64,000 bases of DNA, taken from positions 28,396 to 92,395 of the forward strand of contig JAFVHU010000090.1 of NCBI GenBank assembly GCA_017474385.1. The letters are read 5' to 3'. The number at the start of each line of letters is the position of its first letter. The stretch's first letter is position 1. A program made the position numbers and the translations under genes. Shown one piece after another: positions 1 to 64,000 of the stretch. The notes below the pieces were generated by a model that had not been told where the DNA came from, did not search any database, and worked only from the letters and a program-made list of their open reading frames with translations. The stretch is from Afipia sp. Its GTDB lineage: Bacteria > Pseudomonadota > Alphaproteobacteria > Rhizobiales > Xanthobacteraceae.

Positions 1-266
1 ATGAGCGCGGACAGCTCACCAACGCAAACATGGCGGACTATCTGGTGCCGATGTCCGGCGAGATGCCGGATATCGATGTCGGGCACATCGTTTCTCCGAC
101 GCAGGATGGCGAGCTCGGCGCCAAGGGGGCCGGGGAGGCCGGGACCGCGGCGGCTGCCGCGGTTGTTGCCAACGCGGTGAATGACGCACTTTCGCCGTTC
201 AACGTCACCGTGACCGAAATTCCGCTAACGCCACGAGTCATTCTCACTGCTCTCGGACGCATCTGA
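1..266 (+). CDS. CoxL-type molybdenum hydroxylase large subunit, C-terminal end (5' truncated by window)
   Basis: An open frame runs in from the left edge (first full codon at base 3) and stops at 266. It encodes the last 87 or so residues of an aerobic CO dehydrogenase / xanthine-dehydrogenase-type large subunit. The tail contains the family's closing pattern: PDIDVGHI, then SPTQDGELGAKGAGEAG (Mo-cofactor region), then an AVNDAL helix and the IPLTP / RVILTAL ending. The usual partners (FAD and 2Fe-2S subunits) would lie outside the window. It is 38 bp upstream of the ABC binding protein and probably in the same operon, so it may hydroxylate the imported substrate. True CO dehydrogenase activity cannot be judged, because the diagnostic active-site loop is not in view. 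Confidence 0.85.
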   Translation, partial: ERGQLTNANMADYLVPMSGEMPDIDVGHIVSPTQDGELGAKGAGEAGTAAAAAVVANAVNDALSPFNVTVTEIPLTPRVILTALGRI

Positions 267-304
267 CCGACGCTGCAAAACAAATATCAACCTCGGAGGA
301 ATAC

Positions 305-1558
305 ATGGCCAAGAAAATGACTGGTTCTAACTCGATCTCGCGCCGCCGCCTGCTGACCACAGCGAGCGCTGGCGCCGTTCTGGCGGCCTCGCCGTTTCGC
401 ATCAATCTTCTTCAGGCGCAGGAAGCGACTATCAAGGTTGGATTTCCTGTCCCGCTGACCGGCCCCTACGGCACCGAAGCCCAGGACCAGGTGCGCGCGG
501 CGGAAGTCGCCATTGCCGAATTCAACGAGGCCGGTGGCCTCGATGGCCGCAAGGCCGAGCTGCTGGTCCGCGACGACAAGCTCAATCCGGGTGAAGCGGC
601 GACCCGCACGCTGGAACTGATCGAGAAGGAAAAGGTCAACTTCATCGTCGGCAGTCTGTCGGCTTCCGTTCAGCTTGCGGTGAACAACGTCACCAAGGAA
701 CGCAAGATCATCTACAACTCGATCAGCCAGTCTGACGAAATCAACGAGGCCAAGGATTTCAGTAAGTATACGTTCCACGAAGCGCTCACGCCGCACCTGA
801 CCGCGGGCGCTGTGGGACGCTACGCGTTCTCGAAGTTCGGCAAGAAGGTCGCGTTCCTTACCGCGGACTATGCCTATGGCCATGAAATGGTGCGCGGCTT
901 CCAGGAAGCCGGCAAAGCATTCGGAATCGAAAGCCTCGTCGACATCCGCCATCCGCTCGGCACCACGGATTTCTCGGCACTGTTGCCGCGCATTCAGGCC
1001 TTGAAGCCGGACATCCTCGTCATCAGCAATTTCGGCCGTGATCAGCAGATTGCACTCAAGCAGGCGACCGACTTCGGCATGAAGAAGAGCATGAAGATCG
1101 TTGCGCCGATCCTGCTTTACACGGGCCGCATCGCTGCCGGCGCGCAGGCCTTCGAAGGCGTCGTCGGTGGAACCTCATATTACTGGGGTATTGAGGATAA
1201 GGTTGCCTCTGCGAAGGCATTCAATGATCGCTTCCGCAAGATGCATGGCGGCAAGGTGCCGTCAGACTATGGCGCTCTGGGTTATGCCGGCGTCAAGACG
1301 CTTCTGATGGGAGCCAAGGCTGCCGGAAGCCTCGATACCGACAAGGTTATCGCCGCGGTTGAGGCCTTGAAGTATGATTACTACAAGGGCCCTGAATACT
1401 ATCGCAAGTGCGACCACCAGGCCGTGCAGTCGGTACTCATCATCGAGTCGAAGTCGAAGCCGGAGAAGGGCGAGTCCGACGTGTTCAACGTGCTGGCGAC
1501 CGAAGAGCCGAGCGAAAGGAACCTGCGCACCTGCGAAGCACTCGGCCACAAGTCCTGA
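305..1558 (+). CDS. ABC transporter substrate-binding protein, branched-chain amino acid (LivK) type
   Basis: A 417-residue periplasmic binding protein of the type I fold used by HAAT (Liv) importers. The N-terminus has a twin-arginine-like signal (SRRRLL at residues 12-17, then a hydrophobic stretch, cleavage likely near LQAQ at about 39). Mature protein begins with the family-typical KVGFPVPLTGPYG, followed by the GGLDGRKAELLVRDD segment. A GGAGGA ribosome site sits 6-7 bp before the ATG. It is followed by a hairpin and then both permeases and both ATPases, so it is the specificity subunit. The ligand is unknown; the neighbouring cyclase, HpsN-like and SDR genes suggest a carbon compound rather than an amino acid. 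Confidence 0.92.
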   Translation: MAKKMTGSNSISRRRLLTTASAGAVLAASPFRINLLQAQEATIKVGFPVPLTGPYGTEAQDQVRAAEVAIAEFNEAGGLDGRKAELLVRDDKLNPGEAATRTLELIEKEKVNFIVGSLSASVQLAVNNVTKERKIIYNSISQSDEINEAKDFSKYTFHEALTPHLTAGAVGRYAFSKFGKKVAFLTADYAYGHEMVRGFQEAGKAFGIESLVDIRHPLGTTDFSALLPRIQALKPDILVISNFGRDQQIALKQATDFGMKKSMKIVAPILLYTGRIAAGAQAFEGVVGGTSYYWGIEDKVASAKAFNDRFRKMHGGKVPSDYGALGYAGVKTLLMGAKAAGSLDTDKVIAAVEALKYDYYKGPEYYRKCDHQAVQSVLIIESKSKPEKGESDVFNVLATEEPSERNLRTCEALGHKS

Positions 1559-1571
1559 ACTATGTACTAGC

Positions 1572-1600
1572 AGACGCGCGTCCCTCACGGGCGCGCGTCT
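1572..1600 (+). terminator. Intercistronic hairpin between binding protein and permease genes
   Basis: Perfect 9-bp arms AGACGCGCG and CGCGCGTCT with an 11-base loop and no T-run. It lies in the 57-bp gap after the binding-protein gene. A stem here can protect the upstream message or cause partial termination, giving more binding protein than permease, which is a common arrangement. The role is inferred. Confidence 0.55.
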
Positions 1601-1615
1601 TACTCGGAGATACCT

Positions 1616-2500
1616 ATGGCCGGCATGAGCTTTGATCTGATCGCGTTGCAACTCTTCACGGGGTTAGCGCTCGGCGCGATCTACGTGTTGTTCGCCATCG
1701 GCTTGTCGCTGATTTTCGGCATGCTGACCGTGGTGAACTTCGCGCATGGTGCCTTTTATATGGTCGGCGCTTATGTCGGACTGTTCCTTCTTTCGCTGGG
1801 AGGGAACTTCTGGCTTTGTCTGGTTGCCGTCCCATTGATCGTCGGAACCATCGGACTCGTCGTCGAACGGTTCCTGATCCGTCCGCTCTACGGCCGCGGC
1901 ATCGACTATCCGCTATTGCTGACGTTCGGTCTCAGCTACGTGATGGTTGAGCTTATTCGTATAGCGTTCGGCAAGAGCGGTTACCCGTTCGATACCCCGG
2001 AGCTTCTTCAGGGCGCCGTCAATATCGGCGTCGGGTACTTCCCGCTCTATCGTCTGTTCGTTATCGGCGTCGCGGCAGCAGTTCTGCTCGGTTTGTGGCT
2101 CTTCCTTGAACGTACCAGCTTCGGCCTGATCATTCGTGCTGGCGCGCGCGATCCGCAGATCGTTCGGGTGCTCGGTGTCAACGTAGCACGGGTCTGGCTG
2201 TTCGTATTCGGGATCGGCTCGGGGATCGCGGCGCTGGCCGGGCTTCTTGCTGCCCCCCTGCAGGGCGTCATTCCGGAAATGGGAGCGACCATCCTCGCCG
2301 AGGCCTTTGTCGTCACGGTGGTCGGTGGCATGGGTTCGATCGGCGGCGCGGTCATCGCCGGGTTGCTGGTGGGCGTGGTCGTCAGCATGACTTCGTTGTT
2401 CGCGCCCGAAATGGCCAAGGTTTCTATCTTTGCCCTGATGGCAATTGTTCTCCTCATCCGTCCGCAAGGCTTCTTTGGCCGTGCGGGTCTTATGAGCTGA
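1616..2500 (+). CDS. Branched-chain amino acid-type ABC permease (LivH family)
   Basis: A 294-residue inner-membrane protein with about eight hydrophobic segments. It carries the LivH start (ALQLFTGLALGAIYVLFAIG, SLIFGMLTVVNFAHGAFYM) and the C-terminal GGMGSIGGAVIAG coupling/EAA-like loop. The ATG at 1616 is 5 bp after GGAGA; an in-frame ATG at 1625 is too far from that site to be preferred. It pairs with the LivM-type permease that follows 15 bp downstream to form the translocation channel for the importer. Confidence 0.92.
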   Translation: MAGMSFDLIALQLFTGLALGAIYVLFAIGLSLIFGMLTVVNFAHGAFYMVGAYVGLFLLSLGGNFWLCLVAVPLIVGTIGLVVERFLIRPLYGRGIDYPLLLTFGLSYVMVELIRIAFGKSGYPFDTPELLQGAVNIGVGYFPLYRLFVIGVAAAVLLGLWLFLERTSFGLIIRAGARDPQIVRVLGVNVARVWLFVFGIGSGIAALAGLLAAPLQGVIPEMGATILAEAFVVTVVGGMGSIGGAVIAGLLVGVVVSMTSLFAPEMAKVSIFALMAIVLLIRPQGFFGRAGLMS

Positions 2501-2515
2501 GGCGGGTATAAAGTA

Positions 2516-3502
2516 ATGAATGAGCTTTCTCAGACCCTGACCCAGCCGAACGTCGCGTCGGCGAGCTGGTTCGATTTTGCCAAGCGTCATCGCGCGATCC
2601 TGGCGAGCATCTTCGTGCTGGTGTTTCCGCTGGTGATGCCATTCACGGCACTGGCGGTGAACATCCTGATCTACGGGCTCTATGCCGTCGGCTTCAATTT
2701 GCTGTTCGGGTACCTTGGCCTGCTATCGTTCGGCCACGCCGCACTGTTCGGCACCGGCGCTTATCTCTGCGGTATCGCCATCGTTCATCTCGGGTGGCCG
2801 TGGTATGTCGCGATTGTCATGGGCATTCTCGGCGGCACGGTCATGGCCGCCGCGATCGGTTCACTGGCGATCCGTACCCGTGGCATCTACTTCGCCATGG
2901 TGACGATGGCGCTTTCGCAGTGCGTTTTCTACCTCTTCTATCAGGCGGTCGACTGGACTGGCGGCGAGAACGGCCTGCGCGGAATCAACGTTCGCGTCAT
3001 CGACATCCTTGGTTTCAAGTTCGACTTTATCAACCCGTTGACGCGATATTATGTCGTCGCGGCATTCGTCATCATGGCGCTGTTTGTCCTGTCGAGGATC
3101 CTTGCATCGCCATTCGGTGCCGTTATCGAGGCGGTTCGCGAGAACGAGGCGCGGGCGCGGGCGTCCGGATATAATGTAACGCTGACGCGGCTGATCACAT
3201 TCATTCTGTCTGGTGCATTCTGTGGCCTGGCTGGCGCGCTGATGGCGTTGCACCTCTCCATCGTGCCGATCGAAATCCTGCACATTGAGACGTCGGGCAT
3301 GGTCGTCATGATGTCGCTGCTGGGTGGAATGGGCACCTTCTTCGGTCCATTCGTCGGCGCCGCCGTTTTCCTGCTGTTGGAGAATCTGGTGTCGCTGTGG
3401 ACCGTCCATTGGCAATTGATCGTCGGCGCGGTGTTCATGATCTGCGTCCTGTTTTTCCCGGCCGGAATCTGGGGAACGATCTTGAAGTGGATCAACAAAT
3501 GA
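2516..3502 (+). CDS. Branched-chain amino acid-type ABC permease (LivM family)
   Basis: A 328-residue polytopic membrane protein. It shows LivM hallmarks: GFNLLFGYLGLLSFGHAALFG near residue 60-80, a TRGIYFAMVTMA segment, VRENEARARASGYNV (cytoplasmic coupling helix) and GGMGTFFGPFVGA near the end. Its stop codon overlaps the next gene's start (ATGATG overlapping TGA), which implies translational coupling to the ATPase. Partner of the LivH-type permease. Confidence 0.92.
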   Translation: MNELSQTLTQPNVASASWFDFAKRHRAILASIFVLVFPLVMPFTALAVNILIYGLYAVGFNLLFGYLGLLSFGHAALFGTGAYLCGIAIVHLGWPWYVAIVMGILGGTVMAAAIGSLAIRTRGIYFAMVTMALSQCVFYLFYQAVDWTGGENGLRGINVRVIDILGFKFDFINPLTRYYVVAAFVIMALFVLSRILASPFGAVIEAVRENEARARASGYNVTLTRLITFILSGAFCGLAGALMALHLSIVPIEILHIETSGMVVMMSLLGGMGTFFGPFVGAAVFLLLENLVSLWTVHWQLIVGAVFMICVLFFPAGIWGTILKWINK

Positions 3503-4269
3503 TGACTTCGACTGATACCTCATCGCAAATCATCCTGCGCACCACCGGCGTGAGCAAGTCGTTCGGTAAGTTCGTGGCCCTGAACAACATCTCCGCTGAA
3601 TTTTCGCGCAATGCGATCACATCCATCATTGGTCCGAACGGCGCTGGCAAAAGCACCTATTTCAACTTGTTGTCGGGCGCGTTCCCGCCGTCTAGCGGCA
3701 AGGTCGAATTCGAGGGCCGCGATGTGACGAACATAGCGCAGCACGAATTCGCGCATATGGGGATCGCAAAGTCGTTCCAGATCACCAACGTGTTCCCGCT
3801 GTTGACGACGCGGGAGAATGTGCGCGTGGGGTTGCAGGCCTTTGTGTCGCGCTATGATATCTGGCGTCCACGGGCCAAGCTTCCCGGCCTCATTGAAAAG
3901 GCCGACGCGCTGCTTGCGCTGGTGGGGCTTTGGGACCGTCGTGAGCGGTTGGCCAAGGAACTGGCGCATGGCGAGCAGCGTGCGCTTGAAATCGGAATGG
4001 CGCTGGCCGCCAATCCGCGTTTGCTGCTGCTCGATGAGCCGACGGCAGGAATGAGCCCTGAAGAAACCCGTGTGATGATGGATCTCATCGTCAAGCTGTC
4101 CAAGGAGCGCACCGTCATTCTGGTCGAACACAAGATGAAGCTGGTGATGGGCATCAGCGACCGGGTGCTCGTGCTTCACCACGGCGAACTGCTTGCGCAG
4201 GGAACTCCGACGGAAGTCCGCCAGAATGAACAGGTCAAGCGGGTCTATCTTGGCCAGCGGGAGCACTGA
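3499..4269 (+). CDS. ABC transporter ATPase (LivG family)
   Basis: A 256-residue nucleotide-binding subunit starting at the ATG that overlaps the permease stop; an upstream in-frame extension lies inside the permease gene and is rejected. Walker A is GPNGAGKST. The signature region is degenerate (LAHGEQRALEIGMAL, typical of LivG), Walker B is [13 protein letters not shown], and the H-loop is VEHKM. The LivG-specific FQITNVFPLLTTRENV segment follows Walker A. It energises import together with the LivF-type ATPase. Confidence 0.93.
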   Translation: MMTSTDTSSQIILRTTGVSKSFGKFVALNNISAEFSRNAITSIIGPNGAGKSTYFNLLSGAFPPSSGKVEFEGRDVTNIAQHEFAHMGIAKSFQITNVFPLLTTRENVRVGLQAFVSRYDIWRPRAKLPGLIEKADALLALVGLWDRRERLAKELAHGEQRALEIGMALAANPRLLLLDEPTAGMSPEETRVMMDLIVKLSKERTVILVEHKMKLVMGISDRVLVLHHGELLAQGTPTEVRQNEQVKRVYLGQREH

Positions 4270-4273
4270 AGCG

Positions 4274-4978
4274 ATGTTGCGCGTCGAAAATCTGAACTCC
4301 TGGTATGGCGCGAGCCACGTATTGCAGGACATTGGCCTTGAAGTGAACAAGGGCGAGATCGTCTGTCTGATCGGCCGCAACGGCGCCGGCAAGACCACGA
4401 CACTCAAGTCGATCATCGGTTTGCTCGACAAGACGCGCGGTTCAGTGACATTCAAGGACAAGGAAGTCTTGGGCCAGCCGGCTCACGTCCGCTTCGGCCT
4501 GGGTTTGGCGTATGTGCCGGAAGAGCGCCGCATCGTGCAGGGACTGACCGTGCGCGAGAATCTGCGGCTTGGCCTGGTCGCGTCGCCAGAGAAGAAGGAA
4601 GAGGTTCGTCGCATCGCGCAGATCGCAGAAATCTTCCCCCGTCTGGCGGAGCGGCTGGATCAGGAAGCTGTCACGATGTCGGGCGGCGAACAGCAGATGC
4701 TGGCGATTGCCCGTGCGATGATATCGAAGCCAGATCTCATCATGCTGGACGAACCCTCCGAGGGCATCATGCCGGTGCTCGTCGATGAGATGTTTGAACT
4801 GTTCCGCAAGATGAAGTCGGAAGGCACGACGATCCTGCTGGTCGAGCAGAACGTCGAACTGGCCCTCGATATCGCTGACCGCGCCTATGTGCTGGACCAA
4901 GGCTCCGTCGTGCATCACGCGACTGCGGCCGCGCTGCTGGCCGACGACGAGATCATGGAGCGTTACTGCTCAGTGTAG
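4274..4978 (+). CDS. ABC transporter ATPase (LivF family)
   Basis: A 234-residue ATPase starting at MLRVENLNSWYG, 4 bp after the LivG stop. It has Walker A GRNGAGKTT, the LivF-typical YVPEERRIVQGLTVREN, signature MSGGEQQMLAIARAM, Walker B LIMLDEPSEGIMP and H-loop VEQNVE. It ends the transporter part of the operon; the 73-bp gap to the cyclase gene contains a perfect palindrome. Confidence 0.93.
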   Translation: MLRVENLNSWYGASHVLQDIGLEVNKGEIVCLIGRNGAGKTTTLKSIIGLLDKTRGSVTFKDKEVLGQPAHVRFGLGLAYVPEERRIVQGLTVRENLRLGLVASPEKKEEVRRIAQIAEIFPRLAERLDQEAVTMSGGEQQMLAIARAMISKPDLIMLDEPSEGIMPVLVDEMFELFRKMKSEGTTILLVEQNVELALDIADRAYVLDQGSVVHHATAAALLADDEIMERYCSV

Positions 4979-5016
4979 CCGGAAGAGGCTGCCGGGGCCG
5001 TCGCTTGTCCAAAAAA

Positions 5017-5030
5017 TTATCGATCGATAA
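5017..5030. promoter_or_regulatory. Perfect palindrome TTATCGATCGATAA upstream of the cyclase gene
   Basis: A 14-bp perfect palindrome in an AT-rich stretch, 21 bp before the cyclase start codon. Its position and symmetry fit a dimeric repressor site or an internal promoter region separating the transport and enzyme genes. No regulator is assigned. Confidence 0.4.
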
Positions 5031-5051
5031 ATAAACCAAGGAAACAACATC

Positions 5052-6002
5052 ATGAAGGTCGACAGAGCAGCAATCTATGAAGCCGCCAAGAAGCTTTCGA
5101 ACTGGGGCCGTTGGGGCGCTGACGATCAGATCGGGACACTCAACAACGTGAGTCCCGAGGACGTCGTCAACGCGGGAAAATTGATCAAGAAAGGGAAGGT
5201 GTTCGCGCTTGGCCTTTCGCTGAAGGAGCCGATTCAGTCCGGCCTTTTCGGCGGCCGCTGGAACCCGATCCACACCATGCTGGCAACCGGCACGGATGCC
5301 GCGGCGGGTAATCAGGATGTTCCATCGCCGTATCTGCGTTACGCGGACGACGCGATCAACATGCCGTGCCAAGCTTCCACGCAATGGGATGCGCTGTGCC
5401 ACATCTTTCTCGATGACAAGATGTACAACGGCTATGATGCCAAGCTGGTCGATGCACGCGGCGCAAAGAAACTCGGGATCGAGCATACGCGCGACAAGAT
5501 GGCAGGCCGAGGCGTGCTGCTCGATGTCGCAAGATTCAAGGGCGTGGACTCGCTCGACGATGGCTATGCGATCACCAACGCCGATCTTGACGCTTGCGCC
5601 AAGCAGCAGGGTGTCGAAATTCGCAAGGGCGATTTCGTCATCGTTCGTACCGGTCATCAGGAGCGCTGCCTGAAAAAGAAGGACTGGTCGGGATATGCTG
5701 GCGGTGATGCGCCGGGCATGGCGTTCGAAACCTGCTACTGGATTCGCGAGAAGGACATCGCCGCGATCTGCACCGATACTTGGGGGTGCGAGGTGCGCCC
5801 GAACGAGACCAACGAAGCCAATCAGCCGTGGCACTGGGTGGTTATTCCGGCGATTGGAATCTCGATGGGCGAGATCTTCTATCTGAAGGAACTCGCGGAA
5901 GATTGCGCTCAGGATAAGGTATATGAATTCTTCTTCGCCGCACCGCCAATGCATTTGCCGGGCGCGGCCGGCTCGCCAATCAATCCTCAGGCAATCAAGT
6001 AA
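5052..6002 (+). CDS. Cyclase family protein (kynurenine formamidase-like metal hydrolase)
   Basis: A 316-residue protein of the bacterial cyclase / kynurenine-formamidase / isatin-hydrolase superfamily. It starts with the subfamily pattern NWGRWGADDQIGTLNNVSPE. The metal-site region reads ASTQWDALCH, where the usual HxGTHxDxxxH is changed to a TQWDxLxH variant seen in the longer cyclase subfamily. Later segments VIVRTGHQE and TDTWGCEVRP are also typical. Such enzymes hydrolyse ring amides, lactones or formamides. Following an importer and preceding two dehydrogenases, it probably opens or deacylates an intermediate. The substrate is unknown. An AAGGAAA ribosome site precedes the ATG. Confidence 0.85.
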   Translation: MKVDRAAIYEAAKKLSNWGRWGADDQIGTLNNVSPEDVVNAGKLIKKGKVFALGLSLKEPIQSGLFGGRWNPIHTMLATGTDAAAGNQDVPSPYLRYADDAINMPCQASTQWDALCHIFLDDKMYNGYDAKLVDARGAKKLGIEHTRDKMAGRGVLLDVARFKGVDSLDDGYAITNADLDACAKQQGVEIRKGDFVIVRTGHQERCLKKKDWSGYAGGDAPGMAFETCYWIREKDIAAICTDTWGCEVRPNETNEANQPWHWVVIPAIGISMGEIFYLKELAEDCAQDKVYEFFFAAPPMHLPGAAGSPINPQAIK

Positions 6003-6017
6003 TCGCGGAGACATCTG

Positions 6018-7325
6018 ATGGTAAAGTATCTCAAGCGTAGCCGTGATGCTGCCCAGCGGGCTGAAGACGATACAAAGGTCCGCACCGCAGTCGAAGGAAT
6101 TCTTGCCGACATCGAGAAGCGTGGCGATGACGCGGTTCGCGAGCTGTCGGTGAAGTTCGACCAGTGGGACCGCAAGGACTATCGGCTGACCGATGCCGAG
6201 ATCAAGGATTGCGTCGGGCAGCTTTCCAAGCGGAACATAGACGATATCAAGTTCGCGCAGGAACAGGTGCGCAATTTCGCACAGCACCAGCGTGACTCGA
6301 TGAAGGACGTCGAGGTCGAGACGCTGCCGGGCGTCGTCCTCGGTCACAAGAACATTCCGGTCAATTCCGTGGGGTGTTATGTGCCGGGCGGCAAGTATCC
6401 GCTGCTGGCATCCGCACATATGTCGGTGATTACCGCAAAGGTCGCCGGGGTTTCGCGCATCATCACCTGCGCGCCGCCATTTCAGGGCAAGCCGGCTCCT
6501 GCCATTGTCGCTGCGCAGCATCTTGCGGGTGCGGATGTCATCTACTGCCTCGGTGGAATTCAGGCTGTCGGCGCTATGGCAATCGGCACAAAATCGATCG
6601 CACCGGTCGACATGCTGGTGGGGCCGGGCAATGCCTTCGTGGCGGAAGCCAAGCGGCAGCTCTACGGCCGCGTCGGCATCGATCTTTTCGCCGGACCGAC
6701 TGAAACGCTTGTGATCGCCGACGACACAGTGGATGGCGAGATGTGCGCCACCGATCTACTTGGACAGGCAGAACACGGGCCGAATTCGCCTGCGATTCTG
6801 CTCACCAACTCCGAGAAGCTCGCGCGCGAGACCATGGCCGAAATCGAGCGCCTCCTGAAAATTCTTCCGACCGGCGCGGTCGCGGCAAAGGCGTGGGAGG
6901 ACTACAGCGAAGTGATCGTCTGCGATTCCGAAGAGGAGATGGTGAAGGAAGCCGACCGCATCGCCTCCGAGCATGTGCAGGTGATGACCCGCGATCCGGA
7001 TTACTTCCTGAACAACATGACCAACTACGGCGCTTTGTTCCTTGGCCCGCGGACCAACGTGGCCTACGGCGACAAGGTGATCGGCACCAACCACACGCTC
7101 CCGACCAACAAGGCAGCGCGTTACACCGGGGGCCTGTGGGTCGGGAAGTTCCTCAAGACCGTGACCTATCAGCGTGTCTTGACGGACGAAGCGTCAGCCA
7201 TGATCGGCGAGTATTGCTCGCGCCTTTGCATGCTGGAAGGCTTTGCAGGTCACGCCGAGCAGGCCAATGTTCGCGTCCGGCGCTATGGCGGACGCAATGT
7301 GCCGTATGCGAGCGCGGCGGAATGA
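6018..7325 (+). CDS. Histidinol dehydrogenase-like NAD-dependent dehydrogenase (HpsN-type)
   Basis: A 435-residue member of the HisD superfamily, but placed in a catabolic operon rather than a histidine operon. It has the family core [44 protein letters not shown] and [13 protein letters not shown], with metal-binding Gln/His in the last. The C-terminal [20 protein letters not shown] with FLKTVTYQ resembles HpsN, which oxidises 2,3-dihydroxypropane-1-sulfonate to sulfolactate. The role is inferred: oxidation of a terminal alcohol to an acid, in two NAD-linked steps. It overlaps the next SDR gene by ATGA. Confidence 0.85.
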
Positions 7326-8095
7326 GCGGACCATCGCTGCCGACAACGCCGACCTTCCGGCTCGACGGGAGACGCGCTCTGGTTACGGGGGCAGGCCGGG
7401 GTATCGGCCTGGCCGCGGCGACGGCTCTGGCAGAAGCGGGTGCTCATGTCACGCTGTGCGCGCGTACTGCGAGCGAGATCGATGAGGCGGCAGTGGCCCT
7501 AGGCAAGAAGGGTTTTTCAGCAGATACGCTCGCGCTGGACGTAACAGACGTGGCGGCGTTTCGCGCGGCCGTTGACGCGCGCGAGCCGTATCATGCCTTT
7601 GTCAACAACGCCGGGACCAATCGGCCAAATCACTTCACCGATGTGCCGGTGGAGGATTTCGACGTTGTCATGAATCTGAATGTGCGTGCCGCATACTTCG
7701 CGGCCCAGTCCGTTGCAAGACGGATGGTCGCGGCCGGTGTGTTCGGCTCGATCATCAATATGTCATCGCAGATGGGCCATGTCGGCGGTGCCAATCGTTC
7801 GCTTTACTGCGCCTCGAAGTGGGCGATGGAGGGATTTTCGAAGGCAATGGCGCTTGATCTTGCTGCCAGCAAGATTCGCGTCAATACGCTTTGTCCGACC
7901 TTCATCGAGACCCCAATGACCAAACCCTTCTTTGAAAACGCGGCGTTCAAGGAGAGCGTATTGCAGAAGATCAAGCTCGGGCGCCTTGGCACGGTCGAGG
8001 ATCTGATGGGCGCGATTGTGTTTCTTGCCAGCGATGCGTCAGCGCTGATGACGGGGTCATCTTTGATGATCGATGGTGGATGGACAGCCGACTGA
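7322..8095 (+). CDS. Short-chain dehydrogenase/reductase (SDR)
   Basis: A 257-residue classical SDR. It has a TGAGRGIG dinucleotide-binding motif at about residues 20-27, NNAGT, catalytic Ser in NMSSQMG, YCASK with catalytic Tyr and Lys, and the C-terminal [12 protein letters not shown]. Its ATG overlaps the stop of the HisD-like gene, indicating coupled translation. Pairing with an HpsN-type enzyme recalls the HpsO/HpsN couple that interconverts and oxidises C3 diols, but the substrate here is not established. Confidence 0.9.
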
Positions 8096-8110
8096 CGCAC
8101 ATGAAAGAGC

Positions 8111-8134
8111 GGCGCGGTGTTGTTTCACCGCGCC
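8111..8134. terminator. Hairpin between convergent operons
   Basis: Perfect 9-bp arms GGCGCGGTG and CACCGCGCC around a 6-base loop, in the gap between the + strand SDR gene and the - strand glxR gene. There is no strong T-run, but the location suits a shared bidirectional terminator. Confidence 0.55.
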
Positions 8135-8162
8135 GTCAAATTCAAGGTGTTTGTCGTAGATA

Positions 8163-9050
8163 TCAGCCCTTTGCGACTTCGTGGTTGGCCATTGTTTCCA
8201 GCGCTTTCACCATTGCGGAGTGATCCCAGGCCTTGCCGCCGTGGGCCACGCAAGAATTGAAGAACTGCTGGGCCATCGATGTATTCGGCAACGACAGGCC
8301 GAGTGCTCGCGCGCCATCCAGTGCGAGGTTGAGGTCTTTCTGGTGCAGCTCGATACGGAAGCCGGGATTGAACGTGCGCTTGATCATGCGCTCCCCGTGC
8401 AGTTCGAGAATGCGCGATGTCGCAAGTCCGCCCATCAGCGCCTGCCGCACCAGCGTCGGATCGGCGCCAGCCTTTGAAGCGAACAGCAGACCCTCGGCGA
8501 CGGCCTCGATAGTAAGCGCGACGATGATTTGATTGGCGACTTTGGTGGTCTGGCCGTCACCGTTGCCGCCGATCAGGGTGATGTTCTTGCCCATCTTCTC
8601 GAACAGCGGCTTGACGGTGTCGAATGCGCTTTGTGGTCCGCCTACCATGATGGTCAGTGATGCGGCCTTCGCGCCGACTTCGCCCCCGGAGACTGGGGCA
8701 TCCAGATAGTCAGCGCCCTTCGCATTGACCTTCTTTGCAAACTCCTTTGTCGAGATCGGCGAGATCGAGCTCATGTCGACGACGACTTTACCCTTTGAAA
8801 GTCCTTCTGCGACGCCACCGACATTGAAGAGCACCGACTCAACGTCTGGCGTATCTGGCACCATAATAATGATGACGTTGGCTTTCTCCGCGATCTCCTT
8901 GCCTGACTTGCAGGCGATGGCCCCGGCGGCAACGAGGTCCTTCGCCGCAGCAGACTTCTCCAGCACAAACAGGCGATGTCCGGCGGCCTGCAGGTGGCCC
9001 GCCATCGGCCGTCCCATAATGCCGAGGCCGATGAAACCGATATCGGTCAT
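8163..9050 (-). CDS. glxR: 2-hydroxy-3-oxopropionate (tartronate semialdehyde) reductase
   Basis: A 295-residue beta-hydroxyacid dehydrogenase. It has the N-terminal GLGIMGRPMA NAD(P) motif, the substrate loop DAPVSGGEVGAKAASLTIMVGG, and catalytic Lys170 in TTKVANQ. It reduces tartronate semialdehyde to D-glycerate, the last step of the glyoxylate carboligase route. It is the third gene of a - strand operon (gcl, hyi, glxR), 24 bp after hyi, so the assignment is firm from context as well as motifs. Confidence 0.93.
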   Translation of the reverse strand: MTDIGFIGLGIMGRPMAGHLQAAGHRLFVLEKSAAAKDLVAAGAIACKSGKEIAEKANVIIIMVPDTPDVESVLFNVGGVAEGLSKGKVVVDMSSISPISTKEFAKKVNAKGADYLDAPVSGGEVGAKAASLTIMVGGPQSAFDTVKPLFEKMGKNITLIGGNGDGQTTKVANQIIVALTIEAVAEGLLFASKAGADPTLVRQALMGGLATSRILELHGERMIKRTFNPGFRIELHQKDLNLALDGARALGLSLPNTSMAQQFFNSCVAHGGKAWDHSAMVKALETMANHEVAKG

Positions 9051-9074
9051 TCTTTGATCTCCCTAGTTTTTTAG

Positions 9075-9860
9075 TTACGCATCGACCGTATGCGGTTCGT
9101 ACCACCCAAGACCTTCAAGGGTTGTGGTCTTCGGCTTGTATTCACAGCCGATCCAGCCACGATACCCGATCTCGTCCAGATAGCGAAACAGGAAGGGATA
9201 GTTGATTTCACCGGTGCCGGGCTCGTTGCGGCCGGGATTATCGGCCAATTGGATATGCGCGATACGGCCGAGATGCTTTTTCATGGTCGGGGCCAGATCG
9301 CCCTCCATGATCTGCATGTGATAGATGTCGTATTGGACAAAGAGATTCTCGGATCCCACCTCCGAAATGATCTGGATTGCCTGTTCCGTTCCGGTGAGAA
9401 AGAAGCCGGGAATGTCGCGGGTGTTGATCGGTTCGATCAGCAGCTTGATGCGATGCTTTGCAAGAGCATCCGCGGCGTAGCGAAGGTTCTCCACGAACAC
9501 GGCGCGAAGCTCCGCTGGATCGGCGCCAGCCGGCGCAATGCCGGCAAGGCAATTCACTTGGCGGCAATCCAGTGCCTTGGCGTATTCGACGGCCCGGCTG
9601 ACGCCGTCGCGGAATTCCGCGACGCGATCGGGAAGGATCGCAATCCCGCGCTCGCCCGCGCCCCAGTTGCCCGCGGGCAGATTATGCAGCACCTGGGTGA
9701 GGCCGTGCTGCTGCAACTGCTCGCCGAGAACCGCTTTTTCGAAGTCATAGGGAAACAGATACTCCACACCCGCGAACCCGGCGGCCTTCGCTGCTGCGAA
9801 GCGTTCGATGAACGGCAACTCGTTGAAGAGCATGGTTAGATTGGCTGCAAACTTTGGCAC
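9075..9860 (-). CDS. hyi: Hydroxypyruvate isomerase
   Basis: A 261-residue TIM-barrel sugar-phosphate-isomerase-type protein. It has the Hyi opening KFAANLTMLFNELPF, GVEYLFPYD, metal-site segments LIEPINTRDIPGF and QYDIYHMQIMEGD, then HIQLADNPGRNEPGTGEINY and GCEYKP. It interconverts hydroxypyruvate and tartronate semialdehyde. It lies between gcl and glxR with gaps of 32 and 24 bp in one transcription unit. Confidence 0.93.
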   Translation of the reverse strand: MPKFAANLTMLFNELPFIERFAAAKAAGFAGVEYLFPYDFEKAVLGEQLQQHGLTQVLHNLPAGNWGAGERGIAILPDRVAEFRDGVSRAVEYAKALDCRQVNCLAGIAPAGADPAELRAVFVENLRYAADALAKHRIKLLIEPINTRDIPGFFLTGTEQAIQIISEVGSENLFVQYDIYHMQIMEGDLAPTMKKHLGRIAHIQLADNPGRNEPGTGEINYPFLFRYLDEIGYRGWIGCEYKPKTTTLEGLGWYEPHTVDA

Positions 9861-9892
9861 GACGGAATGTCCTTTTCTTGTTTGTCTTGTTG

Positions 9893-11692
9893 TTAGACGG
9901 GCAGCAATTTGCCGCGGGACGTCTTCTCCGGGCTCGCCGGTGTGTCATCGAGCGGCAGATCGAGCACTTCCTCGAACTCGACGATGTTATCGATCTCCGT
10001 GCCCATCGCGATGTTGGTGACACGCTCGAGGATGAATTCCACCACCACCGGCACGCGATATTCCGCCATCATCTCGCGTGCTGTTGCGAAGGCTGCCTGC
10101 GCATCTTCCGGATGCGTGACGCGGATTGCCTTGCAGCCAAGGCCCTCCGCGACCGCGACATGATCGACGCCATAAACACCAAGCTCCGGCGCGTTGATGT
10201 TCTCGAACGAGAGCTGCACGTGGTAGTCCATCTCGAAGCCGCGCTGCGCCTGACGGATCAGGCCCAGATAGGAATTATTCACGACGACATGGATGTAAGG
10301 CAATTTGAACTGCGCGCCGACGGCCAACTCCTCGATCAGGAACTGGAAATCATAGTCGCCGGACAGCGCAACGATCTCGCGTTCCGGATCGGCAGCGCGG
10401 ACGCCAAGCGCGGCGGGCAGGGTCCAGCCGAGCGGGCCGGCCTGTCCGGCGTTGATCCAGTTACGCGGGCGATATACGCCAAGGAATTGTGCGCCGGCGA
10501 TTTGTGAGAGACCGATCACGCTGACGTAGCAGGTGTCGCGCCCAAAGGCTTTGCTCATCTCTTCATAGACGCGCTGCGGCTTGATCGGCACGTTGTCGAA
10601 ATGACTCTTGCGCAGCATGGTGCGCTTGCGGTCCTGAACCGCCGCAGGCCACGCCTGACGCTCCTTCAGCTTGCCGGCCTTGCGCCATTCCTTCGCTACC
10701 GTGACAAACAGTTCAAGCGCGGCTTTCGCATCCGAGACGATGCCGAAATCCGGATTGAACACGCGGCCAATTTGTGTGGGCTCGATGTCCACGTGCACGA
10801 AGGTGCGGCCCTTGGTGTAGGTTTCGACCGATCCAGTGTGCCGATTGGCCCATCGGTTGCCGATGCCGAGCACGAAATCCGACTCCAGCATGGTGGCGTT
10901 GCCATAGCGGTGGCTGGTCTGAAGGCCGACCATTCCGGCCATCAGGACGTGATCGTCCGGGATTGCGCCCCAGCCCATCAGCGTCGGCACCACGGGAACA
11001 TTGACGATCTCGGCAAACGCCACGAGAAGGTCAGAGGCATCGGCATTGATGACACCGCCGCCGGCCACGATCAGCGGGCGCTCGGCAGCGTTTAGCATTT
11101 CGAGTGCCTTCTCGACCTGCCTGCGTGTCGCGGCAGGTTTGTAGACCGGTAGGGGCTCGTAGGTCTCGTCGTCGAATTCGATTTCGGCCAACTGCACATC
11201 GAGCGGCAGATCGATCAGCACCGGACCGGGGCGGCCGGAGCGCATGATGTGAAAGGCCTGGCTGAAAACCCGTGGCACCAGCGCAGGCTCGCGCACAGTG
11301 ACAGCCCACTTCGTGACGGGCTTTGCGATCGATTCAATGTCGATGGCCTGGAAATCCTCTTTATATAGGCGTGCGCGGGGTGCCTGTCCGGTGATGCACA
11401 GGATCGGGATCGAATCCGCGATAGCTGAGTAAAGCCCGGTGATCATGTCGGTGCCGGCCGGACCTGATGTGCCGATGCAGACGCCGATATTGCCGGCCTT
11501 GGCCCGTGTATATCCCTCGGCCATATGCGACGCGCCTTCGACGTGGCGCGCGAGAATGTGATTGATCGAGCCGCGCTTCTTGAGCGCCGAGTACAATGGA
11601 TTGATCGCGGCGCCCGGAACGCCGAACGCACAGACGACGCCTTCCTTCTCAAGGATACGCACTGCCGCATCGATTGCCCGCATCTTCGCCAT
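9893..11692 (-). CDS. gcl: Glyoxylate carboligase (tartronate-semialdehyde synthase)
   Basis: A 599-residue ThDP- and FAD-dependent enzyme that joins two glyoxylates to tartronate semialdehyde and CO2. The start [19 protein letters not shown] was chosen over an 11-residue extension because GAGG lies 8 bp upstream and it matches the family start. The usual catalytic Glu of ThDP enzymes is replaced by Val51 (RHVEGAS), the hallmark of Gcl. The C-terminal half has the cofactor motif [16 protein letters not shown] with a following NN. First gene of gcl-hyi-glxR; glyoxylate is probably supplied by the oxalate genes nearby. Confidence 0.95.
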
Positions 11693-11769
11693 GTCACACC
11701 TCGAATGGGTTAAGTTCGGGTGCAATCATCGCGAGGCGTGCAGGTCGGCTCAACGGCCTTGAATTTGTT

Positions 11770-11808
11770 TCCCGCGATACGACGCCCGTGCGAAAATCTC
11801 TCGCGGGA
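11770..11808. promoter_or_regulatory. Inverted repeat in the gcl upstream region
   Basis: Perfect 8-bp arms TCCCGCGA and TCGCGGGA separated by 23 bp, about 80-115 bp upstream of the gcl start and downstream of the IclR gene. There is no T-run on either side, so it is not an obvious terminator. It could be the IclR-protein operator. Confidence 0.35.
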
Positions 11809-11868
11809 TCAGATAGCTAGGGCGAAGTAAAAGTGAAAACGGTTTGCGCGAACCGGATGGCGCCACGG

Positions 11869-12720
11869 TCAGTTTTTGCGCGCGGTAGCCGGCATGACTC
11901 CGCCGAGAGCAACTGTCAGTTCGGCTGCGACATCGCGCACGATATTGCCGATGATCGGCAGTCGTTCGTCGGTCACCCGAGATGTCATTCCGGACACAGA
12001 AATCGTGGCGAGCGGCTCGCTGCAATCGTTGTAGACCACGGCAGCGACGCATCGGAGGCCGATACGGGCTTCTTCGTCATCCACCGCATAGCCCTGCTGC
12101 CGGACTGTTTGCAGCGCCTTGAACAGTTCGCCAGGCCGCACGATCGACTTCTCCGTCAACCGCGGCATGCCTTGGCGATGGATAATCGCACTTACGTCTT
12201 CATCGGAATAAGTCGCCAGCACAGCTTTGCCGACGCCGGATGCAACCATCGCCACCCGGCCGCCGACCTTGGTGAGCGAGCGCATGATCTCGCGGCTTTC
12301 CACGCGCGTCAGAACGATAATGGTTTCGTCGTCGACCACGGCGAGATTGGCGGTTTCCCGGGTCTGGTCGCGAAGCTTGCGCAGATAGGGCATGGCATGG
12401 GCGACGAAGTTCCGCCGCCGCGCGAACGTCGAGCCGACGGAGAAGCTGCGCACGCCAATGTGCCACTTGGCTTCGCTGCGATCGAATTGAACAAACCGGC
12501 GCTTTTCAAGCGTCGTTAGCAGGCGATGTACGGTTGATGTGGACAGGCCAGTGCGCACCGCCAGGTCGGTGAGCCGGTAGCCTTCATCGTCTTCGGCAAG
12601 AGTTTCTATCAATGTCAGGGCGCGGTCGACCGACTGGACGCCGCCATCCCGGCCTTCGGGTTCTGCCTCAATGCCGACCCGCGGCTCGACAGACTTTCGC
12701 CGGATCACGCTTTTCTTCAT
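11869..12720 (-). CDS. IclR family transcriptional regulator
   Basis: A 283-residue regulator with an N-terminal winged helix (VQSVDRALTLIETLAE ... LTDLAVRTGLSTSTVHRLL) and a C-terminal IclR effector domain. The effector domain includes TRVESREIMRS, GRVAMVASGVGKAVLA, GYAVDDEEARIGLRCVAA and ATISVSGMTSRV. It lies directly upstream of gcl on the same strand. IclR-type regulators (such as AllR) commonly control glyoxylate/allantoin genes with glyoxylate as effector, so it probably controls gcl-hyi-glxR. An N-terminal tail of about 25 residues precedes the HTH. Confidence 0.9.
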   Translation of the reverse strand: MKKSVIRRKSVEPRVGIEAEPEGRDGGVQSVDRALTLIETLAEDDEGYRLTDLAVRTGLSTSTVHRLLTTLEKRRFVQFDRSEAKWHIGVRSFSVGSTFARRRNFVAHAMPYLRKLRDQTRETANLAVVDDETIIVLTRVESREIMRSLTKVGGRVAMVASGVGKAVLATYSDEDVSAIIHRQGMPRLTEKSIVRPGELFKALQTVRQQGYAVDDEEARIGLRCVAAVVYNDCSEPLATISVSGMTSRVTDERLPIIGNIVRDVAAELTVALGGVMPATARKN

Positions 12721-12808
12721 CGCCTACCTACGGCCCGCGGATAGAAGTGAAGGTCGTGCTGGGAGTAAATCGGGTGCCGCCTTTGGAGGCGGCACCCATT
12801 GTCAGAAC

Positions 12809-14977
12809 TTACAGCAGGCCCGCGCCGCGTGCCCACTTATATTTTGCGCCGAGCACTTCGACCGGAAGTTCGGTCGAGTAGGCGTAAGCCGGGATGCCGT
12901 TCTGATAGAGATATTCAGCGGCTTCCTCGACCTCGACGTCACCGGCCAGTGAGGCGACCATCGGCTTGCTGATGCCCTTGGCCTCCATCTCCTTCTTCAC
13001 CTCGACCATATTCCTGGCGAAAACCATCGGCGGCGTGACGATGGTGTGCCAGTAGCCGAGGATCAGCGAGTGAATGCGGTCATCGGACAGGCCGAGCTTC
13101 ACCGTGTTGACGTAGGTGATTGGCGGTTCGCCGCCGGTAATGTCCACCGGGTTGCCAGCCGCGCCGAACGGCGGGATGAACTTGCGGAACGCCGTATCGA
13201 GATCCGGCGGCATCGCCATCAGCGACAGGCCGTTGTCAACCACCGCGTCCGACAGAAGCACGCCTGAGCCGCCTGCGCCGGTGATGATAAGAACGTTCTC
13301 GCCCTTCGGGGTCGGCAGCACCGGAATGCCGCGCGCGAATTCGAGCAACTGCCGCAGCGAGCGGGCGCGAATGACGCCGGACTGCTTCAGCACGTCCTCA
13401 TAGATCTTGTCGTTACCGGCGAGCGCGCCGGTGTGCGACGAGGCCGCCTTGGCGCCGGCCGAGGTGCGGCCGGCCTTCAGAACGACGACCGGCTTCTTCT
13501 TGGAGACGCGCTTGGCGGCTTCCGCGAAGGCGCGGCCGTCCTTCAGATCTTCGCAATGCTGCGCGATGATCGTGGTGTTCGGGTCCTGTTCGAAGAAGGC
13601 GAGCAGATCGTCTTCGTCGATGTCGGACTTGTTGCCGAGACCGACGATCGCCGATACGCCCATCTTGGCGGAACGCGAGAAGCCGATGATGGCCATACCG
13701 ATGCCGCCCGACTGCGACGACAGGGCCGCCGAGCCCTTAACGTCATAAGCGGTGCAGAAGGTCGCGCAGAGATTCGATGGCGTATAATAGAAGCCATAGA
13801 TATTCGGCCCCATCAGACGCACATTATACTTCTTGCCGATCTCGACGATTTCTTCCTGCAACGCAGGCTCGTTCGCTTCGGCAAAACCCGACGGGATCAG
13901 GACGGCGCCGGGGATTTTCTTCTCGCCGCACTCGGTAAGCGCTGCGGCGACGAGTTTCGCAGGAATCGCGAAGACCGCGGTATCGATGGTGCCGGGAACG
14001 TCCTTGACGCTCTTGTAGGCCTTGATGCCCATGATCTCATCGGCCTTCGGGTGGATCGGGTAGATCTGACCCTTGTAGCCGCCGTTGATCAGGTTCTTCA
14101 TCACCGAGTTGCCGATCTTGCCGGCTTCGGCCGAAGCGCCGATCACGGCGACCGCCTTCGGCATCATGATGCGGTTCATCGCGGTGACGATTTCTTCGTT
14201 CGAGCGCGGAGCAGGGCGCGGTTTGTAATCGAAATCGACAACAATGCGCACGTCTGCGGCAATCGCGTCCTTCTTGGTGGCGAAAACCGGATTGAGATCG
14301 AGTTCGACGATTTCAGGGAAATCGCTGACAAGCTGCGAAACGTTGACGATGATGTCCGCAAGAGCCTCGCGGTTGACGGGATCGCCGCCGCGAACACCGT
14401 TCAGCATTTCGTGGGCCTGAATTCCGTCGAGCATCGACAGCGCATCGGCGTTGGTCGCCGGCGCGAGGCGGAAGGTGACGTCTTTCAGCACTTCGACCAG
14501 CACGCCGCCGAGGCCGAAGGCCACGAGCTTGCCGAACGAGCCGTCGGTGATCGAGCCGACGATGACTTCGGTGCCACCCAGCAGCATCTGCTGAACCTGG
14601 ATGCCTTCGATCTTGGCATCGGCCTTGTACTTCTTGGCGTTTGCCAGAATGGTCTCATAGGCTTTTTCAGCGTCGGCGGCGGTTTTCACGCCGACGATTA
14701 CGCCGCCTGCTTCGGTCTTGTGAAGAATGTCGGGGGAGACGATCTTCATGACCACCGGGAAACCCATGCCGGTCGCGATTTTCGCGGCTTCGGCGGCGGA
14801 CTTTGCCACGCCTTCCTTGGGAACCGGAATTCCGTAAGCGTCACAGACCAGTTTGCCTTCCGGCGCCGTCAGGCTGGTGCGTTTGTCGGCCTTTACGGTG
14901 TCGAGAATTTTCCGAACTTCGGCCTTTGCCTGTTGTCCGACGTCGATCTTGCGAGCTGCGTCCTGCGAATGAGCCAT
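12809..14977 (-). CDS. ADP-forming-type acyl-CoA synthetase (fused beta-alpha), candidate oxalyl-CoA synthetase
   Basis: A 722-residue acetate-CoA ligase (ADP-forming) superfamily protein with the order ATP-grasp first (residues about 30-240; GFPVVMKIVSPDILHKTEAGGV), then CoA-binding Rossmann domain (about 265-380; AVAVIGAS, PSGFAE), then the ligase domain. The last carries His515 in SSHTGALAG, which aligns with the phospho-histidine of this family. It is divergent from the GntR regulator and shares two operator palindromes with it. In an oxalate island it plausibly activates oxalate to oxalyl-CoA independently of Frc; acetate or another acid is possible. Confidence 0.85.
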   Translation of the reverse strand: MAHSQDAARKIDVGQQAKAEVRKILDTVKADKRTSLTAPEGKLVCDAYGIPVPKEGVAKSAAEAAKIATGMGFPVVMKIVSPDILHKTEAGGVIVGVKTAADAEKAYETILANAKKYKADAKIEGIQVQQMLLGGTEVIVGSITDGSFGKLVAFGLGGVLVEVLKDVTFRLAPATNADALSMLDGIQAHEMLNGVRGGDPVNREALADIIVNVSQLVSDFPEIVELDLNPVFATKKDAIAADVRIVVDFDYKPRPAPRSNEEIVTAMNRIMMPKAVAVIGASAEAGKIGNSVMKNLINGGYKGQIYPIHPKADEIMGIKAYKSVKDVPGTIDTAVFAIPAKLVAAALTECGEKKIPGAVLIPSGFAEANEPALQEEIVEIGKKYNVRLMGPNIYGFYYTPSNLCATFCTAYDVKGSAALSSQSGGIGMAIIGFSRSAKMGVSAIVGLGNKSDIDEDDLLAFFEQDPNTTIIAQHCEDLKDGRAFAEAAKRVSKKKPVVVLKAGRTSAGAKAASSHTGALAGNDKIYEDVLKQSGVIRARSLRQLLEFARGIPVLPTPKGENVLIITGAGGSGVLLSDAVVDNGLSLMAMPPDLDTAFRKFIPPFGAAGNPVDITGGEPPITYVNTVKLGLSDDRIHSLILGYWHTIVTPPMVFARNMVEVKKEMEAKGISKPMVASLAGDVEVEEAAEYLYQNGIPAYAYSTELPVEVLGAKYKWARGAGLL

Positions 14978-15115
14978 TTACTTCCTCCTGTCACGTCCAT
15001 TTTTGAAATCTGGGGTCGCGCGCGAGTTGTCGGACGATCATTCCCGGCGCTTAGATCACCACATCTTGGCGTTTGCTTGCACGTGTTCAGGGACGCGCAG
15101 ACAACATGTCCATCA

Positions 15116-15134
15116 TTGGCATTTGGTATGCCAA
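15116..15134. promoter_or_regulatory. GntR-type operator copy 1 (TTGGCAT-N5-ATGCCAA)
   Basis: Perfect 7-bp arms around the spacer TTGGT, in the divergent region between the acyl-CoA ligase and the FCD-GntR gene, 138 bp before the ligase start. It matches six other sites in this window (consensus TGGYAT-N5-ATRCCA). Probable binding site of the GntR protein encoded at 15272. Confidence 0.75.
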
Positions 15135-15196
15135 GAACCATCTTTGTCAAGCCTCTTCGCTAGACCTTGGGAGAGCTGCCAGCCTGCTTGACATGC

Positions 15197-15213
15197 TGGC
15201 ATCTGGTATGCCA
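15197..15213. promoter_or_regulatory. GntR-type operator copy 2, autoregulatory
   Basis: TGGCAT-CTGGT-ATGCCA, ending 58 bp before the GntR start. A TTGACA hexamer lies just 5' (15188-15193), so the site would overlap the promoter core. It is 81 bp from copy 1, both sites facing the divergent promoters, which fits autoregulation and shared control. Confidence 0.78.
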
Positions 15214-15271
15214 AGAACTTGGACAACGCTTCCGTGGTATACAGCCCCTCTGGAAGAGAGGGAGATGATTC

Positions 15272-15997
15272 ATGGTTACTCAGAAAATATCGAAGGCACC
15301 ATTGAATGAGCAGGACATTGCGATCGTTCGCATTGCGCCTGAGGCAAGTTTCAAAAACAAGGCCTATGACGCTTTGAAAGAAGCCATCCTCAAAATGGAC
15401 ATCTACGCTAGCCCAGAGCCCGTCATGCTCGACGAGCGAGCGCTGTCTGAACATCTGGGTGTCAGCCGCACGCCGATCCGCGAAGCAATCGCGATGCTGG
15501 AGCAGGATGGTTTCGTCAAGACGGTTCCACGCCGCGGCATTGTGGTCGTGCGCAAGACCAAGGCCGAAATCGTGGACATGATCCGCGCATGGGCTGCGCT
15601 CGAAAGTATGGCCGCGCGTCTCATCACGACCACGGCGCGCAAAAAAGACATTTCGGCGCTGCGCAACTTCTTCAAGGATTTCAACAAGGATCGTCTCCCG
15701 CAGGATCACATCCAAGAGTACTCCAAGGCGAACATCGCGTTCCATCAGGCGCTGATTTCGCTGAGCGAGTCGCAGGTTTTGGTCGATATGACCAATGACA
15801 TTCTGTTGCACGTGCGCGGCTACCGGCAGTTGACGATCGGCCGGGAAGAACGCACCGCAGTGTCCCTGCCGGAACATCTTGCCATCATCGAAGCGCTCGA
15901 GGAGCGCGATACCGAGCTCGCTGAAAAGCGCGCCCGCGACCATACGCTTGGGCTTGCGACTTACGTCGAAACCCACGGACAGGAAATCTTTACGTAG
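15272..15997 (+). CDS. GntR family regulator with FCD domain, probable oxalate regulon regulator
   Basis: A 241-residue protein. The N-terminal winged helix has [32 protein letters not shown] and RRGIVVV, the standard GntR DNA-reading region at about 45-100. The C-terminal FCD ligand domain (about 105-230) holds the metal/acid-binding pattern: [13 protein letters not shown] and the C-terminal [13 protein letters not shown] with RARDHTLG. It is preceded by its own putative operator and lies directly upstream of oxc. A local regulator of the oxalate genes, perhaps sensing oxalate, glyoxylate or a CoA ester. Confidence 0.88.
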
Positions 15998-16034
15998 ACC
16001 AAACGACCAAAAAAAGAGACTAGGGAGGCCACCG

Positions 16035-17777
16035 ATGCTGACGGCAGCGAGTAAGTTAGAGGCGACGACTGCGAATGATGCGGAGCAGGAGCTGACAGAT
16101 GGTTTTCATCTGATCATCGACGCGCTCAAACTTAACGGCCTCAATACGATCTACGGCGTGCCCGGTATTCCGATCACGGACTTCGGCCGTATGGCGCAAG
16201 CGGAAGGCATTCGTGTTCTTTCGTTTCGTCACGAACAGAATGCCGGCTACGCCGCGTCGATTGCAGGCTTCCTGACAAAGAAGCCGGGCGTCTGTTTGAC
16301 GGTATCGGCGCCGGGCTTCCTCAACGGCCTCACCGCGCTCGCCCACGCCACGACCAACTGCTTCCCGATGATTCTGATTTCCGGCTCGTCGGAACGCGAA
16401 ATCGTCGACCTTCAGCAGGGCGACTACGAAGAAATGGATCAGCTCGCAGTCGCGAAGCCGCTGTGCAAGGCGGCGTTTCGCGTGCTGCACGCGCAGGACA
16501 TCGGCATCGGCGTTGCGCGCGCGATCCGCGCTGCGGTTTCGGGGCGTCCGGGCGGTGTCTATCTCGATCTGCCGGCGAAGCTGTTCGGGCAGGTGATGAA
16601 TGCGGACGCCGGCAAAAAGTCGCTGGTAAAAGTCATCGATGCGGCGCCGGCGCAGATTCCGGCTCCCGAATCGGTGAAGCGCGCGCTCGATGTGCTCAAG
16701 TCGGCGAAGAAGCCGCTCATTATCCTCGGCAAGGGCGCAGCTTACGCGCAGGCCGATGATGAGATCCGTACTCTGATCGAGAAGAGCGGCATTCCATTCC
16801 TGCCGATGAGCATGGCCAAGGGCCTTCTGCCTGACACACATCCGCAGTGCGCCGGTGCGGCGCGCTCCACAGTGCTGAAGGATTCCGACGTCGTCATGCT
16901 GATCGGGGCCCGCCTCAACTGGCTGCTGTCCCACGGCAAGGGCAAGACATGGGGCGACGCGCCGAAGAAGTTCATCCAGATCGACATCGAGCCGAAGGAA
17001 ATGGACTCCAACGTCGAGATCGTCGCACCAGTGGTCGGCGATATCGGCTCGTGCGTCTCGGCACTCGTGCAGGGCATGGGCGGTAACTGGCCGGCCCCGC
17101 CGGCGGACTGGACCAAAACAGTTCAGACCAAGCGCGACGATAACGTTGCCAAAATGGCGCCGCGCCTGATGAACAACAACTCGCCGATGGACTACCACGG
17201 CGCGCTCGGCGTTCTGCGCACCATCATCAAGGAGCGTCCCGACGCGATCCTTGTCAACGAAGGCGCAAACACCCTCGATCTCGCGCGCGGCATCATCGAC
17301 ATGTATCAGCCGCGCAAGCGCATCGACGTCGGCACCTGGGGCATCATGGGCATCGGCATGGGTTATTCCATCGCCGCCGCGATTGAGACCGGCAAGCCGG
17401 TGCTCGCGGTCGAAGGTGACAGCGCATTCGGCTTCTCCGGCATGGAGGTCGAGACGATCTGCCGCTACAAGCTGCCGGTCTGTGTCGTGATCTTCAACAA
17501 TGACGGCATCTACCGCGGCACCGACGTCAATCCCTCTGGCGGCTCGGACGTCGCGCCTACGGTGTTCGTAAAGGGCGCGCGTTACGACAAGATGATGGAG
17601 GCCTTCGGCGGCGTCGGAGTCAACGCAACGACCCCCGATGAGTTGAAGCGCGCGGTCAACGCCGCTATGGACTCGGGCAAGCCGACGCTCATCAATGCGG
17701 TGATCGATCCGGCTGCGGGCAGCGAAAGCGGCCGCATCGGCAATCTCAATCCACAAAGCGTCTTGAAGAAGAAATGA
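16035..17777 (+). CDS. oxc: Oxalyl-CoA decarboxylase
   Basis: A 580-residue ThDP enzyme converting oxalyl-CoA to formyl-CoA and CO2. The start ATG at 16035 follows GGGAGG; upstream in-frame codons overlap the GntR gene and are rejected. Features: [14 protein letters not shown] and [10 protein letters not shown] with catalytic Glu67, the central ADP/CoA-binding domain, ThDP motif [15 protein letters not shown] followed by NNDGIYRG, and a flexible lysine-rich C-terminus. About the length of characterised Oxc proteins (564-568). It is followed 92 bp later by frc, completing the core oxalate cycle. Confidence 0.96.
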
Positions 17778-17869
17778 TTGGTCACACGGCTGGGTGCATG
17801 TCGCTCCCTGCCATTTTCAGTCCTCGCACTCGGCGTCAGAAGGCGTCGACCGATACGGAGTATTAGACG

Positions 17870-19150
17870 ATGACACAGGCGCTGAAGGGCGTTCGGATTC
17901 TCGATTTCACCCACGTTCAGTCAGGGCCGACGTGCACGCAACTGCTGGCATGGTTCGGCGCCGACGTGATCAAGGTGGAGCGTCCCGGCGTAGGTGACAT
18001 CACCCGCGGTCAGCTCATGGATGTTCCCAATGCGGACAGCCTCTATTTCACGATGCTGAACCACAACAAGCGCTCGATCACGCTCGACACCAAGAACCCG
18101 AAGGGCAAGGAAGTCCTCACCGAGTTGATGAAGAAGTGCGACGTGCTGGTCGAGAATTTCGGTCCGGGTGTGCTGGATCGCATGGGCTTTCCTTGGGAAA
18201 CCATCCAGAAGATCAATCCGAAGCTCATCGTGGCATCGATCAAGGGTTTCGGCCCCGGTCCGTATGAGGATTGCAAGGTCTACGAGAACGTCGCGCAGTG
18301 CACCGGCGGTGCTGCATCGACCACCGGTTTCCGCGATGGTCTTCCTCTGGTGACGGGTGCGCAGATCGGCGATAGCGGCACCGGCCTGCATCTCGCGCTT
18401 GGTATTGTCACCGCGCTTTATCAGCGTTCGACCACCGGCAAGGGCCAGAAGGTCACTGCGGCAATGCAGGACGGCGTGCTCAACCTGGCGCGCGTCAAGA
18501 TGCGCGACCAGCAGCGTCTCGCCCACGGTCCGCTCAAGGAATACAGCCAGTTTGGCGAAGGCATTCCGTTCGGCGACGCGGTTCCGCGCGCCGGCAACGA
18601 TTCCGGCGGTGGTCAGCCCGGCCGCATCCTGAAGTGTAAGGGCTGGGAGACCGATCCGAACGCTTACCTCTATTTCATCACCCAGGCTCCGGTTTGGGAA
18701 AAGATCTGCGATGTGATCGGCGAGCCCGGCTGGAAGACGCACCCGGACTACGCCAAGCCGGCGGCGCGTCTGCCGCGCTTGAATGAGATTTTCGGACGCA
18801 TCGAACAGTGGACCATGACCAAGACCAAGTTCGAGGCGATGGAAATTCTCAACAAGGACGACATTCCGTGCGGTCCGATTCTGTCGATGAAGGAAATTTC
18901 CGAGGACAAGTCTCTCTATGCCACCGGTACACTCGTCGAAGTCGATCATCCAACTCGCGGCAAGTACATTTCGGTCGGTAATCCGATCAAACTATCGGAC
19001 AGCCCGACTGTGGTGACGCGCTCGCCACTGCTGGGCGAGCACACCGACGAGATCCTGAAGCAGGTCTTGGGCTTCAATGACAATCAGGTTGCTGAGACCC
19101 ACAATTCGGGTGCTCTCTCGCCACCCCGCAAAGTCGAAGCAGCCGAGTAA
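17870..19150 (+). CDS. frc: Formyl-CoA:oxalate CoA-transferase
   Basis: A 426-residue class III CoA-transferase that moves CoA from formyl-CoA (or succinyl-CoA) to oxalate. It starts [16 protein letters not shown] with Gln17; Asp168 in [11 protein letters not shown] corresponds to the catalytic aspartate (Asp169 in the Oxalobacter enzyme). The glycine loop [10 protein letters not shown], which guards the active site, is at about 200-225. Length matches Oxalobacter Frc (428). Follows oxc in one unit and ends in a strong terminator. It generates the oxalyl-CoA used by Oxc. Confidence 0.96.
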
Positions 19151-19173
19151 GTCATCTAACTTGCGAGACCAAA

Positions 19174-19201
19174 GGCCGGCGAATTCCGCCGGCCTTTTTT
19201 T
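19174..19201 (+). terminator. Rho-independent terminator after frc
   Basis: A GC-rich stem (GGCCGGC / GCCGGCC) with a short loop, followed by seven T's, 24 bp after the frc stop codon. It ends the gntR-oxc-frc unit. Confidence 0.88.
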
Positions 19202-19325
19202 GTGGTCTTTAGATACCTTAAAGCCGTTGATACTGTGTGGGAAAGTTGAGACATTTCGTCGCGTCCGAGGTTGATGTTGCGATGCACTATCGAAAATGCT
19301 GCTATGCAAAATATCGGATTGAATC

Positions 19326-19342
19326 TGGTATCTGGTATACCT
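19326..19342. promoter_or_regulatory. GntR-type operator copy 3
   Basis: TGGTAT-CTGGT-ATACCT, one mismatch from the consensus TGGYAT-N5-ATRCCA, with the same CTGGT spacer as copy 2. It ends 62 bp before the start of a 45-residue small protein gene that has its own terminator. Confidence 0.72.
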
Positions 19343-19404
19343 AGATTGGCCATGACGCAGCGCGATGCCAGCGCTGAATTCATTGGTTCCGAAAGGCCCT
19401 TCCC

Positions 19405-19542
19405 ATGTCCAAGACTGCTTCCATCGGCTTCGCTTCTTCAAACGGGCTGTTCCGTCAGCTGATTGCTTTCGTTGATAGTTTCCTGATGAAGAGCGCCCAG
19501 ATCTCCGCCAAGAATGGCGATCTGCCGCGGTTCGGACTCTGA
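19405..19542 (+). CDS. 45-residue small protein in the oxalate regulon
   Basis: A short ORF, starting MSKTASIGFASSNGLFRQLI and ending SAKNGDLPRFGL. It has one amphipathic/hydrophobic helix (LFRQLIAFVDSFLMKSAQI) and no cysteines. It sits alone between an operator of the regulon (62 bp upstream of its ATG, the same distance as for sucC) and a rho-independent terminator 60 bp downstream, so it looks like a dedicated monocistronic gene rather than chance. No family recognised. It could be a membrane-associated or protein-binding accessory to Oxc, Frc or transport. A weak ribosome site (AAAGG) lies about 10 bp before the ATG. Confidence 0.68.
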   Translation: MSKTASIGFASSNGLFRQLIAFVDSFLMKSAQISAKNGDLPRFGL

Positions 19543-19604
19543 GGATTAAGTTACTGAGAGCTCGCATATAATCGCGAACGTCATCTTTGATGATGTCATG
19601 AAAG

Positions 19605-19629
19605 GCCCCGGTTTTCTGGGGCTTTTTTT
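19605..19629 (+). terminator. Terminator after the 45-residue ORF
   Basis: Stem GCCCC / GGGGC with an 8-base loop followed by seven T's. It delimits the small-protein transcript from the TTT transporter unit. Confidence 0.82.
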
Positions 19630-19695
19630 GTTGTGCGAGTACACTGGCCGATACCGCAGTGCCGCGCAGCGGTGTCTAGAATAACTCTTGTGTCC

Positions 19696-19712
19696 TGGCA
19701 TATCGCATACAA
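19696..19712. promoter_or_regulatory. GntR-type operator copy 4
   Basis: TGGCAT-ATCGC-ATACAA, one mismatch in the right arm. It ends 62 bp before an ATG at 19775 and lies upstream of the tripartite transporter genes. Confidence 0.68.
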
Positions 19713-19774
19713 CGATGCGTCTCAGGCAGCAGCTGTCAGTCTTCAATAGAACAGCGCGCCTTGGGAGAGGGACC

Positions 19775-19933
19775 ATGGCTGATACCGTTCTCGCGGTGTC
19801 CAGGCGGCTGCGCCGAAAGGCGGATGGCGGGCCATGGCTGTTGGCGCGAACTTCCCCGCAACGATTTTACCTGACCGGTTGCAGCGACGTGGCTGTGAAG
19901 TTGCCATGCAGCGTGCATCGGAACCAGCCATGA
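19775..19933 (+). CDS. Possible 52-residue small protein or leader ahead of the TTT transporter
   Basis: The ORF begins MADTVLAVSRRLRRKADGG and is basic, with two cysteines late in the sequence. Support: a strong ribosome site (GGGAGAGG 4 bp before ATG), and a start exactly 62 bp after an operator copy, the spacing seen for two other genes of the regulon. Against: codon content is unremarkable, no family is recognised, and it ends 133 bp before the next gene. It could be a leader peptide or a decayed gene. Confidence 0.38.
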   Translation: MADTVLAVSRRLRRKADGGPWLLARTSPQRFYLTGCSDVAVKLPCSVHRNQP

Positions 19934-20066
19934 CTACTCTTCACGAACATTCCTGGAGGCAGGCGAACGAACGTCACTAGGGATCGAACTCCGCAGGCTG
20001 CCGCAAGGCAGATTTTGGAATTAAGCCGCCGTTGAGCGGCGTGAAACAACGGGTGGGAGAAACGCA

Positions 20067-21086
20067 ATGATGTGGTCGTCTTATCGAACGTTAGGTCTTG
20101 CACTGGGTGTTGGAGCTTCGCTGGGCGCAGGTGTCGCATCCAGCCCCGCTTCGGCGGCATGGGAGCCGACCCGGCCGGTGGAGATCGTTGTCCCAGCAGG
20201 CACCGGAGGCGGCGCGGATCAGATGGCCCGCACCATCCAGGGCATTATCACCAAGCACAACCTGATGAAGCAGCCGCTGGTGGTGGTGAACAAGGCTGGC
20301 GGCGCCGGTGGTGAAGGTTTCCTTGATGTCAAAGGTTCAGCAGGCAACCCGCACAAGTTGGTGATTACCTTGTCCAACCTTTTCACGACGCCATTGGGAA
20401 CCGGCATTCCATTCAGCTACAAGGATCTCACGCCGGTCGCGATGATGGCGCTCGATGAATTCATCCTCTGGGTGAACGCGGACAGCCCCTACAAGTCCGT
20501 GAAGGACTACATCGAGGCCGTGAAGGCGAAACCCGGTGAGTTCAAGATGGGCGGCACCGGATCGAAGCAGGAAGACCAGATCATCACTGTTGCGATCGAG
20601 AAAGCGTCCAACACCAAGTTCACCTACATCCCATATCGCGGCGGTGGTGAAGTTGCGGTCCAGCTCGTCGGCAAGCATGTCGATTCCACGGTCAACAATC
20701 CGATCGAAGCTGTCGCGCAATGGCGTGGTGGAGCTGTCCGCCCGCTCTGCGTGTTCGATGCCAAGCCGCTCCCCTACAAGGACGCAATCGCCGACGGAAA
20801 GTCATGGGGCGACATTCCGACGTGCAAATCGCAAGGACTCGATGTCGAGTACGTGATGCTGCGCGGGTTCTTCACATCGCCGAAAGCGACCAAAGAGCAG
20901 GTCGACTATTACGTGGATGTATTCAAGAAAGTTCGTGAAACGCCTGAATGGCAGAGCCTGATGAAGGACGGCGCCTTCAATCAGACCATGATGGTCGGTT
21001 CTGAGTATTCGGCGTGGGTCGATAACGAACAGAATCGACACCAGGCGTTGATGAAAGATGCCGGCTTCCTGGCTGCACCACAATAA
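20067..21086 (+). CDS. Tripartite tricarboxylate transporter (TTT) substrate-binding protein
   Basis: A 339-residue Bug/TctC-family periplasmic receptor. It has a signal peptide (LGLALGVGASLGAGVASS, cleavage after ASA near residue 30), then WEPTRPVEIVVPAGTGGGAD, the carboxylate-binding VNKAGGAGGEG loop, FKMGGTGSKQEDQ and YIPYRGGGEVAVQL. It delivers a carboxylic acid to the TctAB membrane complex encoded next. The operator upstream puts it under the oxalate regulator, so oxalate or a related short dicarboxylate is the likely ligand, which is an inference. Confidence 0.9.
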   Translation: MMWSSYRTLGLALGVGASLGAGVASSPASAAWEPTRPVEIVVPAGTGGGADQMARTIQGIITKHNLMKQPLVVVNKAGGAGGEGFLDVKGSAGNPHKLVITLSNLFTTPLGTGIPFSYKDLTPVAMMALDEFILWVNADSPYKSVKDYIEAVKAKPGEFKMGGTGSKQEDQIITVAIEKASNTKFTYIPYRGGGEVAVQLVGKHVDSTVNNPIEAVAQWRGGAVRPLCVFDAKPLPYKDAIADGKSWGDIPTCKSQGLDVEYVMLRGFFTSPKATKEQVDYYVDVFKKVRETPEWQSLMKDGAFNQTMMVGSEYSAWVDNEQNRHQALMKDAGFLAAPQ

Positions 21087-21151
21087 CTTCAACGACAGAT
21101 GCTGCCGGCGGACAGAGCTCCGCCGGCGAAAGCTTCAGTGTGGGGGAAAAT

Positions 21152-21658
21152 ATGAGCGAGCATTCTTCTGGAGTTGGCCAGCGCGGACCGTCGCATCGGT
21201 GGACGGAGTTCGGCGTCGGTGTGTTTTGCATCCTGTTCGGCGTGATCACGATTATCGGCAGCATGAAAGCCGGAGCCGGGTGGGGACCGGATGGTCCCAA
21301 GTCCGGATTTTTTCCCTTTTATGTCGGCATCATCATCGTGCTGGCGAGTTGCGTGAATTGCATCCAGCTTCTGATGGAGCCTGATGACGGTCAGCTTTTC
21401 GCGGATTGGGGACAGCTTCGCCAGGTCCTCTCCGTCTTCATACCGACCACCATTTACTGTCTGAGCATCCCGTATCTCGGCATCTACGTCGCCTCGGTGA
21501 TTCTCATTGCCTTGTTCATGAAGTGGCTGGGTAAATACCCGTGGACCACGACGGCTGCCGTGGCGCTCGGCACGCCGTTCGCGGTCTACATGTTCTTCGA
21601 AAAATGGTTCCTCATTCCGCTGCCAAAAGGCCCGCTGGAAGAGTTGCTTGGTCTCTAG
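21152..21658 (+). CDS. TTT family small membrane subunit (TctB-like)
   Basis: A 168-residue protein with four predicted membrane segments, starting MSEHSSGVGQRGPSHRWTEF. The ATG at 21152 was chosen over an in-frame GTG at 21140 because a GGGGG ribosome site directly precedes it. It has the TctB-typical GPKSGFFPFYVGIIIVLAS segment and an IPYLGIYVASVILIALFMKW helix. It lies between the receptor and the large TctA subunit and forms part of the same secondary transporter. Confidence 0.87.
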   Translation: MSEHSSGVGQRGPSHRWTEFGVGVFCILFGVITIIGSMKAGAGWGPDGPKSGFFPFYVGIIIVLASCVNCIQLLMEPDDGQLFADWGQLRQVLSVFIPTTIYCLSIPYLGIYVASVILIALFMKWLGKYPWTTTAAVALGTPFAVYMFFEKWFLIPLPKGPLEELLGL

Positions 21659-21687
21659 AAATTCCTGCTGCGGCTGAGGACATTGAT

Positions 21688-23199
21688 ATGGAAGAAATCG
21701 TAAATCTGTTTCACGGCTTCGCGACGGTACTGCAGCCGTTCAACATCCTGGTCATGGTTATCGGGATCGTTCTCGGTGTGGTGATCGGAGTGCTGCCCGG
21801 TCTTGGCGGCGCGAATGGCGTGGCGATCCTGCTGCCACTGACGTTCAGCATGCCTCCGACATCGGCGATCATCATGTTGTCGTGCATCTACTGGGGCGCG
21901 CTGTTCGGTGGCGCCATCACGTCGGTGCTGTTCAACATACCCGGAGAGCCGTGGTCCGTGGCCACGACATTCGACGGTCATCCGATGGCGCAGAAGGGCA
22001 AGGCCGGTGAGGCGCTCACTGCGGCATTCACATCGTCGTTCGTCGGCGCATTGTTTGCCGTGATCATGATCACGTTGGTTGCGCCGCTGGTGGCGAAGTT
22101 CGCGCTTCAGTTCGGGCCCGCAGAAAAATTCGCGGTGTTCTTCATCGCCTTCTGCAGTTTCATCGGCATGGGCAAGGAGCCGCCGTTCAAAACAATTGTC
22201 GCGATGATGATCGGCTTCGCGCTGGCGGCAGTTGGGCTTGACAGCATCACGGGACAATTGCGCCTGACGTTCGGATTTTCCGAAATGCTCAGCGGATTCG
22301 ACTTCCTGATCGCGGTCATCGGTCTCTTTGGAATCGGCGAGATTCTTCTCACCATGGAGGAGGGACTCAATTTCAGAGGCAAGCCGGCCAAGATCAATGC
22401 AAGGGTGGTGTGGGAGACATGGAAAGAACTCCCGCGCTACTGGGCGACGTCATTGCGCTCGTGTCTCATCGGCGTGTGGATGGGCGTGTCGCCCGCCGGT
22501 GCGACACCTGCATCGTTCATGAGCTATGGCATCGCCAAGCGCATGTCGAAGCAGGGCAAGAATTTCGGCAAGGGTGAAATCGAGGGCGTGGTTGCGCCCG
22601 AGACCGCCGCGCATGCGGCAGGCACTGCTGCGCTGTTGCCCATGCTGTCGCTCGGCGTACCGGGATCGCCGACGGCTGCGGTGCTGCTCGGTGGCTTGCT
22701 GATCTGGGGATTGCAGCCCGGGCCGCTGCTGTTTGTCGAGCAGAAGGACTTCGTATGGGGCCTGATTGCCAGCATGTATCTCGGCAATTTCGTCGGATTG
22801 ATCGTGGTACTGACCTGCGTGCCGCTGTTCGCCGCAATCCTGCGTATTCCGTTCAGCATCATCGCGCCTGTCATTCTGGTTCTGTGCGCAATCGGTGCGT
22901 ACACCGTGCACAACAACACCTTTGACGTGGTGATGATGATGGTGTTCGGCGTGGTCGGTTACGTCATGAAGAAGTGTAACTATCCGATGGCGCCGCTCGT
23001 TCTCGCCATCGTGCTTGGCGACAAGGCGGAGGAGGCATTCCGGCAAGCATTGCTTGGATCGCAGGGCAGCCTCAGCGTCTTCTTCTCCAACGGTCTTGTC
23101 GGATCGATCATGACCCTGGGATTGATTGCTCTGTTCTGGCCCTTGATCTCGAACGGATGGACGCGGCTGTCGTCGCGCGCACCGAAAACGGCAATGTAA
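21688..23199 (+). CDS. TTT family large membrane subunit (TctA-like)
   Basis: A 503-residue permease with about twelve membrane segments. The two signature regions are present: GVLPGLGGANGVAILLPLTF near residue 35-55 and the mirrored ETAAHAAGTAALLPMLSLGVPGS near 300-325. The HGFATVLQPFNILVMVIG start is typical. It is driven by an ion gradient and works with TctB and the binding protein encoded just upstream. A strong palindromic terminator follows. Confidence 0.93.
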   Translation: MEEIVNLFHGFATVLQPFNILVMVIGIVLGVVIGVLPGLGGANGVAILLPLTFSMPPTSAIIMLSCIYWGALFGGAITSVLFNIPGEPWSVATTFDGHPMAQKGKAGEALTAAFTSSFVGALFAVIMITLVAPLVAKFALQFGPAEKFAVFFIAFCSFIGMGKEPPFKTIVAMMIGFALAAVGLDSITGQLRLTFGFSEMLSGFDFLIAVIGLFGIGEILLTMEEGLNFRGKPAKINARVVWETWKELPRYWATSLRSCLIGVWMGVSPAGATPASFMSYGIAKRMSKQGKNFGKGEIEGVVAPETAAHAAGTAALLPMLSLGVPGSPTAAVLLGGLLIWGLQPGPLLFVEQKDFVWGLIASMYLGNFVGLIVVLTCVPLFAAILRIPFSIIAPVILVLCAIGAYTVHNNTFDVVMMMVFGVVGYVMKKCNYPMAPLVLAIVLGDKAEEAFRQALLGSQGSLSVFFSNGLVGSIMTLGLIALFWPLISNGWTRLSSRAPKTAM

Positions 23200-23275
23200 G
23201 TAAAGAGAAAGAGGGTCTGCGTTTCGGATACGAGGTGCCGGTCGCAAAGCTTCTCTGAAAGATTATGGTCCTATC

Positions 23276-23305
23276 AAATGGCTCCGGCGATCGCCGGAGC
23301 CATTT
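23276..23305. terminator. 30-bp perfect palindrome terminator after tctA-like gene
   Basis: Arms of 15 bp (AAATGGCTCCGGCGA and its exact complement) with no loop required, starting 77 bp after the TTT operon and ending in TTTC. Likely terminator separating the TTT and OxlT units. Confidence 0.75.
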
Positions 23306-23376
23306 CTTGTTCCGCAAACCTATGACGAAGGTGCATAGCTAAAAAGTCGCAGTTCCCTCGAATACCTCTTGCAATC

Positions 23377-23393
23377 TGGCATATCATATACCA
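23377..23393. promoter_or_regulatory. GntR-type operator copy 5
   Basis: TGGCAT-ATCAT-ATACCA with fully consensus arms. Ends 60 bp before the OxlT-like gene start. Confidence 0.78.
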
Positions 23394-23453
23394 GCCTCCG
23401 CGCCTGTAGCGCCTGCCGAACTTTAACAGAGCAAGGGCGCACTCGGAGGAACG

Positions 23454-24749
23454 ATGACGGATACGGTTCATACGGCGGCGGCCCCGGCGGCTGCACGAGT
23501 CAGCGATACCTATCGCTGGGTTCAGTTGGCGATCGGCGTTGGCGCCATGGTGATGATCGCGAACTATCAATACGGCTGGACGTTCTTCGTCCCCGACATT
23601 CAGCAAAAATTCGGATGGGATCGCGCGTCGATCCAGTGGGCATTCACGTTGTTCGTGCTGTTCGAAACGTGGCTGGTCCCCGTCGAAGGCTGGTTCGTCG
23701 ACAAGTACGGTCCACGCATCGTTGTTCTTGTCGGCGGTATTCTTTGTGCGATCGGCTGGGCGATCAATGCACAGGCGACAACGCTTAACGGTTTTTATCT
23801 CGGCATGATCATCGCGGGCATCGGTGCCGGCGGCGTTTACGGCACCTGCGTCGGCAACGCGCTGAAGTGGTTTCCCGACAAGCGCGGTCTTGCTGCAGGT
23901 ATCACCGCGGCTGGCTTTGGTGCGGGCTCCGCGCTCACGGTCGCGCCGATCCAGGCGATGATCAAGAACGACGGCTTCCAGAACACCTTTCTTTATTTCG
24001 GTCTGGGACAGGGCATCATCATCGTGATCCTCTCGTTCCTGATGTTCGCGCCGAAAGCGGGACAAGTGCCGCCGCCTGTGATGAATGCAGCTCTTCAGCA
24101 GACGCGCCGTAACTACGCGCCGACTGAAGTCCTCCGGCACCCGATTTTCTGGCTGATGTACTTCATGTTCGTCATTGTCGGCGCGGGTGGATTGATGGTG
24201 ACTGCGAACCTCAAGCCGATCGCCGTGGACTGGAAAGTCGATAGCGTTCCTGTCACGCTGATGGCGATGACGATGACCGCGGTGACGTTCGCCGCGACCA
24301 TCGATCGCGTGCTCAACGGTTTGACACGCCCGTTCTTCGGTTGGATCTCCGATATGATCGGCCGTGAGAACACGATGTTCATCGCGTTCGGCATGGAAGG
24401 CGTCGGCATCTACATGCTCTACCTCTGGGGTCACGATCCGGTCTGGTTCGTGCTGCTGTCGGGCTTCGTGTTCTTCGCCTGGGGTGAGATCTACTCGCTC
24501 TTCCCGTCGACCTGCACGGACACCTTCGGATCGAAGTTCGCGACCACGAATGCGGGCCTGCTGTACACCGCGAAAGGAACGGCGGCGCTGCTCGTTCCCG
24601 TCGCGAACTACATGCAGCAAAGCTCGGGCACGTGGGACATGGTCTTCATCGTGGCGGCCGGTGCGAACATTCTCGCCTCGCTCCTCGCGATCATTGTGCT
24701 GAAGCCGTGGCGCAAGGTTGTGGTCGCCAAGTCGCAACAGATGGCCTGA
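23454..24749 (+). CDS. oxlT: Oxalate/formate antiporter-type MFS carrier (OxlT-like)
   Basis: A 431-residue major facilitator with twelve predicted membrane helices. It has the MFS loop-2 motif region [10 protein letters not shown] and its repeat [11 protein letters not shown]. Arg285 ([15 protein letters not shown], helix 8) and Lys374 ([12 protein letters not shown], helix 11) are placed like the two basic residues that bind oxalate in Oxalobacter OxlT (Arg272, Lys355). It would exchange external oxalate for formate made by Oxc/Frc. It has its own operator upstream and terminator downstream. Similar carriers can move other small carboxylates. Confidence 0.9.
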
Positions 24750-24776
24750 TCGATCGACGACTAACGCTCTCGAAAG

Positions 24777-24806
24777 ACGCGCCCATCTCCGGATAGGCGC
24801 GTTTTT
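24777..24806 (+). terminator. Terminator after oxlT-like gene
   Basis: Stem ACGCGCC / GGCGCGT with a 12-base loop followed by five T's, 27 bp after the stop codon. Confidence 0.82.
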
Positions 24807-24863
24807 CTTTTCTCCGCCCGCCGCAAAAGCGATTGACTCACGGCAATTCCTAGGCATTCTCAT

Positions 24864-24880
24864 TGGTATACATAATACCT
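24864..24880. promoter_or_regulatory. GntR-type operator copy 6
   Basis: TGGTAT-ACATA-ATACCT, one mismatch from consensus. Ends 62 bp before the sucC-like start. Confidence 0.75.
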
Positions 24881-24911
24881 CGGGGGATTTTTTCGCCCGA
24901 AGAACGCTCGC

Positions 24912-24923
24912 CCGGTATACCGG
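24912..24923. promoter_or_regulatory. Perfect palindrome CCGGTATACCGG before sucC-like gene
   Basis: A 12-bp perfect palindrome 19 bp before the start codon. It contains the same GGTATACC core as the upstream operators but without the 5-bp spacer, so it may be an accessory regulatory site or chance. Confidence 0.35.
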
Positions 24924-24942
24924 CGCGCATTGGGAGGACGTC

Positions 24943-26145
24943 ATGAATATCCACGAGTACCAAGGAAAGGCCGTTCTAAAGGGCTTTGGAGCGCCGGTGT
25001 CGGCAGGCGCGCCAGCGTTCACTGTCGATGAAGCGATCGCCGCGGCGAAGTCGCTGCCAGGCCCGGTCTATGTTGTGAAATCGCAGATCCATGCCGGCGG
25101 TCGCGGCAAGGGTAAGTTCAAGGGATTGCCGGCAGACGCGAAGGGCGGCGTGCGGCTGGCGAAGTCGATCGATGAAGTCGCAAGCTTCGCCAAGGAAATG
25201 CTCGGACGCACACTGGTGACGGTGCAGACCGGACCTGCGGGCAAGCAGGTCAACCGGCTTTACATTGAGGACGGCTCGGACATCGAGAAGGAATTCTATC
25301 TCTCCATGCTGGTCGATCGCGAAACCTCGCGCATCGCATTCGTGGTGTCGACCGAAGGCGGTATGGACATCGAGAAGGTGGCGCACGACACGCCGGAGAA
25401 GATCGTGACGTTCTCCGTCGATCCGGCGACCGGCGTGATGGCGCATCACGGCCGCAAGGTTGCGCAGGTTCTGGGCCTGAGCGGCGATCTCGCCAAGCAG
25501 GCGGAGAAACTCACCGCGCAACTTTACAACGCCTTCCTGTCCACCGACATGGCGATGCTGGAGATCAACCCGCTGGTGGTGACAAAGCAGGGCGAGCTTC
25601 GTTGCCTCGACGCCAAGATCAATTTCGATTCCAACGCGCTCTATCGCCACCACGAGCTGGTGAAGCTGCGCGACCTGACCGAAGAGGACGAAAAAGAAAT
25701 CGAGGCGTCGAAGTACGATCTGAACTATATCGCGCTCGAAGGCACCATCGGCTGCATGGTCAACGGCGCCGGACTCGCGATGGCGACCATGGACATCATC
25801 AAGCTCTACGGCGCGACGCCGGCGAACTTCCTCGATGTTGGCGGCGGCGCGACCAAGGAAAAGGTTGCGGCAGCCTTCAAGATCATCACCTCCGATCCGA
25901 ACGTGAAGGGCATCCTGGTCAACATCTTCGGCGGCATCATGCGTTGCGACGTCGTCGCCGAAGGCGTGGTTGCCGCGGTGCGCGAGGTCGGCCTCAGCGT
26001 GCCGCTGGTGGTGCGCCTGGAAGGGACCAATGTCGAACTCGGCAAGAAGGTCATTGCCGAATCCGGATTGAATGTCGTCGCCGCAGACGATCTCGACGAT
26101 GCCGCGCAGAAGATCGTTCGCGCCACACGAAAGGAAGCCGCGTAA
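24943..26145 (+). CDS. sucC: Succinate-CoA ligase (ADP-forming) beta subunit, oxalate-island copy
   Basis: A 400-residue ATP-grasp subunit starting [16 protein letters not shown] after TGGGAGG. It has [52 protein letters not shown] and [15 protein letters not shown], all SucC hallmarks. The sequence looks closer to SucC than to the malate-CoA ligase MtkA. It sits under an oxalate-type operator rather than with a TCA-cycle operon, so it is probably a second copy. It may supply succinyl-CoA as CoA donor for Frc or recycle succinate. Its stop shares a base with the sucD start (TAATG). Confidence 0.9.
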
Positions 26146-27029
26146 TGTCCATCCTCATCGACAGCAATACCAAGGTGATTTGCCAAGGTTTTACGGGCAA
26201 AAACGGCACCTTTCACTCGGAGCAGGCAGCACTCTACGGCACGCGGATGGTCGGCGGCACGTCGCCCGGCAAGGGCGGCTCTTCGCATCTCGGCCTGCCG
26301 GTGTTCGACACGGTGGCGCAGGCACGCGAGGCAACCGGCGCCGACGCCAGCGTGATCTACGTTCCGCCGCCGGGTGCTGCGGATGCGATCTGCGAAGCGA
26401 TCGATGCCGAAGTGCCGTTGATCGTCTGCATCACCGAAGGCATTCCGGTGACCGACATGGTGCGCGTGAAGCGCGCGCTCGAAGGTTCAAGCTCGCGGCT
26501 GATCGGTCCGAATTGTCCCGGCGTGATGACGGCGGGCGAATGCAAGATCGGCATCATGCCCGGAAACATTTTCAAGAAGGGCAATGTGGGAATCGTGTCG
26601 CGCTCCGGCACGCTGACCTATGAAGCCGTGTATCAGACGTCCGCTGAAGGCCTCGGTCAGACCACGGCTGTCGGCATCGGCGGCGATCCGGTAAAGGGCA
26701 CCGACTTCATCTCGATGCTTGAACTGTTTCTTGCCGATCCCGACACGAAGTCGATTGTGATGATCGGCGAGATCGGCGGCTCGTCGGAAGAAGACGCTGC
26801 GCAGTTCATCAAGGATGAAGCAAAGCACGGCCGCAAGAAGCCGATGGTTGGTTTCATTGCCGGACGCACAGCACCTCCAGGCCGCCGCATGGGCCACGCC
26901 GGCGCGATCATCTCCGGCGGGAAGGGTGATGCCGAATCCAAGATCGCCGCGATGGAAGCGGCCGGCATTCGCGTCTCGCCGTCGCCCGCGCGTCTCGGCA
27001 AGACATTGGTGGATGTATTGAAGGGTTAA
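26145..27029 (+). CDS. sucD: Succinate-CoA ligase (ADP-forming) alpha subunit, oxalate-island copy
   Basis: A 294-residue CoA-binding subunit beginning [19 protein letters not shown]. It has GGTSPGKGG, the active-site His in [40 protein letters not shown] and [12 protein letters not shown]. Translationally coupled to sucC. Together they form the alpha2beta2 or alphabeta enzyme making succinyl-CoA from succinate, ATP and CoA. The location suggests a role in priming oxalate activation; substrate preference for another dicarboxylate cannot be excluded. Confidence 0.91.
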
Positions 27030-27097
27030 GTTCTCGCGTGAGAGCGATCGCACGAAGACTGACGTCAATCTGTTTTCATCAACAACCAATCATCGAA

Positions 27098-27127
27098 ATG
27101 CCCGGGCTTGTCCCGGGCATTTTTTTT
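27098..27127 (+). terminator. Terminator after sucD
   Basis: Stem AATGCCCGGG / CCCGGGCATT with a 5-base loop followed by a run of T's, 69 bp after the sucD stop. Confidence 0.88.
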
Positions 27128-27148
27128 GGGCGCTTGATGTTTGTACAG

Positions 27149-27267
27149 CGTCGTCCCGGCGAAGGCCGGGACCCATACTCCCGATGCTTGGTGTCGTGTG
27201 AGATGAGGCAACGTTTTTTTGATTGAGAGTGCGGTGGTTATGGGTCCCGGCCTTCGCCGGGACGACG
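27149..27267. repeat. Dispersed palindromic repeat pair (GTCCCGGC-type), inverted
   Basis: Two inverted copies of a short element with the core TCGTCCCGGCGAAGGCCGGG, each itself a hairpin, separated by about 60 bp. A related element recurs at 29120-29253. The 557-bp gap from 27030 to 27587 holds this repeat, the sucD terminator and operator copy 7; no gene was seen. Confidence 0.75.
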
Positions 27268-27484
27268 ATTGAACCGCATACAGTCCGTTCAACGAGAATC
27301 CAGCGCTATCTCAACACCTTGATAGCCAATCAAAGCACGTATCGCTGCATAAGGCAAAGTCGTGACGAACTCCGCTGCAAAGGGCGAAGTGGTGACGGCA
27401 TGGTGGCCGCCGTTTCGTTCTCGAAAATGCTCGGTCCGCCGCAGGCATGCCACTGCAAATTAGGAATTCGTTCCGATTGACTCT

Positions 27485-27501
27485 TGGCATAATGTATACC
27501 A
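27485..27501. promoter_or_regulatory. GntR-type operator copy 7
   Basis: TGGCAT-AATGT-ATACCA with fully consensus arms, just after a TTGACT hexamer (27477-27482). It lies 86 bp before the CBS-domain gene start and marks the CBS/PanE-like unit as part of the regulon. Confidence 0.75.
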
Positions 27502-27587
27502 ATCTCAGGTCATCAGAGAGGGCCATCGGTCCTCCGGCATGAACCGTCCACCCGGGGAAGGTTATCCCCACAAGCGAGGAGGTTGTG

Positions 27588-28031
27588 ATGAGAGTCGGAG
27601 ACATCCTGAACAGGAAGAGCACCCGTATCGCCACCGTCCGCATGAACGAAACCGTCGCCACCGCCGCGCGGCTGCTGCGCAACGACAATGTCGGCGCGCT
27701 TGTCGTGAAGGACGTCTGCCGCACCGAAGGCAATGTTGCCGTCGGCATGTTCTCGGAACGCGATGTCGTGCGCGCTGTCTCCGAGCACGGGCAGGCCGGC
27801 CTCGCCATGCCGGTTTCCGCGCTGATCTCGGTGCAGAAGCTGGTGTCGTGCCAATCCACCGACTCGATCGAGCACGTGCGCGAACTGATGATCGACAATC
27901 ACATCCGGCATGTGCCAGTGATCGACGACCACACACTGATCGGCGTGATCAGCATGCGCGATATCAACGCCACAGACGGCCTTGTTGCCATTCCCGAACC
28001 CCAAGCGACCCAACCTGCGTTTGTTGTCTGA
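27588..28031 (+). CDS. CBS domain pair protein
   Basis: A 147-residue cytoplasmic protein consisting of two CBS motifs and little else (MRVGDILNRK, ATVRMNETVATAARLL, VGMFSERDVVRAV, then DSIEHVRELMIDNHIRHVPV, IGVISMRDI). An AGGAGG site lies about 7 bp before the ATG; an in-frame GTG at 27585 is also possible. CBS pairs bind adenosine nucleotides or NAD-type ligands. Located downstream of an oxalate-type operator and upstream of the PanE-like gene, it may sense energy state in this pathway. Role unproven. Confidence 0.85.
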   Translation: MRVGDILNRKSTRIATVRMNETVATAARLLRNDNVGALVVKDVCRTEGNVAVGMFSERDVVRAVSEHGQAGLAMPVSALISVQKLVSCQSTDSIEHVRELMIDNHIRHVPVIDDHTLIGVISMRDINATDGLVAIPEPQATQPAFVV

Positions 28032-28123
28032 CGGTTCTCCCTGCAGAGCGCGGTCACATGATCTCCCCGGTGGTGTGATTGCGCTCTGTTCTTTTTTCGC
28101 CTCGCGATATTTCGGGAAACACC

Positions 28124-29098
28124 ATGAAGATTTGTATTTACGGCGCGGGCGCGATCGGAGGCTATCTCGGCGTGCAGCTCGCGCAGGCGGGTGCTGACGT
28201 CAGCCTGGTGGCGCGCGGCGCACATCTCGCAGCGATGAAGGCCAACGGCCTGAAACTTCTGATCGGCGACGAGGAGCGTGTGGTGCATCCGCGCTGCACC
28301 GACAATCCCGCCGAACTCGGTCCGCAGGATTACATCATCATCTGCCTCAAAGCCCATTCGATCACCGGCGTGATCGAGGCGATGCAGCCGCTACTCGGAC
28401 CGAAGACCCGCATCGTCACCGCGGTCAACGGCATTCCTTACTGGTACTTCTACAAGCACGGCAACGAGTGCGAAGGCTCGGCACTGGAGAGCATCGATCC
28501 CGGCGGCCGTCAGTGGAAAGAGCTGGGACCGGAGCGCGCCATCGGCTGCGTGGTCTATCCGGCGACCGAAATCGAAGCGCCCGGCGTCATCCGCCACGTC
28601 TACGGCGACCGCTTTCCGCTCGGCGAGCCTTCCGGCGAGAAGAGCGCCGATGTCGAGGCGCTGTCGGCGATGTTCGTCAAGGCCGGCCTCCAGGCTCCGG
28701 TGCTCGAGAACATCCGCGACGAAATCTGGCTCAAGCTGTGGGGCAACGTCTGCTTCAATCCGATCAGTGCGCTGACCCATGCCACGCTCGATGTGATCGG
28801 CAGCGATCCGGGCACGCGGGCGGTGGCGAAGTCCATGATGGTGGAAGCCCAGACCATCGCCGAGAAGTTCGGGATCAAGTTCCGCGTCGATGTCGAACGC
28901 CGTATCGAAGGCGCACGCAAGGTCGGCGCGCACAAGACCTCGATGCTTCAGGATCTCGAACGCAGCCGGCCGATGGAAATCGATCCGCTGGTCACCGTGG
29001 TTCAAGAGATGGGCACACTGTCGAAAATCCCGACACCGTCGATCGACATCGTGCTCGCGCTGGTGGCGCAGCGTGCCAAGATCGCGGAGTTATATTGA
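28124..29098 (+). CDS. 2-dehydropantoate 2-reductase family protein, candidate oxalyl-CoA reductase
   Basis: A 324-residue PanE/ApbA-family reductase. It has N-terminal GAGAIGGYLG NADP motif, Lys76 in CLKAHS, and the C-terminal domain with EIWLKLWGNVCFNPISAL and KTSMLQDLE. In Methylorubrum extorquens a PanE paralog (panE2) is reported, as I recall, to act as oxalyl-CoA reductase making glyoxylate. Here the gene lies in the oxalate island behind the CBS gene and an operator copy, so the same role is likely; it would link oxalyl-CoA to gcl-hyi-glxR. Ordinary pantothenate biosynthesis is the alternative. The ATG was taken at 28124 (MKICIYGAGA). Confidence 0.87.
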   Translation: MKICIYGAGAIGGYLGVQLAQAGADVSLVARGAHLAAMKANGLKLLIGDEERVVHPRCTDNPAELGPQDYIIICLKAHSITGVIEAMQPLLGPKTRIVTAVNGIPYWYFYKHGNECEGSALESIDPGGRQWKELGPERAIGCVVYPATEIEAPGVIRHVYGDRFPLGEPSGEKSADVEALSAMFVKAGLQAPVLENIRDEIWLKLWGNVCFNPISALTHATLDVIGSDPGTRAVAKSMMVEAQTIAEKFGIKFRVDVERRIEGARKVGAHKTSMLQDLERSRPMEIDPLVTVVQEMGTLSKIPTPSIDIVLALVAQRAKIAELY

Positions 29099-29119
29099 AC
29101 GGGTGACACAACTCCGCGG

Positions 29120-29253
29120 GTCGTCCCCGCGAAGGCGGGGACCCATACTCCCTGGATTATCGTTAGGTCTCGGGTCGTTGAAAGAATTGGTTGCGACATC
29201 AACGCATCGAACCGAGTTGAGTGGTTATGGGTCCCCGCCTTCGCGGGGACGAC
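29120..29253. repeat. Dispersed palindromic repeat pair, inverted
   Basis: Two facing copies of the core GTCCCCGCGAAGGCGGGGAC, related to the repeat at 27149-27267. The second copy ends about 20 bp before the FAH-family start codon. Confidence 0.72.
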
Positions 29254-29274
29254 GAATTACCTGGAGATTACGCC

Positions 29275-30048
29275 GTGACGAGTTGGGTTCGCTTTCGCCA
29301 TCAGGATCAGATCGGGTTCGGCACGCTATCGGGCCAGAACATCACCGTGCATCACGGCGATATGTTCGACAGTCCGAAGGCGAACGGCAAGACGCTGGCG
29401 CTGTCCGAGGTCGAACTGCTCGCGCCCACAACGCCCTCGAAGATAGTCGCGCTGTGGAACAATTTTCACGCGCTGGCAGCGAAGCTGAATCAGCCGGAGC
29501 CGCCGGAGCCCCTGTTTCTGCTGAAGGCTCCGACCACGGCCACCTCGCCGAACGCGGTGGTGCAGCGGCCTGCATGGTATGACGGCAAGGTAGCCTATGA
29601 GGGCGAGCTTGCCATCGTGATCGGCAAGACCTGCCGCGCGGTCTCGGTTGAAGAAGCGGACGATTTCATTCTCGGCTACACCTGCGTCAACGACATCACC
29701 GCCGCCGACATTCTCAACAAGGATCCGACGTTTCCGCAGTGGGCGCGGGCCAAGGGCTTCGATGACTTCTGCCCGTTTGGTCCGGCTGTTGTCACGGATA
29801 TCGATCCGGCAACGCTGACGGTGCGCACCATCCTCAATGGCGCGGAGCGGCAGTCCTACAAGATTTCGGACATGATCTTCTCGGCGCAGGAACTGGTCAG
29901 CAAGATTTCGCACGACATGACGCTGTTGCCCGGCGACATCATCGCCTGCGGCACGTCGCTCGGCGTCGGCGTGATGAAGGAGGCGGTGAATTCCATCACC
30001 GTCGCCATCGACGGCGTCGGCGAACTGACCAACGAGTTCAGGAATTGA
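29275..30048 (+). CDS. Fumarylacetoacetate hydrolase family protein
   Basis: A 257-residue FAH-family (2-hydroxyhepta-2,4-diene-1,7-dioate isomerase-like) enzyme. The GTG at 29275 after CTGGAGA is preferred, because a longer frame would translate a dispersed repeat. Family motifs: YEGELAIVIGK (metal Glu residues), DFILGYTCVNDITAAD, PGDIIACGTSLGVG near the end. FAH enzymes hydrolyse or decarboxylate acylpyruvates or act on oxaloacetate. It follows the PanE-like gene but is separated by a repeat, so membership of the oxalate unit is uncertain. Confidence 0.87.
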   Translation: MTSWVRFRHQDQIGFGTLSGQNITVHHGDMFDSPKANGKTLALSEVELLAPTTPSKIVALWNNFHALAAKLNQPEPPEPLFLLKAPTTATSPNAVVQRPAWYDGKVAYEGELAIVIGKTCRAVSVEEADDFILGYTCVNDITAADILNKDPTFPQWARAKGFDDFCPFGPAVVTDIDPATLTVRTILNGAERQSYKISDMIFSAQELVSKISHDMTLLPGDIIACGTSLGVGVMKEAVNSITVAIDGVGELTNEFRN

Positions 30049-30175
30049 AGAATGGTGCTTGCGGCCGCTCCGCTAAAATCTATCTAAATCTTTCCGCTTC
30101 ATACCGTTCCATTCGTAAAGTCCCAATGCCTTAGTATTTGCCCGCGCTCGATGCGGGCATATGGGGGCTCAATAG

Positions 30176-30874
30176 ATGAAACGGTTGGGGAAATGGCTGG
30201 CGATTCTTGTCGCGCTGATCGTCGCCGGCATCGCGCTTCTCATGGTTGCTTTTCCAAGCGCGACGGTGCGCTATCGCCTAACGCTTGAAGCGACAGTGAG
30301 AGGCGAACCGAGAACGGGTTCCGGCGTAGTCGAAGTTACTTATGGCAAGAGCTCCACTTTTCTGTCCCACTCGGAGCTATCGATTGATGTCAGGGGAGAG
30401 GCAGTCTCGATCGATCTTGGTGAGCGAGGGCGTATGTTTGCCTTGTTGAAGGGTGATACCGATAGCCGCTCATCTCCGGAGTGGATTGTCTTTCGTGCAG
30501 CAAATTTTCCTCACGGAAATCTGCCGCGTCCGGTTGAAGAAGGGTTGCGTCAACTCGGAAAACTCTCTGGCAAATACGAGTTGCCGCTGACAAGCCTGCC
30601 TCTGCTGGTTCGATTTCGTGATCTCAGCGATCCGGGAACAGTCGAACGAGTCGATCCACTCGATATCGGTAAAAGTTTTGGTGATGGCGCGAAACTCACG
30701 CGGGCCACACTTGAGATCGTCCCGAGTGAGCCGATAACGACCGGAATAGAGCGCCAATTGCCTTGGTGGAATGGCTCTCATCCGTGGCTCAAGCCAGTAG
30801 GGAATGGTGTATTTGTCGATATTCGTACCGAGAACTTCCAAGTGAACAAAGAAGACTTCAAGCGTGGAGTCTGA
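30176..30874 (+). CDS. Hypothetical membrane-anchored protein
   Basis: A 232-residue protein with one N-terminal membrane segment or signal (WLAILVALIVAGIALLMVAF at about 7-26), followed by a soluble, beta-rich extracytoplasmic part. No catalytic motif is visible. Base composition is visibly lower in GC than its neighbours and codon choice is less biased, suggesting recent acquisition. It faces the convergent LTXXQ-type gene with a 12-bp gap. No family recognised. Confidence 0.7.
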   Translation: MKRLGKWLAILVALIVAGIALLMVAFPSATVRYRLTLEATVRGEPRTGSGVVEVTYGKSSTFLSHSELSIDVRGEAVSIDLGERGRMFALLKGDTDSRSSPEWIVFRAANFPHGNLPRPVEEGLRQLGKLSGKYELPLTSLPLLVRFRDLSDPGTVERVDPLDIGKSFGDGAKLTRATLEIVPSEPITTGIERQLPWWNGSHPWLKPVGNGVFVDIRTENFQVNKEDFKRGV

Positions 30875-30886
30875 CGTTGACGCTTG

Positions 30887-31546
30887 TCACCTTGAATCTT
30901 CGCTCTCGTTCTTCGCAGCCTTGGTGCCGGTGAGTTCGGCGAAGGCCGGACCAAGACCCGCCATGCGCACCAACAGCGCGAGGTCGTTCTTCTGCGTGCC
31001 GTTGAGTTGCGCGTAGAGCGCGCGCGTCGCGGTTTTCAGGCGCGCGATGGCGTCGCTTTCAGTATCGAACGAATCGTCGCGATCCTTCTTCAGCCGCTTC
31101 TGATAATCCTCGATTTGCAGCGTGACTTCGCGCATCGCGTTTTCCACCGGCGGCCAGTATTTCTGCTGTGCGGCCGTGAGGTTGAGCCGCTTCTTGATGC
31201 CGGCGATCTGGGTGTCGTTGAGGAACAGACGCGACGGCTTCTCGGACTTCGCGGTGAGCCTGCGCGGCAGTGTCACCGGCGCGTTGATCCAGGCGCGCGC
31301 GGTCTCGTACATGTCGTTCGGCAAACCGGCGTCCGTGCTCTCGGCAGGGGCAGGCGAGGCGATCACGCGGTCCTGCTTCATCATCGTGTTGGAGACCGGG
31401 TAGCGGGCGTCGAATGCGGGCTCGTCCGGCGTCAGCGAGGCTGACGCTTGCTGGAAGAACAACTGATCGCCGAGCAGCCATCCGCCCACGCCGGCAAGGA
31501 TGCCTGCGCCGCATATCAGCACGAGATATGTTGTCTTGATCGCCAA
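30887..31546 (-). CDS. Hypothetical protein with LTXXQ-like motif
   Basis: A 219-residue protein with an N-terminal anchor (YLVLICGAGILAGVGGWLLG) and a periplasmic helical part. The segment LNLTAAQQKYWPPVENAMRE resembles the LTXXQ/Spy-like helical motif, and a charged coiled region follows. It probably starts at a TTG (31546), since no ATG gives the full anchor. A smaller relative with a matching AEQAKYWPAVANALR segment is at 57865-58260. Function unknown; a periplasmic stress or envelope role is a guess. Confidence 0.75.
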   Translation of the reverse strand: MAIKTTYLVLICGAGILAGVGGWLLGDQLFFQQASASLTPDEPAFDARYPVSNTMMKQDRVIASPAPAESTDAGLPNDMYETARAWINAPVTLPRRLTAKSEKPSRLFLNDTQIAGIKKRLNLTAAQQKYWPPVENAMREVTLQIEDYQKRLKKDRDDSFDTESDAIARLKTATRALYAQLNGTQKNDLALLVRMAGLGPAFAELTGTKAAKNESEDSR

Positions 31547-31820
31547 TGGGTTTCTCGATCGCGGGTTTCCGGTCGCGGAAAGCCGTCAATTCTGCCGCAA
31601 AATGTTGAACAATTGTGGCTTTCCGAGGCTCCGTCCTGGCAGGGCTTGGCGCCTCCTGGCCAATATCGGGTCAATTGAGCCATTGGGGCGGCTTTCGAGG
31701 CCGGGTTCACGGCCTAGGATACGCCCCAAGACAGGGCAGTCCGGATCGGTTAAAGGGTCTGCTCAGCAGCCCGAAAGGCGGTTCCACTCTCGGAATCATG
31801 CCTCCGTCCGGAGAACAACA

Positions 31821-32096
31821 ATGACCGATAAAACGCGGACGCCGCACGGCCAGAAGCAGTTTGAAAAGAAGCGCGAAGCCGACAGCGCGATGTCGCAGTA
31901 CGACGCCGAAGGCCGCGCCGTGCGCGCCAATATGGAAAAGCTGCGCGCCCTGCGTCTCGCCAAGGAGGCCGCCGAGGCTGCGTCGGCGCCGCCTCCCAAG
32001 GCGAAGAAAGCGGCGGCGAAACCCGCCAAGAAAGAGGCCCCGGCCAAGCTCTCCGACTGGCTCGCCAATCAGCAAAAGGGCGGCTTTCGCACCTGA
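31821..32096 (+). CDS. Small basic hypothetical protein
   Basis: A 91-residue, Lys/Ala/Glu-rich cytoplasmic protein starting MTDKTRTPHGQKQFEKKREA. The centre is a helical region followed by an alanine/lysine/proline linker (PKAKKAAAKPAKKEAPAK) and a conserved-looking C-terminus LSDWLANQQKGGFRT. The ATG at 31821 follows GGAGAACAACA. Proteins of this shape are common in Nitrobacteraceae and unnamed; nucleic-acid binding is possible from charge only. Confidence 0.7.
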   Translation: MTDKTRTPHGQKQFEKKREADSAMSQYDAEGRAVRANMEKLRALRLAKEAAEAASAPPPKAKKAAAKPAKKEAPAKLSDWLANQQKGGFRT

Positions 32097-32188
32097 GGGC
32101 ATTATCCCGAAAGCGGGAACCGGTTTTCGGATAAGATCATGCCCAGACAAAGCAAGCGGAGTGTCCGCGTTCTGGCCGGAGAGCACCA

Positions 32189-32665
32189 TTGACGACGGTC
32201 TACGATTTCTCGGCTGCGGCGCTGAACGGCGAAGAGCGCCCGCTCAAGACCTATGAGGGGCAGGTACTGCTGATCGTCAACACCGCGAGCGCGTGCGGCT
32301 TCACGCCCCAATACGCGCAGCTCGAGGAGTTGCAGCGCGCGCTCGGCCCGCGCGGCTTTTCGGTGCTCGGGTTTCCGTGCAACCAGTTCGGCGGGCAGGA
32401 GCCGGGCAGTGCGCAGGAGATCGCAACGTTCTGCTCGCAGAAATACGACGTGACGTTTCCGATGTTCGCCAAGATCGATGTCAACGGCGACAAGGCGCTG
32501 CCGCTGTTCGATCATCTCAAGCGCGAGAAACCAGGACTGCTCGGCGCGTCGATCAAATGGAATTTCACGAAGTTCCTTGTCGACCGCGCCGGCAAGGTCG
32601 TCGCGCGCTACGGCTCGACCACGTCACCCGGCGCGCTGAGCCGCGATATCGAAAAGCTCCTGTAA
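32189..32665 (+). CDS. Glutathione peroxidase family protein (Cys type)
   Basis: A 158-residue thiol peroxidase. It carries the catalytic tetrad: Cys in NTASACGFTPQY, Gln in CNQFGGQEPG, Trp and Asn in IKWNFTKFLVDRAG. It reduces hydroperoxides in the cytoplasm, often with thioredoxin in bacteria. The start is a TTG (32189) after CCGGAGAGCACC; no suitable ATG keeps the N-terminal TTVYDFSA. It forms a likely unit with the next small gene. Confidence 0.9.
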   Translation: MTTVYDFSAAALNGEERPLKTYEGQVLLIVNTASACGFTPQYAQLEELQRALGPRGFSVLGFPCNQFGGQEPGSAQEIATFCSQKYDVTFPMFAKIDVNGDKALPLFDHLKREKPGLLGASIKWNFTKFLVDRAGKVVARYGSTTSPGALSRDIEKLL

Positions 32666-32714
32666 TTCGGGATGCCGTGATTTAAGACCACTTCAGGATA
32701 ACGTGAATCAGGAT

Positions 32715-32960
32715 ATGACGATGAGCGAACTGCCCGACCGCCTCTCCACCGATCCCCGCAGCCCATTTTACAACGCCGAGGTCCTCTCGCGCGATGTCGG
32801 CATCCGCTTCAAGGGCGTCGAGAAGAACAATGTGGAGGAATACTGCGTCAGCGAGGGCTGGGTGCGTGTGACTGCGGGCTCATCCAAGGACCGCTTCGGC
32901 AATCCGCTGACCATCAAGCTGACCGGCCCGGTCGAGCCGTATTTCCGCGACGAACAGTAA
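32715..32960 (+). CDS. DUF3297 family protein
   Basis: An 81-residue protein (MTMSELPDRLSTDPRSPFYN). It has the family's GIRFKGVEKNNVEEYCVSEGWVRV pattern and ends GPVEPYFRD. A GTG at 32703 gives four more residues; the ATG at 32715 fits the family better. Function unknown; it is a small, widely conserved proteobacterial family. Confidence 0.82.
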   Translation: MTMSELPDRLSTDPRSPFYNAEVLSRDVGIRFKGVEKNNVEEYCVSEGWVRVTAGSSKDRFGNPLTIKLTGPVEPYFRDEQ

Positions 32961-32993
32961 GCTCGATTCTGCCGTTGCCTCCTGGGGCGGCGG

Positions 32994-33704
32994 CTATTGA
33001 CGGCGAGCGTTTGCCGCTTCGGCATGCCGCCGTGCCGTCTCATACGCCGCCGCAGATTCGTCGTGCCGCTCCAGCTTTTGCAGGCTGAGACCGATGGCGG
33101 CCCAACTGTCGATGAGGCCGGGCATCAACGCCACCGCGCGTTGATACGCCGCCAGTGCATCGTCATAGTGGGCGAGGCCGGACAGCGCGTTGCCCCTGTT
33201 GTGATGGGCCAGCGCATAGTTCGGCTGCAGCGCGACCGCCCTGTCGAAATCGGCGAGCGCGGCTTGATGGTCCTTGAGATCGTTGTAGACCGTGCCGCGA
33301 TTGCTCAGGGTCTCGGCGTCGTCCGGGTTGATCGCAAGCGCCTGCGTGAACTGCGTCAGCGCTTCGTCCGGGCGGCCCAGCGCCTTGAGCGCAAGGCCAT
33401 GGTTGTACAGCGCGACATGGGCGTTCGGATTGAGCTTGACCGCGGACCGCAGAAACCGCTCGGCTTCGTCATACTTTCCGGTGCCGACAAGAATGGCGCC
33501 GAGCACGCTCAGTGCCAGCGGATGATCTGAGGTCCTGCGCACCAGCTTGCGCAGGGTCTTCTCGGCTTCGCGCGTCCGCCCGGCCTGAAGGAACGAGATC
33601 GCTTCACTGAACAGGATGTCGGTCGGGGCGGCCACTGTCGATCTCGCTGAAATGGATATGGAGTTGATGCCGGCGCCGCCGGGTTCGCAGCGAACCCGCA
33701 ACAT
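32994..33704 (-). CDS. Tetratricopeptide repeat protein
   Basis: A 236-residue protein made almost entirely of TPR repeats (about six 34-residue units, such as ALYNHGLALKALGRPDEAL and HHNRGNALSGLAHYDDALAA). There is no enzymatic domain or clear signal peptide; the first 23 residues may be over-extended, as a GTG at codon 24 is also plausible. TPR arrays are protein-interaction scaffolds. A 44-residue membrane protein gene lies 8 bp upstream on the same strand. Confidence 0.85.
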   Translation of the reverse strand: MLRVRCEPGGAGINSISISARSTVAAPTDILFSEAISFLQAGRTREAEKTLRKLVRRTSDHPLALSVLGAILVGTGKYDEAERFLRSAVKLNPNAHVALYNHGLALKALGRPDEALTQFTQALAINPDDAETLSNRGTVYNDLKDHQAALADFDRAVALQPNYALAHHNRGNALSGLAHYDDALAAYQRAVALMPGLIDSWAAIGLSLQKLERHDESAAAYETARRHAEAANARRQ

Positions 33705-33712
33705 GCCGGAAC

Positions 33713-33847
33713 TTATGGTGTGACGATGTAGTATCCGCCGACCACGAGGATGAGGGCGAGCGACGTAATGATGCCGAGGACGGCAACGATGATCGCTCCC
33801 AGTCCGTGCGTATCCAGCCAGTTCTGAAGTGCTCTGCCCGCTCTCAT
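33713..33847 (-). CDS. 44-residue single-span membrane protein
   Basis: A short ORF starting MRAGRALQNWLDTHGLGAII, with one membrane helix (AIIVAVLGIITSLALILVVG) and a positively charged N-terminus that predicts an inside orientation. It is 8 bp upstream of the TPR gene on the same strand and may be cotranscribed. No family recognised. The clean transmembrane pattern supports it as real. Confidence 0.55.
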   Translation of the reverse strand: MRAGRALQNWLDTHGLGAIIVAVLGIITSLALILVVGGYYIVTP

Positions 33848-33911
33848 GGCGGTCTTCTAGAACAGTTTTTGTCTTGAGGGAAACCGGGGTGCGGCAAAAA
33901 GGACCGGACGG

Positions 33912-34166
33912 TTACCGGGTCTTTTTATTGTCGAGCACCTCGGTGGACGGCCGGTCGGTGCCCCGGACGGTTTCCTCGCGCCAGTTGCCTTGGCCGTCCT
34001 CGAACTGGATCACCTCGGTTCGGCCGGGCACCCGCTGTTCCGCCGCGGCGCGAGTGGCGGCCGCGCGGGCCGCCTCGTGGGTCGGAAAGGTCTCCGAAAA
34101 CACGTTATTGAACTTGTAAGCCCAGCCGCCGTCGTGCTCGACCACCTCGTAGACCACCTTGACCAT
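33912..34166 (-). CDS. DUF2188 domain protein
   Basis: An 84-residue protein (MVKVVYEVVEHDGGWAYKFN) with the DUF2188 pattern: a GGWA strand, FPTHEAARAAATRAAAEQ helix, then a polar strand VIQFEDGQGNWREE. Small cytoplasmic protein of unknown function. Confidence 0.8.
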   Translation of the reverse strand: MVKVVYEVVEHDGGWAYKFNNVFSETFPTHEAARAAATRAAAEQRVPGRTEVIQFEDGQGNWREETVRGTDRPSTEVLDNKKTR

Positions 34167-34265
34167 CGCGGCACCCTCGGTTTGCGGCTGGATAAGATCG
34201 TTAAGTTGATATCTCCTGCGGCCGATTTCAACGCCTTGATGGCGCCGGGCGTTCCAGCCGAATGG

Positions 34266-35153
34266 CTAACCCAGCCCGTCCAGGACGCCTGCGACAATCT
34301 TGCGTTCCTCGGCGGTCAGCGGGGTTTGCGGCGTGATCGGGTCGCCGACGGCGTAGCCCTGCATGTCCAGCCCGGCCTTGATGCAGGCCGCGAGATTGAA
34401 CCGCGCGAACACCTCGTTCACCCGCCACAGCTTGCGCTGAAGCGCGACGGCCTCGTCCCAGCGTCCTGCCTTGCACAGATCGTAGAGTTTCACGCTTTCG
34501 CGCGGCGCGATGCAGGCTGGTCCTGCCATCCAACCGACGCCGCCGATCAGCATCACCGCGGCGGGAATATGCGCCGACGCCGCGAACACGCGCATCTTGT
34601 CGCCGCAGCGGTTGATGATCGACAGCAGACGGCCCGTGTTGTTCGAAGCATCCTTGATTTACTGGATGCGCGGATGCTCGGCGAGGCGCGCGATCACGTC
34701 GAGGGTGAGATCCGAGCGCTGGAAGTTCGGATTGGTGTAGATCACCACCGGAATGCCGACGGCGTCGGCGATGGCGCGGAAGTACGCCTCGATCTGCGCG
34801 TCCTTCACCGGGAAATAGGCTTCGAGGATGGCCAGAATGCCGTCGGCACCGAGCGCCTGATAGGCTTTCGCCTGCGCGACCGCGTCCGCTGTCGATGTCG
34901 ACGCCACGCCCGCGATCACCGGCACGCGTTTCGCGGTGGCCTCCACTGTCGCCTTCACCACGGTGGTGCGCTGCTCGCGGCCGAGATAGGCGAACTCGCC
35001 GGTCGAGCCCAGCGGCGTTAACCCATGGACGCCCGCCTTGATCATGTCGTCGCAGAGCTTGCCCAGAACATCGGTCTTGATGCTGCCGTCGGCAGTGGTC
35101 GGGGAGACGAGGTAGGGAAACACACCGTGCAGGTCTGTTCGCTGGTCGGCCAT
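34266..35153 (-). pseudogene. Dihydrodipicolinate synthase family gene interrupted by an in-frame TAA
   Basis: A DapA-family TIM-barrel aldolase (295 codons) with the usual features: [32 protein letters not shown] and then KDASNNTGR with the Schiff-base lysine. In-frame TAA at 34659-34661 occurs between HPRIQ and IKDAS, where relatives have Tyr. The catalytic Lys lies 2 residues beyond the stop, so the truncated product of 164 residues would be inactive. Both halves are in the same frame and otherwise intact, so the inactivation is recent or a sequencing error. DapA-like lyases outside lysine operons usually act on keto-acids (N-acetylneuraminate, KDG, hydroxyproline pathways). Confidence 0.85.
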
Positions 35154-35455
35154 TGCGGGCTTCGCTCTCTTTTCGGCGCGTTAACGATTGATGGCCTGTT
35201 TTCGACGTTTCGATTGATCCGCGCAACCCTCGCACAGCATGATGTGGACGCGCCGCGCGCATGCGACACAAGATGTCGGTCAGCCATCTGGCTAGCATGG
35301 TATGAATCGCTGATTCGGGCGCGTTTCGTTCCACCCGCGTTCCAAACCTTAAGATCGCGCAACGTCTTGGCTGCCATCGCCGTCACGTTATGAGACAGTT
35401 TGCGCGGAACGCGCGGAAACGTGCACGATACGGCGAGGCTTTGAGGAGACCGGAC
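35154..35455. other. Intergenic region without visible gene
   Basis: About 300 bp between the DapA-like pseudogene and a small secreted protein gene. It would hold the promoters of both divergent units. No hairpin, operator-like palindrome or convincing small ORF was seen. Confidence 0.5.
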
Positions 35456-35812
35456 ATGATGAGATTCCTGATTGCCGCTGTGCTGCTCGCGGCTGTGCCG
35501 CATCAAGCGATGGCGCAGGACGTGCCCGGCATTGAAATCTGCACCGCCGAGAAAACGATGGAGCGCCGCACCGGCTGCCTCCAGAGCAATGTGAACTTCC
35601 TCAAGGCGTCGCTGACCAAGGCCTCGCTGGAGAACCAGCAGAAGATCGACGCCGCCAACCGGCAGATCGATGCGCTGAAAGCAACCGTGATCGGGCTGCA
35701 GAACACCGTCACGCAATTGCAGGCTCAGGTGCAGGCGCTCGGCAAGCAGCCCAACGGGGCAGCGGCCAAGGAAGCGCCGAAAGAAGCGCCAAAGGCGCCC
35801 GCCGCCAAGTGA
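35456..35812 (+). CDS. Small secreted coiled-coil protein
   Basis: A 118-residue protein with a signal peptide (MMRFLIAAVLLAAVPHQAMA, cleavage before QDVPG), two cysteines that could pair (residues near 29 and 44), then a long heptad coiled coil (IDAANRQIDALKATVIGLQ) and an Ala/Pro/Lys tail. The ATG follows TTGAGGAGACC. Periplasmic; function unknown. It overlaps the GIY-YIG gene by 4 bp. Confidence 0.75.
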   Translation: MMRFLIAAVLLAAVPHQAMAQDVPGIEICTAEKTMERRTGCLQSNVNFLKASLTKASLENQQKIDAANRQIDALKATVIGLQNTVTQLQAQVQALGKQPNGAAAKEAPKEAPKAPAAK

Positions 35813-36234
35813 CACGGGCCGCGGTCAAGCTTCGCGCAGCAGCATCAAAGTCCCGCGTGGCGAAGTCCAAGCCTCGCGTAGCGAAACCGAAACTGCGCGT
35901 AGCGAAATCAAAACCCGTCGCGTTCGTCTACGTGCTCGGCAGCTTTCACAAGGGCCGTTACATCTCCTACGTCGGCTGGACCAACGATGTCACGCAGCGC
36001 CTTGAAAAACATAACGCCGGCACCGGTGCGCGCTCGACACGCGGGCGGGCCTGGACACTGCTGCACACGGAGCCGTTCCAGACCCGTAATGAAGCCATGA
36101 GCCGTGAATGGCATCTCAAGCGCGATCGCGCCTTCCGGAAAAAGCTGATGGACAAGGTGCGGGCAGGGCACAGCGCGTCTTCACCTCGCCCCGTTCTTAC
36201 GGGGAGAGGTCGGATTGCGAAGCAATCCGGGTGA
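35809..36234 (+). CDS. GIY-YIG nuclease family protein with N-terminal repeats
   Basis: A 141-residue protein with a UvrC-type GIY-YIG domain: VYVLGSF, YISYVGWTNDVTQRLEKHNAG, WTLLHTEPF and the Glu-containing helix AMSREWHLKRD. The start is a GTG overlapping the upstream stop. The first 37 residues are four tandem KSRVAK-like repeats, basic and unstructured. The C-terminal 20 or so residues (after RAGHSASSP) are translated from a dispersed repeat, so the original end was probably replaced. Role may be DNA repair or a selfish-element remnant. Confidence 0.82.
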   Translation: MTRAAVKLRAAASKSRVAKSKPRVAKPKLRVAKSKPVAFVYVLGSFHKGRYISYVGWTNDVTQRLEKHNAGTGARSTRGRAWTLLHTEPFQTRNEAMSREWHLKRDRAFRKKLMDKVRAGHSASSPRPVLTGRGRIAKQSG

Positions 36235-36310
36235 GGGGCGCTTTCTTGAAATCGAGATTGTTTGCAATATGCCCCTCACCCCAACCCTCTCCCCGCAGGC
36301 GGGGAGAGGG
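36183..36310. repeat. Dispersed repeat (CCCCTCACCC / GGGGAGAGG type)
   Basis: A hairpin element of about 125 bp with CTCTCCCCGC and GGGGAGAGG arms and an internal GGATTGCGAAGCAATCC stem. A second copy lies at 50351-50460. It overlaps the 3' end of the GIY-YIG gene. Confidence 0.75.
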
Positions 36311-36343
36311 AGTCAGTTCGGCGCGTGAAGAGGAAAGAGCGCC

Positions 36344-37303
36344 ATGACAACAACACCATCTCCCTTCGTCATCGATGCTGCGCGCACCCGCGCCAGTCTG
36401 CCGTTCGACCGGTTGATCCCGGCGCTGCGCGAAGCGTTCACCGAGGGCGCGGACGTGCCGCTGCGCCATCATCACTTCATGCCGCAGCCCGACGGCTCGA
36501 CCGCGACCATTCTGATCATGCCCGCTTGGCAGCGGGCGTTTATCGGCATCAAGATCGTCACGATCTTTCCGGAAAACGGCAAGCGTGCGCTGCCGGGACT
36601 GTTTTCGAGCTATCTGCTGTGCGACGGCGAAACCGGACAGCATGTCGCGCTGATTGACGGCAACGAGATTACATCGCGGCGCACCGCTGGCATCGGCGCG
36701 CTCGGCGCAGCGTTCCTCGCGCGCAAGGACGCGACAAAATTGCTGGTGGTCGGCTCGGGCCGGATCGCAAGCCTCACGGCGGATGCGTTTCGCGCGGTGC
36801 GCCCGATCGACAAGGTCGCGGTGTGGAATATCCATGAGGCTGGCGCGGCACGGCTGGTGTTCGATCTCCGCGCCAGGGGCATCGATGCCTATGTCGCGAC
36901 CGATCTGGAGCGCGCGGTGGGCGAGGCGGATATCGTGAGCTGCGCGACGCTCGCGCACAAGCCGATCATCAAGGGCGCGTGGCTGAAGCCCGGCGTGCAT
37001 CTCGATCTGGTTGGCAGCTTCACGCCATTCATGCGCGAGGCCGATAACGAGGTATTCCGGCGTGGACGCATCTGGCTCGATACCTACGACGCGCTGAAGG
37101 AAAGCGGCGAGTTGCTCGACCCGATCCGCGACGGCGTCATCGCTGCCGACGATGTCGTGGGTTCGCTTGCCGAACTGTGCCGGGGCGAACGCAAGGGCCG
37201 CATCAGTGCATCGGAAATCACGGTGTTCAAGGCAGTCGGCAACGCGCTGTCCGACATCGCCGCCGCCGCGCTGGTGTATCGGGACTTCACACACAAATCC
37301 TAG
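36344..37303 (+). CDS. Ornithine cyclodeaminase / mu-crystallin family protein
   Basis: A 319-residue NAD(P)-dependent protein. It has the substrate-binding N-terminal part (RHHHFMPQPDGSTATILIMPAW, with basic FIGIKIVTIFPEN), the dinucleotide motif VVGSGRIAS at about 130, and DLVGSFTPFMREAD. Members catalyse ornithine cyclodeamination or reduce cyclic ketimines such as pyrroline-2-carboxylate. The GAGGAAAGA site precedes the ATG. Substrate not determined. Confidence 0.88.
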   Translation: MTTTPSPFVIDAARTRASLPFDRLIPALREAFTEGADVPLRHHHFMPQPDGSTATILIMPAWQRAFIGIKIVTIFPENGKRALPGLFSSYLLCDGETGQHVALIDGNEITSRRTAGIGALGAAFLARKDATKLLVVGSGRIASLTADAFRAVRPIDKVAVWNIHEAGAARLVFDLRARGIDAYVATDLERAVGEADIVSCATLAHKPIIKGAWLKPGVHLDLVGSFTPFMREADNEVFRRGRIWLDTYDALKESGELLDPIRDGVIAADDVVGSLAELCRGERKGRISASEITVFKAVGNALSDIAAAALVYRDFTHKS

Positions 37304-37308
37304 AGTTC

Positions 37309-37430
37309 GTCATGGCCGGGCATAGCCGTCTGAAGGACGGCGTCGCTTCGCTCGCCTACGTCCCGGCCATCTCGATGAGGTGAGCACGGTGCCGATTGAT
37401 CGGGATCACCGGGACAAGCCCGGTGATGAC
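37309..37430. repeat. Dispersed repeat (CATGGCCGGG-type hairpins)
   Basis: Composite of a GGCCGGGCATAGCC / ACGTCCCGGCC stem and a GGGATCACCGGGACAAGCCC element. Related sequences occur at 45241, 50511 and 56587. Lies between the OCD gene and a small membrane protein gene. Confidence 0.7.
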
Positions 37431-37515
37431 ATCCAGATGCCAGCCCTGCGTCCTCGCGCTGGTCACGAGAGACACGAGCCGATAGGATTTGCTTCGTCGA
37501 ATGGTGAGGGCCCGC

Positions 37516-37698
37516 ATGTTGGATTGGCTGGGTGGTGATTACGGCCCGCTTCTGGCGCGATTCAGACGATGGCTCGACAGGAAGCCTGATCGTGATTTTT
37601 CCAGCTCGTCGCCGCTTCACAAGCTCGGCCGTCTTGTTCTCATGGCCTTGGCCCTCATCGCCGTGATCGCGCCGCTCTGGTGGCTTTTCACCCGATAG
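37516..37698 (+). CDS. 60-residue membrane protein
   Basis: A small protein (MLDWLGGDYGPLLARFRRWL) with a basic amphipathic N-terminus and one C-terminal membrane helix (LVLMALALIAVIAPLWWLF). The ATG at 37516 follows GAGGG at good spacing; in-frame ATG 37501 and TTG 37489 are alternatives. No family recognised. Confidence 0.5.
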   Translation: MLDWLGGDYGPLLARFRRWLDRKPDRDFSSSSPLHKLGRLVLMALALIAVIAPLWWLFTR

Positions 37699-37750
37699 AT
37701 CGTTCGTCCCCACGCACATACAAACAATCAGAAAATTCCGGGAGGTCTTC

Positions 37751-38683
37751 ATGTCTAACGTCCGCGTCATCGCAACCGGTCTCGAATTCCCCGAAGGGCC
37801 GGTGGTGATGCCCGATGGCTCGGTGGTGCTGGTGGAAATCCGGCGTCAGACGCTGACACGGGTTTATCCCGACGGGCGCAAGGAAATCATCGCGAAGATT
37901 CCGGGCGGACCGAATGGCGCGGCGCTGGGACCGGACGGCAAGATGTATCTCTGCAACAACGGCGGCTTCTCCTGGGCGCCCGGTCCGGGTGGCAACATCA
38001 TGCCAGGCAGCCCGCGTCCGTCGGAATATATCGGCGGCTCGTTGCAGCGGGTTGATCTCTCAAACGGCAAGATCGAAACGCTGTTCACCCATTGCGGCGA
38101 ACGGCAACTTAAGGGGCCCAACGATCTTGTGTTCGACAGGGAGGGCGGGCTCTGGTTCACCGATCTCGGCAAGCGCCGCGCCCATGATCTCGACGTCGGC
38201 GCCGTCTACTACATGAAGAAGGGCGGCACTGAACTCGTCGAAGCCGTGCCGCACATGCTGCCTGCCAACGGCATCGGCCTCTCGCCGGATGAAAAGACCG
38301 TCTATGTCGCGGAGACGCCGACAGCGCGGCTGTGGGCATTCGCCATCGGTGTGCCGGGCCAGATCGCGCCGATGGAGCCGATCTATCGCGGCGAAATCGG
38401 CAGGCCGATTTCGGGTCTCGGCGGTTATCAGATGTATGACTCGCTCGGCGTTGAAGCCTCCGGCAACGTCTGTGTTGCCACGCTGATCTCGGGCTGCATT
38501 TCGGTGATCGCTCCGGATGGCAAGCTGGTGGAGCAGGTGCCGACCGGCGACAACGTCACCACCAACATCGCGTTCGGCGGGCCTGAACTGAAGACCGCCT
38601 ACATCACGCTGTCCGGCAAGGGCGAACTGGTGGCGATGGACTGGCCGCGCGGCGGCCTACCCCTGAACTTTCTGAACAAGTAA
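37751..38683 (+). CDS. SMP-30/gluconolactonase-like beta-propeller protein
   Basis: A 310-residue six-bladed propeller of the SGL family. It shows ATGLEFPEGPVVMPDGSVV (metal Glu), PNGAALGPDGKMYLCNNGG, GPNDLVFDREGGLWFTD and PANGIGLSPDEKTVYVAET, the calcium-site Asn/Asp residues. Enzymes of the family hydrolyse sugar lactones. GGGAGG ribosome site 6 bp before ATG. An isolated gene with a GNAT gene directly after; substrate unknown. Confidence 0.9.
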   Translation: MSNVRVIATGLEFPEGPVVMPDGSVVLVEIRRQTLTRVYPDGRKEIIAKIPGGPNGAALGPDGKMYLCNNGGFSWAPGPGGNIMPGSPRPSEYIGGSLQRVDLSNGKIETLFTHCGERQLKGPNDLVFDREGGLWFTDLGKRRAHDLDVGAVYYMKKGGTELVEAVPHMLPANGIGLSPDEKTVYVAETPTARLWAFAIGVPGQIAPMEPIYRGEIGRPISGLGGYQMYDSLGVEASGNVCVATLISGCISVIAPDGKLVEQVPTGDNVTTNIAFGGPELKTAYITLSGKGELVAMDWPRGGLPLNFLNK

Positions 38684-38693
38684 GGCGCATCCC

Positions 38694-39293
38694 ATGGCAT
38701 GGCTTGAGCCGGTCGTTCTCGAAGGATCACATGCGCGGCTCGAGCCGCTGTCGCGGGATCACGTCGCCGACCTCACGGAGGCCGTGCGCGACGGCGAATT
38801 GTGGAAGCTCTGGTACACGTCGATCCCGTCACCGGAGACCATGCAGTCCGAGATCGAGCGGCGTCTCGGTTTGCAGGCCGCGGGAACGATGCTGCCGTTC
38901 ACGGTGAAGGATGCCGGCGGCAAGGTCGCCGGCATGACGACCTACATGCATGTCGATGCCGCCAACCGGCGGGTCGAGATCGGATCGACGTGGTACGCGA
39001 AGCGGGTGCAGCGGACTGCTGTGAATACCCAGTGCAAGCTGCTGCTGCTGACCCATGCCTTCGAGACGTTGAACAGCATCGCGGTGGAGTTTCGCACGCA
39101 TTTCTTCAATCACCAGTCGCGGCGCGGGATCGAGCGGCTAGGGGCGAAACAGGACGGCATCCTGCGCAGCCACCAGATCGCTCCGAACGGCACGCTGCGC
39201 GACACCGTCGTCTATAGCATCGTTGCCTCGGAATGGCCGACGGTGAAGGCGCATCTGACCTATCAATTGCATGAGAAGACGCGGGAGAAGTAG
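38694..39293 (+). CDS. GNAT family N-acetyltransferase (RimJ/YjdJ-like)
   Basis: A 199-residue acetyltransferase starting MAWLEPVVLEGSHARLEPL. It has the GNAT core MTTYMHVDAANRRVEIGSTW, the acetyl-CoA pyrophosphate loop region KRVQRTAVNTQCKLLLL and VEFRTHFFNHQSRRGIERLG. It belongs with RimJ-like enzymes that modify protein N-termini or small molecules. It is 10 bp after the SMP-30 gene and cotranscribed. Target unknown. Confidence 0.88.
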   Translation: MAWLEPVVLEGSHARLEPLSRDHVADLTEAVRDGELWKLWYTSIPSPETMQSEIERRLGLQAAGTMLPFTVKDAGGKVAGMTTYMHVDAANRRVEIGSTWYAKRVQRTAVNTQCKLLLLTHAFETLNSIAVEFRTHFFNHQSRRGIERLGAKQDGILRSHQIAPNGTLRDTVVYSIVASEWPTVKAHLTYQLHEKTREK

Positions 39294-39298
39294 GCGGC

Positions 39299-39410
39299 GT
39301 CATCCCGAGGTGCGAGCCGACTTCGGCGAGCCTCGAAGGATGACGATGATGGTGCGTGCCGCCATCCTTCGAGGCGCATAAGCAAGAGCGCGCACCTCAG
39401 GATGACGATG
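39299..39410. repeat. Dispersed repeat (CATCCCGAGG / CCTCGAAGGATGACG type)
   Basis: A composite hairpin element with CCTCGAAGGATG and CATCCTTCGAGG arms (12 bp perfect) flanked by TCATCCCGAGGTGC and GCACCTCAGGATGA. Lies after the GNAT gene. Confidence 0.75.
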
Positions 39411-39580
39411 GTTCCGGAATTAACCTTCGCGGCTAACGTTAAGGTTTAAACACGGCTGTCGTTGCGCGCGCAAACCGTCGGACTAACGTCTGATTGCGGA
39501 CAATTGCCCATGTCCGTTAATAACAAGACGGGGTCGTCGACCGGTATATTGCGATCGGCGGCCCTCGCCATGAGGCAACC

Positions 39581-39697
39581 ATGTCCGAGGCTATATTCGT
39601 TCTTGTTCTGGTGTTCGTGGTCGGTTTTGGCATCGGCTACGGTGTGCGATCCCAGATGGTCATCATGCGCAGGGCCAAGGCCCGCCGCAGAATGTGA
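39581..39697 (+). CDS. 38-residue single-span membrane protein
   Basis: A short ORF starting MSEAIFVLVLVFVVGFGIGY with one N-terminal membrane helix and a strongly basic tail ending RRAKARRRM. It sits 15 bp from the convergent cyclase-hydrolase gene. Pattern (short acidic start, single helix, Arg/Lys tail) is typical of genuine small membrane proteins, but no ribosome site is obvious. Confidence 0.45.
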   Translation: MSEAIFVLVLVFVVGFGIGYGVRSQMVIMRRAKARRRM

Positions 39698-39712
39698 TGT
39701 GCGGCAACGGAT

Positions 39713-41128
39713 CTAGCCGTTGCCGAGGAATCTGCGGGTCTCGTCGAGAAAGATCGGCAAGCTGGGATCCTGTTCGAGCGGGATATGGTTTTTGCCGGGC
39801 AACGTGACGAACCGCGCGCCGGGAATGGCTGCCGCGATCTCGCGGCCTGACGCAATCGGCACCCTGCGGTCATCGCGGACATGCATGACAAGGGTGGGCA
39901 CCTTGATCTGTGGCAGCAGGTTGCTGACGTCGAAGTTGATAACAGTTTCCAGATATCTGACGGCGCATTCCGCCGACGCGCTGACGCGCTGGGCCTCGTT
40001 GAAGGCGTCCATCTGTTTCTTCGTCGCAGTGGGGATCATCGACGCCGTGAGGAGCTGGCGGAAGGTTGGCTCGTTCGCGCCCCAGCCGAACTTCATCAGC
40101 GTTTTCATCGCGTCGAACTGCTCGCGCGCGGCGGGCGTCACGTTCGGGCTCTTGTAGACCCCGGCGGCAAAACCTCCGTACAGGATCAGATGGGAAACAC
40201 GATCCGGATGCTTGACCGCGAACGCGATCGCCGCCGCGCATCCTTGCGACAGCGCAAGTATCGGAAACCGGTCGAGGCCCGCCGCGTCAGCGACGCTCTC
40301 CATGTCGCTCACCCAGTGATCCAGCGAGATATTGCCGACATCCCAATCCGACAATCCGTTGCCGCGTGCGTCGAAGCGGACCAGCGAGAAGCTCGAAGCC
40401 AGTTCGAGTAGGAGGCGGCGAAAGATCGGTAGCTCCCAGTCGTATTCGAGATGCCCCAGCCAGTGCGCCGTGCGCAGCAAGGGCGGGCCGTTGCCGACCT
40501 TCGCGAAAGCCAGCCGGACGCCATCGGCGGCCTTGCAATAACGAATCTCCTGCTTGAGATTCGCGCCGGTCAGGATGCGCGCCGCGTTCGAACCACCGCT
40601 ATCCAGTTCGACTGCGAATACCTCGATGGGGCGAGAGATGTTCTTGAGGTTCTGGCGGCCGAGTTCGCGGAACTGCAGCTTGAGCTTGCCTTCGATCTGG
40701 TCCAGCGCCTGCCTGGAAATGCAGACGCCGCCGCTGGGCGCGATGCTTTCCAGCCGGGCGGCGACGTTGACGCCGTCGCCGAAAATCTCGCTGCCGTCCT
40801 CGATGACGTCGCCGATATTGATGCCGATGCGGAATTCGAGCCGGCTCTCGTCAGGCACGTTCGTATTCCGCGTGATCATCGCGCGCTGGATCTCGACTGC
40901 GCATCGCACGGTTTCAACCGCACTGGCGAATTCCGCCAGCAACCCGTCGCCGGCGGTGTTGATGATGTGCCCGCGATGCTTCTTGATGCGCCGGTCGATC
41001 AGGTCGTGGCGGTGCGCCTTCAGTTGGGCGTGGGTGCCTTCCTCGTCCGCGCCCATCAACCGGCTGTAGCCGGCGACGTCCGCGGCGAGAATGGCTGTCA
41101 GGCGGCGATCGACGTGCCTTTTGGTCAA
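39713..41128 (-). CDS. Class III adenylate cyclase fused to an alpha/beta hydrolase
   Basis: A 471-residue two-domain cytoplasmic protein. Residues 1-170 form a class III nucleotide cyclase: metal Asp in AADVAGYSRLM and TAGDGLLAEF, then GINIGDVIEDGSEIFGDGVN and VAARLE. Residues about 190-471 form an alpha/beta hydrolase: DARGNGLSDW, nucleophile Ser in ALSQGCAAAIA (the first Gly of GxSxG is Ala), Asp in MHVRDDRRVP and His in GKNHIPLEQD. Such fusions occur in rhizobia and may link cAMP synthesis to a small-molecule signal sensed by the hydrolase-like domain. Catalytic competence of the hydrolase is plausible but unproven. Confidence 0.9.
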   Translation of the reverse strand: MTKRHVDRRLTAILAADVAGYSRLMGADEEGTHAQLKAHRHDLIDRRIKKHRGHIINTAGDGLLAEFASAVETVRCAVEIQRAMITRNTNVPDESRLEFRIGINIGDVIEDGSEIFGDGVNVAARLESIAPSGGVCISRQALDQIEGKLKLQFRELGRQNLKNISRPIEVFAVELDSGGSNAARILTGANLKQEIRYCKAADGVRLAFAKVGNGPPLLRTAHWLGHLEYDWELPIFRRLLLELASSFSLVRFDARGNGLSDWDVGNISLDHWVSDMESVADAAGLDRFPILALSQGCAAAIAFAVKHPDRVSHLILYGGFAAGVYKSPNVTPAAREQFDAMKTLMKFGWGANEPTFRQLLTASMIPTATKKQMDAFNEAQRVSASAECAVRYLETVINFDVSNLLPQIKVPTLVMHVRDDRRVPIASGREIAAAIPGARFVTLPGKNHIPLEQDPSLPIFLDETRRFLGNG

Positions 41129-41353
41129 GCGGCACCTCGCATCCGAGGCGGCAGTCTAGGCGGGCCGGGCGGCAGTGGCCAGTCTGGCGACCGTTGCGTT
41201 CCTAGGAGTGGCCGATACGGACGGCGAGCGAGCAGGTTCGGTGCGAAGGGCCGGTTTTCCTTGAAAATGGAACATTGAAATTGTCGTCATTTTAGCGTGA
41301 AACTGTGCAACACGTTCGTCCGTATCGCTTCTAACAGTCACGGGGTTCCAAGC

Positions 41354-41656
41354 ATGCTGAAATTTGGGGTGATCTGCATTGCGCTGCTGTTCGTCACGGG
41401 CGCTCAGGCGCAATCGGTGCCGAGCCGGGTCACCAATGCAGTGGGTGGGGTGACCGGGGCGGTGCCTGGTGTCGGTGGTCTCACCGGCGGCGGAAATCCT
41501 TACTCTGCACTCAACACGTCGGCCGGTCCCGGTGGAGAGGCGAGCGGAGGCCTCGGCGTCCGTGTGGGCGACAAGACCGTCACTCTGAAGGGTGCGGTTG
41601 GCGTCGATGACGGACGCAGCGGCGTATTCCGCGCCGGCGCTGGTGTGCCGTTCTAA
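41354..41656 (+). CDS. Small secreted glycine-rich protein
   Basis: A 100-residue protein with a clear signal peptide (MLKFGVICIALLFVTGAQAQ, cleavage after AQA) and a Gly/Val-rich, repeat-like mature part (RVTNAVGGVTGAVPGVGGL). Extracytoplasmic; no family recognised. The ATG at 41354 was preferred over one 19 codons upstream because it gives the signal peptide directly. A terminator follows. Confidence 0.7.
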   Translation: MLKFGVICIALLFVTGAQAQSVPSRVTNAVGGVTGAVPGVGGLTGGGNPYSALNTSAGPGGEASGGLGVRVGDKTVTLKGAVGVDDGRSGVFRAGAGVPF

Positions 41657-41682
41657 TTCGCAGGCCCGAAATCCCGGAATCG

Positions 41683-41719
41683 AAAAAAGGCGAGAGAGCC
41701 GGGGCTCTCTCGCCTTTTT
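41683..41719. terminator. Bidirectional terminator
   Basis: A long stem (GGCGAGAGAGCC and its complement) flanked by A-run on the left and T-run on the right, between the convergent small secreted protein and MoxR genes. Fits a terminator for both strands. Confidence 0.88.
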
Positions 41720-41742
41720 CAATTCGATGCTTGAGCGTTCGC

Positions 41743-42585
41743 TTAGACTTCGCGGCGGCTGAGGAACGCGAGGCGCTCGAACAGGTGCACGTCCTGCTCG
41801 TTCTTGAGCAGTGCGCCATGCAGCGGCGGGATCAGCTTGCGCGGATCGCGTTCGCGGAGTTGCTCCACGGTCATCTCTTCGTTGAGCAGCAGCTTGAGCC
41901 AGTCGAGCAGTTCGGAGGTCGAAGGCTTCTTCTTCAGGCCCGGCACGTCGCGCACCTCGAAGAAGATCTTCATTGCTTCCTGCACCAGACGCTTCTTGAT
42001 GTCGGGGAAGTGGACTTCCACGATGGAGTTCATGGTGTCGATGTCGGGGAACTTGATGTAGTGGAAGAAGCAGCGGCGCAGGAACGCGTCCGGCAGTTCC
42101 TTCTCGTTGTTCGAGGTGATCATGATGATCGGGCGCTGCTTCGCCTTGATGGTCTCGCCGGTCTCGTAGACATGGAATTCCATGCGGTCGAGTTCGAGCA
42201 GCAGATCGTTCGGAAATTCGATATCGGCCTTGTCGATTTCGTCGATCAGGAGAACCGGGCGCTTCTCGCTGGTGAAGGCGTCCCACAGCTTGCCGCGCTT
42301 GATGTAGTTGGAAATGTCGGACACGCGTGGATCGCCGAGCTGGCTGTCGCGCAGGCGCGACACCGCGTCGTATTCGTAAAGGCCCTGCTGTGCCTTGGTG
42401 GTGGACTTGATGTGCCAGGTCAGCAGCGGCGCATCGAGCGCCTTGGCGACTTCTTCCGCCAGCACGGTCTTTCCGGTGCCGGGTTCGCCCTTCACGAGCA
42501 GGGGACGTTCGAGCACGATCGCGGCGTTGACCGCGACCTTGAGATCATCGGTGGCGACGTAATTCTTGGTGCCGGTAAATTTCAT
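41743..42585 (-). CDS. MoxR family AAA+ ATPase (CoxD-like)
   Basis: A 280-residue AAA+ protein. Walker A GEPGTGKT at about residue 37, Walker B VLLIDEIDKAD at about 110, sensor-1 ITSNNEKELPDAFLRRC and a C-terminal helical lid. MoxR ATPases act as chaperones or metal-insertion helpers together with VWA proteins. A CoxE-like VWA gene lies nearby at 43434 on the other strand. This pair (CoxD/CoxE) matures CO dehydrogenase in carboxidotrophs; a molybdenum hydroxylase is present at the window's left edge, but the link is only inferred. Confidence 0.92.
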   Translation of the reverse strand: MKFTGTKNYVATDDLKVAVNAAIVLERPLLVKGEPGTGKTVLAEEVAKALDAPLLTWHIKSTTKAQQGLYEYDAVSRLRDSQLGDPRVSDISNYIKRGKLWDAFTSEKRPVLLIDEIDKADIEFPNDLLLELDRMEFHVYETGETIKAKQRPIIMITSNNEKELPDAFLRRCFFHYIKFPDIDTMNSIVEVHFPDIKKRLVQEAMKIFFEVRDVPGLKKKPSTSELLDWLKLLLNEEMTVEQLRERDPRKLIPPLHGALLKNEQDVHLFERLAFLSRREV

Positions 42586-42665
42586 CGAAGTTTGCCTTGG
42601 TGAGTTTGTCTGGATTCGTTTGTTCTATTGGAAAGAATGTCGCCGCCGTTTCGTTTCAAGAAAGA

Positions 42666-42690
42666 AGCGACCGCTCTATGGGCGGTCGCT
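42666..42690 (-). terminator. Terminator after the GlsB/YmgE gene
   Basis: Stem GCGACCGC / GCGGTCGC read on the - strand followed by a T-rich stretch (TTCTTTCTT), 20 bp past the gene end. Confidence 0.75.
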
Positions 42691-42710
42691 TCCCGAAGCC
42701 GTTTAGTTCG

Positions 42711-42965
42711 TCACGCGCGGCGGATCAATGAGAGGATGACCAGCACGATAACGCCGCCGATTGCGGAGTTGATGATCGCGCTGACGATGCCGGTTCCGAG
42801 ACGAATGCCGAGTTGCGGCAGCAGCCAGCCGGCGACGACTGCGCCGACGATGCCGATGACGATGTTGCCGAGCAGGCCGAAGCCGCCGCCCTTGACGATA
42901 AGACCCGCAAGCCAGCCTGCAATCGCGCCAACGATCAGCCAAACGATAACGGAATCAATGCCCAT
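42711..42965 (-). CDS. GlsB/YeaQ/YmgE family stress-response membrane protein
   Basis: An 84-residue protein with three membrane segments and the family pattern IAGWLAGLIVKGGGFGLLGN followed by IVIGIVGAVVAGWLLPQLG. Small inner-membrane proteins of this family are induced by envelope or osmotic stress in many bacteria; the exact role is unknown. It has its own terminator on the same strand. Confidence 0.88.
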   Translation of the reverse strand: MGIDSVIVWLIVGAIAGWLAGLIVKGGGFGLLGNIVIGIVGAVVAGWLLPQLGIRLGTGIVSAIINSAIGGVIVLVILSLIRRA

Positions 42966-43112
42966 GAATGCAACCCCTTGTTTTAAACGCTGCGACTCCC
43001 GCCTCGGGGCGTCGCGCGTCCCCGGTCAACGCCGCGAACTGTCTCCGGCTGGAGCAGTCCGGGGGGCGTCAAACAACAGTTTAATTGAAATGACACAGCG
43101 CGCCAGTATCCC

Positions 43113-43164
43113 AAATCCGAAGTTCGCTTGTTTTTGCAGCACCTTCCGGGCGAACTTCGGATTT
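43113..43164. repeat. Inverted repeat, 15-bp arms
   Basis: AAATCCGAAGTTCGC and its perfect complement, separated by 22 bp. Part of a 468-bp gene-free stretch (42966-43433) made largely of hairpin-forming sequence. Confidence 0.78.
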
Positions 43165-43171
43165 GAAAGGA

Positions 43172-43278
43172 CACTGGCAAAACATAGTTGCTCGTGTGAT
43201 TTCAGTTCACAAAGTCCGCTAAGAACGTGCAGCAGGTCTGACGGACTTTGTGAACTATCACACGAGCTGGTGCCAGTG
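43172..43278. repeat. Nested inverted repeat, three concentric perfect stems
   Basis: Three concentric arm pairs: CACTGGCA/TGCCAGTG (outer), CTCGTGTGAT/ATCACACGAG (middle), GTTCACAAAGTCCG and its complement (inner, 14 bp), around a 23-bp centre. The DNA can fold into one long imperfect hairpin. Probably a palindromic dispersed element. Confidence 0.8.
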
Positions 43279-43433
43279 CTGTTTTCGAACGCAAGCCTGC
43301 CTTGCAGGGCGGTTTTCTGGGTAGGCGCGGGCAGACGAAGGGCCCGCAACCCTGTAGTTTCATCGCTCTAATCCCGTCAGAGAGGCGACAGCCCGCCCTT
43401 GACGGAAGCGGCTTCGGAGGCGATCTAAGTCCC

Positions 43434-44609
43434 ATGTTCCTGCAATTCTTCACATCGCTGCGCGACGCGCAGGTGCCGGTCACGCTGCGTGAATATCTGA
43501 CGCTGATGGAGGCGCTCGACGCCAACCTCGCAGATCAGAGCGTGGAACATTTCTACTATCTGTCGCGCGCCTCGCTGGTGAAGGACGAGCGCAACCTCGA
43601 CAAGTTCGACCGCGTGTTCGGCACGGTGTTCAAGGGGCTCGAGAGCCTGCTCGACGCCATGGAGAAGGCCGAGATTCCGGCGGAGTGGCTGCGCAAGGCC
43701 GCCGAGAAATATCTCACCGAGGAAGAGAAGAAGCAGATCGAGGGCATGGGCTGGGACAAGCTCATGGAGACTCTCAAGAAGCGTCTTGAAGAACAGAAGA
43801 AGCGCCACGAGGGCGGCAGCAAGTGGATCGGCACCGGCGGCACGTCGCCGTTCGGCGCGAACGGCTACAATCCCGAAGGCGTGCGCATCGGTCAGGAGAA
43901 GAACCGCAACTTCTCCGCGGTGAAGGTCTGGGACAAGCGCGAGTTCAAGGATCTCGACGGCAACGTCGAACTCGGCATCCGCAACATCAAGGTCGCGCTG
44001 CGCCGCTTGCGCAAGTTCGCGCGCACCGGTGCGCCTGACGAACTCGATCTCGACACCACGATTCGGGAAACAGCCAACCACGGTTACCTCGACGTGCACA
44101 TGCGCCCCGAGCGGCGCAATGCGGTGAAGGTCCTGATCTTCTTCGACATCGGCGGATCGATGGACGGTCATATCGCGCAGGTCGAGGAACTGTTCTCGGC
44201 GGCGAAGACCGAGTTCAAGCACATGGAGTATTTCTACTTCCACAACTGCCTCTATGAAGGCGTGTGGAAGAGCAACAAGCGCCGCTTCACCGATCGTACT
44301 CCGACCTGGGATATTCTTCACAAGTATCCGCACGACTATAAGGTTGTGTTCGTCGGCGACGCGTCGATGTCGCCGTACGAGATCGTGGTGCCGGGCGGTT
44401 CGGTTGAACACGTCAACGAGGAGCCGGGCTCGGTGTGGCTGGAGCGCGTGACGCGGACCTATCCGCACGCGGTCTGGCTCAATCCCGTCGCGCGCAAGCA
44501 TTGGGATTATTCGGAATCCACCACCGTAATCCGCCGTCTGTTCTCGGAGCGCATGTTCCCGCTGACCCTTGAGGGACTCGAGGGCGCGATGAAGGAATTG
44601 ACGCGGTAG
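43434..44609 (+). CDS. VWA domain protein, CoxE-like
   Basis: A 391-residue protein of the CoxE/YehP type. The N-terminal helical part (MFLQFFTSLRDAQVPVTLREYL) and a charged linker are followed at about residue 235 by a von Willebrand A domain. Its metal site is degenerate: FDIGGSMDGH has Gly where DxSxS normally has the first Ser. It functions with a MoxR ATPase, which is encoded at 41743. The ATG at 43434 gives the family start. Probably cytoplasmic; targets unknown. Confidence 0.9.
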   Translation: MFLQFFTSLRDAQVPVTLREYLTLMEALDANLADQSVEHFYYLSRASLVKDERNLDKFDRVFGTVFKGLESLLDAMEKAEIPAEWLRKAAEKYLTEEEKKQIEGMGWDKLMETLKKRLEEQKKRHEGGSKWIGTGGTSPFGANGYNPEGVRIGQEKNRNFSAVKVWDKREFKDLDGNVELGIRNIKVALRRLRKFARTGAPDELDLDTTIRETANHGYLDVHMRPERRNAVKVLIFFDIGGSMDGHIAQVEELFSAAKTEFKHMEYFYFHNCLYEGVWKSNKRRFTDRTPTWDILHKYPHDYKVVFVGDASMSPYEIVVPGGSVEHVNEEPGSVWLERVTRTYPHAVWLNPVARKHWDYSESTTVIRRLFSERMFPLTLEGLEGAMKELTR

Positions 44610-44620
44610 TTTCTTCGCAT

Positions 44621-44729
44621 CGTCATTCCGGGACGCGCTCTTGCGCGGACCCGGAATCTCGACGAGTTCATCGGACCCAACTGCTGGATTCCGGGCTCGC
44701 TCGCAAAAGCTCGCGCCCCGGAATGACGG
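44621..44729. repeat. Dispersed repeat (CGTCATTCCGGG / CCCCGGAATGACG)
   Basis: About 110 bp with end arms TCATTCCGGG and CCCGGAATGA and an internal pair. Hairpin type, located in the 196-bp gap between the VWA and rhodanese genes. Confidence 0.72.
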
Positions 44730-44805
44730 AGAGGCTTACGCGGGGACGACTCGTTGATGGAGATGTGGTAGACGTCGTCTCCCTTACTTAGCGACAGAGT
44801 CCTCC

Positions 44806-45228
44806 ATGCCCTCTACCATTACCCGCGGTTACAAGAAACTGCTCGACGAGGCCAACGCCCAGATCGAGACCATCAATGCGGCTGAAGCCGTCGAACGTTT
44901 TCCGCAAGGCGGCGTCGGGCAGAATGAAGTCGTGATCGTCGATCTGCGCGATCCGCGCGAGATCGAGCGTGAAGGCCGCATTCCCGGCGCGTTTCATTGC
45001 CCGCGCGGCATGCTGGAATTCTGGATCGATCCGGAAAGCCCCTACGCCAAGCCGGTATTTCAGGAAAACAAGAAGTTCGTATTCCAGTGCGCCTCGGGCT
45101 GGCGCTCGGCGCTGGCCGCCAAGACCGCGCAGGACATGGGCCTCTCTCCGGTGGCGCATCTCGGCGGCGGCTTCACCGCATGGAGGGCCGCCGGCGGTCC
45201 GATCGAGAAGGTCGAACCGAAGAAGTAA
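44806..45228 (+). CDS. Rhodanese-like domain protein
   Basis: A 140-residue single-domain sulfurtransferase. It has VVIVDLRDPREIEREGRIPGA and the active-site loop with Cys in FQCASGWRSALAA. ATG follows a weak AGAG site. Single-domain rhodaneses transfer sulfane sulfur to thiols or cyanide. A dispersed repeat separates it from the two-domain sulfurtransferase downstream. Confidence 0.9.
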   Translation: MPSTITRGYKKLLDEANAQIETINAAEAVERFPQGGVGQNEVVIVDLRDPREIEREGRIPGAFHCPRGMLEFWIDPESPYAKPVFQENKKFVFQCASGWRSALAAKTAQDMGLSPVAHLGGGFTAWRAAGGPIEKVEPKK

Positions 45229-45240
45229 TTCAATCACAAA

Positions 45241-45343
45241 CGTCACACGCGGGCTTGACCCGCGTGTCCATCCTGAAGATGGATTGCCGGGCGTAGGCGA
45301 GCGAAGCGACGCCGTTCTTCGAACGGCTATGCCCGGCAATGAC
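45241..45343. repeat. Dispersed repeat (CGCGGGCTTGACCCGCG element)
   Basis: Composite of two hairpins: ACACGCGGGCTTGACCCGCGTGT and a GCCGGGC ... GCCCGGC pair. It fills the space between the rhodanese and sseA genes. Confidence 0.7.
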
Positions 45344-45363
45344 GATCTGGGGATGTATCAGAC

Positions 45364-46215
45364 ATGACAACCGATCCTCTCGTCTCGACCGAATGGCTTG
45401 CCGCGCATCTGAACGATCCGCGCGTGAAGGTTCTCGATGCCACGTTCAAGCTGCCCGGCATCCTGCCGCTGCCGAAGGACGACTATCTGGCGCAGCACAT
45501 TCCCGGCGCGGTGTTCTTCGATGTCGACGCGGTGTCGGATCACACAAGCTCGCTACCGCATATGTTTCCCAGTGCCGAACAGTTCGGCCGCGACATCGGT
45601 GCGCTTGGCATCGGCAACGATGACACCGTGGTGCTGTACGATGCCGGCGGATGGGTTGCGGCGCCGCGCGGATGGTGGATGTTCCTGTCGTTCGGCCACG
45701 CCAATGTGCGCGTGCTCGACGGCGGCCTGAAGAAGTGGCTGGCCGAAGGGCGCGCGGTCGAGAGCGGAGAGATCAAGCCCAAGCCCGCGACGTTCAAGGC
45801 AACGTTCGATGCCAAACGTGTCCGCAGCATGCAGCAACTGATCGGAAATCTTGAGAGCAAGGACGAGCAGGTGATTGATGCGCGGCCAAGCGCGCGTTTC
45901 GAGGGCAGTGTGCCCGAACCGCGTCCGGGCCTGCGCGGCGGACATATTCCCGGTGCCCGGAGCGTGCCCTATGCAGGCCTGTTCGATGCCAACACCGGCG
46001 CGATGAAGCCGCTTGCGGATTTGCGTGCGGCGTTTACCGGCGCGGGTGTTGATCTCGACAAACCGATTGTCACGAGTTGCGGCTCAGGCGTATCGGCCGG
46101 CGTGCTGACGCTGGCGCTGTACCGGCTCGGCATCGCCGACACCGCGCTCTATGACGGCTCATGGGCGGAGTGGGGCGAGCAGGGCGGCCCGCCGGTCGCG
46201 GCCGGCCCGGCGTAG
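45364..46215 (+). CDS. sseA: 3-mercaptopyruvate sulfurtransferase
   Basis: A 283-residue protein of two rhodanese domains. The N-terminal domain has STEWLAAHLNDPRVKVLDAT and HIPGAVFFDVDAVSD; the C-terminal domain ends with the active-site Cys loop SCGSGVSAGVLTLALYRLG (CGSGVSA is the MST-type loop). It transfers sulfur from 3-mercaptopyruvate to thiols. Length equals the E. coli enzyme. Located after a single-domain rhodanese, suggesting related sulfur chemistry. Confidence 0.92.
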   Translation: MTTDPLVSTEWLAAHLNDPRVKVLDATFKLPGILPLPKDDYLAQHIPGAVFFDVDAVSDHTSSLPHMFPSAEQFGRDIGALGIGNDDTVVLYDAGGWVAAPRGWWMFLSFGHANVRVLDGGLKKWLAEGRAVESGEIKPKPATFKATFDAKRVRSMQQLIGNLESKDEQVIDARPSARFEGSVPEPRPGLRGGHIPGARSVPYAGLFDANTGAMKPLADLRAAFTGAGVDLDKPIVTSCGSGVSAGVLTLALYRLGIADTALYDGSWAEWGEQGGPPVAAGPA

Positions 46216-46248
46216 CCGCCAGCACCGGCGTCAGGTACAAAGACGCCA

Positions 46249-46743
46249 ATGCACATTCGCCCGGCAGTTCTGAAAGATGCATCGAAGGCCTGCGACACCC
46301 TGCGGCGCTCGATTGCGGAACTATGCGTCGCCGATCATGGCAACGACAAAGCGATACTCGGCCAGTGGCTGGCCAACAAGACGCCCGAGGTTTTCGCGTC
46401 ATGGCTCAAGGATACTGGCAACACCGTGCTGGTGGCCGACCACAACGGGCTGATCGCCGCTGTGGGTGTGGTCAACAACGACGGCGAGATCACGTGCAAC
46501 TATGTGTCGCCCGATTTTCGTTTTCAGGGCGTCAGCAAATTGCTGCTCGCGGGTCTGGAAGCGGTCAGCCTCAAACAGGGAAACTCCGGTACCACTTTGT
46601 TCAGCACAAAAACCGCGCACGGATTCTATCGCGCGGCAGGCTACAAGAATGGAGGAACGCCGTTCTTCAAGTTCGGCACGGAAAGCTATCCGATGTTCAA
46701 GCGGCTCGCGCAGAACGGGCCTGACATAGCCAAGCGATCTTAA
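46249..46743 (+). CDS. GNAT family N-acetyltransferase
   Basis: A 164-residue acetyltransferase starting MHIRPAVLKDASKACDTLRR. The fold's beta4-alpha3 region appears as YVSPDFRFQGVSKLLLAGLE, with the acetyl-CoA loop FRFQGVSK. Target unknown. Its stop codon overlaps the 3' end of the convergent gene at 46740. Confidence 0.85.
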   Translation: MHIRPAVLKDASKACDTLRRSIAELCVADHGNDKAILGQWLANKTPEVFASWLKDTGNTVLVADHNGLIAAVGVVNNDGEITCNYVSPDFRFQGVSKLLLAGLEAVSLKQGNSGTTLFSTKTAHGFYRAAGYKNGGTPFFKFGTESYPMFKRLAQNGPDIAKRS

Positions 46744-47621
46744 CCGCCGAACAGCGGAAATGCTGCTTTTTGCTGCTGTCGCAGTTGCTCGGCCTTCGCG
46801 CGTTCCTCGGCGCGAGCACGTGCGATCTGACGCCGCTGTGCGACGACACGCGGGTCGACGCGGCGGGTTTTCTTCGCCGCAAGCCGGGGTATCGTCGCCG
46901 AGGCCGTCGCTTCCGTCGATCGTTCGAGAGATGCGATCGTCTCGGTTGATCGTGGTTCAGAGGCTCCGGTTTCCGAGGACCTGGCTTCAGTCGGCTTCGC
47001 TTCAGATGGTTTCGGGTCCACTCGATTCGGTTCGGCCAAGCGGGGTTCGGATGTCGCGTCGACGGCTTTCGCTTCGGATATCCTGAACTCGGAGGCCTTT
47101 ACGTCGGCTGGCTTTGATTCCAGAGGCTTCACCTCCTGAGGTTTCTCGTCCTGAACCTTTGTCTCGGGCGCACCTGCTTCGGAAGTTTGGACATTCGTGG
47201 ATTCCGCGGCCGGGGCCTCGGCGCTGGCCTGTGCATTCAGAGCGGCGGTGGTCTCTGCGGCCGGAGCGGGGTCGGCTGGAGCTTGTTCGGAGTCCTTGAT
47301 CGTGCCGGTGTCCAGCTTAGCGATCTCGACCGGCTTCACGCCCGGCAGGTCGCGCGGGATGTCCCGGATGATGACCTGCTGGCGTATTGTTCTCTCCGGA
47401 GCCGGCTTCGCATTCAGCGCCTCGATCCGCAGCATCGCCAGCGTCGGTCCGCTAAGCTCGAACTGCGGCGCCAGCATCGGCTGCTGCGCCAGCCGCCAAG
47501 ACGGCAGGCTCGCGAATTCCTCATGCGCCGCGCGCAGCAGCGCGGCCGCGCCCAGGCCGAAGATCAGAACGGAAATCGCCAGCGCCGTCGTCGCAAACAG
47601 GATTCGGAGTCCGGGGAGCAT
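46740..47621 (-). CDS. Hypothetical membrane-anchored, low-complexity protein
   Basis: A 293-residue protein with one N-terminal membrane segment (ILFATTALAISVLIFGLGAAALL) and a long Pro/Ala/Glu/Ser-rich periplasmic stretch with repeated EAKP/ETK-like units from about residue 120 to 250, then a basic C-terminal helix (VAQRRQIARARAEERAKAEQL). The start MLPGLRILF was taken at 47621; a 40-residue extension is possible. No enzyme domain. It may span the periplasm like a TonB or TolA-type linker; function unknown. Confidence 0.65.
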   Translation of the reverse strand: MLPGLRILFATTALAISVLIFGLGAAALLRAAHEEFASLPSWRLAQQPMLAPQFELSGPTLAMLRIEALNAKPAPERTIRQQVIIRDIPRDLPGVKPVEIAKLDTGTIKDSEQAPADPAPAAETTAALNAQASAEAPAAESTNVQTSEAGAPETKVQDEKPQEVKPLESKPADVKASEFRISEAKAVDATSEPRLAEPNRVDPKPSEAKPTEARSSETGASEPRSTETIASLERSTEATASATIPRLAAKKTRRVDPRVVAQRRQIARARAEERAKAEQLRQQQKAAFPLFGG

Positions 47622-47961
47622 TGTGACGTGTCCTGCCTTCGGCGGTGGAAGCGCGAAGGTATCGAGCCAAAACGGAACGCATGCGAACGCTGGAAAACGC
47701 AAAAACCGGGTGCTGAAGGGGGAGCGAAAGCCACGAATCAAGCCCCACGGAAAGGATAGCGCACGCCACGAATTTGCCCGGAAAAAGTTCGGCTGGAGCT
47801 GGGGACTGCGTCACATTGGCGGGAACCTGTTGCCCGGCTGCAATCTCGCGAAAAAGTCAGCCATTCCGGGCGCTTTTTTCCAACGAATGTCTTGAATGCG
47901 CCGCTATCCTGCGCGAACTGCCGTTAACGATACGGTGGCGGGTTCGCGCTATATAAGGGGC

Positions 47962-49191
47962 ATGATGTTCAATCGGCTTTCCAAGGGTTTTTCTGCCAAG
48001 TCTTTCACGACGGCTTTTGCGGTTTCCGCGGTGGCCGGCTTGGCAGGTGCGTCTGTCGCACTGGCGCAGTCCTATCCGCCGCCTCCCGGCTATTCGCAGC
48101 CGATCCAGCCTGCGCCCTACGACGCGCGGGACGATCGCAGTGTGCCGGATTTCGACCGCCTTGACGGCGATGACCGCGGCACCGCGCTGTCGCCTCCGGG
48201 CTATCAGCAGCAGCCGAATTACCAGCAGTCCGCTCCGCAGCAGCAGAGCTACCAGCAGCCGGGACTGGACCCGCGCGGTCCGGTGATGTCGCCGGATGAT
48301 CCGCGCTATGGCCGGCCCACGGCCTATTCGCCGCCTGCGCCGGCCTATTCCGACCGTGGTCCGGCACCGATTTACAGCGACCGCGGTCCGCCGCAGGGCG
48401 CTGATTTTACCGATCGTCCGCGTCCGCCCGGCGCGATCGATGGCGGTCCGACCGGTGCGGTTGATCTGCAGGCACCTGGCACGGCGCAAGGCGCCAACGG
48501 CCGCTCCGTGATGTCGGCATTGCCGCCCGAGGAACAGCCCGAAACCGGCCCGCGCAAGGAACTGCCGCCGAACCTGCGCCGCCAGGAGGTCAGCTATCCG
48601 ACCAAGGAGCCGGCCGGCACCATCATCGTCGATACGCCGAACACGCACCTCTATTACATTCTCGGCAATGGCCGTGCGATCCGCTACGGCGTGCGCGTCG
48701 GCCGCGACGGCTTCACCTGGACCGGTGTGCAAAAGATCACCCGCAAGGCGGAGTGGCCGGACTGGCATCCGCCGACGGAAATGATCGAGCGTCAGCCTTA
48801 TCTGCCGCGCTTCATGGCCGGCGGCGACGGCAATCCGCTCGGCGCCCGCGCGATGTATCTCGGCTCGACGGTGTACCGCATCCACGGCACCAACCAGCCG
48901 TCGACCATCGGCCAGTTCGTCTCGTCGGGCTGCATCGGCATGCTGAACGAGGACGTCACCGACCTGTTCGAGCGCACCAAGGTTGGTACCCGCGTCGTGG
49001 TGCTGCCGGGCGGCAAGCCGCCCGCACTGTCGCAGCCGGTGACCGCGTCCGCGCAGCCGTATCAGGGCGGACCTGCACCCGCGCCAATGGCCAACGGCGC
49101 GCCTCCGCCGCGTCCGACCGCCTCGATGGGCGTGCCCAATCAGGGACCGACGGTTGTGCCGCCGATGCCTGCGCCGGTCACGATCCGCTAA
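47962..49191 (+). CDS. L,D-transpeptidase (YkuD domain) with proline/glutamine-rich N-terminus
   Basis: A 409-residue exported enzyme. Signal peptide (residues 1-37; TTAFAVSAVAGLAGASVALAQ), then a Pro/Gln/Tyr-rich disordered stretch to about 180, then a YkuD catalytic domain. The active-site motif is HGTNQPSTIGQFVSSGCIGM, with His and Cys of the SxGC pattern. It cross-links meso-DAP residues of peptidoglycan or attaches proteins to it. Start chosen at MMFNRLS over a longer frame that would cross the promoter region. Confidence 0.92.
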   Translation: MMFNRLSKGFSAKSFTTAFAVSAVAGLAGASVALAQSYPPPPGYSQPIQPAPYDARDDRSVPDFDRLDGDDRGTALSPPGYQQQPNYQQSAPQQQSYQQPGLDPRGPVMSPDDPRYGRPTAYSPPAPAYSDRGPAPIYSDRGPPQGADFTDRPRPPGAIDGGPTGAVDLQAPGTAQGANGRSVMSALPPEEQPETGPRKELPPNLRRQEVSYPTKEPAGTIIVDTPNTHLYYILGNGRAIRYGVRVGRDGFTWTGVQKITRKAEWPDWHPPTEMIERQPYLPRFMAGGDGNPLGARAMYLGSTVYRIHGTNQPSTIGQFVSSGCIGMLNEDVTDLFERTKVGTRVVVLPGGKPPALSQPVTASAQPYQGGPAPAPMANGAPPPRPTASMGVPNQGPTVVPPMPAPVTIR

Positions 49192-49220
49192 ATCAGGATT
49201 TTAGTTTGAAGACAAAGGCG

Positions 49221-49246
49221 AAAGCCCGGCCTCGCGCCGGGCTTTT
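49221..49246 (+). terminator. Terminator after the L,D-transpeptidase gene
   Basis: Stem AAAGCCCGGC / GCCGGGCTTT with a 5-base loop, followed by T's, 30 bp after the stop codon. Confidence 0.88.
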
Positions 49247-49253
49247 TGCTTTC

Positions 49254-49335
49254 CGTCATTGCGTGCGAAGCGAAGCAATACAGGGCTAAAAAGAAAACTG
49301 GATTGCTTCGTCGCAAGTGCTCCTCGCAATGACGG
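49254..49335. repeat. Dispersed repeat (CGTCATTGCG ... CGCAATGACG hairpin)
   Basis: End arms GTCATTGCG and CGCAATGAC with an internal GAAGCAAT / ATTGCTTC pair. The same family appears at 55283-55372, where it is translated. Confidence 0.78.
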
Positions 49336-49346
49336 CAGGAAGATTT

Positions 49347-50309
49347 TCAGCCTGGCTGTATCACCCTTATCGACGAGCCGCTGAGCCACGCGGCAATATC
49401 CTCGACCATGTCGCCATAGTAGCGGCGGTAATTGTTTTCGGTGACGTAGCCGAGATGCGGCGTCAGCACGACGTTGTCGAGCTTGCGCAGCGGATGGTCC
49501 ACCGGCAGCGGCTCCTGCGAGAACGTGTCGAGCCCCGCGCCTGCGATCTTCCTGCGCTGAAGCACACCCAGCAGCGCGGCCTCATCCACGATCGGCCCAC
49601 GCGCGGTGTTGACGAGATAGCTGGTTGGCTTCATGCGTGCGAGATCCGCAGCGGTGACCAGCCCGCGCGTGCGGTTGCTCAGGATGACGTGGATGGTGAC
49701 GATGTCGGCGGTGGCGAACAGCTCGTCCTTGGAGGCGTAGCTCACGCCCGCGACGGCGCAGGCTTCCGGCGTCAGGTTCTGGCTCCAGGCGATCACCTTC
49801 ATGCCGAGAGCCTTAGCGATGGTCGCGACTTTCGTGCCGAGCTTGCCGAGCCCGACGACGCCGAGGGTCATGCCTTCGACATCCTGCCCCATGGTGGTCT
49901 GCCACGGCTCGCCCGCATGCATGCGCGCATTCTCGAAACCGATCTTGCGAGTCAGTTCCAGCATCAGCCCGATGGTCAGCCCCGCGGTGGCATTGCCGAC
50001 GCTGCCGGTTCCGCACACCGTGATGCCGCGCTCTTTCGCGGTCTCCAGATCGAACGATGCGTTGCGCATGCCCGATGTCAGCAGCAGTTTCAGCTTCGGC
50101 AGCGCGGTCAGCACCTCGCGGCTGAAAGGCGTGCGCTCACGCATGGCGCAGACGATCTCGAAATCCTGCAAGGCGCGCACGGCCTCGTCAGATGAGGCGA
50201 ACGGTTTGTCGAAAACGGTGGTCTCGATCTTGTCCCTGAGCGGGGAACAGTCGGCAAATTTCAGTGCAACGTTCTGGTAGTCGTCGAGAATTGCGCAGCG
50301 CAGGGGCAT
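49347..50309 (-). CDS. D-2-hydroxyacid dehydrogenase family protein
   Basis: A 320-residue NAD-dependent 2-hydroxyacid dehydrogenase. It has GVVGLGKLGTKVATIAKALG (dinucleotide motif), VNTARGPIVDEAALL with an Arg and the Glu-containing loop, and His in LTPHLGYVT. The start MPLRCAILDD (50309) follows GAGG; a 7-residue extension is possible. Members reduce keto-acids such as glyoxylate, hydroxypyruvate or phosphonopyruvate. The substrate is not known. Confidence 0.9.
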   Translation of the reverse strand: MPLRCAILDDYQNVALKFADCSPLRDKIETTVFDKPFASSDEAVRALQDFEIVCAMRERTPFSREVLTALPKLKLLLTSGMRNASFDLETAKERGITVCGTGSVGNATAGLTIGLMLELTRKIGFENARMHAGEPWQTTMGQDVEGMTLGVVGLGKLGTKVATIAKALGMKVIAWSQNLTPEACAVAGVSYASKDELFATADIVTIHVILSNRTRGLVTAADLARMKPTSYLVNTARGPIVDEAALLGVLQRRKIAGAGLDTFSQEPLPVDHPLRKLDNVVLTPHLGYVTENNYRRYYGDMVEDIAAWLSGSSIRVIQPG

Positions 50310-50350
50310 TTGTTTTGCCTCGTTGATCATTTGTCAGTGGGAAGGTGGCG

Positions 50351-50460
50351 CTCCCTCTCCCCGTTGACGGGGAGAGGGTTGGGGTGAGGGGCGAGCGCGT
50401 GGCCATGCCCCTCACCCGGATCGTTCCACGATCCGACCTCTCCCCGCAAGCGGGGAGAAG
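50351..50460. repeat. Dispersed repeat (CTCTCCCCG / CGGGGAGAG type), second copy
   Basis: Same family as 36183-36310, with CCCTCTCCCCG arms and an internal GATCGTTCCACGATC stem. It fills part of the gap upstream of the hydroxyacid dehydrogenase. Confidence 0.75.
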
Positions 50461-50510
50461 TGAAGCAACGCACGTCGCAGTGATGTGTGAGCTATCTCTA
50501 TGCACTCGCT

Positions 50511-50600
50511 TGTCATGCCCGGACTTGTTCCGGGCATCCCGGCAAGGGAAGCACAGTGCTCAATCCATCGGGATCACCGGGACAAGCCCGGTGATGACAA
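50511..50600. repeat. Dispersed repeat (TGTCATGCCCGG / CCGGTGATGACA type)
   Basis: Contains two inner hairpins, GCCCGGACTTGTTCCGGGC and ATCACCGGGACAAGCCCGGTGAT in broken form, with end sequences TTGTCATG and TGATGACA. Related elements are at 37309 and 56587. Confidence 0.72.
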
Positions 50601-50643
50601 TTGATAAAAGAGTGACAATGGGCTTGGCTTCGGCGACGGGCGT

Positions 50644-50850
50644 TTACTTCGCAGCCCTGCGCTTGGCCGCACAGGCTGGACCCGGGCCGCGCATATAGTG
50701 CTGTTCCGGGTGGTAAGGGTCGAAGGCCGCCTTGATGAAGGTGCGCCAGAACTCGCCGATCTCGGCCAGCAATCCCTTGGAGGGGGAGGCCGTGCGGGGT
50801 GCGGGCATGTCCGCGATACCGGATGTGATCGATGTGTTGTGCGTCGTCAT
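50644..50850 (-). CDS. Small hypothetical protein
   Basis: A 68-residue protein starting MTTHNTSITSGIADMPAPRT. Core helix GLLAEIGEFWRTFIKAAFDP, then a short HYMRGPGPAC segment and a basic tail AKRRAAK. It looks like a single soluble helix with a basic tail; no family recognised. It lies beside a 500-bp repeat-rich stretch upstream of ettA. Confidence 0.55.
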   Translation of the reverse strand: MTTHNTSITSGIADMPAPRTASPSKGLLAEIGEFWRTFIKAAFDPYHPEQHYMRGPGPACAAKRRAAK

Positions 50851-51051
50851 GGCTTCTGCTCGACGATCCGTATTCTTGATTTGTGTGACGCTTGCTTATT
50901 GGTCGCGGCGCGTCTGTCCGCGGTTCGAAACCACAACCTGCGCGGATTCGATTAAAAAGCCGTTTTCGTCGCGGCAACGGTCTAGCGGTGCTGGAAAATC
51001 CTGTCGTTAGGCTTTCCAAAATCCTACCTTCGGGAGGCTCGTTTTTGGCTA

Positions 51052-51099
51052 GGAGCGGGCTGGACGCAAAACCGGTTTCCACTTTTGCTGGCCCGCTCC
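51052..51099. repeat. Hairpin repeat with the CGCAAAACCGGTTTCCAC core
   Basis: GGAGCGGGC / GCCCGCTCC arms around the core CGCAAAACCGGTTTCCAC. A second element with the same core lies at 53671-53719, and a divergent copy is near 32105-32140. Known-style Nitrobacteraceae palindromic repeat. Confidence 0.75.
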
Positions 51100-51158
51100 G
51101 TGGTTGCCCTTTGCGGTTCCCGCCGCTACATCAACGGCAGCAAATTTCCCCGCAAAAC

Positions 51159-51238
51159 CTAGTGGAGTGGATTTGACATTCGCTACCCACCTCACCGCGG
51201 GTCCGCAACGCGAATGTCAAATCCAAAAACTCCACTAG
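51159..51238. repeat. CTAG-ended hairpin element A upstream of ettA
   Basis: An imperfect 80-bp palindrome: left arm begins CTAGTGGAGTGGATTTGACA, right arm ends CTCCACTAG with GCGAATGTCAAATCC. It starts and ends with CTAG. Confidence 0.8.
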
Positions 51239-51251
51239 AAACTTATATTTG

Positions 51252-51327
51252 CTAGTGGTCCTTTGATTCTAACATTCGCTAAAGCGCCTGCCGAAGTGGG
51301 ATGCGAATGTTAGAATCGGACCACTAG
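51252..51327. repeat. CTAG-ended hairpin element B upstream of ettA
   Basis: Second element 13 bp after element A, again starting CTAGTGGTCC and ending GGACCACTAG, with TTCTAACATTCGC / GCGAATGTTAGAA inner arms. The two share architecture and the CATTCGC core but differ in sequence. The ettA start codon follows 26 bp later. Confidence 0.8.
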
Positions 51328-51353
51328 TTTTCCGGAACCGTCAAAGGATCACG

Positions 51354-53003
51354 ATGGCTCGCCAGTTCGTCTACTTCATGCAAGGTCTGACCAAGGCCTA
51401 TCCCACCCGCAAGGTGCTCGATAACGTCCATCTCTCGTTCTATCCGGACGCCAAGATCGGCGTGCTCGGCGTCAACGGCTCGGGCAAATCGACGCTGCTC
51501 AAGATCATGGCCGGTCTCGACAAGGACTATAACGGCGAGGCCTGGGTCGCCGACGGCGCGCGGGTCGGCTATCTCGAACAGGAGCCGCAGCTCGACGCCA
51601 CCAAGACGGTTCGCGAGAACGTCATGGAAGGCGTCGCCAAGCAAAAGGCGATCCTCGACCGCTACAACGACCTCGCGGTGAACTATTCCGACGAGACCGC
51701 CGACGAGATGACCAAGCTGCAGGACGAGATCGAGGCCCAGGGCCTGTGGGATCTCGACAGCAAGGTCGATCAGGCGATGGACGCGCTGCGCTGCCCGCCG
51801 GACGATGCCGATGTCACCAAGCTCTCGGGCGGCGAGCGCCGCCGCGTGGCGCTGTGCCGTTTGCTGCTCGACCAGCCGGACCTCTTGCTGCTGGACGAAC
51901 CGACCAACCATCTCGACGCCGAATCCGTGTCGTGGCTGGAAGGCCATCTGCGCAACTATCCCGGCGCGATCCTGATCGTGACCCATGACCGCTACTTCCT
52001 CGATAACGTAACGGGGTGGATTCTCGAACTCGACCGCGGCAAGGGCATCCCCTACGAGGGCAATTATTCGCAGTGGCTGGTTCAGAAGCAGAAGCGCCTG
52101 GAGCAGGAAGGCCGCGAGGACGCCGCGCACCAGAAGACGCTCGCCCGCGAGCAGGAGTGGATCGCCTCATCCCCGAAAGCACGCCAGGCCAAATCCAAGG
52201 CGCGTTACCAGCGCTATGAGGACCTGCTCAAGCAGGCCAGCGAGAAGCAGACTCAGACCGCGCAGATCACCATTCCCGTCGCCGAGCGCCTCGGCCAGAA
52301 TGTGGTGGACTTCGAGGGTCTGAGCAAAGGCTTCAACGAACGGCTGCTGATCGACGATCTCACCTTCAAGCTGCCGCCTGGCGGCATCGTCGGCGTGATC
52401 GGCGCCAACGGCGCCGGCAAGACCACGCTGTTCAAGATGATCACCAAGCAGGAGACGCCCGACGCCGGCACTATCACGGTCGGCGAGTCGGTGCATCTCG
52501 GTTATGTCGATCAGTCGCGCGACGCGCTCGACGGCAAGAAGACCGTGTGGGAGGAAATCTCCGGCGGCAACGAACTGATCCTGCTCGGCAAGCGCGAAGT
52601 GAATTCGCGCGGCTATTGCTCGTCGTTCAACTTCAAGGGCGCGGACCAGCAGAAGAAGGTCGGCGCGCTGTCGGGCGGTGAACGCAACCGCGTGCATCTC
52701 GCCAAGATGCTGAAGTCAGGCGCCAACGTCCTGCTGCTCGACGAACCGACCAACGATCTCGACGTCGATACACTGCGCGCTCTGGAAGAGGCGTTGGAGG
52801 ATTTCGCCGGTTGCGCCGTCATCATCAGCCATGACCGCTGGTTCCTCGACCGCATCGCCACGCATATCCTGGCCTTCGAAGGCGACAGCCATGTCGAATG
52901 GTTCGAGGGCAACTTCCAGGATTACGAGAAGGACAAGATGCGCCGTCTCGGCCAGGATTCGGTGATCCCGCATCGCGTGAAATACAAGAAGCTGACGCGG
53001 TAA
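51354..53003 (+). CDS. ettA: Energy-dependent translational throttle protein EttA (ABC-F ATPase)
   Basis: A 549-residue ABC-F protein with two ATP-binding domains. Domain 1: [40 protein letters not shown]. Domain 2: [44 protein letters not shown]. It has the interdomain linker and starts [20 protein letters not shown]. EttA binds the ribosomal E site and gates the first elongation step according to ATP/ADP ratio. Start has an AAAGGA site. The hairpin pair upstream lies in its promoter region. Confidence 0.95.
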
Positions 53004-53027
53004 CGCAGCAAAAGGGGGCCGGGGGCA

Positions 53028-53465
53028 ATGGCGGACGACGACAAGGCACTGACGTCCGAGGAAATCAGCGCCTCCGCGCCGGTCACGTTCCATCTCAGCG
53101 AATGCACGATCGATGCACAGGAGCGCGCCGCACTGGCCATCGATGTCGCTTACGTTCAGTGGCGCGCGGACTTTCGCCGCACGGTGATCGCCGCCAATGT
53201 GCTGAACCGGTCGTGGCGCAGCGTGTTCGAGGCCGACATGATGTTCAGCATCGTCGCGCATCGCTGGCTCGCCGACCGCCCGATCACGCATAAGGAACTC
53301 GCGACCTATTTCGAGATCTTCGTGACCGAAGCGACCGTCTCGCGTCATCTCGATGACATGGAAGAAAGCGGGATGATCGTGCGCCAGACCGATCCCGACG
53401 ACCGCCGCCGCATCTTTCTGTTGCCGACGCGGCGGCTGGAGACCATCGGCCACGGATATCTTTAG
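53028..53465 (+). CDS. MarR-like winged-helix regulator
   Basis: A 145-residue protein starting MADDDKALTSEEISASAPVT. Its second half is a winged helix (LADRPITHKELATYFEIFVTEATVSRHLDDMEESGMIV, RQTDPDDRRRIFLLPTRR), typical of MarR-like repressors; an N-terminal helix region could dimerise. It begins 25 bp after ettA, so it may be cotranscribed. Ligand and targets unknown. Confidence 0.8.
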   Translation: MADDDKALTSEEISASAPVTFHLSECTIDAQERAALAIDVAYVQWRADFRRTVIAANVLNRSWRSVFEADMMFSIVAHRWLADRPITHKELATYFEIFVTEATVSRHLDDMEESGMIVRQTDPDDRRRIFLLPTRRLETIGHGYL

Positions 53466-53670
53466 GCGCGAATCCGGCTCATGCGGGAACACGGTTTTGT
53501 GTGGACTGGTGGCACGGAAGCTGCTCCCAAGACCGCAAGCGATCCTGTGTGAACCAACGCTAGAAGACGGTGCTGGCGCTCGGACAAACGGCCGAGACAT
53601 CGCTAGTGTCGGCTGCGAAATCTGGCCATCGTTTATCGGGTGACGTACAAGGGTCGTCCGGTAATATCTG

Positions 53671-53719
53671 GCGCGTAGTCTATCCGCAAAACCGGTATCC
53701 ACTTTTGCGGACTACGCGC
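53671..53719. repeat. Hairpin repeat with the CGCAAAACCGGTATCCAC core
   Basis: Arms GCGCGTAGTC / GACTACGCGC around CCGCAAAACCGGTATCCAC-TTTTGCGG. Same family as 51052-51099. It ends 19 bp before the methyltransferase start codon, so it would be in the 5' untranslated region or promoter. Confidence 0.78.
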
Positions 53720-53737
53720 GTGCGTTGGAGCGTCACG

Positions 53738-54508
53738 ATGGCCGACTGGGATGCGCAGCAATACCTCAAGTTCGAGGACGAGCGGACGCGGGCGGCGCGC
53801 GACCTGCTGGCGCAAATTCCGGTTCAGGACGCGCGGGGCGTGGTCGACATCGGCTGCGGGCCGGGAAATTCCACCGAACTCCTCGCCAGGCGCTGGCCGC
53901 AGGCGAAGATCACCGGCATCGATACATCCGCGGACATGCTGCGTCAGGCCCGCGAGCGGCTGCCGCAACAAACGTTCATCGAGGCGAATATTTCGCACTG
54001 GGCGCCGCCGGCCGGCACGGACGTGCTGTTCGCCAACGCGATCTTTCAGTGGGTTCCGAACCACCTCAAGCAGTTGATGCGTCTTGCCATGGCGCTGCCG
54101 GACGGCGGATCGATGGCCGTTCAGATGCCGGACAATATGGATGAGCCGTCGCACGTGTTGATGCGCGAGGTTGCGCGCCTGCCGCAGTTTCATACGCAGC
54201 TTGCGCACGCGCTGGAGGCGAGGGGCGAGTTGCCGAGGCCCGGCATTTATTACGACGCGTTGCGGCCGCTGTGCCGGCGCATCGACATCTGGCACACGGT
54301 CTACAATCACGTGCTAGACGATGCACCGGCCATCGTCGAATGGGTCAAGGGCACGGGACTGCGCCCGTTCCTCGATCCGCTCGAAATACCCGAGCGCCGG
54401 GAATTTCTGGAGGCCTATACCGCGCGCATTGCCGCGAGCTATCTGCCTCAGTCTGACGGCAAGGTGCTGCTGCGGTTCCCGCGGATTTTTATCGTGATCG
54501 TCAAGTAG
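53738..54508 (+). CDS. tam: Trans-aconitate 2-methyltransferase
   Basis: A 256-residue SAM-dependent methyltransferase. It starts [20 protein letters not shown], which is the Tam pattern, with the SAM motif [12 protein letters not shown], the acid motif [16 protein letters not shown] and [12 protein letters not shown]. It esterifies trans-aconitate, a toxic by-product of the TCA cycle. The ATG at 53738 fits the family start; upstream frame extension would run through a repeat. Confidence 0.92.
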
Positions 54509-54652
54509 CGGCGCAGCCTCACAAATCTGACGCGATGATGTCGAATCGGAAAATCCGCTGCGGTTAAAAGCCGCTACAGCGCGCCTCGACAGAATCTGAC
54601 ATGTTCCTTAGCTGACAGCCGTTAGACGACCGCCAGCCGGAGCACTCCAGAG

Positions 54653-55270
54653 ATGACCATGACGCCCGAAACCCTATTGCCGACGCGCGCCGATCTTGCG
54701 CTGCGGCCGATCCCGATGCTGATCTTCGGATCGCGCTGGTTGCAGCTTCCGCTCTATGTCGGTTTGATCGTCGCCCAGGGCGTCTACGTCATCCTGTTTC
54801 TGAAAGAACTCTGGCACCTCATCACGCACTCGTTCGATTTTACCGAGCAGCAGATCATGCTGGTAGTCCTCGGTCTGATCGACGTGGTGATGATCTCCAA
54901 TCTTCTTGTGATGGTGATCGTCGGCGGTTACGAGACCTTCGTGTCGCGGCTGCATCTCAAGGGCCATCCCGACGAGCCCGAGTGGCTGAGCCATGTCAAC
55001 GCTAGTGTGCTGAAGATCAAGCTCGCGATGGCGATCATCGGCATCTCCTCGATCCATCTGCTGCGCACGTTCATCGAGGCGGGCAATCTCGGCGTCGCCG
55101 GGCGCACCTCCAATTACACCGAAGCCGGCGTGATGTGGCAGACCATCATCCATGGCATGTTCATCCTCTCCGCCATCGGCATCGCCTATGTCGATCGCAT
55201 TTCGAATGGGCCGGTGTTAGTGCCAGCCGGCGAAGGCGCACGGAACGGGCAAGGACACGGCAAGCATTGA
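54653..55270 (+). CDS. UPF0114 (YqhA) family membrane protein
   Basis: A 205-residue protein with four predicted membrane helices. Conserved pieces: [59 protein letters not shown]. Function unknown; the family is inner-membrane. Its stop overlaps the next gene's start (TGATG), so translation is coupled. Confidence 0.9.
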
Positions 55271-56568
55271 TGCACAGGCACTCGTCATTGCAAGGAGCGA
55301 AGCGACGAAGCAATCCAGCGCTGACTGGGCGATGGCTCCGTCTGGATTGCTTCGCTTCGCTCGCAATGACGGTCTTGTTGTTTTTTGCTCCCGCGCCAGC
55401 TCTTGCCGTCGACGCTGGATTCACGCAGTTCATCGCCTCGCTTTGGCCAGACGCGCAAAAAGCCGGTATCTCGCGCGCGACGTTCGACGCGCAGACGCGC
55501 GGGCTGGAGCCGGACTACAAGCTGCCGGACCTGCTGCTGCCCGGGCGTCCCTCGACCGGTGCGCCGTCGCAGGCCGAGTTCGTACAGGTGCCGGCGGACT
55601 ACGTGAAGGAAGCGTCCATCGAACGGCTCGCCGCCGAGGGACGGCGACTGAGTGTGCAGCATCGCGCCACGCTCGCTGCCATTGAGCAACGCTTCGGCGT
55701 GCCAGGCACCATCATTCTGGCGATCTGGGGCCGCGAGACCGACTACGGCCGCTACGCGCTGCCGTATGACGGCCTGCGCGTGCTGGCGACGCAGGCTTAT
55801 GTCGGGCGGCGGAAGGATCAGTACCGCGGGGAATTCATCGAGGCGCTGAAGCTGATCCAGAACGGCGACGTCACGCGCAAGGATCTGCGCACGTCATGGG
55901 GCGGTGCGACGGGACTGACGCAATTCCTGCCGTCTGAACTCTCCAAGCACGGCGTCGATTTCGACGGCGACGGCCACATCAACATCTGGACGTCGGTGCC
56001 GGATGCGCTCGCGTCCGCCGCGCAGCAGTTGAAGAACAAGGGCTGGGAGCCGGGCCTGCGCTGGGCCTATGAAGTCCGCGCGCCGGCCAATGCCGATTGC
56101 TCGCAGGGCGTGCCGGAAGTGACCAAGCCGATCTCCGAATGGCTGCGCCAGGGTTTCGTGCCGGTGCGCGGCTTGCGTCTCAGCGCCGCCGAGCAGGCGC
56201 AGGAGGCATCACTGTTGCAGCCAGAGGGAATCTACGGCCCGGCATTCCTCACGACGAAGAACTACTTCGTCATCAAGGAATACAATTTCTCCGACCTATA
56301 CGTGCTGTTCGTCGGCCATCTCGCCGACCGGATGGCGGGCGGCCAGCCGTTCGCCACGCCGTGGTCGGCGTCGACGCAACTACGCAGCGCCGATGTCGAG
56401 GCGATGCAGAAGCATCTGACGCGCATTGGCCTCTACAGTTCAAAGCTCGACGGCAAGGCGGGAATGCAGACCCGTGCGGCGCTTGGCGCCTATCAGAAGC
56501 AGGCGGGGCTGAAGGTCGATTGCTGGCCGAGCGCGGACGTGCTGCGCGCGATGAGCGCGGGACGATAG
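55270..56568 (+). CDS. MltB-type lytic murein transglycosylase with C-terminal peptidoglycan-binding domain
   Basis: A 432-residue periplasmic enzyme that cleaves peptidoglycan glycan strands. The catalytic domain shows AIEQRFGVPGTIILAIWGRE with the Glu in WGRETDYG, VLATQAYVGRRKDQYRGEF and TGLTQFLPSELSKHG; a peptidoglycan-binding domain closes the chain (MQKHLTRIGLYSSKLDGKAG). The signal sequence region (MHRHSS..., CFASLAMTVLLFFAPAPALA) is translated from a dispersed repeat. The start at 55270 overlaps the upstream stop. An internal ATG at 55366 (MTVLLFFAPAPALA) is the alternative, giving a short, uncharged signal. Confidence 0.9.
   Translation: MHRHSSLQGAKRRSNPALTGRWLRLDCFASLAMTVLLFFAPAPALAVDAGFTQFIASLWPDAQKAGISRATFDAQTRGLEPDYKLPDLLLPGRPSTGAPSQAEFVQVPADYVKEASIERLAAEGRRLSVQHRATLAAIEQRFGVPGTIILAIWGRETDYGRYALPYDGLRVLATQAYVGRRKDQYRGEFIEALKLIQNGDVTRKDLRTSWGGATGLTQFLPSELSKHGVDFDGDGHINIWTSVPDALASAAQQLKNKGWEPGLRWAYEVRAPANADCSQGVPEVTKPISEWLRQGFVPVRGLRLSAAEQAQEASLLQPEGIYGPAFLTTKNYFVIKEYNFSDLYVLFVGHLADRMAGGQPFATPWSASTQLRSADVEAMQKHLTRIGLYSSKLDGKAGMQTRAALGAYQKQAGLKVDCWPSADVLRAMSAGR
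55283..55372. repeat. Dispersed repeat inside the mltB-like N-terminus
   Basis: Arms CGTCATTG / CAATGACG with internal GAAGCAATCCAG / CTGGATTGCTTC arms. Same family as 49254-49335. It encodes the first 35 or so residues of the transglycosylase, including the start of the signal peptide. Confidence 0.82.
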
Positions 56569-56586
56569 AAGGCCAACACCCACAGT

Positions 56587-56674
56587 CGTCATCACCGGGC
56601 TTGTCCCGGTGATCCCGATGCGTTGAGCACCGTACCTCGATTGTCGGGATGGCAGGGACAAGCCTGGCCATGAC
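56587..56674. repeat. Dispersed repeat (TCATCACCGGGCTTGTCCCG type)
   Basis: Two facing palindromic half-elements with ends GTCATCACCGGG and GCCATGAC. Related to 37309 and 50511. Lies after the transglycosylase gene. Confidence 0.72.
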
Positions 56675-56716
56675 AAGTGGAAAACTCAGGATGTATTCAA
56701 AACTTACCCCAAAACA

Positions 56717-56742
56717 AAAACCCGGCCGCGAGGCCGGGTTTT
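56717..56742. terminator. Bidirectional terminator
   Basis: Stem AACCCGGCC / GGCCGGGTT with a 4-base loop, A-run on the left and T-run on the right. It separates the transglycosylase (+) from the glycine-rich protein gene (-). Confidence 0.85.
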
Positions 56743-56784
56743 GAAACTCATGTCTCACGAAGTAATCGTGAGAAAGCGGTCAGA

Positions 56785-57087
56785 TCAATCGCAAACCTGA
56801 ACGCGGCGGACGCGCCAGGCGTAACCGTCCCAGAAGCGCTCGCGCACGAGGCGGCAGGCGGGTTCTTCGACGTACACAGGGCCGGGAGCGTAGCCATAGC
56901 CGTAAGCTGGGCGGCTGTTGGCGATCGCGGCGCCAGCGATCGCGCCGCCCAGAATGCCGAGGCCGATGGCGGCACCGTCACCGCCACCGTGACCGCCGTG
57001 ATGTTGCGCCTGCGCGGCAGGCATCGCGGTTGCAAGCGAACCAGCGATCGTCGCGACCGCGAGGAACGCTGAAAGAACCTTCTTCAT
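56785..57087 (-). CDS. Secreted glycine-rich small protein, tandem paralog A
   Basis: A 100-residue exported protein with signal peptide (MKKVLSAFLAVATIAGSLAT..., cleavage after AQA). Then a His/Gly-rich start, a glycine-zipper-like helix (AIGLGILGGAIAGAAIANS), a Tyr/Gly/Pro stretch and the C-terminal block RERFWDGYAWRVRRVQVCD with two cysteines overall. Close paralog of the gene at 57362, differing mainly in the middle. Membrane-associated or outer-surface role is possible; unknown. Confidence 0.82.
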   Translation of the reverse strand: MKKVLSAFLAVATIAGSLATAMPAAQAQHHGGHGGGDGAAIGLGILGGAIAGAAIANSRPAYGYGYAPGPVYVEEPACRLVRERFWDGYAWRVRRVQVCD

Positions 57088-57274
57088 GTTTGTCTCTCCT
57101 CAGATCACGCCAGAGCCCGGCGCAAGGCGATTGGTCTGCAAGGGTCCAATGACGGAACTCAAGATAGCCCGATTTGGCCCCTGCTAGAAAGTACCGGCGT
57201 CATCCCCCACCGGCGATTCAGCGGGTGTCCCGGCACCAGTATAGCGGATTCTGGCGTCCGGACCTTTACAAAAA

Positions 57275-57307
57275 ACGCCCCGGAGCGGCTTTTGCCGTCC
57301 GGAGCGT
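57275..57307 (-). terminator. Terminator after paralog B
   Basis: On the - strand: AACGCTCCGG stem with GCCGCTCCGGGGCGTT and an internal hairpin, followed by a T-run. It ends the 57362 gene's transcript. Confidence 0.78.
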
Positions 57308-57361
57308 TACTTTCTTTCAAGCCGGGACGGCCAAAAAATGGCCACCCGGCGATCAGTTGTG

Positions 57362-57664
57362 TCAGTTACAAACCTGAACGCGGCGGACGCGCCAGCCGTA
57401 ACCGTCCCAGAAGCGCTCACGCTGCCAGTAGCAGGGCGCGCCACCGTAATAGACGGGGCCGGCACCGTAATAGCCGTAGCCCGGGCCGTAGTAGCCGCCG
57501 CTGTTGGCAATTGCCGCGCCTGCGATGGCACCGCCGAGGATGCCGAGGCCGATGGCGCCGCCGCCATGACCGTGGTGATGTTGCGCCTGCGCGGCCGGCA
57601 TCGTGATCGCGAGAGAGCCAGCGATCGTTGCGACCGTAAGGGACGCGAAAAGAACCTTCTTCAT
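57362..57664 (-). CDS. Secreted glycine-rich small protein, tandem paralog B
   Basis: A 100-residue protein closely similar to the one at 56785: same signal peptide type (MKKVLFASLTVATIAGSLAI), AIGLGILGGAIAGAAIANS glycine zipper, Tyr/Gly-rich linker (YYGPGYGYYGAGPVYYGG) and RERFWDGYGWRVRRVQVCN end. Adjacent, same strand, each with its own terminator: a local duplication with middle-region divergence. Function unknown. Confidence 0.82.
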   Translation of the reverse strand: MKKVLFASLTVATIAGSLAITMPAAQAQHHHGHGGGAIGLGILGGAIAGAAIANSGGYYGPGYGYYGAGPVYYGGAPCYWQRERFWDGYGWRVRRVQVCN

Positions 57665-57794
57665 GGCTTCACCCTTTCGTCGTTGTGACCTCTGAGATAA
57701 CGGGTCCCGACGGTGAAGGTTTCACAGGTGCGTTGAACGGGAACTGAATGGCGGGGCCGGATTTCCGCCATGATCAGGCGCGGCGCATTAAAAA

Positions 57795-57820
57795 CGGCGC
57801 CTCGCGAATGCGAAGCGCCG
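57795..57820 (-). terminator. Terminator after the small LTXXQ-like gene
   Basis: On the - strand: CGGCGCTTCG stem with CGAGGCGCCG, a 6-base loop and a T-run after it, about 45 bp past the stop of the gene at 57865. Confidence 0.8.
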
Positions 57821-57864
57821 CTGGAATTTTCGAGAGCCGCGCGGACAATTCGCGTGGCCGATGA

Positions 57865-58260
57865 TCAGAACAGTGAAGCGTACTGCTGCAGGCCGGCCTT
57901 CTGCACGAGGCCCATCGCAGTGCGCTTCTGGTCCTCATCGAGGCTGGCGAACAGCGCGGACGCGGCCGGTGCAAAGCGGCGAACGGCGGCTTCGTTGACT
58001 TGCGGCTCGCGTGCGAGGACGCGCAGCGCGTTGGCGACGGCGGGCCAGTACTTGGCCTGCTCGGCGCGGAGTTTCAGCGCCGCGCGATAGCGCATGATGG
58101 CGACTTCGCTCATCGCCGACTGGAACATCGAGACCTTCTTCTGAGGCGCGGCGGTTTCGGTGCCGACGGACGCAGTGAAGTCCTGGGCGGAAGCGGGGGC
58201 ACTCACGGCAATTGCCAACGTGGCAACAACAGAAGCAATCGCGATTGGCAATTTTCGCAT
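57865..58260 (-). CDS. Small periplasmic LTXXQ-like protein
   Basis: A 131-residue protein starting MRKLPIAIASVVATLAIAVS with a signal peptide (cleavage after ASA). Mature part is helical; RAEQAKYWPAVANALRVLAR matches the motif region of the protein at 30887, and it ends with a helical region FASLDEDQKRTAMGLVQKAG. Likely the same family in short form. A longer upstream frame was rejected because the M of MRKLPIA gives the signal peptide. Function unknown. Confidence 0.75.
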   Translation of the reverse strand: MRKLPIAIASVVATLAIAVSAPASAQDFTASVGTETAAPQKKVSMFQSAMSEVAIMRYRAALKLRAEQAKYWPAVANALRVLAREPQVNEAAVRRFAPAASALFASLDEDQKRTAMGLVQKAGLQQYASLF

Positions 58261-58541
58261 GTCTCTCACTTCAAAATGAGTGTGGGTGATGGTGCGGGAC
58301 GTACGTGCCATATGTGACCAAAATGCGATGGGTTGGGTTAACAATTCCAGAAAATGGGGCGCTACCCCTCGTTAAGGTTTAGCACGCGGATTTGTTCCGC
58401 AAAAACAATGCTATTTTTGACCCCGTAACATTCGCTCACGAAAGGTGAAGCGGGTTCCGTGGTTAATTCAGGAACCGTAAGAGCCCGATCTGCCGATAAA
58501 TGCTGGATAATTCGCATGATCGCGATTCGATGCAGTTTAAT

Positions 58542-59036
58542 TCAGTGCGCGGCATCCATCGTTTCGGCGAACAATTCGAGCGCCCGAAACGCGAAGGCAC
58601 GCATGTTGCCGATGCGATTGCTGTCGCCGGTCTCAAGCGTAATGACGCGCGCGAGCGGTCCCGCAACCGCCATGCATGAATGCCCCGCAGCGTCGCCGTA
58701 GCGATTGCCGGATGGGCCAGTCGCCCCGGTTTCGCTCAGGCCCCACGTCGTGTTGAGAAGTTCGCGCGCGCGGTTCGCAAGCAGGGTGGCATAAGGCTCG
58801 GTCGCGCCGCGCATGCCGATGGCTTCCATCTCTTCCTTCGTGATGTTCACCAATGCCGCACGCGCACGCGGTGTGTAGATCACGCCGCCGCCGCGGTAGT
58901 AGGCCGATGCGCCGGGCACAGCGAGCAGCGCCGCCGAGATCAATCCGCCGGTGGAGGATTCCGCGATGGCGATGGTTTCTTTTCGCGCGATCAGGGACGC
59001 GGCGATTTTTTCCGCGAGCGGCAGCAGTTTTTCCAT
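58542..59036 (-). CDS. CinA C-terminal-type nicotinamide-nucleotide amidase (PncC)
   Basis: A 164-residue single-domain protein starting MEKLLPLAEKIAASLIAR. It has IAIAESSTGGLISAAL (catalytic Ser/Lys-type region), GASAYYRGGGVIYTPRARAAL, ETGATGPSGNRYGD and ending NRIGNMRAFAFRALELFAET. It deamidates nicotinamide mononucleotide to nicotinic acid mononucleotide in NAD recycling. It lies 22 bp downstream of the PPOX-type gene on the same strand. Confidence 0.9.
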   Translation of the reverse strand: MEKLLPLAEKIAASLIARKETIAIAESSTGGLISAALLAVPGASAYYRGGGVIYTPRARAALVNITKEEMEAIGMRGATEPYATLLANRARELLNTTWGLSETGATGPSGNRYGDAAGHSCMAVAGPLARVITLETGDSNRIGNMRAFAFRALELFAETMDAAH

Positions 59037-59058
59037 GGGGGACTTTCGGTGAGAAGGA

Positions 59059-59664
59059 TCAGAGTTGTGTTTTGAAGCGGGCTTCAACCTGCTCGTGGGT
59101 CTCGGGCGTGCCCTGGCCGGTCTGTTCGTGAATGACTTCGCTGATGCTTGGCTGTGCCGAGCGCGCCACGCGCGCCTCCGGCGACCACAGCTTCGAGCGC
59201 ATCAGCGCCTTACCGCAGTGGAAATAGACTTCGCGCACAGCGATATCCAGCACGGCGCGGGGCGGCTTGCCGAACTCGATCATCGTGGCCAGCAAGTCAG
59301 CATCGGCCGAGAGCTTCGCTTCGCCTCCGACCCTCAGTGTTTCATCGAGGCCCGGCACGAAGAAGATCAATTGCACATAGCCCGAACCGGTCAGCAGGTT
59401 GCGGAAGCTGTCGATGCGGTTGTTGCCGGGCCGGTCCGGCATCAAGAGGCGCGTCTCGTTTTCAATGCGGACAAAGCCGGGATTGCCGCCGCGCGGCGAG
59501 GCATCGACGGTGCCGTCGGGACCGGACGTCGCCAGCACGCAGAACGGCGACATGCCGATGAAGTTGGCGGCGTGGCGGTCGATGCGCGGCAGTTGCTTCG
59601 CGATCACGCGGTCGGAGGGTGGCGCGTAAATCGTGCCGAGGCCGTCAGGTCCGATATGCGCCAC
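59059..59664 (-). CDS. Pyridoxamine 5'-phosphate oxidase family flavoprotein
   Basis: A 201-residue FMN-binding split-barrel protein of the MSMEG_1061-like PPOX type. It has FCVLATSGPDGTVDASPRGG, ETRLLMPDRPGNNRIDSFRNLL and YFHCGKALMRSKLWSP. Such proteins reduce small molecules or quinones and are often of unknown substrate. First gene of a unit with the CinA-type gene. Confidence 0.88.
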   Translation of the reverse strand: MAHIGPDGLGTIYAPPSDRVIAKQLPRIDRHAANFIGMSPFCVLATSGPDGTVDASPRGGNPGFVRIENETRLLMPDRPGNNRIDSFRNLLTGSGYVQLIFFVPGLDETLRVGGEAKLSADADLLATMIEFGKPPRAVLDIAVREVYFHCGKALMRSKLWSPEARVARSAQPSISEVIHEQTGQGTPETHEQVEARFKTQL

Positions 59665-59751
59665 GCCGTCCTCCCGTTCTTGCGATAATGACGTTTAACC
59701 CAATCCGGTGCGTCGCGCATTGAGGCCGCGCCATCGCGCGCGGTGATCCAG

Positions 59752-59768
59752 TTTAGATCAATTCTAGA
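59752..59768. promoter_or_regulatory. Degenerate Irr-type iron box (ICE-like) upstream of bfd
   Basis: TTTAGAT-CAA-TTCTAGA, two mismatches from the palindrome TTTAGAA-N3-TTCTAAA seen perfectly before bfr. It is 119 bp before the bfd start. In alphaproteobacteria such boxes bind Irr and control iron genes. Confidence 0.55.
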
Positions 59769-59887
59769 TTTGATCGCAGAGGCTTAGCCAGTTTGGAATA
59801 GCTTAAAAGTGGCTGTTTTCCTTTTGCATCGGGGGCCTCGCTCCAATACCTGTGGGTCAACAGTCCTTACAGGTCCTCCAAGCATCC

Positions 59888-60157
59888 ATGATTGTTTGTT
59901 CCTGCAACGTCCTGACTGACCACGACGTGCGTAACGTTGTGACCCAAGCCAAGGATTTTCCGCGCACGGCTGGGCAGGTCTACGGCTGCCTGGGCTGTAG
60001 CGCCGAATGCGGCCGTTGCGCCCGAACCATCAAGAAAATCATGGATGAAGCGCTGGGTGCCTGCGCCAAGGCTTGCTGCTCTGGATGCCCCCACAGCCAG
60101 CATGAAGCGGCGAACGAAGACCCGCAGCCGGTGCTTCTGGCCCAGGCCGCCTGCTAA
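59888..60157 (+). CDS. bfd: Bacterioferritin-associated ferredoxin
   Basis: An 89-residue protein starting MIVCSCNVLTDHDVRNVV; the ATG at 59888 gives the family start and upstream frame is ignored. Four cysteines bind a 2Fe-2S cluster: CSC near the N-terminus and GCLGCSAECGRCAR. It delivers electrons to bacterioferritin to release stored iron. The C-terminal tail is longer and Cys-rich (ACCSGCPHSQHEAAN), which is unusual. bfr follows 135 bp later. Confidence 0.92.
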   Translation: MIVCSCNVLTDHDVRNVVTQAKDFPRTAGQVYGCLGCSAECGRCARTIKKIMDEALGACAKACCSGCPHSQHEAANEDPQPVLLAQAAC

Positions 60158-60231
60158 TAACCTCAGAAATTCAAGTTTTCGCGAGTCCGCCCCGGTTCCT
60201 CCAGCCGGGGTTGTGCTCGCGCAAAATCTGA

Positions 60232-60248
60232 TTTAGAACGCTTCTAAA
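60232..60248. promoter_or_regulatory. Perfect Irr-type iron box upstream of bfr
   Basis: TTTAGAACGCTTCTAAA, a perfect 7+7 palindrome with a 3-bp spacer, 44 bp before the bfr start. It matches the iron control element bound by Irr in rhizobia, where Irr represses bacterioferritin under iron limitation. Confidence 0.82.
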
Positions 60249-60292
60249 TTGAGTTTGGTCCGTCCAACGACGGTTCCACCATGGAGTGCAAC

Positions 60293-60778
60293 ATGAAGGG
60301 CGATCCGAAGGTCATCGAATTCCTGAACAAGGCGCTGCGCAGCGAACTGACTGCCGTGAGCCAGTTCTGGCTTCACTACCGGATGCTGGAAAACTGGGGC
60401 CTGAAGGATCTCGCCAAGAAGTGGCGCAAGGAATCCATCGAGGAAATGGAGCACGCCGACAAGCTGATCGACCGCATCATCTTTCTTGACGGCTTCCCGA
60501 ACCTGCAGGTGCTCGATCCACTGCACATCGGCCAGAACGTGAAGGAAGTTCTGGATTGCGACCTCAAGGCCGAGTATTCGGCGCGCGAGCTTTACGAGAA
60601 GGCCGCGACCCACTGCCATAGCGCGAAGGACTACGTCTCGCGCGACCTGTTCGAGAGCCTGATGAAGGACGAGGAAGGGCATATCGACTTCCTCGAAACC
60701 CAGATCGACCTCGTCAAGAAGATTGGCGTTGAGTTGTACTCGCAGAAGCACATGGGCGGCCTCGACGACGGACACTAG
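60293..60778 (+). CDS. bfr: Bacterioferritin
   Basis: A 161-residue four-helix iron-storage protein starting [20 protein letters not shown]. The ATG at 60293 (GGAG 6 bp before) is preferred over 60281. It has the ferroxidase Glu/His residues ([21 protein letters not shown]) and Met52 for haem in the EEMEHAD segment, and the C-terminal [11 protein letters not shown]. It stores iron as ferric mineral and works with Bfd encoded just upstream. Confidence 0.95.
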
Positions 60779-60808
60779 GCGTTCGCGACTGCGATACGCC
60801 ACGCAATC

Positions 60809-60842
60809 AAGCCCGGACCGCATCATGCGGCTCCGGGCTTTT
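60809..60842 (+). terminator. Terminator after bfr
   Basis: Stem AAGCCCGG / CCGGGCTT with a 16-base loop that itself contains a small GCATCATGC hairpin, followed by TTTT, 30 bp after the stop. Confidence 0.82.
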
Positions 60843-60914
60843 CATTTGATGCTCTGACTTCCGCAAGAAATGCCTTAGCTTCGCCAACAACAAGAAACAT
60901 TCGGGAGAAACGCG

Positions 60915-61685
60915 ATGATCTATGACTGGCCCGCGATCGTCGATGATTTGAATGCGCTGCTGAAGCTGCGTTCGATCCCGTTCGGCATGAAGATGTTCAC
61001 GCGGCGCGAGGACATGGAAGCGATCCCGAAAATCCGCCGGCCGCAATCGGTCCACACGCTGGATCAGATCGTGGCGCAGGCGGCGCGGATCGGCTGGACG
61101 GTCGGCATCACCAGTGACGATCTGGTCGGCGCGCAGTGCCGCGCGGTTGTCGGCCTCGGTGGTGCCAAGACCGATGCCTGGCAATCCGGCCAGCACATGA
61201 CCGGCGTCTGGTTCTCGACGCAGCAGGATGCGCAGGCGCATCAGGAAGCGATGCATTGCGTGCCGGACGGACAATACGATGCGCTCGCCGTCGGGCCGCT
61301 GTCGTCCGGCAAGCTCGATCCGCCCGACATCGCGCTGTTCTATGCGACGCCCGGCGCGATGATCTATTTCATCAACGGATTGCAGTGGTCCGGCTACAAG
61401 CGGTTCGACTGGAGCGTGGTCGGCGAATCCGCCTGCGCGGATTCATGGGGCCGCGCGCTGACCACGCGATTACCGAGTCTGTCGATCCCGTGTTTCGCCG
61501 AGCGCCGCTACGGCGGCGTGCTCGACGAGGAAATGCTGATGGCGACGCCGCCGGAATATCTCATCAGCGCCATCGCCGGCATGAAGGCGCTGTCGAAGAA
61601 CGGCTTCCGTTATCCGTTCGCGCAATATGGTGTGCAGCAGGATGTGCGCGCCGGCATGGCGGTGAGTTATCCGGGACGGGCATGA
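60915..61685 (+). CDS. DUF169 family protein
   Basis: A 256-residue protein with the DUF169 pattern: LRSIPFGMKMF, TVGITSDDLVGAQCRAVVGL, PPDIALFYATPGAMIYFING and the C-terminal ADSWGRALTTRLPSLSIPCFAERRYGG with conserved Cys. Function unknown; some relatives cluster with CO dehydrogenase or formate genes. The ATG follows GGGAGA. Confidence 0.87.
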   Translation: MIYDWPAIVDDLNALLKLRSIPFGMKMFTRREDMEAIPKIRRPQSVHTLDQIVAQAARIGWTVGITSDDLVGAQCRAVVGLGGAKTDAWQSGQHMTGVWFSTQQDAQAHQEAMHCVPDGQYDALAVGPLSSGKLDPPDIALFYATPGAMIYFINGLQWSGYKRFDWSVVGESACADSWGRALTTRLPSLSIPCFAERRYGGVLDEEMLMATPPEYLISAIAGMKALSKNGFRYPFAQYGVQQDVRAGMAVSYPGRA

Positions 61686-61691
61686 AGGTGC

Positions 61692-62045
61692 TCACGATCC
61701 ATCCGCCGGCACGAAGCATGTGATCTCGATGTTGCCGCGGATCGTGACGTACCACACCACTGCGCCGCCGGTGGGATTGCCGCCGGTGCGGATGATCGCC
61801 TTCTCCGGCACCATCCACCATGTGCCTTCGATCGGCACCCAGTAGCTGCCCTCGCGGACGTCGTAGTCAGTGCGGTGCCCATCCGACACGTCGCAGCACG
61901 GCACGCCGGCGGGACTACGCGCATCCTTGAACCATTTGCGGATGTGTTCGGGGACATCGCCGAATTGACCGCGATCGACTGCGAGAGCCGTCGCGGTAGA
62001 CAGCGTCAGCGGAATCATCAGGGCAAGGCGAGCCGGCCACCTCAT
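61692..62045 (-). CDS. Small secreted hypothetical protein
   Basis: A 117-residue exported protein (signal MRWPARLALMIPLTLSTATA, cleavage after ALA). The mature part has two adjacent cysteines (PCCDVSDGHRTDYDVREG), a conserved-looking aromatic stretch YWVPIEGTWWMVPEKAI and a last Cys near the end. A GGAGG site sits before the ATG; the long upstream frame is rejected. Common in Nitrobacteraceae and unnamed. Confidence 0.75.
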   Translation of the reverse strand: MRWPARLALMIPLTLSTATALAVDRGQFGDVPEHIRKWFKDARSPAGVPCCDVSDGHRTDYDVREGSYWVPIEGTWWMVPEKAIIRTGGNPTGGAVVWYVTIRGNIEITCFVPADGS

Positions 62046-62169
62046 GCGATCCTCCGCGATCAGAATCGCCAAGAGTTTCGGACGGTGATCAGGAGGCGTC
62101 CAGACACAGCCGCGCGAGGCGCGAAATTCTTCCAGCACATAGTTGAGGCACGATGCATCGCAGCATCGG

Positions 62170-62772
62170 TTACGCCTTCGCGCCGCGTTTCTTCTTTTTC
62201 GCCTCAGGCTGCGGTGGCAGCGGGCACCCGGCGAAGGCTGCCTCGATGGCGGCAGGCGCGCCGTCGAGTTTGAAGTCCGCGGTGGTCCGTCCACCAGTGA
62301 GCGAGCGCAGCCGGACGACCAGTGTGCTCGACGCTGCAAGTTCGTTGACGAAGGTGATGACCGCCGCCCGATCTTCGATCACCACAGTCCTGTGTTCTTG
62401 AAGGAAACGCGAGGCGACATTGTCGTGGCCGGGCTTTTCGTCGAAACGATAGCCGAGGATCGAGTTGGTGTCGGTGCCAACCTTGAATGCGAAAGCGAAG
62501 CGAACCAGCGGCTGTTCGTCAAAACATGTAAGCTGCATCGATGCAACGCCGGGACGCTCGGCAAACGTATTCGAGGCATTGTCGATGACATTCGTTGCGC
62601 TCGGCACTGGGATGCCGGTGACGCGGTCGACCTGCTTCTCGATTTTCCAGTTGCCGGACGTCGTGGTTGCCGGAGTGGCGACATAAGGATCGCGCGTGGA
62701 GCACGCGCCAAGACCCGCGCTCAAGCCTGCGCACAGCAAGACGGCCATCACGGCGAACGCGACACGACGCAC
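62170..62772 (-). CDS. Putative lipoprotein, hypothetical
   Basis: A 200-residue protein with a lipoprotein signal (lipobox LGAC at about 21-24). Mature part: DPYVATPATTTSGNWKIEKQ, a beta-rich core with FDEQPLVRFAFAFKV, and a basic C-terminus ending in KKKKRGAKA. Outer-membrane or periplasmic anchor likely. No family recognised. Confidence 0.72.
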   Translation of the reverse strand: MRRVAFAVMAVLLCAGLSAGLGACSTRDPYVATPATTTSGNWKIEKQVDRVTGIPVPSATNVIDNASNTFAERPGVASMQLTCFDEQPLVRFAFAFKVGTDTNSILGYRFDEKPGHDNVASRFLQEHRTVVIEDRAAVITFVNELAASSTLVVRLRSLTGGRTTADFKLDGAPAAIEAAFAGCPLPPQPEAKKKKRGAKA

Positions 62773-62829
62773 AACGCAATCCCCAGCCCGTCCTTATCCT
62801 GCAACCGGAGCGGGTGGCGCGCAAGCGGC

Positions 62830-63522
62830 TTATGCGGGGACGCCTTCCTCGACCCGGATCACGGAGGCGGCCAGACCGACGACAACCGAGAGCGCAAGAC
62901 ACCAGAAGCCGACATAGACATACATCACAGCGGCGACCCCGCAGCCGATCGCGAAAAAGCAGATCGCCAGCGCAAGGCGACCGAAGCGGGTCCGCACCTG
63001 CGGGCGTGTTTCGGGCTTGGCGCCGGTCATCAGATCGACGGCGTCAAGCGTAACCTGCACGGTCGAGCCGGTCATCATGGTGGACGGCGGCAGGCTGGCC
63101 ATGTGCACGCGCTGCACGGCGTTCTGCATCGCCATCGCGGCGACGCCGGCAAAGCCGGTCAGCAGCGCCATCGGCGTGTTGGCGTCGGGAAACGGACCGT
63201 AGCGCACGGCGAGAAGAAAGAAGGCCAGTAGAAACGCCACCTTCACTCCGAGCAGGATTTGCATCGCGGGCAATTTGTGCGCGCGCAGCACGGTGCCGGC
63301 CAGCCGCGCCAGCGCGATGATGAGAATGAATTCGGGCAGCGCCAGGATCTTGCCGACGATGCCGTGGCTGCCATGGACCAGCGCCGCGCCCAGCGTGACG
63401 AAATTGCCGGTGACATGCGCGGTGAACAGGCCGGCGAGACCGAGGAAGCCCGCGGTGTCGACGAAGCCGCCGTTGAACGACAGCAATGCCGCGACGACGT
63501 TGGATCGGGTGATCTGTTTCAT
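62830..63522 (-). CDS. DUF1275 (YoaK) family membrane protein
   Basis: A 230-residue protein with six predicted membrane helices, starting MKQITRSNVVAALLSFNGGF; the ATG at 63522 is preferred to a TTG four codons upstream. Family pieces: GFVDTAGFLGLAGLFTAHVTGN, GVAAMAMQNAVQRVHMAS, PPSTMMTGSTVQVTLDAVDL. Function unknown. Confidence 0.88.
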   Translation of the reverse strand: MKQITRSNVVAALLSFNGGFVDTAGFLGLAGLFTAHVTGNFVTLGAALVHGSHGIVGKILALPEFILIIALARLAGTVLRAHKLPAMQILLGVKVAFLLAFFLLAVRYGPFPDANTPMALLTGFAGVAAMAMQNAVQRVHMASLPPSTMMTGSTVQVTLDAVDLMTGAKPETRPQVRTRFGRLALAICFFAIGCGVAAVMYVYVGFWCLALSVVVGLAASVIRVEEGVPA

Positions 63523-63568
63523 TCTATTTTCCAAACTGCGGCAATCATCCTAACGCCGACAGATAAGG

Positions 63569-63808
63569 CTAAGCTGGGAGTTGCTCAGATTGTTCGGATT
63601 GCTTTGGGAAAATGGGCTCAATCCCCAGAGCTTCCAAAGTTGATCCAAAGTCTTTCTTTAATGCGTCTGTGTCTCTAGCGGCGGCGTAAATTCTTTTAAT
63701 GTTGAACGAATATCTTACCCGCTCTTTTTGATTTCGGGGATTTCCCATAGCTTGAGAAATTTTTGGATCAAGAGGCGTAGTGCATCGGAGAAATTGTGTT
63801 ATGAGCAT
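63569..63808 (-). CDS. Small hypothetical protein, possibly horizontally acquired
   Basis: A 79-residue ORF starting MLITQFLRCTTPLDPKISQA with no signal peptide and no recognised motif. Its bases are clearly AT-richer than the surroundings and it lies just inside the IS element edge, so it may be foreign or the remnant of a larger gene. Confidence 0.45.
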   Translation of the reverse strand: MLITQFLRCTTPLDPKISQAMGNPRNQKERVRYSFNIKRIYAAARDTDALKKDFGSTLEALGIEPIFPKQSEQSEQLPA

Positions 63809-63864
63809 CGCATCTCCATGCTTTACAACTATGTTAGCCTCGAGAACCCAATGGCCATGAACTA

Positions 63865-64000
63865 GGGTCTGTTGGGATTCAGGATTCTCATCCGGGCTTG
63901 GGTGTGATTCAAGCTTTGGATGGACCGATTCGTTTTGACTGACGCCCAGTGGGCGAAGATGGAGCCGCTTTGTCTCGGCAAGCCGGGCGATCCTGGCCGC
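63865..64000 (+). mobile_element. IS5-family insertion sequence, left end (runs off window)
   Basis: The putative terminal inverted repeat begins near GGGTCTGTTGGGATTC, just after a CTAG. The transposase reading frame follows about 55 bp later. The element continues past the right edge, so its other end and target duplication cannot be seen. Confidence 0.7.
63920..64000 (+). CDS. IS5-family transposase, N-terminus (3' truncated by window)
   Basis: The first 27 codons read MDRFVLTDAQWAKMEPLCLG and continue KPGDPGR, the standard opening of IS5-group (IS427-like) transposases, whose DDE domain lies further on. No ribosome site stands out. It runs off the window, so integrity is unknown. Confidence 0.78.
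   Translation, partial: MDRFVLTDAQWAKMEPLCLGKPGDPGR

Follow-up and report, generated by a model that had tools for sequence, protein, structure and literature searches.

Which regulator, acting through which DNA element, controls the oxalate island of this Afipia sp. contig? In the window (the whole 64,000-nucleotide stretch of DNA analysed), we identified seven copies of the inverted repeat TGGYAT-N5-ATRCCA that, judged from sequence evidence, are very probably operators of an FCD-GntR regulator encoded at 15272-15997, which would repress genes spanning oxalate uptake to formate oxidation until released by an effector.

Seven sites in the oxalate island

Profile matches identified the 241-aa FCD-GntR regulator (P0001; 15272..15997, plus strand) and, on the minus strand, an ADP-forming acyl-CoA ligase, here called acdAB (12809..14977). 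The island also encodes a BhcR-like IclR regulator (11869-12720) and, on the plus strand, oxalyl-CoA decarboxylase oxc (16035..17777), formyl-CoA transferase frc (17870..19150), a conserved 45-aa ORF (19405..19542) with no Pfam match, the tripartite tricarboxylate-type transporter tctC, tctB and tctA (20067..23199), the oxalate/formate antiporter oxlT (23454..24749), sucC (24943-26145) and sucD (26145-27029; together 24943..27029), and a unit at 27588..30048 comprising a CBS-domain protein (27588-28031), a PanE-like reductase (28124-29098) and an FAA-hydrolase-family protein (29221-30048).

A motif scan of the whole window at up to one mismatch recovered seven sites, all within the island, and no further site elsewhere in the window. 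None is assigned a strand. Operators 1 (15117..15133) and 2 (15197..15213), both perfect, lie 80 bp apart on the acdAB and gntR sides, respectively, of the acdAB-gntR divergent promoter, and each contains the inner 10-mer (TGGTATGCCA in operator 1). The remaining sites precede the small ORF (operator 3, 19326..19342, one mismatch), tctCBA (operator 4, 19696..19712, one mismatch), oxlT (operator 5, 23377..23393, perfect), sucCD (operator 6, 24864..24880, one mismatch) and the CBS-panE unit (operator 7, 27485..27501, perfect). The scan thus bears out the earlier note's description of four perfect-arm and three one-mismatch sites with a constant 5-bp spacer, two of them in the regulator's own divergent promoter and none elsewhere in the window; six of its starting positions also stand, the first being 15117 instead of 15116. 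Judged by the identified genes, all seven sites are intergenic and precede units of the oxalate island, as had been proposed. A mechanical test of overlap with ORFs of at least 90 aa on either strand is non-discriminating, since such ORFs overlap both 23 of the 25 off-island genome sites examined (C160:15846 was left out of 26) and 6 of the 7 island operators.

At exactly two mismatches the window contains eight further sites, one of which overlaps operator 1; the resulting 15 matches compare with a mean of 4.34 and a maximum of 11 over 100 shuffles. In the host genome, an assembly of 162 contigs totalling 4.48 Mb at 84% completeness, the scan gave 33 sites at up to one mismatch, relative to 6 for a reversed-pattern control, and five perfect sites, relative to none; chance expectation is approximately 0.6 perfect sites at 60% G+C. 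The 12.4-kb island accounts for 7 of these 33 sites (binomial P 5e-12) and 4 of the 5 perfect ones (binomial P 3e-10), both values assuming that sites are independent. The earlier note's refuting condition, equal frequency of the motif genome-wide, was not borne out in scans of this genome and of its relatives.

Conservation and the candidate regulator

In 80 orthologous loci, which are from close relatives such that counts are not independent, only the 5-bp spacer was enriched among those compared, yielding 235 perfect sites relative to 0 or 1 for other spacers. Every locus (80/80) possesses at least one perfect site, and in 78 the gntR-acdAB gap contains two, separated by 79-82 bp in 76 loci and by 71 bp in 2. 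The arms are constant while most flanking columns have diverged, arm constancy being partly imposed by the search. Among loci of distant GntR homologues, 10 of 26 lacked a site at up to one mismatch in the segment examined; in distant genera, the transporter, operator, gntR, oxc, frc and fds occur together within approximately 13 kb (2/2 loci examined). Related loci have much sequence in common, as would be expected of a merely inherited intergenic repeat or a chance motif, but we consider such an origin barely tenable. It is effectively contradicted by the spacer specificity and by the occurrence of the motif at unlinked operons (see below), and chance clustering was rejected on the basis of the window shuffles, genome counts, spacer specificity and co-occurrence with gntR.

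This co-occurrence was evident in a scan of 100 family genomes, where 112 perfect sites were found in the 25 genomes with a gntR orthologue, 60 in the 57 with a weaker GntR homologue, and 2 in the 18 without a GntR match. Some perfect sites elsewhere, at L157, L159 and L160, show no visible oxalate link; those of genus g99 likewise show none and could be targets of different GntR regulators. The sites also occur both at the promoter of the regulator itself and at neighbouring catabolic operons, as in an autoregulated local regulon. The prediction that the GntR protein is the binder, and the existence of a regulon, are supported by the phylogenetic footprinting, by the co-occurrence of gene and perfect sites, and by a missing formate dehydrogenase site in G212. 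The IclR-type regulator of the same island might instead be the true binder; this was judged highly unlikely, given that 39 of the 80 orthologue loci have no iclR match and still possess a perfect site each (for 29 of these 39, over 8 kb of sequence was available on the relevant side, although iclR may be elsewhere in those genomes), and that perfect-site occurrence tracks the GntR gene.

The GntR protein possesses an N-terminal winged HTH (PF00392, 47.0 bits; cut-off 27) and a C-terminal FCD domain (PF07729, 77.5 bits; cut-off 24.3). None of 17 listed NCBIfam families of named regulators (PhnR, NanR, CsiR, LldR, GlcC and others) passed its cut-off, the best score being 95.6 bits for PhnR, whose cut-off is 271.5. 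PDB 6z74, which we take to be Atu1419, ranked among the best matches by sequence, though the two regulators match only weakly (48.7 bits). Sequence alignment places H158, H202, H224 and D102 opposite the H, H, H and D of 6z74, and across 24 homologues H158 is invariant and H202 and H224 are kept in 90% or more, so that these residues are candidates for the metal site of three His and Asp/Asn that part of the subfamily possesses.

Operator architecture and position in promoters

In common with FadR-subfamily (FCD) regulons, as reviewed in PMC4494728, the system features a GntR HTH with an FCD domain, a palindrome ending in TGG/CCA, accessory half-sites, and a divergent promoter that carries two sites. 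The GT and AC of FadR-subfamily operators are usually 3 (or 2) nt apart (PMC4494728), whereas in the 17-mer shared by every target promoter they are separated by 9, a wider spacing than in published FadR-type operators. The half-site resembles that of Escherichia coli NanR (near TGGTAT), and the divergent promoter likewise has more than two half-sites per operator, although NanR uses direct repeats and the shared Afipia element is an inverted repeat (PMC8012715, PMC4494728). Atu1419 of Agrobacterium fabrum (VanR group) shares the domain class, operators over or between promoter boxes and perhaps the candidate metal site, but binds the 10-mer ATGTATACAT and controls hydroxycinnamate genes (PMC7797058).

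An alternative is that the functional operator is an ordinary 10-bp palindrome, TGGYATRCCA, with the outer TGGYAT merely an accessory half-site of the kind known for GntR regulators (PMC4494728). Consistent with this, the canonical inner 10-mer occurs in 176/176 divergent-promoter matches, and Atu1419 binds a 10-mer (PMC7797058). As the shared operator, however, it misfits most target promoters, being present in 3 of 151 matches there, and only 6 of 168 ten-mers fall outside a 17-mer site. When the right arm is taken alone, the left arm is recovered at N5 with 0 or 1 mismatch in most cases upstream of CBS (28/34), oxlT (42/51) and tctC (4/7). What sets the regulator's own promoter apart is the canonical inner palindrome, whose role as the general operator is unlikely.

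Most operators lie between -35-like and -10-like boxes, which makes repression the likeliest action of GntR at its targets. A TTGACA at 15188..15193 (plus strand), the likely -35 of the gntR-oxc-frc promoter, keeps its offset in 75/75 distinct relatives. At oxlT, TTGCAA at 23369 and CAGCCT at 23392 flank or overlap operator 5 with 17-bp spacing, and TTGACT at 27477 and CAATCT at 27500 are similarly spaced by 17 bp around operator 7. The operator fills an ordinary 17-bp spacer at the gntR, tctC, oxlT and CBS promoters and follows the promoter at sucC; the CA of the -10-like CAnnnT is part of the operator. At gntR, acdAB and the window's own sucC promoter, the -10 box is matched poorly. The fixed register relative to the -35 could equally be needed by an activator or dual regulator, whose effector-bound form would aid RNA polymerase, but such positions usually hinder polymerase, and the FCD relative Atu1419 acts as a repressor at palindromes that cover the -10 or lie between it and the -35 (PMC7797058); activation, alone or in a dual role, appears improbable. 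A MerR-like spacer twist as the means of activation was discarded, the spacing of the boxes being an ordinary 17 bp.

Targets beyond the island and a proposed circuit

NAD-dependent formate dehydrogenase catalyses the last step of oxalate oxidation, and the fifth perfect site of the genome lies upstream of the operon encoding this enzyme on another contig. The operator precedes this dehydrogenase in 11/11 orthologue-bearing family genomes that possess it (10 perfect, 1 with one mismatch), and a perfect site was found in 6/6 further genomes having the gene. G212, which has this dehydrogenase and no GntR match (the sole such genome tested), has no site there at up to one mismatch; nor does G240, nor any of 17 formate dehydrogenase loci of more remote relationship (66-70%). 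Among genomes with a single sucCD, the operator precedes the TCA mdh/sucCD genes in 6 of 8 and is lacking there in the other 2. The regulon proposed by the earlier note is supported, but its description as "local" proved too narrow, because the operator also precedes the unlinked formate dehydrogenase operon and, in some relatives, TCA mdh/sucCD.

Together, a single regulator probably switches the whole oxalate pathway on and off. Without substrate, GntR would occupy its target core promoters, for the most part between -35 and -10, and block RNA polymerase, as suggested by where the operators lie. Binding of an effector in the FCD pocket, with oxalate or one of its metabolic products the likeliest candidate, would cause release from DNA. 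This would turn on uptake (tctCBA, oxlT), CoA activation (frc and, in presumed roles, the acyl-CoA ligase and sucCD), decarboxylation (oxc), the CBS-panE unit, and the unlinked NAD-dependent formate dehydrogenase oxidising the formate produced, with GntR regulating itself through the two sites about 80 bp apart in its divergent promoter. A more specific model, tentative but quite possible, is that FCD-GntR uses wide TGGYAT-N5-ATRCCA as its basic operator and a three-half-site form at its own promoter, in a regulon of uptake, activation, decarboxylation and unlinked formate oxidation that takes in TCA mdh/sucCD where the island sucCD is absent. If true, this takeover would make succinyl-CoA supply part of oxalate activation.

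The open-licence full texts searched, in the parts covered, describe no regulator that controls transcription of the oxc/frc pathway for oxalate, the subscription literature being mostly outside the search; one Pandoraea paper draws, in the passages covered, no link between a GntR and oxalate genes. As an operator conserved in soil and root-nodule bacteria, the element offers a direct, testable way into the switching of oxalate use, indicates which formate dehydrogenase serves oxalate oxidation, hints that sucCD plays a part in the pathway, and could provide an oxalate-sensing part. In Bradyrhizobium diazoefficiens, the arabinose-grown protein set likewise includes frc, oxc, gcl, hyi and the NuoF-like blr2316, with no regulator named in the sections of these pathway accounts available (PMC5996035, PMC4926349). 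Both blr2316 and bll3137 are B. diazoefficiens candidates for the dehydrogenase subunit found here.

Operators in the window and its genome

A pattern search of the whole window for TGGYAT-N5-ATRCCA recovered, at no more than one mismatch, the seven operators that the earlier note had claimed, four of them perfect in both arms, and all such copies were confined to 15117-27501; the sole correction was a shift of one base in the start of the first. The gene identities noted for the island likewise agreed with homology-based assignments: the FCD-GntR regulator (15272-15997, plus strand) with oxc and frc downstream in the same direction, an ADP-forming acyl-CoA ligase (acdAB) divergent to gntR, the tripartite transporter genes tctCBA, oxlT, and the sucCD, CBS, PanE-like and FAA-hydrolase-like genes. 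Behind the ligase, genes for a BhcR-like IclR regulator, a gcl-like TPP enzyme, a hyi-like TIM barrel and a glxR-like dehydrogenase (8163-12720, minus strand) probably make up a unit for glyoxylate assimilation, which a second regulator perhaps controls; in genome G240 (locus L154), the gcl-like gene has a perfect operator ahead. A 45-aa ORF directly 3' of operator 3 (19405-19542), without a match in a Pfam search, is kept between frc and the transporter genes in 40 of 80 orthologous loci, several of which stop short of that place. By eye, a GC-rich element (gtcgtcccggcgaaggccgggacc...) was also seen in inverted copies at 27140-27275, between sucD and operator 7.

Scanning of the source assembly (4.48 Mb, 84% complete) yielded 33 sites at up to one mismatch, versus 6 for a reversed-pattern control, and five perfect ones. 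The 12.4-kb island holds 7 of the 33 (P = 5e-12) and four of the five (P = 3e-10), P values that assume independent sites. The fifth perfect operator lies on another contig, 44 bp ahead of the start of an opposite-strand operon. Against the PDB, the leading gene of that operon hits a tungsten formate dehydrogenase beta subunit (E = 1.9e-294), and the second, a formate dehydrogenase alpha subunit, exceeds its NCBIfam cut-off.

Conservation and co-occurrence with the regulator gene

Conservation was assessed in 80 of 200 relatives found (orthologous loci of at least 85% identity, 1.50 Mb in total), spanning Afipia, Tardiphaga, Bradyrhizobium, a single Rhodopseudomonas MAG and further MAGs whose names give no more than an order or phylum. 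At a spacer of 5 we obtained 235 perfect matches, present in 80/80 loci, and 345 at up to one mismatch, counts that are not independent among loci so akin; spacers of 0-4 and 6-14 gave 0 or 1 perfect matches and 2-80 at up to one mismatch. At least two perfect operators occur in 79/80 loci, and the acdAB-gntR gap carries two in 78/80; of the others, L102 has two with the ligase cut off and L042 has one. Operators were also found repeatedly ahead of tctC, oxlT, a second oxlT-like gene, sucC and CBS, and 6 of the 345 matches fell inside a gene matched by any of the 18 reference proteins to which annotation was limited.

Among 100 family genomes, the 25 with a GntR orthologue (79-100% identity) contained 112 perfect sites, the 57 with a weaker homologue 60, and the 18 without a GntR match at E ≤1e-60 two; the reversed pattern gave 17 perfect matches by hand count. 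An frc match was absent from 15 of these 18; the three that bear frc are fragmented assemblies, in at least two of which frc lies within a few kb of where its contig ends. Around 26 distant GntR homologues (about 45-63% identity; 30 minus four close orthologues or the gene itself), our own count placed oxc (≥72%) next to the regulator in 12 and a site at up to one mismatch in 16, perfect in nine. In three loci (L130, L132, L138) a homologous GntR and the same motif adjoin a TPP enzyme just 25-26% identical to Oxc, and the motif thus serves further pathways too. Perfect sites in three loci of genus g99 (L157, L159, L160) lie near recR-like and HPP-family-like genes, named by eye, with no evident link to oxalate. 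In B. erythrophlei GAS478, a second perfect pair (C4:3163943 and 3164028, 85 bp apart) perhaps marks a second gntR divergent promoter.

The open-access literature searched described no regulator of oxc/frc. A protein set from arabinose-grown B. diazoefficiens, as excerpted from PMC5996035, includes frc, oxc, gcl, hyi and a NuoF-like protein, which fits co-regulation, short of proof.

Formate dehydrogenase and sucC operators

The formate dehydrogenase subunit at ≥80% identity was found in 13 family genomes, including the source genome, 11 of which have a GntR orthologue. In 11/11 of the latter an operator starts 58-160 bp upstream of the dehydrogenase (10 perfect, one one-mismatch); no operator at up to two mismatches was present in G212, which lacks the regulator, and G240, with a 59% GntR homologue, has a two-mismatch copy (Fisher P = 0.013). 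Seventeen more distant dehydrogenase loci (66-70%) lacked an operator at up to one mismatch, with 16 further matched genomes or fragments outside this count. Eight genomes reached via named loci include six with the dehydrogenase, and in 6/6 a perfect operator lies ahead. A. clevelandensis, A. birgiae and Afipia sp. OHSU_II-C1 each have five perfect operators, four in the island and one at the dehydrogenase; in A. clevelandensis these share one contig, 2.1 Mb apart. A. massiliensis has three in the island, the dehydrogenase one and one unexplained. Furthermore, two distant genera hold tctCBA, operator, gntR, oxc, frc and the dehydrogenase operon fds within about 13 kb.

Succinyl-CoA:oxalate CoA-transferase is a known activity. 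Placement of the sucC operator is complementary between two-copy and single-copy genomes. Where two sucC genes occur (n=8), the operator lies at the island-type copy (six one-mismatch, two two-mismatch) and not at the other; among single-sucC genomes (n=8), the mdh-sucC gap carries a perfect operator in six and none in G154 and G183 (Fisher P = 0.007). G240 was excluded; its 80% copy lacks an operator, and its 37% copy has a perfect one upstream, at a distance of 171 bp. A perfect operator lies between mdh and sucC in Bradyrhizobium sp. BTAi1 and Tardiphaga robiniae as well.

Two operator forms and probable repression

The inner 10-mer TGGYATRCCA was present in 176/176 divergent-promoter matches (156 perfect, with many of the remaining 20 overlapping a perfect one), in just 3/151 at the other listed promoters, and outside any 17-mer in 6 of 168 instances. 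Because matches had been selected by their outer arms, a second search was begun from the right arm alone, and it found the left arm at N5 with 0 or 1 mismatch upstream of CBS (28/34), oxlT (42/51) and tctC (4/7). The three-half-site form also occurs ahead of mdh/sucC, and ahead of fds in G239, G032, G130, G230, G183 and G185. According to PMC4494728, accessory half-sites occur among GntR regulators, and in the FadR subfamily GT and AC are usually separated by 3 or 2 nt, with exceptions including NanR; the shared element here has 9 nt, and we therefore call it a variant.

Counting distinct sequences, a TTG starts 8 bases ahead of the operator at tctC (33/48), oxlT (36/42), the second oxlT (19/19) and CBS (26/30), 9 bases ahead at gntR (75/75, as TTGACA), 16 at acdAB (63/75) and 30 at sucC (7/9). 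In 91-100% of those tctC, oxlT, second-oxlT, CBS and sucC sequences, the hexamer spaced 17 bp from this −35 has the closing T of CAnnnT, and its CA, other than at sucC, is supplied by the end of the operator. The fit to a −10 box is poor at gntR and acdAB. An operator so positioned would exclude RNA polymerase, and this placement points to repression as the probable mode of action. The FCD regulator Atu1419 has palindromes in comparable promoter positions and represses, according to PMC7797058, which also gives the metal site as three His plus Asn or Asp. In sequence alignment, PDB 6z74 has H, H, H and D opposite H158, H202, H224 and D102 of the regulator, which tentatively suggests a small carboxylate as ligand.
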